This document shows, one piece after another, positions 1 through 64,000 of a stretch of 64,000 bases of DNA (its first letter is position 1; every line of letters starts with the position of its first letter). The DNA lies in NCBI GenBank assembly GCA_033065855.1, contig JAVXUO010002571.1, positions 494,901-558,900 on the forward strand. Direction: 5' to 3'. The notes beneath the pieces are model-generated. The model worked only from the letters and a program-made list of their open reading frames with translations. It did not search any database and was not told where the DNA came from. The stretch is from Escallonia rubra (taxonomy: Eukaryota; Streptophyta; Magnoliopsida; Escalloniales; Escalloniaceae). The translations under genes were made by a program, and so were the position numbers.

Positions 1-979
1 TCTTGCAAGGGACTTCCATGAAAAGGTGGATGTAGGTTTGAGGGTAGTTTAAGCCGGACCATTTAAATCTCCTTGCCAAGTATCTCTGACTCAATCTTTT
101 TATTGATTGCTCTGTAATTGCTTGAGATCGTGTAGTTAACATCTTCATTGAAATATTTCCTGGTTTGATTGAGATTCATGATTGTGTTAAACTCCTCATT
201 AATTTTCAAAAAATCCTATTCAATCCCCTCCCCCCTCCCGGGTTGTTTTATTGGTTTCAATATTTTTCTTTCATATTATTTGCTGAAGACTTTTTAAGTG
301 TGTGGTTTCGAATTTTTTTTAAATTTACTTGATCTTTTTATTTTGAGAGTAATGATTCAAATTTTTTAGTGACCCGAGCACATATGTCTTTTTATTGAGC
401 TATACACTGTCTATACTTTTCCAAGCTAGGAGTAATTTATTTATTCTCATTTTTCTGGTTAGACTACACACAGTTTATACCCTCATGAGCGAGGAGTCCC
501 AATGATTTATTATCTTGGTATTTTGTGGTAGTTTAGCAGTTTGGCCATGCACTATACGACTTGTGGTTTGTATGAGTGTTTGGTTCCTTTGTTTGGGTCA
601 TCCACAGTTTATACTATGTGTTATGGGCCAGAAGTACCCAATGTCCCATGGAATTTAATGAGGCATTTCAGCAGATTAGCCATGTACTAGTGCTGGTGGT
701 TTGTGCCCTAACCTGTGTCTTGCCCTAACTTTGCCCAGACTGACTTTTACAAAGTTTTTAGCCTGTTAGGGACTTTTTTCTTTATTATTATTATTTTCTT
801 TAGCCTTAACATTGCATATACGAACTTTTATAAGGTTTTCAGTCTAGTGGACTTTTTTCAAGGGTAATACCGCTTGAGTAATTGTGCATTTGTTAGGTGA
901 ATAATTGTAGTAAGATAATAGTCTGGGAATCCAAACCAATATAGTTTCATTGACCATTGATGGTACAACCTCTACTCAC
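1..979. other. No gene recognised; AT-rich, transposon-like sequence
   Basis: I see no open frame with recognisable homology here. A pyrimidine/C-rich run near 220-240 resembles sequence often found close to plant retrotransposon LTR ends, but no paired LTR or target duplication is visible, so no element is called. Confidence 0.4.
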
Positions 980-2790
980 TTGAAAAAGTAATCACTTAGA
1001 AACTATAGAGCATTTATATCTAGTTGATGATAGGGTTTCAGAGGCACTGATTAAGACCATTCCCCATGCAGTGAGTAGGAATGAGCATATAGTGAAATGT
1101 AAAGGCTCCATAGGTTGATGAATAAAATCTACGTGGAATTGGGAAAGTTTGCCCGTCAATTGTATATAATTTGAGATCATTGTATGCCAATAATAAGCAA
1201 GCCATTATAACTGCATTTGCAACTTTAGTCCAGTTTGATGGGCTCTGTGTACGCCTACACGCACTTCTCTCATGACCTCGTGAATTTCCTCTTTTTCAGT
1301 ACATTTCATATCCATCCAATGATCTTTTGTAAAGCGTTTCTTTCCACATGATCAATACAATGACACGTCTTCTAATTTCATTCCATTTTGCCATTTTTTT
1401 CAGCCAACCTCCCGTGTTAGAGATAATTTATGGAGGGCTCTCACCAATCTTTCACATTTATAGCCATGTTAATGATGAGAGCAAGCTCGACTTGGGGATT
1501 TGACTCAACGGTTGTAAAACACTTCTTTCCCCAACAATGACTATAGTTGTCTTATTGTTGACAAGTGTTATTGATGTAGCCAGACTAACCAGAGAATGAG
1601 CACGAACTTAGCTCCTCAATTAACATAAAATATTGACTTCCTCAAACTAAGACAACATTTAATTTGCTTTGTAGATAATCAATTCAATTATAGGAATTTG
1701 AAGTGGTAACCTGTCCTGCAACCACATACTTATACCTAGCCTCACTATATGAACGACCCTCTAGCAAAAGAGTATGGAAGGACGACACACTCTGGAGTTA
1801 CGAACATAATTCAAATTCATAAATATATTGTTCGTGGTACTTTCTTCTTTTGCACCGTCAATACTTCATAATGATCCATCAAAGTACATCACCCATTCCA
1901 TCTAGACTCTGATCTGCATAACTTCTATATTTGGTAAATCAATTGCCAACAGAGAATCATCAGGTATGGGATGTGCCCGGAAAGAATCAGTTAAAGCTTG
2001 GTCCTTTGTGGCCTTTTTTGTGACATACTTAATTTTGAATTGGTAGAGAATAACAACACAAATGTTATGATACCACGACTTGAGAAAACATATAATCTGA
2101 TGGATCTACCCTTGAAATGAGTTGTACTTCATGCAACAAGAAGTAACGTATGAGTTTTTGCAATGGAAACACGAAAGCTAAGCATGTCTTCTCTGGTAAG
2201 TAATTTACTTCGGCAACCACCGATGTCTGACTTAGTGCAAGGCATTTTTGTTCTCTCTTTGTAGTGCTGAGCCATAAGCGTGCCCAGAGAAGCATCAAGG
2301 GCAACTGCGTATAACAATAAAGTTGTTCCTTTGATTGGGCTCAGTAAGCACTGAAGTCCTTATAAAACATCATTTTATGCTGTCAAAAGTATTTTTACAT
2401 GCTTACTCCCATTGGAATGGTAAACCCTTCTTCATCAACCTTGATAAAGGTTGACAATTATCCTGCCAAGTTCGAGATGAACTTCTTAGTGTAGGCCAAC
2501 TTTCCATGCAACTCTTTTAGCTTGTGCAAGTTCATTGGAGGAAGCATTTGAAAAGCCGCCTAAATTTCGTAAGATCGATCTCGAGTCCTCTATAATGAAC
2601 CATGAAACCTAAAAACTTGTTTGATGGAACTCCAAATGCATACTTTAAGGGTTCATTTTCAACTTGCAATGCATTAGCCTTTAGCATATGCACCCTAAGG
2701 CTCCAAGGTCAAGCTCTTTTTTCTTCATTTTGACCACCAATTAGTCCTTAACATAGCATTTCACAATACTATGGGAGTTGTTCACACCAA
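980..2790 (-). pseudogene. Degenerate Ty3/gypsy pol remnant (RT, RNase H, integrase pieces)
   Basis: Three pieces of gypsy polyprotein appear in the expected order when read on the minus strand. The RT connection stretch (about 2555-2650) contains YAFGVPSNKFLGFMV. An RNase H segment (about 2065-2317) contains the YLPEKTCLAFVFPLQKL pattern. A segment before the integrase core (about 992-1180) reads like the family's 'PLH-ICxF-xWGMDLI' region. Many stops and frame changes separate them, so this is an old, non-coding relic, probably related to the Tat elements further right. No LTRs could be assigned. A plus-strand frame at 2830-3054 has no recognisable content. Confidence 0.7.
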
Positions 2791-3285
2791 GAAAAATTGC
2801 AACGTATTGCCGTATTGACCTAAGTAAGGGTGATACATCTAAAAATAATACAACCATGTGATGATGTCCTTCTTTCAAGTTGGACTTCGACCTTTCAAAT
2901 AAGTTCAAATACTTGGAGTGATATTAAATTTAAAGGTTTGAAATTTCATTTTGGCCATCAAATTACTAAGTTAGGTTTCAAATCTGTATATGCGAGATCA
3001 ATTTTTATTAAAGTTCAAACCTCGACCTTCAAACTTCGACCGAGCAAATTGTAGTGAAACTTATCCCTTTTTGTTTAACCTTCAAGTCCCAATGGTGTGG
3101 GTTCAAACTTTAATGAAGTTCAAAACCTACTTGATCCATTCTACCCGTTCAGTACACTTCCAAGATACATAAGCTAGTATTTTCTTTTGGGTTACAATTT
3201 AAGTGCCAACTTCCTCATCGATTACACCTGAGTTGACAGAGAGCTTTAATGGAGTGATTGTTAGTTCGAAAGGCAAATCAAGGGG
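2791..3285. other. Unassigned sequence between gypsy relic and solo LTR
   Basis: Nothing recognisable apart from short open frames. It is probably more of the same decayed element, interrupted by the solo LTR that follows. Confidence 0.35.
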
Positions 3286-3290
3286 CTTAG

Positions 3291-6094
3291 TGTCACGACC
3301 CGAACCCACGGGTAAGCCCGTGAGCTAGGCACGTGACCGGCCGCAGACCCATTCAGACAACTAATTAGGGTTCTGCCAGGCCTTACTCAAGCATGTACAC
3401 AATTTTAAAACCATACATTAAACCAACACCATAACATGAATTTCTAAAGATACCTTTACAGCTCCTTCCAAAATTATCTCAACTAAATTACTCCATAAAG
3501 ACTAATAGCATTTATTTAAGAAGAAACCTCATGGGATTCAGCTACGAACAATTCAAGTAATAAACTGGCAGTTCTACAAATTTCTCAAGGCTTAAACCGA
3601 CATCCTAACGAACATCTCTTGCGGCTTCCTTTTCATTACTCTCATAGTACTGAGGCTCATCTAGGTGTTCACCTGAAAACATTTATAAAAAGGGGTGAGC
3701 TGGGGGCCCAGTAAATACACATGCCATATCCCTAAAATAAATTTGAGGGTTTCGACTATGCCATGGTTTTCCTTTTTCACAATAAAATTTCAATGTTACC
3801 AAAATAAATACGCTCAACATATCCACGTATATGTATGTACTTGCATCAAAAGATTCTCGAATTAGAATGGGATCAACAAAGAGTTTTCACCAAGGACTAT
3901 CACAATTAATCATAACATGTATACTGCGGTCAGCGTATGGTCCCACTGACTAGGACCCAAAATCCCTCCTCCACCCAGGATGACAAAGTGTGGACGCAAG
4001 GGCGAACCACGGTGCAACAGTACTGTGCGTCAACGTATGGTCCCGTTGACCAGGACCCGGAATCCACTTTCCCCCGTGGATATGGGGCGCAGTAACACAG
4101 CCAACTATCATTTCGTTCCACAGAAATCGATCATGATTCAAATACTCATACAACAATCCATGGCATTTCTTTTCAATTTATGTTTCAAATAAAATACTTT
4201 AGAAATAAACATATGCAGAATAGAACTTTAAACTTTAAATGATCAAATCATAAATACATATCATAGGTTTTGCAAATAAATATACAGAGGAACATGACAG
4301 GGGTACTTACCTCGCTCAAAATCTGTTTCTGATATTTGCTCAAATGCCGGCCCTAGCTCTTGACTATCAAAACCTAAATAACAAATCATACAGATGTCAT
4401 TTATTGACGCTCGGGCACGCTTAGGTATTATGTTTCTTTTAGATGAGTAAACTTTACCCAACCATCCCCCGACTTCTGTATAATTACCTATTTGTACTTT
4501 GTCTGAATCTATTCAGAAGAGGTCCTTGGAACTAATTTAATAACTATCGTGACAATGAAGCGTTACGCTATATCCGTTCGGGCGCTACGCCGCTAACATA
4601 GCAAACGACCTTAAAAATTTTCAAAACTTTAGAAACTAACTTATCTTAGCTACATAAGATTATTGTAGGAGTTTCAGGATTTAATAACTTCATTTACTAT
4701 TCTATAATACACTAACGTCTCTATCACAAATAAAATTAGTTAGCACGCTTCCCAAGCTCCAAAAAAGCTAAAATTTTTACTGTGTGTAGGTGTTGAAAAA
4801 TAAACCTAAGTTACTTCTTTGAGTTTTGCCCAAAACATTTTCTAGATATATTTTAAAAATTCAAGAAGGAACTGCTCAAAAAACTTCACTATTAGCGACA
4901 ATTTGAAGTTCAAATTAAAACCACAGCTTTCCCTCTCTCCCTACAGCACCTTCTTCCTCATGCAACCCATCAGTCTACTTCTTCCCAAAACACTGTTCAC
5001 GCAGCCTTTCTTTCCTTCCAATTTCTCATTTACTCCTTTGTTTACACATACACTAACTATACTCTTGCCTTGTAGCTTCCCTTCCACCTCACAAATATAC
5101 ACCTCTAATACACACAAATTCACGCACACACTGAAGCACCAACTTTAATTAGCTGCACCATGACAACTCCCTTAAACCCACTTCCATGATCTAACACACA
5201 GCAACACACCCCAAATGCGGTGGACAATAGAAAACCAAAAAGAATTTGGGAAGTTACAGACCCATCTATGTGTGGTATTTTCCTTTTCCTTTTCCCCTAC
5301 ATTCAGTAATCCATGTACACAATAAATCACTCCATATACAGCCTTCGACGCAGGTTACACACACACACACAACAACCCACAAATTCACGCATACTCTTCC
5401 CCTAAACCCATCACAGCAATAAACTCACAAACCCATATACCCAGTTACCATTAAACCTCCATACACCACTAGATACTCACAATAAAATTGACAACAAGAA
5501 CAGCAAACTATGAGAAACTTACACAGTTGCACTAACTCTCTGAAGCTACACACTCGCAGCTAGTAATTAACCCATACACATATATCTCTATAGATTAATT
5601 GAGGACCAAGGAGGGTAGAAGTCTTACCGGAATCTAGACTCTTCGCCGGACTTCGACGCAGCTCCTTCTCTTTTTCCTCCTTCGGTATTTCTCTTCCTCT
5701 CTCAGCCGTTTGCAGAAAGTATGGGATATATTTAGGGTCGGCTGCCAAAGAATATCATGCTTATATATAACCCGAATCCCTAATTGGGCAAAGACAAGAA
5801 AAACCTTTCACCCTTTGGTCGCTAAAACTTCTTAACCGAATTTAATAACACAAAAATGGTCCAACAATAAATCTTTATGATAATTTATGTGTTAAGAAAA
5901 TTATCAACGAGTTATTACGCTATCATGTTTGTCAAAACGTCGCTAATATTAAATGCATCGATATTTTAAATAACTTGACGCTAATATATACCGACGTTAG
6001 TAAATTGTCACTATAAAATGCTCAAAAACAATATACTAACATTATTTTGGCCCGGAAAAATAATTATAATATAGGAAATATCCCGGGCATTACA
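3291..6094 (+). mobile_element. Solo LTR (2.8 kb, Ty3/gypsy type) with TSD CTTAG
   Basis: The segment starts TGTCACGACCCGAACC and ends CCCGGGCATTACA, so it has TG...CA ends. It is bordered by the direct repeat CTTAG at 3286-3290 and 6095-6099. There is no internal gag-pol, so this is a solo LTR left by LTR-LTR recombination. It shares its start motif and an internal 'GGTCCCxxTGACxAGGACCC' motif (near 3938 and again near 4039) with the inverted solo LTR at 56945-59664. All frames inside it are LTR shadows. Long LTRs of this kind are typical of plant chromovirus-like gypsy elements; the lineage assignment is inference. Confidence 0.85.
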
Positions 6095-6169
6095 CTTAGC
6101 CTTGTTATAAAAGAGATAAATTTTTGTTTTTGATGCCACGATCGAAGATTTATAAGTCATTTCTCAGTG

Positions 6170-7390
6170 CAGATTCACAGGGTTATGGCAACCCATGTGT
6201 ATCCAAACGAAAGGAATTTTAGAATCTTCTACATTTTCTTGGTGAAAAGGAGAAATTACCCTGGTTGGGTGGTTGATTTGGAAGAAAAAAGAGAAAATGT
6301 CCTAAAGAAAACTGTCAATTGAGGGACTTCAGAAAAGTTCTTGACGATTGTGGGCTAGAGGATTTAGGCTTTTCAGGTTATCAGTTCACATGGTGTAACA
6401 ACCAGAATTACTTGGATACAATTTGCAAGTGTTTGAATAAATGTTGTGCAACACTAGAGTGGTCATAGTGTTCCATTGGCGAAGGCATACCTTTTACATA
6501 CCTTCGTCTTAAACCATTCCCCTATATTACTAAAGTTGGCGGCTTATGATATTGTTTGGGGTAGGGAAAAAAAAAGGAAAATTTTGTTTCAAATCCATGT
6601 GGATCTAGAAAGAACAATGCAATGAGATTTTCAAGGAGACTTAGGGTAAAAACTATCCAAGGGAGCCCATCTGAAATAGTTATGGAAAAGAAATAGAGGA
6701 ATATATGTAGGCTAGGACTTTTGAACTGGAACAGATGTTCGATTGGAAATGCTCAAAGTAAATTCAAGAAATTGTAATATAAGCTGCTTGGTATTAACCA
6801 AGGGACTATATCTTTAGAGACCAGCACGAAGAAAATAAGCTAATTTGCGAACTCGATGAAATCTTGCAAATGGAAGAGGACTTGGGGAAACACCCGCTCA
6901 TGCTAATTGGGCCAAGGAAGGTGACTGAGAGACGAAGTACTTTCATGCTCATGCATCGTCTTAGGGGAGAATGGACTGAATTAAAAATACAATAAATGAG
7001 AATGGCAAACGGTGTGGTAATAGAGCAATGAGAGAAACAATGGTGGTGTCGTACTTCCAAGACCTTTTCTCATCTTCAGGACCATTGGATAGGCTATGCA
7101 TGAAGTTCTTGACACTGTTCCACCTGAAAATTCTCCCAAACTGAACCATTATCTAACTCGTCCTTTTTATACTTGAAGGTATATCTGCTCTATTTTACTG
7201 GAATCCTACTAAATTTCCTTAGCCCCAACGGTATGCCTGTACTAATTTTCAACATTTTTGGCATATCATCAATGTTATCAGCTTTCCTCAATTTATCTTT
7301 CTTTGTTAGAAAAATCAACTATACTCGTATTGTGCTGATCCTGAAGTGTCAAATCTAGAAGAAAAAAAATGTCACGATTTCAGCCTATAA
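6170..7390 (+). pseudogene. LINE (L1-type non-LTR retrotransposon) ORF2, left part
   Basis: Broken frames on the plus strand match plant L1 ORF2. Near 6320-6420 the endonuclease C-terminal pattern LEDLGFSGYQFTWCNN is readable. Further on come remnants of the 'KYFHAHASS' and 'VSYFQDLFSSSGPLDRL' region that precedes the reverse transcriptase. Near 7195-7300 the 'GPDGMPALxFQxFWHIV' RT block is recognisable across frameshifts. The segment stops at 7390, and RT sequence resumes beyond the Tat element at 18835 with ~380 bp repeated. It is inactive, with numerous stops. Confidence 0.75.
7012..7390 (+). repeat. Left copy of ~380-bp LINE duplication flanking the Tat element
   Basis: This 379-bp stretch of LINE is repeated in direct orientation at 18835-19216, immediately right of the Tat element. 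By eye the copies differ at about two dozen positions plus one 3-bp insertion. The left copy is separated from the left LTR by 41 bp of filler (7391-7431), which repeats an A-rich run followed by ATGTCACG that is also present at 7361-7376. Confidence 0.85.
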
Positions 7391-7431
7391 CATTGACGAT
7401 AGGCCACAAAAGAAAAAAAAATGTCACGTAT

Positions 7432-7855
7432 TGTTCCTACTTGAATATTGATTGGGAACCACAGCTGGGAAATGGACCAGCAAAATAGAACACGGAGTGA
7501 CCGCCGGGGGTGTTCCGGCGGAGGAGGCTCCGATGCTAAAGTCAGAACGTTGAGACAAGGGTAGAGCTCTGAATCGCATAAATGCACTAGGCGTGCGAGT
7601 GTGTGAACTTGTTTGTGTACCTGAGGCTTTGCCTATGATAAAGGCTCCTCCCAGAATCCTCCCTTGTTCAGGACTCTTCTTTGATAGGTCCTTGATGTAT
7701 TAGAACCATGTTAGGACTCTTCTTTTAGTAGTCGAGTCCTACAAGGCCTCTATCACCTCTTTTAGAGCCTATCTTGATACAGACTCCTTAGTTGACTCAG
7801 AGTCAACCACGCCACATGTCATCATTTGGTTGGGTGGACATATTTAGTTATATCA
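7432..7855 (-). repeat. 3' LTR of the Tat element
   Basis: This 424-bp copy starts TG and ends TATATCA on the plus strand and matches 18414-18834. It has a 3-bp insertion near its left end (TGTTCCTAC against TGCTAC) and scattered substitutions, many of them transitions. Confidence 0.92.
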
Positions 7856-7872
7856 TAATGCCCCTGCTTTTG
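7856..7872 (-). other. Polypurine tract of the Tat element
   Basis: On the minus strand the sequence just upstream of the 3' LTR reads CAAAAGCAGGGGCATTA, purine-rich as expected for the plus-strand primer. Its position next to the LTR confirms that the element is transcribed right to left. Confidence 0.7.
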
Positions 7873-7974
7873 ACGGTTCTTCCAAGAGAACTGCCAAAAA
7901 ATAGTCCAGCTACGGTTTTCCCATGTCCATTGTCCGTTACTCAGAGGGAATTTACAGTATGTCATACTTGAACG

Positions 7975-8426
7975 GCCTGCTCGGGAGATCTAGTCGGGAG
8001 CTTTGGTCAGGAGCTCTGGTCGAGAGACCTGCTCGGAAAGCCTGGTCGGGAAGCTTGGTCGGGAGACCTGCTCGGGAGCCCTGGTCGGGAGGTCTGGTCG
8101 AGAGACATGCTCGGAAAGCCTGGTCGGGAAGCCTGGTTGGGAAGCCTGGTCGGGAGTGAATCTTGTGCTTTGAGCACTAGAATGGTCCTGCTTGGACAGT
8201 CTGCTCGGGCATGGATCTTGTGCTCTGAGCACTGGGATGGTCTTGCTCGGGCAATCTGCTCGGGCATGGACTTTATGCTCGAGCACTCGAATGGTCCTAC
8301 TCAGGCAGTCTGCTCGGGCATGGATCTTGTGCTCTGAGCACTGGGATAGTCTTGCTCGGGCAATCTACTCGGGCATGGACTTTATGCTCCAGCACTCGAA
8401 TGGTCCTACTCAGGCAGTCTGCTCGG
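7975..8426. repeat. GC-rich minisatellite in the Tat 3' untranslated region, left block
   Basis: It starts with short units around CTGGTCGGGAG (7975-8155). These give way to a higher-order repeat of about 60 and 125 bp containing GTGCTCTGAGCAC and CTGCTCGGGCATGG. Several units are imperfect palindromes. The block is cut by the hAT element and continues at 9482. Open frames on both strands here are repeat artefacts. Hypervariable tandem repeats near the 3' end are known in Tat-lineage elements. Confidence 0.85.
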
Positions 8427-9481
8427 TAGGGATGGCAATGGGGCGGGTCGGATGCGGATCTGCTAAAATCCGAACCCGTTCCGCTACCTTTGAAATCCCA
8501 CCCCGCCCCACACCCGCCCCGCGCCGGGTTCTGTAACCTTAATACCACATCCGACCCTAACATACTTTAGAAAACCCATCCCCGCCCCGCCCAAACCCAG
8601 CAGATTCTTCCAATCTTGCTTCCAATGGCAGGAGATTCAGTCACGGCTAGTGGCCGGTGGGGAAGCTTGGCAGTAGATCACGGTAGGCGATGGCAGCGAT
8701 CACGGCGGCAAGGGCTTGCTGATGATCGAAAACCATCATCACAGCGGCGACGACTTGTTGATGAACGCGGCGACAACTTGCTGATGAACGGCGGCGACGA
8801 CTTGCTGATGAACGGCGGCGACGACTTGCTGGGTCAGTCGCCGACAGTGCCTTTATGGCGGTCGCACGTCAGTCGCCGACGGGGGTAGAGAATTGATCGG
8901 CAGAGTAGCTCGCCGCCGTAGTACCTCACCGTAGAGTACCTCGTCGCCGTAGTACCTCACCATAGAGTACCTCGCCGCCGTCGACAAGATCTTGCAGAGG
9001 ACAGAGGAGTTAGGCGTCCAGTCCGATCTGGAGATCGTAGATCGCGCCGAGAAAGCGCCGTGGTTCAGCTCGACGAGTTTCAGCACATCGTGGTTGACAG
9101 TTGCTAGTGGTTGACGGTAGCTATTAGGGAGGTGGTCTATGGCTGGGATGATCGTTGTGCGCAGTGAGATGTGAAAATGGTATTGGGCGGCGGAGAGAGA
9201 GAGCTGAAAAAAGGGTAATTGAAATGTGTTAGGGTTTTGAGACTTATTTATACCATAGATATGTATGGCTGAGATTTATTTAGGATTAACATAACGGGGC
9301 GGGTGCGGGTCGGATACCGGGGCGGGGCAGAGTAAATACCAAATCCGACCCGTACCCACTGCGGGTTTAAAATTCAATTACCATACCCGCCCCTTAACCC
9401 GGTCAGAGTCAAAATAACCCGCTTCTAACGGGGCGGGGCGGGGCGGATATCCGCCGGGTTGGATTTAAATTGCCATCCCTA
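8427..9481. mobile_element. Non-autonomous hAT element with 8-bp TSD CTGCTCGG
   Basis: The 13-bp terminal inverted repeats TAGGGATGGCAAT and ATTGCCATCCCTA flank 1055 bp with no transposase. The 8-bp direct repeat CTGCTCGG lies on both sides (8419-8426, 9482-9489), as expected for the hAT superfamily. Subterminal GC-rich tracts (GGGGCGGG motifs) occur at both ends. The middle holds a short open frame (8616-8888) with a repeated ~24-bp unit around 8755-8830 (GGCGGCGACGACTTGCTGATG), possibly captured coding DNA, but I recognise no protein. Because the TSD equals the minisatellite unit, it could in part reflect the array itself. Confidence 0.9.
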
Positions 9482-10115
9482 CTGCTCGGGCATGGACTTT
9501 GTGCTTGAGCACCTGGATGGTGCTGCTCAAGCAGTCTGCTCGGGCACAGACTTGTGCTAGAGCACTCTGAAGTCTTGCTCGGGCTGTCTGCTCGGGCATG
9601 GACTTGTGCTTGAGCATTCTGAAGTCCTGCTCGGGCAGTCTGTTTGGGCATGGACTTTGTGCTTGAGCACCTGGATGGTGCTGCTCAGGCATAAACTTGT
9701 GCTTGAGCACTCTGAAGTCCTGCTCGGATTGTCTGCTCGGGTCGTCTGCTCGGGCACGAGCATTCTGAAGTCCTGCTCGGGTTGTCTGCTCAGGCATGGA
9801 CTTGTGCTTGAGCACTCCGAGGTCCTGCTCGGGCACGGACTTGTGCTTAAGCACTCTGAAGTCCTACTTGGGAGCTCTGCTCCGGCACGGACTTGTGCTT
9901 GAGCACTCTGAGGTCCTGCTCGGGCATGGACTTAAGCGCTCTGAGGTCCTTCTCGGGAGCTCTGTACGGGAGCTCTTCTCGGGTACGGACTTGTGCTTGA
10001 GCATTCTGAAGTCCTGCTCGGGCTGTCTTCTTGAGCATGGACTTGAGCACTCTGAAGTCCTGCTCGGGAGCTCTATTCGGGCAGTCTGCTCGGGAAATCT
10101 GCTCGGGCACGGACC
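9482..10115. repeat. GC-rich minisatellite in the Tat 3' untranslated region, right block
   Basis: Tandem units of roughly 45-65 bp are built from CTCGGGCATGGACTTGTG, CTTGAGCACTCTGAAGTC and variants. Each contains the self-complementary core GTGCTTGAGCAC. It is the continuation of the 7975-8426 array on the other side of the hAT insertion. Long open frames on both strands come from the unit length and are not genes. Confidence 0.85.
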
Positions 10116-10473
10116 TCGTCATCTCGCCACGTGGCAGGGACTTTATGGTATCTTACAACCTCAAGCTTCTAGGGAAGCACGCATGTGTAACGGTCCTTTT
10201 GCCGCCAAAACTAAGGCGATTCTTGTTTTAATTTCAAAACTTAATGCTCTGGGAATCGCACAAGACAGGTGTATTGAATGTTTTCGCCCTTTCAGGGATG
10301 ATTATTCATGCCCCTTTTATATATTTGGGCTCCTCTCTTCATTTTGCCCCCTGCTATTCATTTTCTCCGTGTTCGGCTCAATCTCTGCAAGTAAGTTCGT
10401 CTTTACCTCCCTTTTGTTCGGCGCATATCTATTTTTCATCAGTAGTTATTGTTTTTATAACTCCCAATAGAAG

Positions 10474-12299
10474 ATGTCCTCAACATCGTCAAGTAGTTCT
10501 TCGTCGTCCACGACTAGTTCAACAGAAAACACTTTAGAAAGTAATTCCGAAAGTAGATCTTCACAAGTAGGTACTTCGACCCTTAGGAGTCAAGTAGGAA
10601 CCTCTACTCCTCAGGCCAGCACTTCGATACCCCGTGGAGATGCTCTCGAGGATATCAAGGACGAAGCTGAAGACAAATTTGATGAAGACACTTGGTTCAC
10701 CGCTGATGAGAAGAGGAACAAGATGACAAGAGAGAGCATAATGGAGCTTTTGGAAGAATTTCCCTTACCTCCTCCCTTCTCTGCTCGGGTTCCTGCACTC
10801 CAAGAACCTGCCAACTATGGCACGGATTTGGAGACCAGTGTCTATGAGGATCAGATAAAATCTGGCTATAGAATTTTGATGCACCCATTCACTGTCGCTT
10901 TTTTCAACTATTATAAAATGACGCCAGGTCAACTTGTGCCCAATGGGTGGAGAAAACTTGTTGGCTTGATCTACCTTGTGCAGACTTCAGGATATCCAGT
11001 GACGGTCCATGACTTTATGAGGCTATACCTTGAAGTGTGCTATATAAAGAATGTGGCCAAAAGTGTTGGCTGGTATTATATTTAGAACCAGGTTATAGTG
11101 ATCAAGGGGGGTCCAAAATCCAACAAAGGTTGGCACTCCCGGTATTTCTTCATACAGCGGCCAAGCGGCAAATGGGAGTTCCCTAGAAAGTGGAACGGTT
11201 TTTTGTAAAGATTATGAAAAGAAAGGCTTTCTTGCTCCCAATTCAAACCACGAAGAAACTCCTTGATCATATAAAAAGGAGGGGTGGTCTCAATATTGAT
11301 GAACCCCTTACCGATCAAGAGATGCAGCATGCGGGACTCATTCCTCCTACCCCCACTATACCAGTTCCTCCAACCCCTGTCATAGAGTCTCGGGTTGTTT
11401 TGGGGGGGTATGACTCGAGGATTTGCGGCAGGGACGTTGTCTTCTAGGACTCCGAGTCTAGGTAGAGTCTGAAGCTATGTTCATATATTCTTCTCCTTTC
11501 TGATTGAGAATGCATTATCTAACTCTGTCCTTTTACAGAAATGGCTGGCAAAGGTGAAGGCGCAAAAGGAGACTTTTAAGGTTTGTTGCAGAAGGCTTCC
11601 AAAAGAAAAAAGAAGGATGGCACAAGGGAAGGTTCTTCTCCCATTATTAAGAGGCCCCGCGCTCCCACTCCTCTAGTACCTCAGGTTGTGGTCGAGGACC
11701 TTCCTATCGACAAGGTTGCTTACAATGTAACTTGAGTTTTTATCTTTTCAGAGTTCTCAACTAAACTCATCCGCCCTTGAGACATATAATCATCTTTATC
11801 TTTCTTCTCTTTTCAGGCGTACTGTTATACCAGCCAGATGCAATACATGTTCACTATGGCGATTGACATGGCCCGCAATGCTGAGACTGAAAAGATAGCG
11901 GCCGTAGGCAAAGTTGACAAGCTCGATAAAGAGGTTAAGGACCTTAAGACGGAGAATGCAGATCTACTTACTAAGCTTGGTCGTCTGGAAAAAAGGTACG
12001 AGAAGTTTAGGCATGAGAAGGCCGAAATTGGGAACAATGCCATTCAAGCGTTCCTTGATGGCACCGCGGGGGAAGAGTGGCTGCAAAAACGAACAGAAGA
12101 TGGACTTTCTATTTTCCAGGAGGGTTTTCAGAAAGCCAAGGAACTGATGATGGAAAAATATCCCAGCCTTTTCCTTGATGATGTTGTGGTGCCCACTTTT
12201 GAGTTACCGTCGGGGAAGACTGTCGCGCCTACCGAAGCTGGGGACGCAATTTCTTCGGGGGAGAAAAGCATTCGATCTGGGAATGCTCCTATATCTTAG
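10474..12299 (+). pseudogene. Antisense extra ORF of the Tat element (putative 'gypsy type transposon' protein)
   Basis: It is encoded opposite to gag-pol, between integrase and the 3' LTR, where Tat elements carry an extra antisense gene. The first frame (10474-11085) has a Ser/Thr-rich N-terminus, an acidic stretch, then HPFTVAFFNYYKMTPGQLVP and GLIYLVQTSGYPVTV, the conserved core of the plant 'putative gypsy type transposon' family. A stop at 11083 interrupts it, but the next codons (VIVIKGGPKSNKGWHSRYFF) still match the family. A third block (11838-12299) is a heptad-like coiled coil (KVDKLDKEVKDLKTENADLL). The pieces may have been exons. Function is unknown; the reading is now broken. 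Confidence 0.75.
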
Positions 12300-12964
12300 G
12301 ACAACTTATCTTTGCTCCCCTATTTTGTAACTCCCATCTGATGTGCCCCCAATACTTTTATCGCCCCCAGGGGCTTTTTAATAGATATGTTTTTCCTCAC
12401 CCCTTGGAAGGATGTGCTTTATTTTTTGCAATTGTGTTGTTATCTTTCAAATCTTGCATTGTTTTTACTTTGACGCGAACCCTTATCGTCAGCTAAGGGC
12501 GGGCAAAGAAGCCATTTCTCGGGCTAGAACTAAAGTGTAGACCGTGTCAGGTAAGGTTTGTGTCTTACCCTATCACATTGGGTGATATTTGCTTGAGCAA
12601 CATTCATGGTTTTGCTGTTCGGGCAGTTTGCTCGGGCATTAAATGGATATTGTTCTTGGGAACATAAATAACTTCGTCTGAATTAAAGCACACTATCGCG
12701 CTGATGTGAAGAATGACTTTTTCGACCAATGAAAAAGATAACATACTAAGATAAAAAGAAATGATCTATTTCAAATTGAAAAAGACTGATTACAACGGGA
12801 ATTATGTGTCCCTGTTATTCTACTCTACTCTTCTCCCCCAAAAAGGAAGTGTCTTGTTACTTGCACAAGACACTACTGATAGTACCGCCGTAAGTTTTCG
12901 GCATTCCAAGTTTGTGGGATTGATTCTCCTGAAAGTGTTTCTAATGAGTAAGCGCCTGGTCTAA

Positions 12965-13955
12965 GCACTTTTGATACTTTGTAAGGTCCTTCCCAGTTCG
13001 GCGACAACTTCCCGATAGCGGCCCTTGGATCCGAAACTTCCAACCTTCTAAGGACTAGGTCACCAACTCAAAATATCCTCATTCGAACCCTTCGATTATA
13101 GTGCCGCGTACCTCGTCTAATAGATCTAGATTTCCTTGAAGGTTCGTTTCATTCTCTGCCTCTGAAAACTGTAACACTCGAACTGTAGGAAGGCCTACTT
13201 CCACTGGTAGCAGTGCCTCTGTCCCAAAACATAATAGAAATGGGGTTTCGCCTGTCACAGAGTGGGGTGTTGTGCGATATGCCCAAAGTACCTTGGGAAG
13301 TTTGTCTACCCATGCTCCCTTAGCATTGTCCAGCTTTCTCTTCAACCCTTGAAGTATAGAGCTATTCATGTTTTCTGTTTGCCCATTTGATTGGGGATGA
13401 GCGACCGATGTGAAACGGAGGTCGATGGAAAGGCCTTCATAAAAGCTTCGAAAGTTGGAATTGTCAAATTGTTTCCCATTATCGGTGATCAGAACCTTTG
13501 GGACCCCAAAGCGGCAAACGACACTCTTCCAAAAGAACTCCTCACACTTTGACGTTATTATGGTGGCCAGTGGTTCGGCCTCAGTCCACTTTGTGAAGTA
13601 GTCGATGGTGACTATCACAAAACGTCGTTGTCCTGTAGCCATTAGGAAATGGACCCAAAATATCCATTCCCCACATCGCGAATGGGATCGGGGAAATCAA
13701 GATATTGAGGGGAACCCCCGACGTGTGTGAGAGCGGGGAAAATTTTTGACATTGGTCACACTTTTTCGTGAAGTTAACCACGTCCTTCTGCATTCCTGGC
13801 CAGTAGTAGCCTTGCCTCAAGATCTTGTGTGCCAGGTTTCTTCCGCCCAAATGTTGCCCGCAAATACCTTCATGAACTTCGCGCAACGCATAAGCCGCTT
13901 CTTTAGGGCTCATGCACTTAAGGTACGTCAAACTAAAGGACTTCTTATACAACAA
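12965..13955 (-). pseudogene. Tat element integrase
   Basis: Two overlapping frames (13581-13955 and 13079-13642) encode the N-terminal zinc-binding His/Cys region (HEGICGQHLGG then CDQC) and the catalytic core. Core residues are visible as the first Asp in VTIDYFTKWTEAE, the second in VLITDNGKQF and the Glu in PQSNGQTENMN, the D,D-35-E triad. The chain runs on to about 12965 with a degenerate C-terminal domain. A frameshift near 13600-13640 separates the two parts, so the enzyme is not intact. It would integrate the element's cDNA. Confidence 0.88.
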
Positions 13956-14009
13956 CCCATCTACGAGAGCAAACCGAACAGCTTTAGCACGCAGGTTGTG
14001 TGCTTCACT

Positions 14010-15434
14010 TCATTCTGGAGGTAACGTCCCCGAGATGAGGTACTGAACAATTGAGTCCATCCAGCAAGATTCTTGTTCCACTACATCAATCTCCTTTAAG
14101 GGCTGGATACTCCTCTCTCGAAGGAACTCAATGTATACAGCTCGGGAAAACTCTGAAATGTCTGTGGATGTTAGCCTTAAGAGGGAGTCCGCTTGGGTAT
14201 TTTGGTCCATTGGTATGTGGCGGATGGAAAAGTTTTTGAACTCAGCGGCCTCAACCTTCACAACTTCGAGATACTGGGCCATTCTATCGTCTCTCACTTC
14301 GTACTCACCCATGATGTGATTCACCACCAATTGAGAGTCGGTGTGGACTGAAAGAGAATCGACTCTTAATGAGTGTGCCAACCTTATTCCCGCTAAGAGT
14401 GCTTTATATTCAGCTTTATTGTTTGACGCCTGAAAGTCGAAGCGAAGGGCGTATTCAATCATGAAATTTTTTGGGCTAATAAGTATGAGCCCAACTCTGC
14501 TGCCCCCTACCTTAGACGAGCCATCGACATAAAGAAGCCACGGGTCTGAGACTTCTGAGAGAATTAATAGTGGGGGGTCTTCTGGCACCGTGCATTCGAC
14601 AACAAAGTCTGACAAGGCTTGGGCCTTAATCTCCATGCGAGGTTTGTACTTGATGTCAAACTCTCCTAGCTCTACCGACCAGTTAAACAATATTCCCGAG
14701 GTGTCTGGGTTTTGGAGAACTTTCCCCAACTGTTGGTCAGTCAAAATAGTGATGGTATGTGACTGGAAGTATGGCCGCAGTTTTCTCGCCAAGGTGACGA
14801 GGGCAAGGGCCACCTTGTCAATTCGAGGATACCTCATCTCCACGTCTTGAAGCACCTTACTTACATAGTAAACGGGCTTTTGCTTGTCTTCATCTTCCCG
14901 AATTAAAACCGTGCTTACTGCAACCTCACTAACTGATAGGTAAATAAACAAATTCTCACCAGTGACTAGTTTAGTAAGGAGATGTGGGGATGACAAGAAG
15001 TGTTTGAACTCTTCAAATGAATTTTGGCATTCTTCAGTCCACACAAAATCCCTCGCCTTTCGGATGGCCCTGAAGAAGGTAGGCACCTTTCCACGGATTT
15101 GGACATGAATCGCCCTAATGCAGCGACTCTTCCTGTGAGCTATTGAACCTGTTTGATTGTTTTGGGCGGCTTCATGGCATGAATAGTGCCTATCTTTTCG
15201 GATGCCACGTTGGGAAACCATGAATCCTAAAAAATTTCCCGAGGCTACGCCAAACGCACATTTGAGCGGGTTTAGCTTCATCTTATAAGCTCTCAGTATG
15301 TCAAAGGTTTCCTTAAGGTCCTTTACATGAGCCTTAGCTTCCATGCTTTTCACCAGCATGTCGTCCACATACACCTCCATATTTTTCCCGACTGAATCGT
15401 GGAAGATCATATTGACTAGGCGTTGGTATGTCAC
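14010..15434 (-). pseudogene. Tat element reverse transcriptase C-terminus, RNase H and second RNase H
   Basis: One long frame begins inside RT with the catalytic YVDDMLVKS and LNPLKCAFGV, then RNase H (VYYVSKVLQDVEMRYP region), then a second RNase H (WLLYVDGSSKVGGSRVG, NNKAEYKALLAGI, VHTDSQLVVNHI). Two RNase H domains in tandem are diagnostic of the Tat lineage. Between about 15080 and 15215 the frame runs out of register: the family sequence (HAMKPPKTIKQVQ, LTGRVAALGRFM) appears in a neighbouring frame. Two compensating shifts therefore preserve the downstream frame while destroying the RT thumb. Confidence 0.9.
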
Positions 15435-15472
15435 CCCCGCGTTCTTGAGTCCGAAGGCATCACTTTATATCA

Positions 15473-16507
15473 TTATAGTCCCCATTCTGTAATAAAGAAA
15501 GTCTTGGGAATATCGTCTTCGAACATCCTGATTTGGTTGTAACCGGAATATCCATCCATGAAGCTCAACAACTCATGACCCGAAGTAGCATCAATTATGA
15601 TATCGATTCGCGGAAGCGGGTAACTGTCTTTTGGGCAGACCTTGTTGAGGTCGGTGAAGTCGATGCAGATGCGCCAACGGTCGCCCGACTTGGGTACCGT
15701 CACGACATTGGAGATCCACTCAGGGTATGATATTTCCTTAATGAATCCGGCTGCCAACAACTTGTCGACTTTTTCCTCAATCTTCACTTGCCTTTCAAGA
15801 GTGAACATCATCTTCTTTTGTTTGACCGGCTTCTTAAGTGGGTCCACATTCAGTTTATGAGTGATTACTTCAGGATCAATCCCGGACATATCTGATGCTG
15901 TCCAAGCGAAGATGTCTGAGTAGCTTTGCAATAAGTCTACAAGCTTAAGCTTAAGGTTGTCTACCAGACATGTTCCAATCATTACTGTCTTTTCTTGGTT
16001 CTCTGGATAAAACTCGTTATCCATGAGGTCTTCAACGGGCTTGGCTCTCTCGACTTTGGTTTCATCCCTCAAATCTTCAATCATGAGGGTTTCGTTGGCT
16101 CTGTTTCGGCATGACGCCATGTAGCACTGCCGAGCCACCACTTGGTCTCCCTTGACTTCCCCAACTCCATTCTCCGTAGGAAATTTCATTTTCATGTAAT
16201 ATGTTGATACCACCGCCCTTAATTGGTTTAGCGCTGTTCGGCCCAGAATCGCATTATAGGCCGAAGGAACGCGTACAACCACGAAATCTAGCATCAGCTG
16301 GGCTTGGGTCGGAGGGGCACCCACGGTCACTGGCAATGCAATAATTCCCTCACAAATAACAGGGTGATTAGAGAAGCCGTAGAGGGGCGTATCTATCTTC
16401 CGTAAACGGTCGGACGAGATGTTCATTTTTTGAAATGCCTCATAAAAAAGTACCTCCGCTAAGCTCCCATTATCCACGAGGATTCTTTTCATATCAAAGT
16501 TTCTCAC
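15473..16507 (-). pseudogene. Tat element protease and reverse transcriptase N-terminal part
   Basis: The frame includes the aspartic-protease motif ILVDNGSLAEVLF (with VDNGS where many families have DTGA or DSGS), the flap-side AYNAILGRTALNQL, and the RT palm (WISNVVTVPKSGDRWRICID, DLNKVCPKDSYPLP, SFMDGYSGYNQI). It ends at a stop near 15473, just before the frame that carries YVDD, so a frameshift separates RT motifs. The upstream part (16508-17190) is further gag/protease linker in broken frames. Confidence 0.9.
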
Positions 16508-17005
16508 TCGAAGTGTAACTACCAGTAGGTCGTCATTGGGTGTTTTTGTGTCTTCTACATCCTCGTCAGATAAGGATATTGTTGGGGCCGGTTATACCTT
16601 TTTCTTTTTAGTCAACGGACCCATAGTGGTGAGGACTTCTCTTACGTAAGCTTTTCGTCCTTGCCTAGACGATCCTCCTGCGGCGATTCCTCCAGAGATA
16701 GTATTAATGACGCCCGCATTTTATTGCGCCTCTTCTCGTTCTGCTAAGGGAGTGGCCTCCCTTCTTTCATCTCTTCGGTTGACATACCTTCGCAAATGTC
16801 CGCGTTTGATGAGAGTCTCTATTGCACGCTTGAGCGATTCACAGTTATCTGTGGTGTGGCTGTGATCATTGTGGTAACGGCACCATAAATTCTTATCCCT
16901 TTTACTGGGTGCGGAACCTCATCTTTTTTGGCCTTTATAACATTTCTTTATCCTTGATCTCGTGAAGGATCTATAACGGCTTGGCGTTCAACGGCGTCAA
17001 ATTCT

Positions 17006-18052
17006 TCATGTCAAATAACTTCTTCGGACGTCGTTCATCTCTTCTTGAAAGTTTGGGGCCTCGTCCTCCTCTTGGGATGCCTTCTCAGGTTCGCTTTCCA
17101 GACTCTTGTCCGTTGTCGTCCCGGTGTCCCTTGTGGGTTTCCAAGTACTCTTCCGCCTGGATGTACTTGTTGGCCTTATCAAGCAAGGCACTCATATTCC
17201 TTGGGGGCTTTTGTTTACAACGAAAGCGAACTTGGAGGTAGGACGGAGCCCACGTAAGAAGGCAGTGTACTTAACTGATTCGTCCAGATTGTCAATTTCT
17301 AGAGTCGCTGCATTGAAACGCCCTAAATAATACGACAAGGACTCGGTTCTCTCTTGAACCACATTAAAGAGACTCGACAAATTTTTCCTCCGAGTTCTGC
17401 TGCTCACAAAATATTTTTGGAACAAATTGGAGAGTTGGGCGAAGGAATGGATTAACCTTGGACGGAGAGATTTGAACCAAGCATGCGCCGCTTTTCTCAG
17501 AGTGGTTGGGAAAGCACGACACATAACGACATCTGAAATCTGAAGTAACAACATGTTCGTTTGAAATTGGTAGACATGCTCTCACGGGTCCCCGCTCCCA
17601 TCATACAAGTCGCACTGTGGCATCCAAAAATTCGGAGGGAGTTTCGCTTTTTCGATTGCCTTGGACAGGGGATACCCAGAATCTTCCCTTGGGGGAGTCG
17701 ATTCTTTTGGGTGGGGTTCGGAGACAGTCTTTCGAGAAGCTTGCTCATGGGAGGGGACTTCTCGTTTGTCAGAGCGGCTTCGTCCTTGGGGACATCGTTT
17801 TTTGCCCACCCAGTGTCGGCCATGGGTCCTTTCATCCAAAATGGGGGACGAATTCGTGCTGTCCCTCATCGACGTCTCACGACGGAAGCAGGAGCCACTT
17901 ATGGTGACGTGTTCTTTGGCTTCCGTTCTGGGCTGATAACTAGGATCAGTTTCTGATCTATATCTCTGACCGTAGCTTGACCTTGAGGTCAATCTAAGAC
18001 GAAGGTCGCTCGGGTCTAGATGCATCTGGTTGGTAAAAATCGTAGGGGTCAC
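17006..18052 (-). pseudogene. Tat element gag
   Basis: The N-terminal charged, low-complexity part (17582-18052) is followed in the same frame, after a TGA stop near 17579, by the conserved capsid region (17192-17554): AFPTTLRKAAHAWFKSL, FAQLSNLFQKYF and ESLSYYLGRFN. These match the plant retrotransposon gag family. A further fragment lies at 17006-17191. One in-frame stop plus a downstream frame change make it inactive. Gag would form the virus-like particle core. Confidence 0.85.
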
Positions 18053-18390
18053 CCTTCAATCTTTTTTTGTAGGGTATTTACCACGCCCTTAAGTTTGTGG
18101 ATTTCCTTTGTCAGATCCGCGTTCAAGGTGTTAAACAGCTTCCGAGTCAGGCGATGGCGTAGGTCCCCCCTTTTTAAAAGAGGGGTCGGGGAACAAGTCC
18201 CCTGGGAGCTGCCACTCGTCTTCGGGGTGACCGAGGTCACATTAATCCAGTCGTTACTGGAATATCGTTGGGATGGTGTTGGCTACCGGCCTCCTCGGTG
18301 GGAGCCACTCGATCTCGCTCGTTGATTCTGGATGGAGCGACTAATTGAAGGAGTGTCTGAAGATGATTGCCTGGCCATGTTCCCAGTCGG

Positions 18391-18408
18391 TCCCACAGAT
18401 GGTGCCAA
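18391..18408 (-). other. Primer binding site of the Tat element
   Basis: On the minus strand TTGGCACCATCTGTGGGA lies 5 bp inside the 5' LTR. The sequence resembles the TTGGCGCCGTCTGTGGGA primer sites common in plant gypsy elements of this lineage, and confirms right-to-left orientation. Which tRNA it pairs with was not determined. Confidence 0.7.
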
Positions 18409-18413
18409 AATAT

Positions 18414-18834
18414 TGCTACTTGAATATTGATTGGGAACCACAACTGGAAAATGGACCTGCAAAATAGAACACAGAGTGACCGCCGGGGGTGTTCCGGCGG
18501 AGGAGGCTCCAATGCTAAAGTCAGAACGTTGCTACAAGGGTAGAGCTCTGAATCGCAGAAATGCACTGGGCGTGCGAGTGTGTGAACTTGTCTGTGTACC
18601 TGAGGCTTTGCCTATGATATAGGCTCCTCCCAGAATCCTCCCTTCTTCAGGACTATTCTTTGATAGGTCCTCGATGTATTAGAACCATGTTAGGACTCTT
18701 CTTTCAGTAGTCGAGTCCTACAAGGCCTCTATCACCTCTTTTAGAGCCTATCCTGATACAGACTCCTTAGTCGACTCGGAGTCAACCACGCCACGTGTCA
18801 TCATTTGGTTGGGTGGACATATTTAGCTATATCA
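18414..18834 (-). repeat. 5' LTR of the Tat element
   Basis: This 421-bp copy matches 7432-7855 with about 5% mismatch by eye and shares the GCCGGGGGTGTTCCGGCGG segment. It adjoins the primer binding site on its left and the right-hand LINE duplication on its right. Confidence 0.92.
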
Positions 18835-19216
18835 GTGTGGTAACAGAGCAATGAGAGAAACAACGGTGTTGTCATACTTCCAAGACCTTTTCTTATCTTT
18901 AGGACCATTGGATAGGCTGTGCAGGAAGTTCTTGACGCTGTTCCACCCAAAATTTCTCCCAAAATGAACCATTATCTAACTCGTCATTTTTATACTTGAA
19001 GGTATATCTGCTCTATTTTACTGGAATCCTACTAAATTTCCTCAGACCCGACGGCATGCCTGCACTAATTTTCAACATTTTTGGCATATTGTCAATATTA
19101 TCAGCTTTCCTCAATTTATCTTTCTTTGTTAGAAAAATCAACTATACTCGTATTGTGCTGATCCTGAAGTGTCAAATCCAGAAGAAGAAAAAAAATGTCA
19201 CGATTTCGGCCTATAA
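18835..19216 (+). repeat. Right copy of ~380-bp LINE duplication
   Basis: Direct repeat of 7012-7390, beginning exactly at the end of the right LTR. See the left copy and the related finding. Confidence 0.85.
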
Positions 19217-20056
19217 GTCTTTGTAATGTCACATATTAAATAGTCTCCAAGACATTAGTCAATAGAGTCAAAGTAGCCCTCACTTTTTGCATTCCAGAGT
19301 TTCAAAGTGTATTCATACCAATCCGCCTTATTACTGATTGTATGTTAGTATTGTTTGAACTAAATCACTACCAAAATTGTAAATCTTGGGAAAAGGAGGG
19401 GCTAGTAGCATTTAAACTGGATGTGAGCAAGGCTGATTATTGGGCCGATGGGGTTTCGTAAGTGCAATATCAGAAAAGTTATGAGAAATGGATAGTTCAA
19501 ATAATGCTCCGCATTTCCGCAGTTCCCGATTCAACTTGTTGAACAATGGGCAATTGAGTTAGTTTTTGCCTACAAGGGACTCCATCAATGAGACCCCCTC
19601 TCTCTTAATCTCTTTTAAGTGTGTACAGAAAGTTTATCCTGACTTTTTCGTGCTGCTCAAAGTCCATTCATGGTGTCAAGGTGAACCAGTATCCTTTTTA
19701 CATAGACGACAATCTACTATTTTTTCGAGCTACAACAAAAGTGTTAAAGATTTTAAAACTTTATGCGAAGGTTCCGGACCAGCAAATGAACTCTAGAAAT
19801 CTAACATTGTTTTCAGTAAAAGTACACGTGATGGTGCAAATGCAACACTGTTAAGACTCTTGTATGTTTTCATTAGTTAGCACGTCGATAACTATGCAAC
19901 TAATGAGTTAGCGAGACTTGCTCGGATTGTAATAGATTTTAAAGTTTGGACGGATGAGCCGCCATATTCTATTAGACATGCCATCCCCAATAATTGTAAC
20001 CCTCGTCATCATTTAAACATTGTTCTCTTTGATGAAAAAGAAAAAGGAAAAAAAAA
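18835..20056 (+). pseudogene. LINE ORF2, right part with 3' A-rich tail
   Basis: LINE sequence resumes here, first repeating 7012-7390. It continues through RT remnants: 'RPISLCNVTYK', 'FQSVFIPIRLITD', 'AFKLDVSKADYW', and near 19690-19800 the degraded catalytic 'FYIDDNLLFFRAT' (family F-ADD) with 'DQQMN'. Near 19900-20020 a C-terminal RNase-H-like tail (NELARLARIV, VWTDEPPYSI) ends in an A-rich run at about 20035-20056. Orientation is plus, and many stops make it dead. Confidence 0.75.
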
Positions 20057-20560
20057 TAGTGCAAAATGTTGGCACCCAATACGACCAATTCAACTACAGA
20101 ACCCAACCCCGCTACCGTTGAAGTAAAAACTCCCAATTCCAGTCCCGACGGTGCTGTCGGCAGAATTTCAACCACTTCCACAGTTGCTGTTAGTGTTAGT
20201 ACACCCATAAGACCAGTACATTGCTATAGAAGTAAAGAAAAATGCAGCATGACAACTGCAGATTATCTATAACAATCAACACGCAACAATAAATATCACA
20301 AATCAAGTTCAAAACTGTATCGAAGATTACAAGATTGCTGCAGTTTTCCTGCAGTTCCAATAGATTCCCCTCCCACTTTCAAATCAACCAGTAGAATACT
20401 TCTCTAATGGTGCTGCTCTGGTGTTGTATCTTAGCATTTACTGAGGCTAAACCCTCGATGAGCATTTTCAGGCAGACTTTCTGCTTATGATATATTGACC
20501 GGCTCTAATATTTCACAGTGGCTGGTATATTGGGTTCTAGAGAGGATGACGAGTAATTTC
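20057..20560. other. ADCS 3' flank and probable 3' UTR
   Basis: This is the gap between the LINE tail and the ADCS stop codon. A plus-strand frame at 20066-20272 shows no recognisable domain and is probably chance. The 3' UTR of ADCS must begin at 20560 reading left; its poly(A) site was not identified. Confidence 0.5.
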
Positions 20561-29784
<9,224 letters not shown>

Positions 29785-31830
29785 TTTTGTCAGGGACAGG
29801 ACAGCGAAGTAGCTCGCAAAGCCTCTGCTATCTCTATGTTTTCTGCAAAATAATCATCAAAAGCCTTAGTAATTTCTAATGAAACATCTATTGAATATAG
29901 TTTTTTATAAGGTATAGAGGGGGAGCAAATTTTTCATAAAAGATAATTACGACTGTTGGACGCGTAACAACACAGTTTTGGTATAGACTAAAGCTGGGCT
30001 TATAATACAGAGACCATACATATATGCCTCCAGATATATAAACTTTCACATACATGTGTAAGTGTGTGAAAATCACAGATTTATACCCATCAAGCCTTTG
30101 CTAATGAACGTCAATTGGCTTTCTTTACCAGTAAGATATGAGGTGGGACCTGAACTAAACAGGTTTAAAATTGCAAGATAGTAAAACAGAATACCGGCTG
30201 GCGTACTAAGCTAAATTAGTACAGAATGTCAATATCTATACACAAATTCACAGTAAAGAGTTTTGCAGTTTAGTACAAAAACATTTTACTACAAGGTTGT
30301 TGAAATAAAACATGAAAAGTCGAGAAGCATGGCTTGATGATGTGCAAGATAGAACGAATTGATGCATATTAAAGATTGTTTTAATGAATTCTGTAAAAGA
30401 CAGGATTAAGGTAAAACAGAACACTAATTGTGGTATTCGAAAATTCATAATGCTCTTCGATTATTCTAGCATACGACTCTGCATAACGCATTCCAGAGGC
30501 AGCCAAGGATCCATGTAGCGGTTCCAAAATTGGCAGGAAAGCTTGTCAACTTAAATTTCATCCGTCCACTAGTAAGTAAGTTGACTCTATTGAGCCTCCA
30601 TTACTTTTCTAGTCTATGGTATATAAATCTCGAGATATATGAAGGGCTGCTGAATCCAACTTTTAAATACAGCAGGTGGTTGATTGCTATTGGAATGGAG
30701 AGAGCAAATAATTAAAATAAAAGTAAACAGTTATGGTAAGTTCTATCTGTCTTTTAGTTGGCAATCTGGAACAAAATCAACCCAACATCCTTTTAAGAGA
30801 AATGATAAAACTTGGCTTGGTCCCAACAGTTGTTTCTCAAATGATGTCGCTCAACACATTACACTTCTTTGGAAACAGTTTGCCACTGCAGCCACAGTTA
30901 TTTCAAAATCACCACTGCCGCATAATTCGTGAACCAACTTTCAGGACTATGATTAGGACTTGTATCATTACTCATCTTTTAAATTGCAACTAGAGAGATT
31001 AAACCTAGACTCACGCACTTCCAAAAAGCATCCAAATTAGGCCATATGAGTTCCCCTGTAGTGACTGGTATCTATCCAACACTTAAATCATTTAAACGAC
31101 TGACTAGCCCCGCCGCCCTTCAATGCTACCTAACCAACCAAACCCTTGTTACCAAAACTCAGCCAAAGACGTTGGACGTTTCAATCCCACCGCTCAGAAA
31201 ACTTGCAACTTATATCCAAACCACAGTTTAATCACTATTGTAACTTATAAGGTATTAGAATGCAATTTCTGCCTTTTACACAATGATGTAGCGCCTTTAT
31301 ACAGTTTCATGTACACTTATACGAAACAACTCGTAGTTTAACTAAAAATAATGGAAGAAACTGGACAACACACAAACCATTCACAGGTAATGCATTCAAT
31401 CATCAGGACAGAGAAGCTTTCAATCTCAAACGCAAGCCTATACACTAAATGGCGTCGCATATGAAGCTATACAAGGCCATACACACGAAGCAGGACAAAT
31501 AAACAAGCAGATCTCGAGATTCGGAATAAGGAGAAATGGTAACGAGCAGATCTTAAAACGAAAAAAAAAATGAAAAGAGAAATGAAAAAAGAAGCGGAAA
31601 AGAAAGGAGAGCAGAGAGGGTAAAGAACGAGTTGGAGTGTGTTGAAACGGAAGCGAACCTCGGATTTCAATGGCGGCAGTGGAAGGAGCAGAGGAGGAGG
31701 GTGGTGGGCATGGAGCAGAGGAGGAGGGTGGTGGGCGTGTATGTGTATGTGTGTTTCAGTTGCCACCACCGCTTTTGGCGGAAAATATATGATGGGGAAA
31801 CGACTACCAACCCTTTTGCTATTCCCCCTC
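29785..31830 (-). promoter_or_regulatory. Probable ADCS 5' UTR, leader intron and promoter-proximal region
   Basis: Upstream of the start codon the minus strand has a short leader to a good acceptor (TTTTGCAG, exon starting at 29842). A plausible donor, CCGAG|GTTCGC, lies at 31659/31658, so a 5'-UTR intron of about 1.8 kb is likely. The leader exon (about 31659-31800) is C/T-rich with CACCACCCTCC repeats. An AT-rich ATATATTTTC on the minus strand around 31780 could serve as a TATA-like element. Inferred from position and splice consensus only. Confidence 0.45.
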
Positions 31831-33700
31831 CTTAACTATCTTCTTCCACTCCCACTTGTTAAAGCTGGCTATCTAGTCTAGACTGCGATGAGTATTGACA
31901 TAGAAACATGGTATTTTTACTCTTTATATGCTAATTTATCGCTTTATTTGTCACAACAACAACATAGCACTTGTCATTAAAAAGTAGCTTATTATGAGGA
32001 CGGAAAAAGGGTAAAAAGAATATGTAAAAGAGTGAAAATAACATTTCTCCTAAATAAATAAATCAAACTAGATAAAACCCGATGGTACGCACTGGACGAA
32101 TCATATACGAATGTTATTACTCCCGGCATAAATGCCTACTCAAAAGGGACTTGATGGCTTGCGCTTTCGCTGTCATTTGTATTGCTCTCACGTTCTTCTT
32201 ATTGGTCCAAGCTTTTTGCAAATTAAGATTCAAGCTCGCACTTACAAGCTTTGCCCAATTATCATTTGCAAAAAGATTTACTCCCACCATTCCCAAATGA
32301 TTGCCTTTTTTGTCCTTTTTGTCAAAGGAATTATCGCCCTTTACTCGTCAATGCATGCTTAATATTTGCTGAACATACTCCATCTAAATTAAAAGTTAAC
32401 AACAATTATGTTAGTGTTTAATCCATCATTTGCTCGAAGGAATCTGAGTGAGTGTTTATGACATGTTCAATTTTCTTACATAGGTTCCCCCGTAATAAGT
32501 CACGTTTTGACGCATGTTCCTTATCAGACTTTTCGAAAATTGATCTTAAATTTAAAGCGAATGGAGTATGCAAATAACATAACGCAATAGATGAAGAAAG
32601 GAGTCAAGTACATAGCAATAAGTTCACAATTTGAATAGTCCCTGCCTGGCATACATAATATAATATTGCCATATGATAATTCTGTGGAGTGCTACAAGTT
32701 GGGTGGGGAGTGTAAATGGCGGCAACTCGCCAACCACTCTCCACAGGCAAATTCTAAGAAGGAACCTCTGCTATCCATGAGATTGGCCACTTCCACTTCC
32801 ACTTCCACTCCCACTTCATTGACTCTGATTACATGGTTTAGGTAAAGTCGTCGTAATCAATGAATTAATTTATTTGACTTTGACTTTGGATTAAGACACA
32901 TGTTTTATTTTATTTGTTGTGCTTCCTTTCCTTTTCTCGTTCCTTATTGAGCTTAACGACACAAAATGAAGACTTGACTCGTACAATTTATACCATATAC
33001 ATTTAATTATATATATATGAAAGTCGAAGTCGAGAGAATGTTGTCACGTCACCGCCTACGTGGATATTCTCTCTTTTCGCCATGTGGATTTAATTTATTA
33101 TTATATAAATTAACTTTAATTACTTACCATTATCACTTTCTATTTTTGAATTCAGTTACCTCTCTCCAATCAATTAAATATTTTCTTATCGGTTTAAATT
33201 TAAATTTCAAAAGTAGTTTGTAATTATTGCACCTTAATCAAGTTTCTAGAATTATTATTATCTCATTAATCTAATTAATATCTTATTCCACAATTATTCC
33301 CAAAATATTTGCCCAAAAGCAAGTTCTCTCCGCTTGCCACGTGTCATATAAGAAATGCTAATTATTTGACACAAATATTCTCTTTCCTTTTCAATATATA
33401 ATACTTTGTGTACGGTTAGAACTTCCAACCTAGGCCATTATTGTTTATTCTCTTTTAAAATTGATTCATATATTATCTCTTAATCATTATCTCCTTAATC
33501 AGGATAATTTCATATCCTAACTGAAAATCAAAATTCAAATCTCCAATAATCTCTCTCATCTTTTCTCCTACAGTAGTTCTTTTGCATAGGATTTTTAATA
33601 TATTTTTTTGTGGCACTTCTTAAAATTCATTTTCGTATGCAACGCACGGGTTAACAAACTAGTATATTTTATAATATAAGCATTTCTGCGTAGTGTATTT
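31831..33700. other. Intergenic region, no gene recognised
   Basis: AT-rich DNA with no recognisable protein similarity. A short CCACTT microsatellite-like run occurs near 32787-32815. Open frames are short and unsupported. Confidence 0.5.
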
Positions 33701-33706
33701 ATATGT

Positions 33707-33774
33707 GTACCACAAGCACAAGGAACTATTAATTTTTATTATTAAAATTTAATAGTTCCTTGTGCTTATGGTAC
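33707..33774. repeat. Near-perfect hairpin (about 31-bp arms)
   Basis: The left arm begins GTACCACAAGCACAAGG, continues into AACTATTAA, and is matched by the right arm ending CCTTGTGCTTATGGTAC. The outer 25 positions pair with a single mismatch around a short AT loop. Related ACTTGTGGTAC sequences occur at 33800-33830 and 34150-34165, so it may be the core of a small MITE family. Confidence 0.75.
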
Positions 33775-36700
33775 GTACTTGACACATATCTTTCACAAAT
33801 CCTTGAGCATGTGGTACATATATAGCACTTCTATTTAATATTACCTCTGTGCCTAAATATTTGATCATATTTTTATTTTAAGCTGTTCCAAAAATCTTGA
33901 TCATTTTTAAATTAATAAATCTTTCATAGACTTTTCTTTTTTAAATTTACCCTTCTTATAATTTTTTGTTATATTTCTCTCTCTACATTTAATCATCCAC
34001 CGACACATTTTCTCTCTCCTAACCCACTTTCTTCTCTCCTCTTCATTCTCTCTCTTGGAATATAATGAAAAACTCATAAAATATAACTCATATCATAAAT
34101 ACGCGTGCAAATCAAACGCATTCAATTACTTAGGGACGGGGAGTAGTTTCTTGTACTTGTGGTACATGACACACACACACAAATTGCGTTCTAATAATTA
34201 CTACTGTACTATTTAATAATAAGTTGGTAATATCTAATAAAAAGTAACGTTTTCAAGAACCAATTTCCTTCTAGAGGGTATAGGATAAAATATGTATATC
34301 GTAGAAATTATAACGGAGCAACTATGCAAAATGCTTATATTATAAAACATGTATATGGTAGAAATTGTACAAGTCAAGCAACTACGCAAAATGCTTATAT
34401 TATAAAAGATGTATATCGTAGAAATTGTACAAGTCAAGTCTTCATTTTATTTTCTAAGCTCATTAACGAATGAGAAAAGGAAAGAAATTAAAGCACAAAA
34501 AGTAAAACATAGTGACTTGATACAAACTAGAGAAGTCTTTGTTTTCATGTTAAGGTCTCCCCTTTTGGTGTTAAAAAATTCACAAGAAAAACTAAAGTAC
34601 AAGCCAACCACCACTAATTTAGAAAGATCTAATTAGCTTTTTTAAATCTTAATTGATTTCTATTTGTACTTTTTGAAAACTGGTCTTACTTGTGAGATGA
34701 AGTTTTTCAATAAACAAAATTTCATGAGTGAAATTAATAGATTGATATTTTGACTAATTAATGGTTCTTGAATCTTTCTAAAATATAAGTTATAGAGTCA
34801 CCCATGTGTCTAAAATTCATGCTGAAAAGTGAATATATTAAGTTAACTCGTGATCATAGAAAACTTAACATTGGACCTCAATCCATCATACTTTTTTAAT
34901 AGAGTTTCCAAAGGTATACAGATGATCATCTGCTCGCATATGGGCTAATTGCATTGGCCTGAGCATAGCATCTTATGCCTTCAACCATTTTATTTGCACA
35001 AAAATATGTATTTATTGTCTTTCTATCATTATCTAAAAATTCCTTATTGATATTTTTCATCTAGCAATCCATTAGGAAGCAAACTATGACATCCTAACGG
35101 TTAATGAGTTTGATGTACCCTCTTATATAATTAAGCTATGTTTATCAAATCGGACTTTTCACACCCACTCCCTATAAGAAACCCTAAACAACTAAGCCAA
35201 TAGACCATTCATCACTGGGAGAGAAAAAAGTCAGAAGGAAGCAGTCATCATAAGTAAGCGCGGAAAAATACTTCAATATCATTTTTCAACCACAACTGTG
35301 ACTTCTTCGCAAAAAGCTAGTCTCACCTAACAACATAAAATGGCGATATATATATATATCTGTTGAAATAAAAAACTATCACTGAGTTTCCCATCCAAAA
35401 TCGATTCCCCACCGCCACCCGCTATCACGACTACTTGCACTGCCGTCGTTTAAACAAAATTGTTCCTCTAAAAGATGAGTAAATTGCAAAAATGGCCCTT
35501 TATGTTTGGATGTAGTTTCTAAAAGATCCCTTAAAGTTTGATTTGCTTCTTTTTTATCATTGATATATATATGCTCATGTGTCATGTTTGTTCCCAAGGT
35601 CCCCAATTTAAAGAAATTGTGAATTTTAGGAGAGCAAAATTGTAAGATCACCACAAAAATGTTTCTCTTTATTCATCTCTGCAATTCTTCCTACTCTTTT
35701 ATCTCAAAACCTTGTATAAGTGTCTTACCACGAGCTAAAGCCACGACCCCACCATCTCCATCACTACACCACGACCAAGTTAAAAAGAAAATCAATTTTG
35801 CCTACCAAACTGTTGGTCTTCCACCTTTTTCCTTTGAACTTTAGGAACTTTAGGCCCAAATACGAAACGAGAGCTTACGTAAACGACTCAAGGAAAACCA
35901 GCATTAAGGAAATAAAATTTGGGCCCAAATATAATGGACGATTATTGTTATTTACATTAACAGACCTCACATAATCATCTCTACGCCCACCCAATTCCTA
36001 CCTAGCTTTCCCTTAAGCTAGTCCTCGGAACACCCGCTACACTCCCCTTGAGCTCAAACTCCTCTAAGTGTGCAGCTTTTGAGGCATCAAAAATGGTTAA
36101 GGGGTGATGATTACAGCAAAATTATCATCTTTTAGACATTAAATGTGTGTTTGATAACGCAATTCATCACTTAAAACTGAAAATTTTCAATGATTTCAAA
36201 TTAAGTGCGTTTGATAACGCACTTTTCTACCACTTAATGTAATAAGTGATAAGTTAATTAACACACATTATTTTAAGTCACTCATAGCTACTTATCACTT
36301 ATCACTGAACACGCTCAACAGTAGCTCATTAAAATATTTTATCCATAAGGGAATAATTTGCCCTCAGTGCTTCATTATCTGCCTCATCTTCTTCCCAATC
36401 TTCTTCGTTGCCTCCTTTCCTTCTTCCTCCTGATTGACCCAACAATTCTTCTCACCATACTCCAACCATAATTGCATGAATATGATCTTGGCAAAATCAC
36501 ACATAGTAATAGAATCTAAATTTACCCGGAAAAAGAAAACCCTAGATTTGGATACATAGAGTGGAGGAATTGCAGAGGTTGTTAACTTTTTGGTCAGAAT
36601 TGGCAATTAGGAAGGCGTTTCTGCAATTTTTCCTTTGACGGCAGGTTTTGCGGCAATGCGATAAACTGGGATGCCAAGTTTTCTCAAGAAAGTGTTCAAG

Positions 36701-37540
36701 GGAAGTTGGGTAGCCATGGTGGTCGCCATCACAACCTATCAGAATTTGAATTTGCTGCAGCAGAGATTTTTGGTGTGAAATTGCAAGCCATTTTTATTAT
36801 AGGGGAAGAGGCTAGAGGAGTGGTAGTGGCAGTTGGTGGAGATGAGGGTTTGGTGGAGAGTGAGGAGGACAAGCCGCTTGAACCTTGGCTCTGGCAGGAA
36901 TTTTTTCTTCTTCTGAAAGAGCGAGTTGGGGAGCCTATAACCTTGGTTCTGTTACAGTTGAGGTTATCAAGATATCATTTCTCCCAGACCTAATTTCGCT
37001 CAAACTAAGAGAAACCATGTAAAGCCTGTCTGCAGTTCCTGTGAGAAAAAATTCAGGCTGAGGATTGAAGTACTACTAGGCTTCACAGTACCAGTCTAAT
37101 TACTGTGTGTTTTGGGGGTTACTTATCCAAAATCAAAGTGAAAGTATAAAAGTCAAAGTCAAGTTGAAGTAGAGTTCATCAGTAATGACTTGTTAAACGT
37201 GTGCTCTTGATAAGTTCCATGGACCTTTTCATGTTGTAGTTCATGTATGTAATAACGTGACTTTGACTATCAAAATAATTTTGTTAATTCTTATCGTGTG
37301 ATTGATTTGAATATTCTTTTGTGTTTCAAAGCTATGTCTGTGATTGTAAAGTTAAATTTTAGAAAACAGAGTAAAAGGGTATTAGGGTCAAATTCAACAA
37401 TTTTCAGACTTCAGTTGTTCAACTTATCAAACAAAGTAGAGTGATTCAGCACTTAAATTTCAGACATGTGCAAATTTTTTTCAGTGCTTAATATTCAGCA
37501 GCTTAGAATATTCAGTTATGCAAATTCAGCACTTTAAGGG
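33775..37540. other. Intergenic region with MITE-like fragments, no gene recognised
   Basis: The stretch 36125-36320 contains TGTGTTTGATAACGCA-like motifs repeated twice and 'CACTTATCACTT' runs. These resemble a common plant MITE whose other pieces (TTCAGCACTTAAATTTCAG) occur near 37450 and 38810. Frames at 36364-36606 (minus) and 36706-36993 (plus) show no recognised domain. Confidence 0.4.
34292..34438. repeat. Tandem repeat, about 2.5 units of 57-60 bp
   Basis: Units begin at about 34292, 34349 and 34409 with ATGTATATCGTAGAAATT or a one-base variant, and contain CAAAATGCTTATATTATAAA. No coding meaning. Confidence 0.8.
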
Positions 37541-38690
37541 ACCGTTTGACAGGCCTTTTTTTTGCTCTTTTTTGACCCTCTTCTCTTTTTTTTGCAAAAG
37601 CCATAAAAGCTTGTTGTTTGGTTGACTTCTCTTTTTAAAAAAAGCCCAAGAGATTAAAAATTGGTGGCCATTTTTAAAAAGAGCTCAAAGCTCTTTTCTT
37701 CTTCTCTTTTCATGCGGAGCCTTCAGGCCATTAACGAGGTCGCCCATTCGAGCCTCACTAGCAACAAAAATGCCATTTTTCGAGCTGGGTATAAAACCCA
37801 ATTTTTAACGATTCTTTCATCTCTCTCTTTCTTCTCTCTCTCTCCCCCTCCGTCCGAAAGCCCTACCATCGGCTTGACATCAAACATGGTCCCAAAATAG
37901 AGCAGGTTCAACAGATCCCCAATCACGTCATCATCGAATTGTTTCTCTAGGGTTTCTGGGGTTGGTGGGTTTTGGGTGGGGGTGTGGCGTTCGAAGGTGA
38001 GCTGGGTTTCGTCGGCTGCGGCAATGGAGAGGGGCTGACGGAGTTTCTCGAGCTCGTCGATGGCGGCGAGGACGGAGGGCTTGGACTTTAAGGTTTCCTC
38101 TTGCTCCTTGTTGATGGGCTTGCCCTGGGACATGTCCTCTTCCATCTGGGTGATGCGGTTCTGCTTCTTCCGCAGGGCGTAGAGGCGCTTGTTGATGAGG
38201 CTGAGGACCATTGTGTGGCTGTTGCCTCCGTTGCCGCCGCCACTGTGTGGTGCTGGGACTTGTGGTGTTTGAATTAGGTGAGGGTAGAGCTAGGGTTTGA
38301 ATTAGGTGTGGTGATGGGGTAGAGCTGAATTAGGTGGGACTTATGGTATTTTATTTAATTGTATGAGTTACAAATTTTGCAAGTATAAAAGTCAAAATTT
38401 TAACGATTAAACAGTCATATAATTTTATCGTAGTTATATTGTACACCTTCGATAGAAAATGTGACAAATGATTTTTTGTCAAGGTGTAAGCCGGCGATGT
38501 GCCGGTGGTCTTGGCGTCGGTGGTCAAACTTAATTATTTAATTAAAACTAATTAAATAATTATGTTTAATTATTTGTAAGATATTGTAATATAGTTGCTT
38601 AATTACCTTTAATAATGTTTAATTATGTAAAAATGTATATTAAAAAAAAAACCCAAAGAGTTGTCCTCTCAAACGCTTGCTCTTTTCTGT
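37541..38690. mobile_element. Possible non-autonomous transposon carrying a host-gene fragment
   Basis: The left end GGGACCGTTTGACAGG and the right end CCTCTCAAACGCTTGC (38668 onward) are imperfectly inverted. The surrounding sequence on both sides carries the same MITE motif (TTCAGCACTT), as if this segment were inserted into an older MITE. Ends are ragged, A/T runs abound, and no exact TSD was identified. The interior carries the gene fragment at 37723-38211. Confidence 0.4.
37723..38211 (-). pseudogene. Fragment of a conserved plant protein gene (Caprin-like glycine-rich family?)
   Basis: A 162-aa frame starts MVLSLINKRLYALRKKQNR, continues ITQMEEDMSQGKPINKEQEE, and then has KPSVLAAIDELEKLRQPLS. 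The charged, helical segment looks like the N-terminal region of a conserved plant protein that I tentatively associate with the Caprin-like/glycine-rich family. The remainder (after about residue 105) is low-complexity and probably not original. There are no further exons nearby, so this looks like a captured or retroposed piece. Family identity is from memory of the motif and is uncertain. Confidence 0.5.
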
Positions 38691-38905
38691 TTTTTGAAAA
38701 AACAAACTCTGTAAAACAGTCACCTGTTTTTTAAACTGGTGAAAAAAAAAACCAGAACTCTTATCTTTTTTTTTTAGAAAAAAAACTAAAAACTGACAGC
38801 CATAAGTCTTCAGCACTTAAATTTCAGTTTTATCAAACACAGCCTAAGCCTTTTGATGTAGGATCCTTTGTGTAATTTATGGTATCTTAAACTTTATATA
38901 TTTTT

Positions 38906-39047
38906 TTAATTCAAAGGGGTGGTGGAGATGGCAAGGGGCCTCGAGGAGTGACCTCGAGATCCCGAGTTCGATTCCCCATACCGGCAGTTTATATATATGA
39001 ATTGCAGTTCTAACAAATTTCCCTATTGGGGAAAATTAAAAAAAAAA
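38906..39047 (+). mobile_element. tRNA-derived SINE with target-site duplication
   Basis: About 140 bp contain an A-box-like GATGGCAAGGGG (38928-38939) and a B-box GAGTTCGATTCCCC (38964-38977), ending in an A-run (about 39038-39048). It is flanked by the direct repeat ACTTTATATATTTTT at 38891-38905 and 39048-39062, a typical LINE-mobilised target duplication. No RNA product is implied. Confidence 0.85.
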
Positions 39048-39309
39048 ACTTTATATATTTTTCAAAGCTTTCATGAAGTTAAAAAATACTACTTATTCAA
39101 GGCAGCGCCAACGAATTCTTCTAGATTTTTGAAGAGAGACTCAATCACAAAAATTCATCATCTATATATGCATTCATTAGGCATTTACATAGAGATAGAA
39201 TGGGGGAAGAACATTTCTAAAAAGTATTGACAATTTCTCTCCTCTAGCGGCTATTATTGGTCCCTAGAATATGGATCAACCAATTTTTTTTTCTTCTAAA
39301 CATGAGATT

Positions 39310-41060
39310 TTATTTAATTATATAACATTAGTTTGAGCCACACATGTGGGCTGGCTCTCCCACTAGCATCATTGTACATGAGGTTAGACAAAAAGATCAG
39401 CTCATGATTCCATATACGAAATCCATGTTGCTGATATTGATTCGCACAAAAGTTGGTTTCCCGTAGAGCATGAGAAACCCATACTTGCCACTCACGCTTG
39501 AGCAGCTCCTTGCAATCAGAAACCAAAGTCTCAATAAGAGGATTAGGGTGTTGTTCTGTTAAAAGAAAGTGGACTATACTGTTGTCATCGGTTTTAAGTA
39601 AGATTTGTCGCTGATTTGTGTCCCACGCCAAAATGAGTCCATCGCGGACTGCCCACCACTTAGTCGTGTGGCGATCTACCGCGTTCAAGCGGCGAGAGCA
39701 CCCTGTTATCCATTTTCCACTATTGTCTCGAATCAAAGATGCCGCACCCGCCTGATTTGTTCTTTGGTTTGCACTTCTATCCGTGTTAAGTTTTGTCCAG
39801 TGCTCTGGAGGTGGTTTTCATCTGATCTGTCTAATACATGTTTTGTGCATGTGATGATTTTTATGTTTTATGTAGAAATAATAGTCTTAGGCTAGGGCTT
39901 TGGCCTCATTACTGAGAGTCGTAGTAGCCGGGAAGGCCGTGTGAAGAATTGCGAGGTGATTTCGATGTTTCCATATTGTGGTGAGTTGGAAAACAAAAAG
40001 AGTCGGCCAAGGAATAGCATTCTAGCTTAAGTTCTGTGTGGTCGTAGGTTGAAATTTGCACCAGTGACAGAGATTTTGGTCGAGAGAGTTAAGCTTGTTA
40101 AGGGTTGGGTTTGTTATCACTCAAGTTTCCCATATGATCTGCACTCATGGACATTCCCGCAGACAATGATATAACGTTTCCCTTTGGCCACACCCGTGAG
40201 GGCAGCTTGTATCAGTAAGCCAATGAAGGCTACCGCGAACAGGAAGTGCGTTGTGCATACATTTCCAAAGGAAACTTTGGATCCTATGGGGGCAAGTCAC
40301 TTTCCAAATCCACATCCAGTCGGCCTGAGAAGAAAACTCCGGGTTTATGAGCTTAGTATATGCAGATTTAGCTGTGCAATGTCTGCTATCAAAAGGCCAG
40401 ATCACGGTATCATAGGTTTCATGGAAAAGAGGAAGGGGAATGTCTAATATTTGACTGACTATACCAATGGGATGGAGAGACCTAAGGTTAGGGATATCCC
40501 ACTCCTTGTCTTTGATAACATCCATAACACAGAGGTGTTCCGTGGCTTTCGGCAAGGGACCTATGAACGAATTTTGGAGAGCTCCCGATGGGAGCCAGTT
40601 GTGGTGCCAGAAGGAAATGTTCTCGCCATTACCAATTCACCAGCGAAGGTACTCAACTATTTTGTCGCGAGCACGAATGAGATGTTTCCAAAAGTTTGAA
40701 TCCCTATTTTTTGTTATTGCATGCCATAAGGTGTCATTGGGGTAATACCTTTGTTTAATAAGCTTGGCCTAAAGTTGGTGAGGATATTTCCATAATCGCC
40801 AAATCAGGTTCATAAACATGGCCTTGTTTGTGCCAAAGGTTTTACGGAGGCTCAGTCCTCCCAAGGACCTGGGTTGGTTAATGGTGTTCCAGTTTACTCC
40901 ATGCCATTTATGTTAAGTGTCATCGTAGATGCCTTGGACTTAAGCTAGTGGGAGCTTGGGAATGAGAATTTTATCTAGGTGTCTGCCCTGAAGCCACATT
41001 AGGTTAACATTGTGCTCGGGTAGACCCTTTAGGCTTAAGCTCTTGAGAGTTTAAGGATGA
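39310..41060 (-). pseudogene. 5'-truncated LINE, minus strand (RT C-terminus, zf-RVT, RNase H)
   Basis: Read on minus, the part after RT (about 40700-40930: HGVNWNTINQPRSLGGLSLR, then DSNFWKHLIRARDKI) precedes the zinc-binding domain (40145-40555: WIWKVTCPHRIQSFLWKCMH, TSCPHGCGQRETLYHCLREC) and the RNase H-like domain (39314-39736: TTKWWAVRDGLILAWD, LLKTDDNSIVHFL). Stops and shifts separate them. No endonuclease or RT catalytic region is present, consistent with 5' truncation. The 3' end is near 39300. Confidence 0.82.
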
Positions 41061-41218
41061 GAATTCCTCATCATTTTATCCCTTTTTTTCTTTTGCCGGA
41101 ATAAATCTTCCTCTGAAGGGAAACCCAGGGCTCATGCTTTGAGATAGTGTCATGTACTTGAAAGTAATAATTACCGCCAAGATAGGAACGGTTTCCAGAA
41201 AAGCTTTCATTATGTGGG

Positions 41219-42400
41219 GTGAACCCTCCCCACTCAACTGCAACTTGTTTTTCATTTCTTAAAAGTGCGTTATCTCCTCATCAAGTAAGTTCTCCTTTCC
41301 TTTTCTTGTTTTTGTTGAGGTTTATCCTTTTGCTAAATAAGTTTCCATTATTCTTTAGTTGTGGTAGCATCTCTGCTTCTTCGGATAAAATTAGCTCCAC
41401 AGGAGAGGAACTTGTGAAGAGTAGCTCATCATCATCCACTTTTAGAAGTAGGATGGGAACTTCTAGCCATTAACTTAGACAATCTCAAGCCCCTAGGGAC
41501 GAATTAGGCAAGACCAAAGATAAGGCTGAAGAGAAAGCCATTGATGAGACTTGGTTTATTGCCGATGATAAATATAACGAAATGTAGAATGGAGACTTGT
41601 ATTTATAAGGGACAAGTAAGGTTTGGGTTCAGATTCCCTCTTCATCACTTTGCAGCAGCATTCATCAATTATTATAAGATGACACTATAATTGGCCTGAT
41701 TTACTTGGCGCAGACTTTTACTTTCAATCTGGAGGTTGAAGACTTCATTTAAGAGTAACTTTGAAATATGTTTAGTTAAGAATGTTACATGACGCCCCGT
41801 GTGGTATTACATCCATAACAAACATAGAATTGTTAAGGGTGCGCCTAACTCCAACAAAGGCTGGCATTCTAGGTTCTTCTTCATCTGATGGAGCATGAAC
41901 AATAGACGTTTCCTCGCTGGAATTGTTACTTCAAAGAAATAAAGAAGAAATATGTGACTGTTTCTGCTGCTTTAACAAAAAGACTCTTTGTTTGACCACA
42001 TTAGGCAGAGGGGTGGTCTTTCCATTGCTAATCCTCCATTTGAGGAGGACTTACAGTACTGTGGGATTCTATTCTGCAAACTTATAATGAGGAAACTCGT
42101 AAGTCCAGTAGAAGACGAGAGAACATCTGTTTCAGTGACGTGTGCCTATCCAATTAGAGTTGGCATCTTTGATAAGACTTAGTGTTTCATACACTTTGCA
42201 TCTCTTATAAATTTATGTCTTCTTGATTCTAAAAGTATCTTGGCTTGATTGGTGCAAAAAATGGCAACTGAAAGTGAGCAAGGCAAAAGGATGAAAGGTG
42301 AATTTCTCCAGTTGCAGCAGAAACAAACGTCAAAAGGGAAGAGGAAGGAGAAGCCCTCCAAAGACTCGCCCACAATCCCCAAGAAGATCAGGATCTCTCT
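41219..42400 (+). pseudogene. Antisense extra ORF of an older Tat copy, degenerate
   Basis: Homologous to the 10474-12299 ORF. The acidic segment 'KAEEKAIDETWFIADDKYNEM' (41530-41586) parallels the first copy's DKFDEDTWFTADEKRNKM, followed by relics of 'HHFAAAFINYYKMT' and 'HIRQRGGLSIANPPFEEDL' (41985-42045). Several stops and deletions are present. It belongs to the second Tat element, whose RT lies at 42480-42562 and 46396-47340. Confidence 0.75.
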
Positions 42401-42479
42401 AATCTGAGCACCTCCTCATATATCGAGGGTGTTTCAGTTCAGCAGGACCCAATTTTTTATCCTCGATGGACATGGGTTT

Positions 42480-42562
42480 AGCTTCATCTATTACTTCCTT
42501 AAATATCAAATGTTTCTTTGAGGTTTTCAACGTGGCAGTCTGGTTTTATGCTCTTCACCAGC
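42480..42562 (-). pseudogene. Older Tat copy, RT segment left of the Ogre insertion
   Basis: Minus-strand reading from 42562 gives LVKSIKPDCHVENLKETFDI, the continuation of the RT catalytic motif interrupted at the Ogre insertion. A stop follows, then MKLNP. After about 42480 the sequence jumps to the antisense ORF region, implying a deletion of the remaining RT, RNase H and integrase. Confidence 0.75.
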
Positions 42563-42639
42563 TATAGCGACCCGCCTCGAAAAAATCCTCGAAAAGAAGG
42601 ATATAACGATTCGCCAATGAGTTAATTAGGAAAAATAAC

Positions 42640-43918
42640 GGTCGGATCCATAACAGGCATGCTATCATTAATATAGCTAACCTTGTGAGGCGGCAAGGGT
42701 TCTTTTCGGGCATTCGGCTTTGTAGGAAGGGATATTTCACCCTTGTTAATAAGTTCTTGTATGATGTGTCAAAGCGTTATGTATCTCTCGGTGGGGTGTC
42801 GCTTCCCTGATGATAGGCGCAAAATGCATGTACATCATATCCTTCTAGTATTACTGCTGGTGTAGGGGTAGGCGGCAACTTAGAAATCATACCCTTTCTT
42901 AACAACTATTCAAAGACTTTAGGCAGCAGCACATTCAGTGGTGTGAATTTCCTTTTAGGCTCTACAGTGGCCTCCTGTGACACTACATGGGGTGCTTTCA
43001 CATGGTTGACATTATTGGCAGTTACTGGCTTGGGTTGTGCATTAGAACTCCTCGGACCGGCTCGGTATATCCCTGGCTTTGATTTACTAGAGATGGTTCC
43101 ATTACTAAAGGCATCTTCGATATGTTTGAGGGATCTAACAAGTGCTTTGGATGACTTGTGGTAATGGCCAAAGATAGAGTCATGGTATGCGAGAAGCAGA
43201 TTATTTCTGAACGATATTTACTTGCTCTTCTTCCGTCGAACGGTTCACCATCTCACGCTGCCTTATTTTTCCACCTCATAATGAAGGCTGACACTGATTC
43301 TCTCAGCTCTTGCTTTGTGGTTTCCAAATCTCTCCGGGTAATATCTAGATTAACATTATAGTGGTATTGCTTCACAAACTTTATCACAACATCTTCCCAA
43401 GTTCGACCTTGGGCTTCATCCGAAATGAGGAAACAACAAGAGGCGGTTCTCGTGAGGGTACGGTGCAACAACTTTATCAACTGGTTCTGATTCACTCTGC
43501 ATGGGGTTAACGTGAGCATGTACATCTTGACATGGATTTTAGGATCTGTGGTCCCATCAAATTTATCCATTTCCAGTATCTTAAACTTGGTGGACAATCT
43601 ATCCCCATGGTTCATGGTCAGGGCACTAAGGTGTAAAGGGTCATTGGCTCTCCTCATCTTGACGATTTGAGATTCAAGTGCCGCCAGTTTGTCTTTCCAT
43701 TCCGGAACAACATGGGGTTTGATTTCCTCATCGTCAATTTCATACTGCCACTCAAATTCCGAACCCTTCTTCTTGTCATCTTTCTTTTCGCAATCTTTCG
43801 TTTCTTTCATACCTCTCCTTTTGAGATTATCTAATTCCTTGGCTGTTCGAGATTGTTGATTTGTCAAAGTGGCAAAACCATTCTGAAAGTCCTTATGTAG
43901 TTCACTAGTACAGACCAA
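42640..43918 (-). pseudogene. Ogre-type gag
   Basis: The main frame (43253-43918) has a charged linker, then FDGTTDPKIHVKMYM, ARTWEDV-like GRTWEDVVIKFVKQYHYN and DITRRDLETTKQELRESVSA, characteristic of Ogre/Tat gag. The C-terminal part continues in broken frames to about 42640 with LINKGEISLPTKPNA and SYINDSMPVMDPTVIFPN. There are stops in the second half. No zinc knuckle was seen. Confidence 0.85.
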
Positions 43919-44140
43919 ATCTGAGATATGTGGAAAGCCTTAGCCATTGAGTTTGTGAGAGCTTTTCAGATGAGTCTCGATACCAACTATGCTTAGCCTT
44001 AACTTTGTAGAGAAATTTATAGAAAACTTAATTACACATACCACAAAGATCGAGCAGGCTGACTTATACCCTAACAGGGTGAGGGGAAATTTTCTGGTGT
44101 TTGGGGTGTTTTTTTAGACTTTGGAAAGCTGTGGGTATGA

Positions 44141-44577
44141 CTGACTAACCGTTCGAATATCCAGTATGAAAATCGGCCGGTTGGTCAGTGAGGTCAAGAT
44201 TATTTTTCTGGGAATTTTTTCTAGAGGATAAGGTCTTGACTAACCGTTCGGTCATCTTAAGGGATAAACCGACGGGCTAGTCAGTGAGGTTAGTGTTTGT
44301 GGTTGGGAATTTTTCTGAATGGGGCATGTTCTATCTAACCGTCTGGTCACCAAGAGGATAAACCGGTCAGTTGATCAGTGAGGTTAGGATTTGTCTCTGG
44401 GAAATTTTCTAGAGGAGACAGGATCTGACTAACCGTCCAGTTACCATGATGGAAAACCGGCCAGTTGGTTATTGGGTTTGATTAGGGTATAAACTAACCA
44501 AGTTCAAAATTATTCAAGCAATGCACTTACTGACTAACCGTCCGGTTGAAAGCATAGTTAACTAGCCGGTTAGTCAG
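44141..44577. repeat. Array of five stem-loops in the Ogre leader
   Basis: Five units spaced about 95-105 bp begin with TGACTAACCG (or TCTAACCG) and end with a partly complementary arm such as GCCGGTTAGTCA. Arms lie at about 44142/44187, 44237/44283, 44333/44381, 44426/44472 and 44531/44577. Pairing covers 10-17 positions with G-U pairs and differing mismatches. The array lies between the primer site and gag. Confidence 0.75.
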
Positions 44578-45068
44578 GGTCTCCCCCTTTTGCAAAATTA
44601 CCAGTTTAGCTTATAGGATGTGGGTGGGTTTCCCTACCAACATGCCATAGGCCAATACAAGTACTTTGCCACGAAGGGCAAAACACTGAATGGTCTGGCT
44701 ATGTGGTTTTTCTCTCAATGCCGGTGTAAAGGTCACTCTATCAGCTCGACTGTACCGTATACCTTCCGCCCATAACTCCGGTAGTTAATAATGGACGACC
44801 ATCAGTACACGTAGAAGTCGCTTTAGTACGAGGCAATAGAGTTGAGAGCTTAATCGAAAGATCGCCTTGTGACCAAAAGGACCAAGGGCTTCAACTGTCA
44901 CTCTCAAATGGGTCGATCGGGGTGAGACATGCGCTTCTGTGAGGTATGGAAATAAGAGTGCAAATACCACACTTATATCACATTGTACATGCCACAACAT
45001 ACAAAGAAAATACAACAAGGCCAACGATCAATAAAAAAATTTCAAGACTAGTCCTCTTATTTTTTCGT

Positions 45069-45086
45069 CCCCAGCAGAGTCGCCAC
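45069..45086 (-). other. Ogre primer binding site
   Basis: The minus strand reads GTGGCGACTCTGCTGGGG directly after the LTR end. TGGCGACTCTGCTGGGGA is the established Ogre primer site, complementary to a tRNA-Arg 3' end. Confidence 0.88.
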
Positions 45087-46395
45087 TGTAGCGAACCGCC
45101 TCAAAATTTTTTCCGAAGGAAAGGATTTTAGGAGTCGCCATCTTATTCAATAAGGAAAAATAAGAAAAATCTTAAAATGACTCTTAAGTGCCTAAAAGGG
45201 ACGACTGGTCTATTAGAATTCGGGAGATGGGTTTGAGGAATAAGTTACACAACGAGAAGGTGTAAGCACCCGCCACGCCTTTTCGGTCTCTACTTCAATT
45301 TCATTGATTTTTGGCCTTAAAAACATGTAACATGTAAAACATGATAAACTTACCCTAAATTGTTTTGTAGATTTTTGGCTTGAACTTAAAATCGGGCGTC
45401 GTATTGCCTACATATCCAGTCGGACTAACCGGAATCAAAGCTATCGTAGTTCGACTCTGGTTCTAAATGAAGTAGTCTACAATTCGGTCCTAGACTTTAG
45501 ACAAACAAATGTAAAGAAGACTCTTTTTGTGCTTTTGAATAAAAATATGAGTACGGGATTGGAAGAAAATATATATGATTCTCTAAGCTAAAAAGCTAAT
45601 AAAATATACCTCTTGAAGTACTTACCGCGAAGACTCAAAATATTCTCCAAATGATCCATGATGCAAGGACAAGAAGACTTTATAAAGTGAATTTGAATGG
45701 CTAGACTTTATCACTTCAAGAAGAAATGGTACACAAGCTCTAAGGGAAATCAATTTCTAGATCGAAGTCCCCCGATAATGAAGGCCAAGACATCTATTTA
45801 TAGTGCTCGGGTCACAGAATTTGATAAGATCGGCTATGCCAATCTGTAAGGCAGGAAATAAGTCAGAATATGTGATAAAATCGAACATTGACAAAAGCTA
45901 ATTAACCGGCCAGTTAGTCAAAAATCAGCTGGTTCATCCCATAAATTAAAATTGATTTTTTCAAATTTCGAAGTATTATCTGACCCTATTTTCGATAATT
46001 ATCTTTAATTTTGTAAATGGAATGTACCAGGTTCGGGATAATTCCTCTTTAACCATATACTTTATTGATTTTAATCTTTGCATCAGGGATAATTAACAAA
46101 TTATCTTCCTAACTTATCTAGACAAATTAAACCAATGAATAAAAATCTAGACCTTCGACTAGACTGGCTGTTACTAGACTAGACTTATATTCGACTGGAC
46201 ATGCAACTGGACTAGACTGTACATGCAACTGGACTGGACAACACGACATGATTTAGATTTAACAATTAAACTGGACTGGACTAAATTAATTAACTAAGTC
46301 ACATTGATAATCCTAAATTCAATAATGCAATCTAATTAATAACAAAGTGGACTAATTATTAACTAATAATAACTACGAAAAATGGGGTGTCTACA
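45087..46395 (-). repeat. 5' LTR of the Ogre-type element (1.3 kb)
   Basis: The plus strand runs from TGTAGCGAACCGCC to GGGGTGTCTACA. On minus it begins TGTAGACACCCC, the usual Ogre LTR start. The left LTR fragment (42563-42640) aligns with its first ~80 bp. The GACTAACTGGCCGGTTAA core motif occurs once inside (about 45897-45914). Confidence 0.85.
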
Positions 46396-47340
46396 CCAGC
46401 ATTTCGTCCACATAACCCCCCCCCCCCCCCCAATATTTCCAAGTTAGGTCGTGAAAGACCTGGTTGACAATGCGCTGATAAGTAGCCTCAACATTTTATA
46501 AGTCCGGAAGGAATTACCTTGTAACAATTGAGTCCCATTTTCGTAACGAAGGATGTCTTGAGAATGTTAGCTTTGTGCATCATAATTTGGTTGCGGCTGG
46601 AGTATGCACCCATGAAACTTAATAGCTCGTGCCCCAAGGTTGCATTGATGAAGAAGTTGATTCTTGGTAGGGGGTACTATCCTTTGGAGATTCTTCATTG
46701 AGGTCTGTGAAGTTGATACATATCTTCTATCTTCAGCTTGCTTTAAGAACCATGACAACATTGGTTATCCAGTCGGTGTAATGGAATTCTTGAATGCATC
46801 AACCCCAACAATTTGTATGTATTTTCCTTGATCTTAACTTGTCTTTCTGGAGCAAAAGTCTGTTTCTTTTGTTTGATAGGTATATTAGTCAGGTCGATGT
46901 AAAGTCGATGGTTGATCCATCTGGGTCAATCCCTGGCATATTTGTGGCTGTCCAGGCGAAGATGTCGATATAGCTCCTTAGGAAATTGCCAAGCTTGAGC
47001 TTGACATCCTATTGGCTCCGTGAGTCGATACGATCGGTCTTTTCCTTTTTGCATGGGAAAAGCTCAATGTCCATTGAGCCTTCAGTTGGCTTTCACCTCT
47101 GTATTTTTGTTTTGTCCCTCAAATTCCCGATGACAAGGGATTGTTTTCTTTTAACTTGACATGAAGCAACATAGAATTTCCGTGCCACCATTTGGTACGG
47201 AAATTCATCTTCAGATGGTATGTAAATACCACTGCTTGCAAGTGGTTCAAGACAATACATCCAAGAATGACATTGTACGCCAACATGATGTGGACCATGA
47301 TAAAATTCAGCATCAAGTTAACCTGGCAGTGGACATCCTA
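46396..47340 (-). pseudogene. Older Tat copy, protease-RT segment right of the Ogre insertion
   Basis: Minus frames match 13010-16507: the protease-side LAYNVILGCIVLNHLQAVVF (47119-47316), RT palm remnants, then the 'ATYQRIVNQVFHD'-like and VMWTKCW(VDEM) end at the insertion point. A pure C-run at 46419-46432 lies in the RT fingers/palm region and probably grew by slippage. The long LTR at 47341 truncates the protease N-terminus. Confidence 0.78.
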
Positions 47341-48924
47341 TAACAGCCCCAGAAATCCAGAGCTCCGCCGCCCTGAACTCCCGGGTCGTTAACGTACCGG
47401 ACCTCATCAAACCTGTCAAATCTGTTCACTAACACATACTTCAAAATATTTAATCCGATACCATCTCAAATTCTTCAAATACAAGCTTACAAAACTGCTT
47501 AAACTTGGTCTATGAAAACCTAGGTTCTTGACAAACTCGAGACCTTATAAAACATGGTGACAGTTTCGACCCACCATGGGATCTCAGATTACTATAGTGG
47601 CGGGCTTACCGGAACCTCACACAGACTCTAACCCATTCCTGAACTTGCTACAACTTATCATTACCTGTAGAAGGGAATCAAACGAAAGGGTGAGCTTTTG
47701 AGAGCTCAGCAAGGTCGTACAAGGACTAACAAAGAATTACAAAACGATTTCAAGAATCCAACAGACGAATATTTTCAGAATACTTCAAACGGTCGAAAAT
47801 TCAATGATATCCCAAAAGGATCAAAATTCATTAGAAATAAATACCAAAATAGACAAATACCATCACGATGGGTTCCAAAACGATCAGTAAAAGATTATTT
47901 CCAAAGCCATCATTTCACATACAATGATGGGTTTCCAAAAGATTTCAAAACCCATACGGATCATCTGAAACAGTCATTTCCAAAATACAATGATGACTTG
48001 TCAAGGGATTTCAACCCAAGTACAAATCATGGTACATATGGCGTGAATAAAACCAAAAATCAACGTTGATCCTGGGCGGTTATAATGTCACTCAAGCAAA
48101 GTTAGTAATGTACGCATGCATGATGTACCATAATAATTACTTGTCCTCTTGGGTACTATCCTGCTTTTCCATGCAGAATTCAAACCAACGTTATTACACC
48201 ATCCCACAAAACGGAAACCCAGGTCAACACAGAAAAATCAACAATATCAATGAGCGTTAACATAAGCTCAAATCACCAAAATCAATTCGGATTCCAATAA
48301 TAATAATCATACTGACATAAGTCATCATTCGGAATTTTCAGAAGAAAAATCATAAATAAACAGCAAAAATGATTGCGAATAATTATCGAATTTAAGAACA
48401 ACAATTCGGAAGAACGGATACAAACAATTATCAAATTTGCTCAACATGCAATAACAGGCGAGCATCACAAGATTTCCAAACAATCGATTCAGGTTTAATA
48501 TTGGAGTTTTCTAGGCAATAACATGTTGATATCAATACATAATTCAGAATTCGGCATTAGCCATAAGTATATCAAATGAGTACTTATGAGTACGAGTTAT
48601 CAAAACAAGGGTTTGGACGAAAGTCCTTACCCAGGGTTCAGATAGAATCCCTTACCTGGATCCGCAGCTAAATTATCCTAACCGGAAAGTCTTTAGCTTT
48701 AACCTAAACGGAATAATTAAATCGACAGAATACAGCCTGCAGTACAATATTATAACTTAATACGGACTCACACACGCTCCTAAAATGAACCTGCCTTACT
48801 GCGTATGTAAAATTATCAAAATGCCCATCTCAGACTTAAATCGCCCAATCGACCTTCCCATAAATAGAATCACTAAAATATGCTTCCCATATGTGAATGT
48901 ATGCAAAAATACATTTCCTAGGTC

Positions 48925-49125
48925 AAATTACCAAAATACCCCTTTTGGGGTAGCAAATTAGCAAAATACCCCTTCGGGGTGGCAAATTACCAAAATACCC
49001 CCTGTTACACTTAAATCATCAAAATGATCTTTTTGTAAGCCAAATCACTAAAATATAAAAAATACCCTTTATGGGTAAAATTACCAAAATCCCCCCAGTG
49101 GCAAATTACCAAAATGCCCCTGGGG
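48925..49125. repeat. Degenerate tandem repeat with CCCC-GGGG mini-hairpins
   Basis: Repeats of about 28-30 bp, AATTACCAAAATACCCC, several followed by a palindrome such as CCCCTTTTGGGG or CCCCTTCGGGG, within the long LTR. Confidence 0.7.
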
Positions 49126-49618
49126 TTTCCGGCACCGGAAAAATCCCAAAATATCTTAAAATGCTATTTTAAGCATCCTGATATCATTTCTGGCCTAAAA
49201 AGTATTTTAAAGAATTTTCGTCCGAAAATCCCGAACCGGTGTCCGGACCGAGTGCTAGAAGGCCAGTTTCGGAAAAAAATACCTATTGGCTTCAGAATGG
49301 CACGGAATTTTATAAAATGAATCATATCAGTAAAATAGGGTTTCCATAAAAATTTCAGATTAAAATAGCTTTATTTACTATGCTAAATAAATCCAGAATT
49401 TCTCCTAATCGGTACCCTAATTTAACGTCCTCTGCGGACACCAAAAATTCCCAAAACATTCCACAACATAGGTTTTGTAAAAATATCTGGGGTTACAGTT
49501 TCGAACTTTGTCTAAATTTGGCCCTAACTATTTATAACAATTCGTGGAAAAACTGCCTAAATTAATTTTGAGCTTTAGCGACAATTACACTTACTATGTA
49601 GATTCATACACACACTAT

Positions 49619-50217
49619 CAGGGGCGGACCTACATGGTGACAAGGGGGGGGCCCCCCTGAACTTTTGAAAAAATTGCTTATAGAGGTGGTTTTGCTGAAA
49701 TTTTGAAAAATTGCTTATGGAGGAAAGGTACAAACTTCTCATGATTTTATTTATGTTTCTCTTTCCTGTTTGTATCTAAAACGTGACCTTAGCGTCTTAC
49801 TTGAATCTTGCGCAATGTTTAATTGAGAATTTGATTTGAAGTTGCGTTATGTGCTGATTATCTAGCTTGCTAGTTGGATTATCAATTTAAGTGGTTAATT
49901 ATGCACTCTAATGTACAATAACTGATGCATAATGTACAACTTGATTGCACCGAGAGTGACAGACAAAAGATGATGAGGTTGTGGACAAGCGTACTTAGAT
50001 GATTATATATTTTAGTTTCAGTGATTATACATGTTAATTTTAGTTTAATTTCAGTGATTATATAGAGGTTTAGAATATATGTTTGGTTAATTTAATTTTA
50101 GTTTAATTTCAGTGATTATATAGAAAACTTGTTAATATTATTTTACTTAAAAATGTTTTTTGGTGAATTCGATATAATTTTTGCACCCCCTGAAAAAAAT
50201 TTCTGGTTCCGCCCCTG
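49619..50217. mobile_element. Non-autonomous hAT element with 8-bp TSD CACACTAT
   Basis: CAGGGGCGGAC at the left and GTTCCGCCCCTG at the right form the terminal inverted repeats. CACACTAT is duplicated exactly at 49611-49618 and 50218-50225. The 599-bp interior is AT-rich with internal direct repeats (TTTCAGTGATTATATAGA) and no coding capacity. Confidence 0.9.
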
Positions 50218-51316
50218 CACACTATCACACCTTTTTCACACACCTTTTTCACACACAACATTTTCTTCCCTCAGTTGTCGTGACCCACTCTACACACCCA
50301 CAATTTCCAAACGCACATTTTACCATGTTTCTAACTTCTAGACCTAACCTAAATCCAATCTAACACTAATCTAACATATGTAATTTCATATACATGATTC
50401 GTTACCTCTAAGCTTTCATACCCGAACCATAAACACCCAAGAACACACATAGACAACACCCAAAACCCACTTAAATCCTCACCACCTCACCCGAATTTCC
50501 TCCTAAACTCATATTAAGACCACAATACCACAAGTACAATCCACATAATTCCTTCACTGCACCGACCGAAACACACAGTGAACACATGAAATTTTCACAC
50601 CACGTATTGAAATTGCGCACTGAAATGTATGGAGGAGACTACCTTGAAGCTCCTTTTTCCAATCTTTCTCTTCTTTCCTCTGTCTCTCTGCCTCTCTCTC
50701 TCTCTCTCTCAGATTTCTTGTTCCTCTTACTTCGGTTCCTGCTGCTGTTCTCTGTTCTGCCATCTTTCTTTTCTGTTTCTTTTCTTCCTTTCCCGAAATG
50801 GAAAAGGTTCTTCTCTTCTTTTCTTATTTGCATTTTTGCCCCCTACGAATTCTTCTTTCCATTTTATTATATGCTTCATTATCTATTCCATTATTAAATA
50901 TTTTAATTTAGCTTAGTCATCAACCTAATAGGAGGTGGCAACATTTTAAGATATGGTTTTCCCCAAATCGCAAATTAGCCATAATTACAAAATGACCCCA
51001 AACTTTTGTATAATTACATCAAAGCCCCAAATCTTATTCCAACCTCCATTAATTTAATCAAATGTCCCTAAAATATATTGTCACTCATTTTATTATTTTT
51101 CATCACATAGACATTAATTTACAGTTATGCCCCCCCCACAATTGTTTTTCAAAATTATGAAAATGCCCCCAGAATTTCAAATTTTACATTTTTGTCCAAA
51201 TTTCTTTTAAGCTTCGATACATTACTAATACTCAAGCATTGCTCAAATTTAACGCATGTTTATTTTTCGGAGCCCAGATGGTTATTTTAACCGGGTCCCG
51301 AAGTTCGGGATTTTAG

Positions 51317-52712
51317 ATGCTTCTCTCCTTATAAAAATTTTGTTCTCGAAATTTGCTCGCGGATATCCCACCATTTATAACGTCTACGTACTACGCTTTC
51401 GCTGCACCACTCTGATAACTGTCGCACCGTAGCCATGCTACACCAAATCTTCGTGCCCACGTTCGCTTCTATGAACATCCGAACGCAACAATTATATTCT
51501 AACCGTAATGCTAACTCGGTCCGATCAGGTTATCACTCGTGCTCTAACCGTTCCAATATTTCACAACAATGACTTGCTAATACGAAACTCACTAAGCTAA
51601 ACCTACAACACTCCGAATTCAACGCATGTCCAATGGATTAATCAAACTCTATTACAATAAGCTCCCACTGCATTACATTGCATTATACTAATCCTATACC
51701 CAAAACTCTATGAGTTGCACAACTTATTCCACGATGGAAAATTTAATTTTGAGTTTAAGGTGTACTGTACACCAAACGGTGACCATACATAACTTACATG
51801 CTACCGAAGCTAACGTGGATAGTATAATTGATTTCTGTAAGCATTTGCACCTCGGAATCACTAACAGCGATAATCAACCAAGAACAGAAGCCGTAACTAC
51901 CCGACTTGCATTGTACACTCAAATACCTCAAACAACGAGTTCGAATTATTGCCCAATTCATCACTGAGAGGCGTGTTATTTTAACATAGCCATTATTGCG
52001 AACTTACGGTTCTGCGTACACTTCACAGAATAACAGAAACTATTGCCACTATGGTTTCGCTACACACTCTGGTGCCTTATCTCAACGAGCCCATGCTGTT
52101 ACCGAATTCGTCACTTTGAGACGTGTTCTATTAACATAGCGCAACACATGATTCCGAATACCTATATATTCATTTTCAATAGAGTGTAAGGCTCTATGTC
52201 ATCAAATCATTTCTGATTTACAGTCACATTATTTACAAAAGTCTCATAGCCTTATCCTTCAATCATCTGTTTCGGTTAAACGTTTAAACTTCTTCAATTC
52301 TACAAGCAAGTAACATATGGTCTATCATCACATGTTTAATCAAGATCTCAATCTTATATCGAATCATCGAATAGCTTACACAAACCTTACCCATGTTCTC
52401 GAAATCTACTCTCGCTCACAGATTATCTGAGGCTTAGGAATCTACCTAATCTCATATCCAGGTAAGGGAAACTATGTAAATAAGGATAATAATAATCGTA
52501 ATAAGACAATCAAAACACATAAATTTTTACAAAAATCATACTCATTTGTTTTTCGCAATGCAAGGGTACGATATTCCAGAAAACAACGAATACAGAAACA
52601 TTGACGTAGGTCTGACGAAGCAAAGTCAACCCAACGACTTGAAGCAATAAAAAATGAGCCCGCTAGGATGAAAATCCTGCAAAGGGCGGCCTAGACAAAA
52701 GTGAGGGCAAAA
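51317..52712. other. Unassigned repetitive sequence right of the long LTR
   Basis: The first ~45 bp are the end of a chromovirus pol on the minus strand. A CCACTCTGATAACTGTCGC stretch near 51407 resembles a reversed tRNA-Met-type primer site, hinting at a heavily deleted element. A ~40-bp motif ('ATTCATCACTGAGAGGCGTG') recurs near 51956 and 52108. No gene recognised. Confidence 0.35.
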
Positions 52713-52721
52713 TAAAAACTT

Positions 52722-53928
52722 GGTGAATCCCAAAACTCTACCCTCAACTTTACCTCAAGTACATCTTTAGTATCCAACTTTGAAGGTGCGCCAAAGAAGT
52801 ACTTAACTTTCAAAAAACGTACCAAATCAGTATGTCGACTGACAGACGACAGATGCTGTTAAAAAGTTTGAGGGGTAGGACTATCAATAATGAAAAAGTA
52901 AATCTTAAAAACACGTGGCACTACCACAGCCGTTCAATTTTTCTCTTCCTTAATTCAATCCTTCCAAAACAAAAAAACTCTCTCTCATTCTTTCTAAAAA
53001 AAATCTTCTCTCTCTCTAAAAAAACTATTCTCTATCTCTCTCTAAAAATACTCTTCTCATTAAAAAATGTTCTCTCTCTCCTCCTCCTCCATCGCCACCA
53101 CATTCCCCACGACTTCTCTGGCAGCTCCTCTGACTCCCTCCTCCTCTCCGACTTCTCCCGCCCTCCTCCGCTACCCGACGAAGACCACCTCACACCCCTA
53201 AAAAAGAACCCTATCAAGAAACCCCCAAAGTACTTCTCCATTATGAGGTATGCGAGGTTGAGGAGCTGTGTGTCGAGCTGCCAGTCGTCAATGAGGTCCT
53301 CCCCGAGCCACTCGGGCATTCTCGACTGAAACGACGAGGTTGTGGTGTCCAGGAGAGAGGTGGTGGGCAGTGGCGACAACACAGCGTCAATGGAGGAGCT
53401 GCAGAGCACGATTCAAGGTGCGATTGCTCACCGCAAGAACTCCATGGTTCAGTGTACTACTAGTTTGAACAGAACGCCTCCTGCGATGGGCCGTCAAATT
53501 TCTTCCTGCCACGGGTGCAGTGTACTTATTAGTCCACAAACTCCATCATTTTCTTGCTGCTGCAAGTGTGGCCTCATTTTGTGTTTTGAGAAGGTGTGAG
53601 ATGTGAATGGGCGTGGAAGGAAATATATAAAGGGGGAGGGACTTTGTGTGTGTGTGTGTGTTTGTTTCTGTGTATGTGAATTAAAGAAAAGAGAGAGAGA
53701 AGAGAGAAAGAAAAGAGTAAGACTGAAAAAGACGGCCCACATGCACAGGTTTTATGGAAATTTTTTCATAATGACGGTTGGACTTTTTAACAACATCCAT
53801 GGTCCGTTAGCCGAGGTACTGATTTGAGACCTTTTTTTAAACTTAGGTACTTCTTTGGCGCACTTTCAAAGTTGGGTACTAAAGTTGTGCTGGGGATAAA
53901 GTTGAGGGTACACTTTTGGGATTTGCCC
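52722..53928. mobile_element. Mutator-like element with ~112-bp terminal inverted repeats
   Basis: 52722-52833 and 53816-53928 are inverted copies (GTGCGCCAAAGAAGTAC in each, ends GGTGAATCCCAAAA and GGGCAAATCCCAAAA). The 9-bp flanks TAAAAACTT (52713-52721) and AAAAAACTT (53929-53937) match at 8 of 9 positions, as expected for Mutator-like elements. No transposase is encoded. Confidence 0.88.
53032..53409 (-). pseudogene. Open frame inside the Mutator-like element, possible captured gene piece
   Basis: A 125-aa minus frame contains FQSRMPEWLGEDLIDDWQLD and TQLLNLAYLIMEKYFGGFL, which reads like real protein, followed by Ser/Gly/Arg-rich low complexity. A plus frame at 53342-53599 overlaps it. 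I do not recognise the source gene. If captured, this is a Pack-MULE. Confidence 0.4.
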
Positions 53929-53937
53929 AAAAAACTT

Positions 53938-56900
53938 TTAGGTCCTATCTGCATCATCAGAGTAATCAGGAATCATATACCTTTCTTCTTCCTCGAGGGA
54001 GGAAAATCATCTTCATCTTGAAATATGATGGACCAGAACTTCTGCATGTCTTTTTTATAAGTCAGCCTCTACGACATTGCCATTACATCTTCTAGAACTT
54101 CTGCCTCTATTCTTGGACCCCGGCCCACTTTCTCGATCATTGTACCCTTCACTTACTTTTGATCAAAATAGCCCGCAACATAAGCATCTATTCCATATTC
54201 AATTTCTGGATCAACTTGATGGCAAATGGCTTCTTTTGATGTCTCTTCTTAGCCGGCAAGGAACTACTCATCCAAGGTTCATCAATATGCAGAGACCGTA
54301 TCGGATTCCCGTTTACATTAAACTTGTCTTCAAGCATCTGGGAATCGATCAAGGACTGCAGAATCCATGTGAACTGGACTTCTTCCTCTGCCTGGGGCCG
54401 ACAGAAACTCTGAACTATACTCAGGGATGATCTACTAGAGTTAGGCAACTCAGCCCCCAAGCCTATTGTAACACAAGCTTCCTCTTTAGCTCGTTCTAGC
54501 TATTTGATCTCATAGGCCCCTTAAAATCCCAGTTCAGTTATGTATTCTGTTCTCCAAAGTTAGCAACTTCTCCTTGACACGAGGCGAAAGGAAACTGATG
54601 TAATCTTCAGACAATAATGGAGCAATCTAGTCCATACCATTGAAGAATGCTTTACCCCATAGGAAACTTTTGAAATAAGGAAGATGACCCTAACCCTAAG
54701 AAATAGCTATAATCACTGAGGCACGAAGGTCTCTCACCATAGTAGCAAAGTTATTGTAAAAGTTCAGAACAATTTTTTCATAATTGAACTACCTAAGAAT
54801 CTGGAAAGCAAAGTAGAATGATGTAGAATGAGTGATACTCAACAATTCTCAGAGTAGGTCCATGAGGTTCCTACCAATCACAGCAACAAAGGATATCATT
54901 GGATTCCCATGCAAAGAAAAAGCGAGTCTAATCATCTATGCTAAAATGACCCTAAAAAGCAAACGCTGAGCATAGAACAAATAAGGGCGATACTTGAGCT
55001 CAGCAGTTATAGCTATCAGCTGGATGTGATCCAAAAGCCATATGTATAGAAGGAAGGGCTACCCCTAAATGTAGAACTTGGATTCCCCATGCACCTCGGT
55101 ACTACTATTGATGGTTTCAGCTACCACTACTGGAATCAGGGTTTTCCCTTTCGAAGACACTTGGACTTACAACTCAGTCAATCTCTAATCAGCAACACCA
55201 GGGCCCACGACAACAAGATATTTGACAACCAGGCACAACCTCAGAGCCGCCACACGATCACATGCATACTGCGGACCATGGTCATCCGGTTTCGAAGAAA
55301 AATATTCGAGATCCTAGAATTTGCATGCAGCCTGACAAATGTGTTCATGAACAACCACCATCCGCTTAATTCATGACTGGCTTCAGATAAAAGCACCCAT
55401 CCAGATGAATAAGGTCCACCAAAGCAATTAGAAAAAGCTCATAACTGGAGCTCAAAGATCATGGGATTATCTTCGGAGGCCATTGGGAGTTATTAGATTG
55501 AAATTCCAATGCCCCCCCTAAAGTATGAGTCCCGAAAATATAATAAGAGAGCCTTAAGTCCCAAATATATAATGACTCAAAGTTTTAAAATTCAAAAGAA
55601 CTTATCGGACAAACAAGACAGTTTTTGACAAACCAACCGATTTTTCTTTTTGTTTTAAATATTTGTGAAAAGCAAATCTCTTGGAGCAACTGCCCGGTTT
55701 TACCAGAAAATTTGTTTTTTCTTTTGATCAACCATTTGATTTTACCATAAAAATTAATTTTTGTTTTGGTCAACCTTCCGATTTTACCAAAAAAATTAAT
55801 TTTGTTTCTGATCAACTGTCTGGTTTTACCAGTGTTTGTGAAATGTCAGCATGCATCAAAATTAAATTTACATATAAATTGCTAATAAAAATCTCAACTA
55901 AAAAAATAAAAGAAGTAATTGTGCATTACATTGGAGTTTGCATGATAAAAGTTCTAATTGGACTATAAATCATATTCTAAACTAATCAGCCATCCGAGCA
56001 TAAACTCCTTCGGGTCTTTTTGGGGTTAAGCTCCCCCATGCCGGATCTCAAAGACTCGTCCTCTCGCTCATACTCCTCTTCCTAAGGGATTGGGGCATGA
56101 CTCCCCTACCATGTGCTCGGTCGGTCCAGGTTTCATGTAGGTCCTGTAGAATACAGCCGCAACACTAAAAGATCGACGTCTCAATTTCCTCGGGGCGTAG
56201 GCTGGGGCTTTTCCCGTGCTTCTACTAGCACCCTCTTTCTCTTGTGGTAGTGCAGACTCTAGTTGGCGAACCGGCCTTAGGAGAACTCCGATGGTCTCCC
56301 TTGTCTTCCTTCGACCTCTCGTCTAAAGTACCAGAGCCCCTCCCGTAGGGGTCTAAGTGGCAGCAATAGGAGTAACGGGTTTTGAAGAACTCAGTCCTCT
56401 ACTCGATCCACCTCGCGAATGTGGCATCGAGGGAGTGGGAGTAGGTGCCTTCGTTGTCTCAGCAGATGGCCCATACACCTCCAGCAAGTTCTAAAGTGGA
56501 TACCATGTACTTGAGACTGCGTTTCATCTAACAAGCATCCTTTAACATTGAGCTCAGGACCTACCAAAAGAGATCATAAGGTTAAAGTTAAGCATAAAAG
56601 GACATATTGAGCACAATTGAGATTGAAGGTTACTGTCTTGACCTGAGCAAGCTCATTGATCCCTAACACCTCCATCCTTCTTCGACCGGCAGATCGGCTC
56701 TTTCTCTTCACCTTTGCCCCTCAGAAATACCTACACTGCCAAATGAGGGAATGCAATATCCTTTACAGCCTCCGCCTCCTTCTTCCTCTTGCGTTTCTAG
56801 TCCCGGGCCGCCTTAGCCCGCTGAATCCTCTTCAAGCACTCCAAAGTCAATGGAGGACCCAAGTTGTATCACCTTGCCTTGCCTTTCCAGTCTCAGCCCG

Positions 56901-56939
56901 CTTAATCCTCCTCGGCCACTCTATAGTCAACGGAGGACC
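53938..56939 (-). pseudogene. Degenerate downstream part of a plant-mobile-domain transposable-element gene
   Basis: Minus-strand blocks with coding character (54188-54460: EEEVQFTWILQSLIDSQMLE, then a basic segment; 56000-56480: Ser/Pro/Arg-rich) continue the gene whose mobile domain lies at 59670-61200. The second solo LTR interrupts it. A ~75-bp duplication occurs at 56790-56860 and 56880-56944. Many stops are present. Relation to the mobile-domain part is inferred from position and strand. Confidence 0.4.
55600..55845. repeat. Minisatellite, about four units of ~55 bp
   Basis: Units carry CAACCxTxxGATTTTACCA followed by an AAAATTAATTTTTGTTTT-type run, at about 55630, 55690, 55728, 55780 and 55815. 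Frames on both strands are repeat artefacts. The CAACCG-CCGGTT flavour recalls the hairpin arrays at 44.1 and 62.5 kb. Confidence 0.65.
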
Positions 56940-56944
56940 CAAGT

Positions 56945-59664
56945 CGTAACCCCTAAAACTTTTTGTTTTATCGAAAAATTATTTTACCTTAATCTAATTT
57001 ATTCGTCGTCTTTTTTGTAAGATTAAAAAGTGTGGGTAAAATTGGGAAGAGATAACCAAAGTGTTGGGGCTGGGAGTTTAAGAAATTTTCTTTTTTTGGG
57101 TTAATTTATATAAGGTTAGCTTAGGCATCAGCCGTCAACATTTTGGTCTCTTTTTGTTATTTTTTTTCATGAAACTTAGAGAAAGAGAGGGAGGAAGAGA
57201 TGGGAAGAAGCTAGTGTTAAATTGCACAGGTATGATTTCTATTCTTTTCTCCCTAATTTTAACCATTAATTGGATGCATAAAGTATGGTTTTAGGTGTGT
57301 TTTATAGGGGTGTTGATGTGTTGATTGCTAGGATTTTGTGTGTGTTTCAAAAGGTTGAGATATTGGTGTGTTTGGGAAGAAGGCTGTTGTAGAGCAGCAT
57401 AAGAGTGGGTTATGATTTTTGTCAATATCTTTTCATTACTAATCCGATTGATGTGTTTTTTACACTTTCTAAAAACATTGCTGTGTCCAAATCAACTTTT
57501 CAGTTTGAAGTTTTTTCAAAATCTCACACTTGCATATCAAAAAATGAACTTAAAGTTAATACACCGTAGAAGTCCAGAATTTTTCAGTTTCTGGCAGTCA
57601 CTTCGATTTGCTATAGAGAATTCATTATTCATTGGTTTTTGTGATTCTTATATTTATAGAAACCTCAGAAAGTATACTTTAACTTTGTAGCTTCGAGTTT
57701 TTTTAGATTCATTATTTCTACTTTAAAATAACCATTGAACAAAACTGGTCCGCCCAGAGATGTGTTGTTTCTATCAGCCACTTCTATTTTCTATAGAATA
57801 TTCAGTATTCTTTTATTTTTAGAGATTCTTATCTTTTTGAAAACCTCAGCAAGTCTATTTCAACATTATATTTTTGAGTTTTTAGAGGTTCTTCATAATT
57901 CGGTTTCAAAATGGTCAATGTACAAAACTAGTTTTTGTTGAAAAATGATATTTCTAGAATTACATATCAGTCCTTTGTCCAATTCTTTTAAGCTAATTCT
58001 GAGCATATATGGGCCAAGTCAAAACTAAAATCTCTCTTATTTGTACGAAACCTACATCGTGGAAATTTCTGGGATTTTTCTAGGTATGCGAAGGGCATTA
58101 GATGATTTCATTTCAAAAAGGGATTTTGAATTGTTTGATATAGCAAATGAGCTTATTTTTAGCCGAAAAAGTATTTAGTAACCTTGTTTTACTGAGAGGC
58201 TTCAGTGTCTAAAATTTTGTGGCTTTTCGGTGTCAATTGCTATGCTTGTGAAATATGGCAAATTAGCGCTCAATTAAAGGAGTGGATTAGGATTTTGAAC
58301 GGAAAATCTCTCGAGTGATGTTTTAGTGCAAAAAACCTAGCTAGTCATTTTAAAAGGTGCTTTGTGGTGCTTTTTGCTGGTACATTAGGCGTCGGAGGTA
58401 TTTTGCTAATTTTACACAAGCCTGGGGAATTTTTGGTAATTTTACTTACTTAGGGGCAAATTTAGCAGTCAGACATAATTGAACTTCATAAATTGCTATC
58501 CTTGCTATTTATCGATTTAGGTTCTAATAATCGAGGGTAAGACCAAGTCATGACCTAGGGTTAATACTGGTTATCGAGTCAAGTAAGTATTCCTGCTATT
58601 TTTCGGCTTATACCATATTTTCGATGCTATACACACACACACACACACACACATACATAGACATACATATACATATACATACTTATATACTGATACGTAC
58701 CAACCGGAGGTTTTAAAGTCTTTTGCAATGCAATTACTTTCATTTAAAGTTGTTTGATGAGAAAAAAATGAGTTGCCATGGAATGTATTACATCTGGTTA
58801 TTATGAACCTTGTTTTGAATCATGATATTGGTGTTGTTTTTGGTTGCTGTGCTTCACATCTAAAGGGAAAAAGTTAGATTTCAGGTCCTAGTCAACGGGA
58901 CTATACATTGACGCATAGTATTGTTGTGCGTAGTTCGTCCATGCGTCCATAATAATGATTATCTCGGAGGTGGGTGTGGGATTTCGGGTCCAAGTCAGTG
59001 ATACCATATGTTGTCCGCAGTTTATCGTGAAAAGAGTTTGAATAGTATTCGATGATTTACATACTGTTATTCTATCGTTCTGGAAGAGTTTTCTGCAAAC
59101 ATGATTTTGCTATCATAAAGTATATGTATAGTATCTCTTGTGAAATTGTTTACTAGATTTAAATCAAAAGACCTATGACATGTTTTGAAAATCAAAAAAT
59201 TACTTTGGAACATAGTATGAGCACTTAATGGTCCCCTAGCTCACTCTTTAAAAAAATTTTGGTGATTACTTAGCGGGACCCGATATTCCTAAGAGCCACG
59301 AAGACGCGGTCGCATGAGAGGATTACTAGAGGAGTTGAAGTCTTTTTAGAACATTTAAAGATTTTCAGGTTGACATTTTAGTATTTCAAACTATTTTGCA
59401 AATTGTTCGGAGCATAGATCTCCACATGATTTTTAATGATCTGTGTTAGTTGATTTATGAAGGATGTCATTAGAGACATATTTGAGAAATTTATAAGTAT
59501 AATTCCTAGCAGCCTTATTAATGGGTTAATTTTTAAATGCTCGGTTATAGATTCTAGCGTACATGTTGTAGTAAGGCCTGGCAGAGCCTTTGTGGAGGCT
59601 TAATGGGTCTGTGGCCGTTCACGAACCTAGCTTATGGGCTCACTTGTGGGTTCAGGTCGTGACA
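56945..59664 (-). mobile_element. Solo LTR (2.7 kb, inverted relative to 3291-6094) with TSD CAAGT
   Basis: On minus it starts TGTCACGACCTGAACCCAC and ends GGGGTTACG. CAAGT is duplicated at 56940-56944 and 59665-59669. It shares start sequence, the 'GGCCACAGACCCATT' segment and the 'GGGACTxxxxxTTGACG' region with the 3291-6094 solo LTR, so both are one family. An (AC)n run lies at 58631-58652. No internal domain. Confidence 0.85.
58631..58652. repeat. (AC)n microsatellite
   Basis: Uninterrupted AC dinucleotides followed by ACATAC variants, inside the solo LTR. Confidence 0.95.
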
Positions 59665-59669
59665 CAAGT

Positions 59670-61200
59670 CCTCTCTCACAAACGCCTTGTAGGTACGAGG
59701 ATTGTTTGGCCACCTCAGGGAGGATATGCCAATCCCATATTCAGGCTCTGTCTCAACCCCTAGTCTAGGGTCCATGACTGATACATCTTAAAGGGAGAGG
59801 TTGCCGGGATGCGAGCCTCAACGTCCACGTGGTGCTGGAAGAGCACTTGCACTCCCAGGTAAAACTTTTCCTTGGAGTATCCCACCTACAGTATTTGGCA
59901 CCGGGTGAACGCCAACTCCTCAGGGTAAGACTCAGGCATTTCCCACCTTGAACAAGAAAAATTGGAAGAAAAAAAGAACGAATTGTGAATATTAATGGAT
60001 TTGCCTTAATTAAAATTCAAAAACTAAAATGAATGACTCACCGAGCGCTGAGCCAACCCGTTGAAGCTCTCCCTGTAGGCCTCCACTGTGGCCCAAACCC
60101 GCTCATCCCAAAAGTTCCAACAGAACATTGCATGCTAAGTTTCATCAGTGTGCCCCTCCCCCAATCGCGGGCAGGTGATCTCAAAACCTCGAAAGCCCAA
60201 ACATGTAAGTAAAAATAACATGTGAGCAAAATGTATGAATGCATGCATGAGAATGATCAAAGAGGTTAAACAGAATTGGCATACCTCCCATACGTTGTAG
60301 TACTCCATAAAACTGGAAGATTGCCATCAGGACACCGAGCACATCGAATGATAGAGATGAGCCATGGCAGGAGTGCCCCAGTTGTACTCCTCCATCTCTC
60401 CAACATCCTCCAGATCCCTTAGGCACCACAACTGCACCGAGTCGTCCCCATTGCTGAAAATTGTCTTCCCTAAGTCGTACAAACAAGACCCCTTGGACGT
60501 ACTAGTTTACAGATGCCCCATCGACAGCCTCCAGGGTCATACCCTCATAGTGGGAATGGAGAGTACCGAGCAACTGGACACGAGGTCCCGGTCCTTGTCG
60601 AGATCATAGGCTCAAAGAAAAAGCCTTCCTCGAACGCGAAGTAATATTCGCAAAATCGTATAGGGGTAAGCATGGTCTCCTTGAATGGTAGGTGGAACGT
60701 GTTGGTGGAATCCCTCTAATGCTTCGTGAAGCACAAAAGATGCTTTTTACTAAGGGTGAACGCATGTAACCCGTTTAAAAAAAATATCAAAATCGGTCTC
60801 GACCACCCTATTATCTGTAGACTCGGGTACTTTCCCTTACCATTACCTTACTAATTTTGGGGATACCCTACAAAGTATGTTTGAGGGGACAGGCTGCACA
60901 AAACCAAAAGAAAATGGAGAAAATCTCAAGAGCCATCCAGGTTATGCATGGAGTGCATGAAAAACAAGTGCATGACCTACTTTGCATGGGGATGACTTGT
61001 GTGTGAAAAAGGCATGAAATAATGTGTGTTATTGAATGGTAATCGCTAGAAAACATACCTCGTCCGCAAAAAATTGTCGGCTATGACATGCTTTTTGATC
61101 CGTGAGTCAAGAGAGTGATCATCCGTCCAATTCTTCACCCGGAATCGCGATACACGACTAATTTGAGGCCGACCCTCATGCCCTCTTATAGTATGTATCC
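59670..61200 (-). pseudogene. Plant mobile domain (aminotransferase-like) gene, degenerate
   Basis: Read on minus, 61200-61057 gives SRFRVKNWTDDHSLDSRIKK then a GTATGT donor. After an intron-like gap, 'NTFHLPFKETMLTP' (about 60700) matches the conserved start of the plant mobile domain. Further blocks include GGCWRDGGVQLGHSCHGSSL (about 60370-60420) and 'MFCWNFWDERVWATVEAYRE' (about 60080-60130). Stops and frame changes occur throughout. Such domains are carried by plant transposable elements and by MAIN-like host proteins; here it looks like a dead TE gene. Confidence 0.6.
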
Positions 61201-61415
61201 ATGATTTTCTAAAAAATTAGGGAAGAATGTTGGGGCATTATAGGATTTTAAAGGCAAAAAGTGTAACTGGAGTTGCATTTGATGATGAGAAGTCCTCTCG
61301 GAGAGGAATTTGATAGAGAGAATGATTGAATTGTATTTGAAGTGAATAAAAAAACCTAAATATAGGGCCCAAATCTGAAAGGATAAACTGGTCCATTTGC
61401 TGTTTATATTAGGCA

Positions 61416-61545
61416 AACCTGCTGACTAACCGTCCGGTTTTTGACACTTTAATTGGCCAAAATTCAAACTCTCTGACTAACTGGACGGTTTTTGATTCAA
61501 TATTTTGAGTTTTCCTATCTTCTGACCAACCGACTGGTTTTCGAC
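61416..61545. repeat. Three copies of the GACTAACCGTCCGGTT core motif
   Basis: CTGACTAACCGTCCGGTTTT (61422), CTGACTAACTGGACGGTTTT (61473) and CTGACCAACCGACTGGTTTT (61524) occur at ~51-bp spacing. This is the same core as in the Ogre leader array and close to the core of the 62.5-kb hairpin array. Confidence 0.75.
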
Positions 61546-61756
61546 CTTAAGAAAAAATAAAAAAAATTTGCACACCCATTTGTATTTGCGTGCTTGCGTG
61601 CCTTACATGCTTGTGTGATTGTTCTTTTTCATAAACTTGGTGTGTTTTTCATGCTCATACATGTTGCATTACACTCATCATTTCACCTAAGGTGATTTTT
61701 ATCTAATATTTGTGTGCTTGCATGATTGCCTGTGCATGTCTACTATCCTATCTTCT

Positions 61757-62328
61757 AGGGGTGAGCACGGTTCGGTTGGTTCGGTTTGGAGGCTGAATAC
61801 CAAACTGAACCGACCAACCTCGGTTTGAGAAAAAAAAATCGAACCGTAGTTGAACGGTTTGGTTTCTGCGGGTTGAACGGATTGAACGGATTGAACGGTT
61901 CGGTTTGGACGGTTTAATCGGTTTGGGCCAAACTCAATATTGGGCAAGTTTAGACCCAAAAATAACTTATAAATACTAATAAGCTCTAAAAAAACTGAAT
62001 TTTTTAATCATAATTAATAACACTTAGCGAGATGTAGGCAGTGAGTGAAAAATGTGTGTTACGTTAAGGGATTTAGAGTTTATCCCATTTTATATGAGTG
62101 GTTAGATAACTATGGTTAGTTAAAAATAACTAAGATTAGGTAAAAATATAGATATGTTATATTATATACGATTGGTTCGGTTTATCCGGTTTCAAAAAAA
62201 TCCAAACCGAACCGAATGTACGGTTTGGGAAAAAAAAAAACCAAACCGATTGATTTTTCGATTGGTTTAGAAATAGACGGATTGGTTAATTTGGTTTGAT
62301 CGGTTTCAACGGTTTAAATGCTTACCCC
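61757..62328. mobile_element. hAT-type MITE with 8-bp TSD TATCTTCT
   Basis: The ends are AGGGGTGAGCA and TGCTTACCCC. TATCTTCT is duplicated at 61749-61756 and 62329-62336. Repeated CGGTTCGGTTTGG and its reverse complement CCAAACCGAACCG fill both subterminal regions. 572 bp, no coding capacity. Confidence 0.85.
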
Positions 62329-62336
62329 TATCTTCT

Positions 62337-62468
62337 GATTATTTTTCAATCCGATTACTCCAATCTGTTGCTCAGTTCAGTGATTCATGTACAGTGCAAG
62401 CAAGCCAGTGAAGATCCCACGTTTGTTGACAGAAGCAACATTTTTTTTCATATCAAGTAAATTGATAT
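62337..62468. other. Spacer before the hairpin array
   Basis: It contains one perfect small hairpin, CATATCAA / TTGATATG (62449-62469). Otherwise nothing recognised. Confidence 0.5.
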
Positions 62469-63155
62469 GTTCGACACTCTGAGACCAGCTGTCTTTGTGA
62501 CAGTGTTGGCTTTGGCTTTCAGTGGTGTTTCTGAAACTTTCATATGTTCAAGTGACCAACTGTTTCGACATATCTGGCTCAGGATCTTGGACATGTGCCG
62601 ATATTCCTAAGAAACCAACCGTTTCGACACATTGTTGGCTCCGCTTCTTAGGTTCACCTTTTTCCTTATATCTAAGTGACCAACCATTTTGACACTTTAT
62701 TGGCTCTGGCTCTTAGATATAAGTCCAGTGTGCTTAAGCGACCAACTTTTGACACATTGTCGGCTCTGGCTCTTAGGTTCACCCCCTTTTATACATCCAA
62801 GCGACCAACTATTTCGACACGTTGTTGGCTTCTGCTCTTGGATGTACTCCTATATTCCTAACCGACCAATCGTTTCGACACGTTGTTGGCTCTGGCTCTT
62901 AGGATCATCTTTTCCTTATGCCTAAGCGAACAACTGTTTCAACACCTTGTTTGCTTTGGCTATTAGATATAAGTTCTTATGGCTAAGCGAGAAGCCGCTT
63001 AAGGGCATTGTTGGCTTTGGCTCTTAGACATAATTTTTTTAGTATCCTTAGAAGACCAACCCCTTCGACATGTTGTTAGCTCTGGCTACTAAGGATACAC
63101 CCCTTGCCTGGCAACCAACCGTTCTGACACATTTTTGGCTCCGGCTCCCGACAAT
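62469..63155. repeat. Tandem array of about ten stem-loops with changing but self-complementary stems
   Basis: Units of roughly 55-65 bp share the core GACCAACCGTTTCGACACA then TTGTTGGCTCTGGCT, with CCAAC/GTTGG as inner stem. Each core is bracketed by its own outer stem: 62541-62552/62586-62597 (12 pairs, two G-U), 62606-62611/62647-62652, 62665-62676/62712-62723 (12 perfect), 62728-62738/62772-62782, 62792-62801/62837-62846 (10 perfect), 62856-62861/62899-62904, 62915-62926/62960-62973, 62977-62987/63023-63033 (10 of 11), 63042-63051/63089-63098 (10 perfect). Stem sequences differ between units while the loop side is conserved. First and last units are degraded. Two short frames crossing it are artefacts. 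Confidence 0.9.
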
Positions 63156-63430
63156 GTTCAATACCAATTTTCTTTGTAATTGTTGACTTTATAAGTCAAG
63201 ATTCATTATTTTGATAATTCCAAGACTACTGCTCTAACATTAATCTAACAATGTTTTTAAGTATGATTTCAGGACCCAGGACCACCAATCATAGCATGGA
63301 ATATTCTTTGGTCAAAGACTTTGGACTTGGACTTAGTTTATTTTTCTTTCTTTGTAATAAATCTAAAGCTAAGTCTTCTTAAAGATCTACCAGAAAATCA
63401 AAAAGGACAAACCAAGAAGTCTTCATCTTG
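63156..63430. other. Unassigned AT-rich sequence, possible LTR start
   Basis: TGTTGACTTTATAAGTC (63181) could be the start of an LTR whose promoter is at 63887, but the other end lies outside the window. Confidence 0.3.
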
Positions 63431-63433
63431 AAA

Positions 63434-63715
63434 AGATTTTCATTCGGAGGAAAAGATTTTCATTCGATTGAATTCTTCAGTCCTCGATTGTCTGATTTTT
63501 AAGCTTGATTTTCATTCGAAGGAAAACGATTCATTCGACTGAATCCTTCAGTCCTCAATTGTCTCATTTTATACTTAGTTTTCATTCGAAGGAAAAGTCT
63601 TTTATTGGACTGAATCCTTCAGTCCTCGTTTGTTTGATATTAAACATGGTTTTCATTCGAAGAATTTTTTTTCATTCGAAGCCTTTGCTTTTCATTTGAC
63701 TAAATGTTTCAGTGG
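63434..63715. repeat. Direct repeat, about four units of ~71 bp
   Basis: Units begin near 63436, 63508, 63579 and 63649 with TTTTCATTCGAAGGAAAA and contain GGACTGAATCCTTCAGTCC-type palindromes. They are upstream of a TATA box, which fits enhancer-like U3 repeats of an LTR. The 63505-63699 open frame is an artefact. Confidence 0.8.
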
Positions 63716-63886
63716 CACCAAAATATCTCTGTTCTTCAAATTGCTTCGAACGAATCTTGGATTCATTCGACCGAATTCTTCAGAGATCACTTAACTGAAA
63801 ATTCCTTTGAATGATTTTATTTATTCATTCAAATGAATCTCTATGTTATCCCTTTATCTACTTTTCAATAGTCATATTCCTTCAAG

Positions 63887-63895
63887 TATAAAAGG
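63887..63895 (+). promoter_or_regulatory. TATA box, probable LTR promoter
   Basis: TATAAAAGG within AAGTATAAAAGGGACTC, followed by a C/T-rich stretch (CTCTCTCATTCTTCTC), downstream of the ~71-bp repeats. It looks like the U3/R border of an LTR truncated by the window end. Confidence 0.5.
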
Positions 63896-64000
63896 GACTC
63901 TTACAGAGTTTATTACGAACTTTTCTAATCTCTGAAAAATCTCTCTCATTCTTCTCAAAAAGATTCTCTCAACTTATTCATACATCTCTATACTATTCCT

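Follow-up and report, generated by a model that had tools for sequence, protein, structure and literature searches.

The window analysed here, a stretch of 64,000 nucleotides from Escallonia rubra (GCA_033065855.1, contig JAVXUO010002571.1, positions 494,901 to 558,900), carries close to its right-hand end a tandem array of imperfect hairpins embedded in the remains of a retrotransposon. With a core profile, 11 units of about 62 bp each were identified in tandem at 62470–63158, the first beginning at 62470, with core starts 59–71 bp apart; the preliminary description had counted about ten units with a shared core. Each unit consists, in order, of a left arm of about 12 nt, 2–3 nt, the inner stem strand CCAAC, a loop around TTTCGACA, the inner stem strand GTTGG, a right stretch and the right arm. 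The right-hand side of the core is the longer one (CTC-GGCT), so that the internal loop is lopsided, ending GGCTC-GGCT, and this core (CCAAC/GTTGG, lopsided internal loop and TTTCGACA loop) is common to all stem classes. All units were placed on the + strand by the core profile and arm pairing, and their stems are of uneven quality when scored as Watson–Crick pairs out of 12: unit 1 (62470–62529; core profile E 0.008) has a weak stem, its arm at 62481 pairing 5/12, and is followed by unit 2 (62541–62597; 10 Watson–Crick and 2 G-U), unit 3 (62600–62658; arm at 62611, 8/12), unit 4 (62665–62723; 12/12), unit 5 (62727–62783; arm at 62738, 8/12), unit 6 (62790–62848; 10/12), unit 7 (62851–62909; arm at 62862, 8/12), unit 8 (62915–62973; 9/12), unit 9 (62976–63034; 10/12), unit 10 (63041–63099; 10/12) and unit 11 (63100–63158; arm at 63111, 7/12). 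The stems quoted in the preliminary description are found among these, namely CTTATATCTAAG/CTTAGATATAAG at 62665–62676/62712–62723, CATATGTTCAAG/CTTGGACATGTG with its two G-U pairs at 62541–62552/62586–62597, and the TACATCCAAG and GTATCCTTAG units, which are units 6 and 10, respectively. A twelfth hairpin, its pairing judged by eye from the sequence, lies in contig C1387, which overlaps the window, past an inserted LTR (about 5800–5855 of locus L032).

The window copy of the array-bearing family, with the remains of an antisense extra ORF on the − strand, was delimited at 53931–63180 (+) by BLASTN against four other copies (L034, L035, L004 and L015); it is without pol, and is interrupted at about 56865–59664 (about 2.8 kb), at 61757–62328 and from 63181. 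The interruption at 61757–62328, which the alignments skip, is, by its sequence, a hAT-like MITE of 572 bp just upstream of the array; it is flanked by an 8-bp target duplication, TATCTTCT, at 61749–61756 and 62329–62336, and is absent from the copies aligned across its site. Many GGTTCGGTTTGG-like internal repeats were also seen within this MITE. The last interruption is the start of an inserted LTR (63181–64000, +; start placed by eye at TGTTGAC), which runs to the contig end, contains 71-bp tandem repeats and a TATAAAAGGG box, and parts the array from unit 12 and from the 3'LTR. In L032 this LTR is about 1.2 kb long (about 4580–5798), with a TATA box, a poly-C stretch, CACCTATTCACCCCCCAG, near its end and the flanks GTAAT/ATAAT; no primer site was found after it, and it resembles a solo LTR that is Sirevirus-like by resemblance only. 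The downstream TATA box and the 71-bp repeats had suggested that the array itself might lie inside an LTR, an assignment that was rejected because that stretch is a separate insertion and is absent from other copies that align across the site; the array is therefore outside the LTR.

In BLAST comparisons with the copies, the conserved body of the element continues on both sides of the array. Downstream of the array comes a purine run, and then TGTAGACACCCC, with which an LTR of about 1 kb begins (6006–6982 in L032); this LTR has a TATA box of its own. In several copies the purine run is found ahead of TGTAGACACC. Left flank, array, pre-LTR region and LTR are all correctly ordered in 24 of 37 non-window copies, and at least one element flank is present in order and orientation in 35 of the 37, with some of the left matches only 35–59 bp long. 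Two copies, L012 and L021, have no element flank in the 1.5 kb examined around the array. At another locus, L025, the array has an LTR-like right flank of the family on either side, the two in opposite orientations, as if two copies had been joined head to head or one had been inserted in the other.

Pol was found in one (L034) of the two copies whose upstream side was examined, as the similarity of the other, L035, begins only in the antisense region. The contig of L034, C1745, encodes on its + strand, in order, RVT_1 (2e-11), RT_RNaseH (7.6e-6) and RVT_3 (1.6e-12), the last being a second RNase H, followed by an integrase-like piece that by eye resembles an integrase core and has no Pfam match. 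The antisense pieces hold no intact ORF; 2 of 14 match the plant mobile domain (L004, 1.9e-6; L005, 8.1e-5), both below the curated cut-off, and 1 of 14 weakly matches DUF7745. In L004 the array lies about 1.1 kb from the antisense plant-mobile-domain-like remains, on the 3'LTR side. Passages on the Tat clade place a second RNase H (aRH) between RNase H and integrase in Ogre and Retand, and report that 57% of Ogre elements have a plant mobile domain (PMC6317226); for Retand, they describe long regions between pol and 3'LTR with antisense ORFs, an antisense Transposase_28 (TRP28) in 97% of clusters, and, in about half, tandem arrays beside pol or the 3'LTR, the origin and function of these arrays being stated as unknown (PMC11963269). 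The layout of the array-bearing family is consistent with this clade of Ty3/gypsy, to which the family may belong. Transposase_28 (PF04195) was found in 0 of 14 antisense pieces of the array-bearing family, a negative that is weak because the pieces are decayed, and the family is not filed as a Retand lineage. The earlier remark that no named repeat class has this design must be recast, since the array is not free-standing and tandem arrays at such a place in Tat-clade elements are already known. Rfam gave no match at gathering thresholds over the whole window, ARAGORN found nothing in the window, and a scan of viral contigs with the core pattern gave no matches.

The central claim of the preliminary description, that pairing is conserved in the outer stems while their sequence is not, is upheld in the window and in other copies of the same genome. 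With the arm register fixed by the core and not by pairing, the arms of the window units form on average 8.8 of 12 Watson–Crick pairs with their own partners, as compared with 5.9 when combined with the arms of other units, and 0 of 20,000 permutations reached the observed value. Pair counts were made on a MAFFT alignment of the 11 window units and compared with 500 shuffles. In this alignment, 80.1% of the cells are paired versus 69.4% after shuffling (0/500), cells changed on both sides number 26 versus 10.6 (0/500), and 10 of the 12 outer pairs include a change on both sides; over the whole structure, pairs changed on both sides are 10 versus 6.8 (9/500). The covariation score of these 11 units is 0.403, compared with 0.214 in shuffles (sd 0.027, 0/500), and falls to 0.127 or less once the partner is slid by 1–3 columns. 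No excess over shuffles was seen in further pair types among the same units (22 versus 20.6, 179/500). The inner stem CCAAC/GTTGG has no pair changed on both sides in the window units, and therefore contributes no evidence of covariation. Columns 6–55 and 7–54 in the window each hold four or more pair types, for which C-to-T decay is insufficient as the sole source. The folding energies of single units are weaker evidence than pairing: z ranges from −4.4 to +0.9 among the 11 window units, and has a mean of −0.89 over the 228 units of the wider set described below.

Further arrays, for which the preliminary description had proposed a genome search, were found, and the pairing of each unit's own arms recurs in them. 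At least 51 matches to the window array (40 of 354 first-look candidates scored) and at least 50 to another copy (40 of 395 scored) were obtained, both being lower bounds. The core profile gave 312 matches at E up to 1, of which 239 met E 0.01 with near-full model coverage; exclusion of the 11 units of L032, the second copy of the window locus, left 228 units in 29 arrays, i.e., the window and 28 others (L003–L030), with L010 and L012 both retained although they share one contig. In these 29 arrays, own arms form 7.91 of 12 pairs versus 6.20 when swapped within the array (sd 0.10, 0/2000), and the mutual information of arm columns is 0.208 on the pairing diagonal versus 0.043–0.099 on the others. 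A later set, comprising 79 units at 9 new places out of 30 loci (L065 excluded as a near-copy of L064), was scored with a profile built without them; here own arms reach 7.33 versus 5.72 swapped (sd 0.18, 0/2000), and slid registers give 2.2–4.1. Outer-stem covariation is thus present in further arrays as it is in the window. As scored, arrays have from 3 to 17 units.

Neighbouring contigs were seen to duplicate one locus in two cases, C1386 end with C1387 start and C1661 end with C1662 start. The window ends at the contig end of C1386, and positions 1–13372 of C1387 are 96% identical to window positions 50642–64000. Such duplicated contig ends are probably two haplotypes or unmerged overlaps, and copy counts in this assembly are consequently inflated at contig ends.

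The units fall into stem classes, which make it possible to compare core with arms and to date the covariation. Among 205 units, core columns are equally alike between and within classes (e.g., 1.00/1.00, 0.87/0.86 and 0.92/0.95), with the qualification that the core is not uniformly constant, two of its loop columns being only 0.31–0.39 alike. Several outer arm columns are 0.53–0.57 alike within classes and only 0.20–0.25, i.e., at the random level, between them, yet they pair; other arm columns, chiefly near the core, are 0.6–0.8 alike between classes. When the commonest letters were compared for 15 narrow classes of at least 4 units each (215 of 307 units, the rest being unused), 129 of 165 positions were Watson–Crick, compared with 98.2 with right arms swapped (0/5000). 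Within broad classes, which still mix several sorts of unit, own arms give 8.04 versus 7.73 swapped (0/2000), and in the narrowest classes they are only slightly ahead, at 8.50 versus 8.38 (0/1000), with slid registers at z 0.1 to 1.1. Double changes in the narrowest classes (11 paired and 9 unpaired) are hardly more than the 13.5 that independence would predict. Within narrow classes, recent compensation is therefore slight by permutation and absent by the double-change count. Such near-neutral changes are what would be expected of dead copies decaying by C-to-T, so that the stems would have been kept paired earlier, in the active lineage; the covariation mostly predates the present copies.

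An explanation free of selection would be that strand switching by reverse transcriptase, or during replication, copies one arm onto the other, a process that the preliminary description had offered, as hairpin-templated homogenisation, beside selection on structure. Reverse transcription would offer many chances for such events and would yield matching arms without function, and abnormal strand transfer is proposed as a source of such tandem repeats in passages of PMC7004042. The arrays clearly recombine through the core, since a left-arm class has its usual right-arm partner in only about 0.77 of units at the first threshold and 0.63 at the loosest, and some units have the appearance of two fused classes (L004 at 1512). 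Mismatches shared by whole classes nevertheless persist: one class, of 44 units from 26 copies, has a T-T mismatch at stem position 8 in every unit, which speaks against efficient hairpin-templated repair. Other classes keep C-A or G-A mismatches, with C-A at stem position 5 found in 10 of 13 units. In addition, the internal loop remains lopsided in the aligned units, and no unit in the narrow classes has more than one compensated pair, although the conversion of a tract would alter several together. Of the two mechanisms proposed earlier, selection on structure is accordingly the favoured one, and homogenisation, in view of the class-wide mismatches and the lopsided loop, appears quite unlikely.

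The explanation that we favour, with moderate confidence, is selection, during the activity of the family, for a cis-acting structured region of the Ty3/gypsy transcript. About a dozen tandem imperfect hairpins are flanked by the antisense extra-ORF region on one side and by the purine run and 3'LTR on the other, in an old family of Tat-clade type. While the family was active, selection would have held each stem paired and the core constant in sequence; the core would have been displayed on its hairpin to a putative protein partner, such as Gag, an export factor or a host protein, and the repeated units would have provided several putative binding sites, whereas the present-day copies would be dead and decaying. 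A presented binding site may be expected to look like this, with a constant interior and varying but paired arms. Selection is favoured on account of the own-arm pairing in the 29 and 9 arrays, the class majorities, the mutual information on the diagonal and the contrast between core and arms, and the retention of the array in its element context (35/37 copies with a flank, 24/37 with all three pieces) was also counted for the structured-RNA explanation. Counted against it were the near parity of G-U and A-C, the modest folding, the slight compensation in narrow classes, the varying loop columns and the variable number of units. In the strand comparison, by which selection on a sense RNA should be distinguishable from DNA or antisense, G-U has no clear excess over A-C: single changes are 60 G-U and 67 A-C in the narrowest classes and 95 and 83 in wider ones, and class majorities have 15 and 9. 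The antisense strand is lower in folding energy for 134 of 228 units and the sense strand for 90 (mean −12.7 versus −11.8 kcal/mol); this slightly better antisense folding, together with the modest fold, counts against a confident claim for a sense RNA.

As the parity of G-U and A-C suits DNA equally with RNA, the array may also be read as a cis-regulatory one acting at the DNA level, in which palindromic units would bind a dimeric factor and serve as promoter or enhancer of the antisense extra ORF. The array does sit between the 3'LTR and the antisense plant-mobile-domain-like remains, such that the start of the antisense ORF would face the LTR across it, an arrangement that may be compared with the Sirevirus palindromes ahead of a promoter or env. 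Passages on Sireviruses describe palindromic repeat clusters at comparable places (PMC2829016), and for Grande an internal promoter is reported to drive antisense transcription (PMC7264820). A binding site should, however, keep the sequence of its palindrome, whereas here it is the arms that vary and the core between them that is constant, and the arms stand about 35 nt apart, compared with palindromes of 10–20 nt in the Sirevirus passages (PMC2829016). We regard regulation at the DNA level as rather unlikely. Finally, the array could be a functionless relic, in which case it would be an ordinary hypervariable tandem repeat on the 3' side of a Tat-type element, with founding units that were palindromic by chance. 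Tandem arrays of unknown function are common at this place according to passages of PMC11963269 and PMC7004042, and the recent changes appear neutral; the inheritance of palindromic founders, however, cannot yield class-specific arms that are near-random in sequence and still pair, which makes this reading very improbable.

In simian type D retroviruses, the constitutive transport element is made up of stem-loops at the 3' end, downstream of the last gene and ahead of the 3'LTR, which display a conserved loop sequence. The Escallonia array is similar in that stem-loops before a 3'LTR would present conserved loops, a resemblance for which no homology is claimed, and differs in having a dozen tandem units instead of one structure. 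Tat-clade arrays likewise lie between the extra ORF and the 3'LTR, have units measuring tens of bp and vary among copies in the number of units, yet the passages on them mention neither hairpins nor covariation (PMC11963269, PMC7004042, PMC3305785), and the term 'palindrom' has no occurrence in the text available from PMC3305785 and PMC7004042. The array is also less 'hypervariable' than these, because classes of fixed stem remain recognisable across copies that are about 68–81% identical. Sirevirus repeated palindromic motifs (RM) are also clustered within a regulatory stretch of an LTR retrotransposon of plants, and occur as well before an internal extra gene; as characterised in passages of PMC2829016, they measure 10–20 nt, lie in Ty1/copia LTRs, and have a CGG-CCG core and a conserved palindrome sequence, and for maize PMC5311732 and PMC10760457 connect them with secondary structure and small RNAs. 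The present array, in contrast, belongs to a Ty3/gypsy element, lies outside the LTR, and has 59-nt units with variable arms and a constant interior. Assignment to an RM cluster was rejected, as the array has no CGG-CCG core and its element is of Ty3/gypsy type, with the array placed outside the LTR.

The literature searched yielded no description of such arrays as covarying hairpins. Host element and location are of a known kind, and the covarying-hairpin design is, as far as this search reaches, not described. In the largest plant retrotransposons, tandem arrays are often found ahead of the 3'LTR, and new satellites arise from them. Stems that covary around a core that stays constant provide the first testable handle found on a function for such arrays, possibly as structured RNA, and covariation offers a way to separate selected from passive arrays in other genomes.

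The window contains a second, fairly complete Ty3/gypsy element at 7012–19216 on the − strand. Its pol pieces (13079–16591, −) include rve, RT and two RNase H domains, Transposase_28 lies on the strand opposite to pol (10471–11085, E 2e-7), and tandem repeats occupy 7975–10109, on the 3' side of the Transposase_28 ORF. These repeats include units GGACTT...GTGCTCAAGCAC AAGTCC, with partial hairpins GGACTT..GTGCT/AGCAC..AAGTCC. Relative to mononucleotide shuffles, folding is better at 9480–10110 (z −5.6), less so at 8130–8450 (z −2.2) and no better at 7975–8160 (z +1.0), and the stems are more uniform than those of the array at 62470–63158. Since an element bearing Transposase_28, the Retand marker, thus has hairpin-forming repeats at the corresponding place, the design of a hairpin array may be general. 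Repeats at 7434–7855 and 18413–18834 (95%) resemble the LTRs of this second element, and a further repeat at 7012–7390 and 18835–19216 (93%, same orientation) lies outside them on both sides. Elsewhere in the window, an LTR about 66% related to the 3'LTR of the array family was observed in reverse orientation at 45427–46395 (−); it is followed by a gag-like ORF at 43253–43939 (−; Retrotrans_gag E 0.01, below the cut-off), accompanied by a 94-bp tandem repeat at 44168–44467. Exon-like ORFs at 20561–29853 (−) read, by eye from their translations, like a plant gene of aminodeoxychorismate/anthranilate synthase type.
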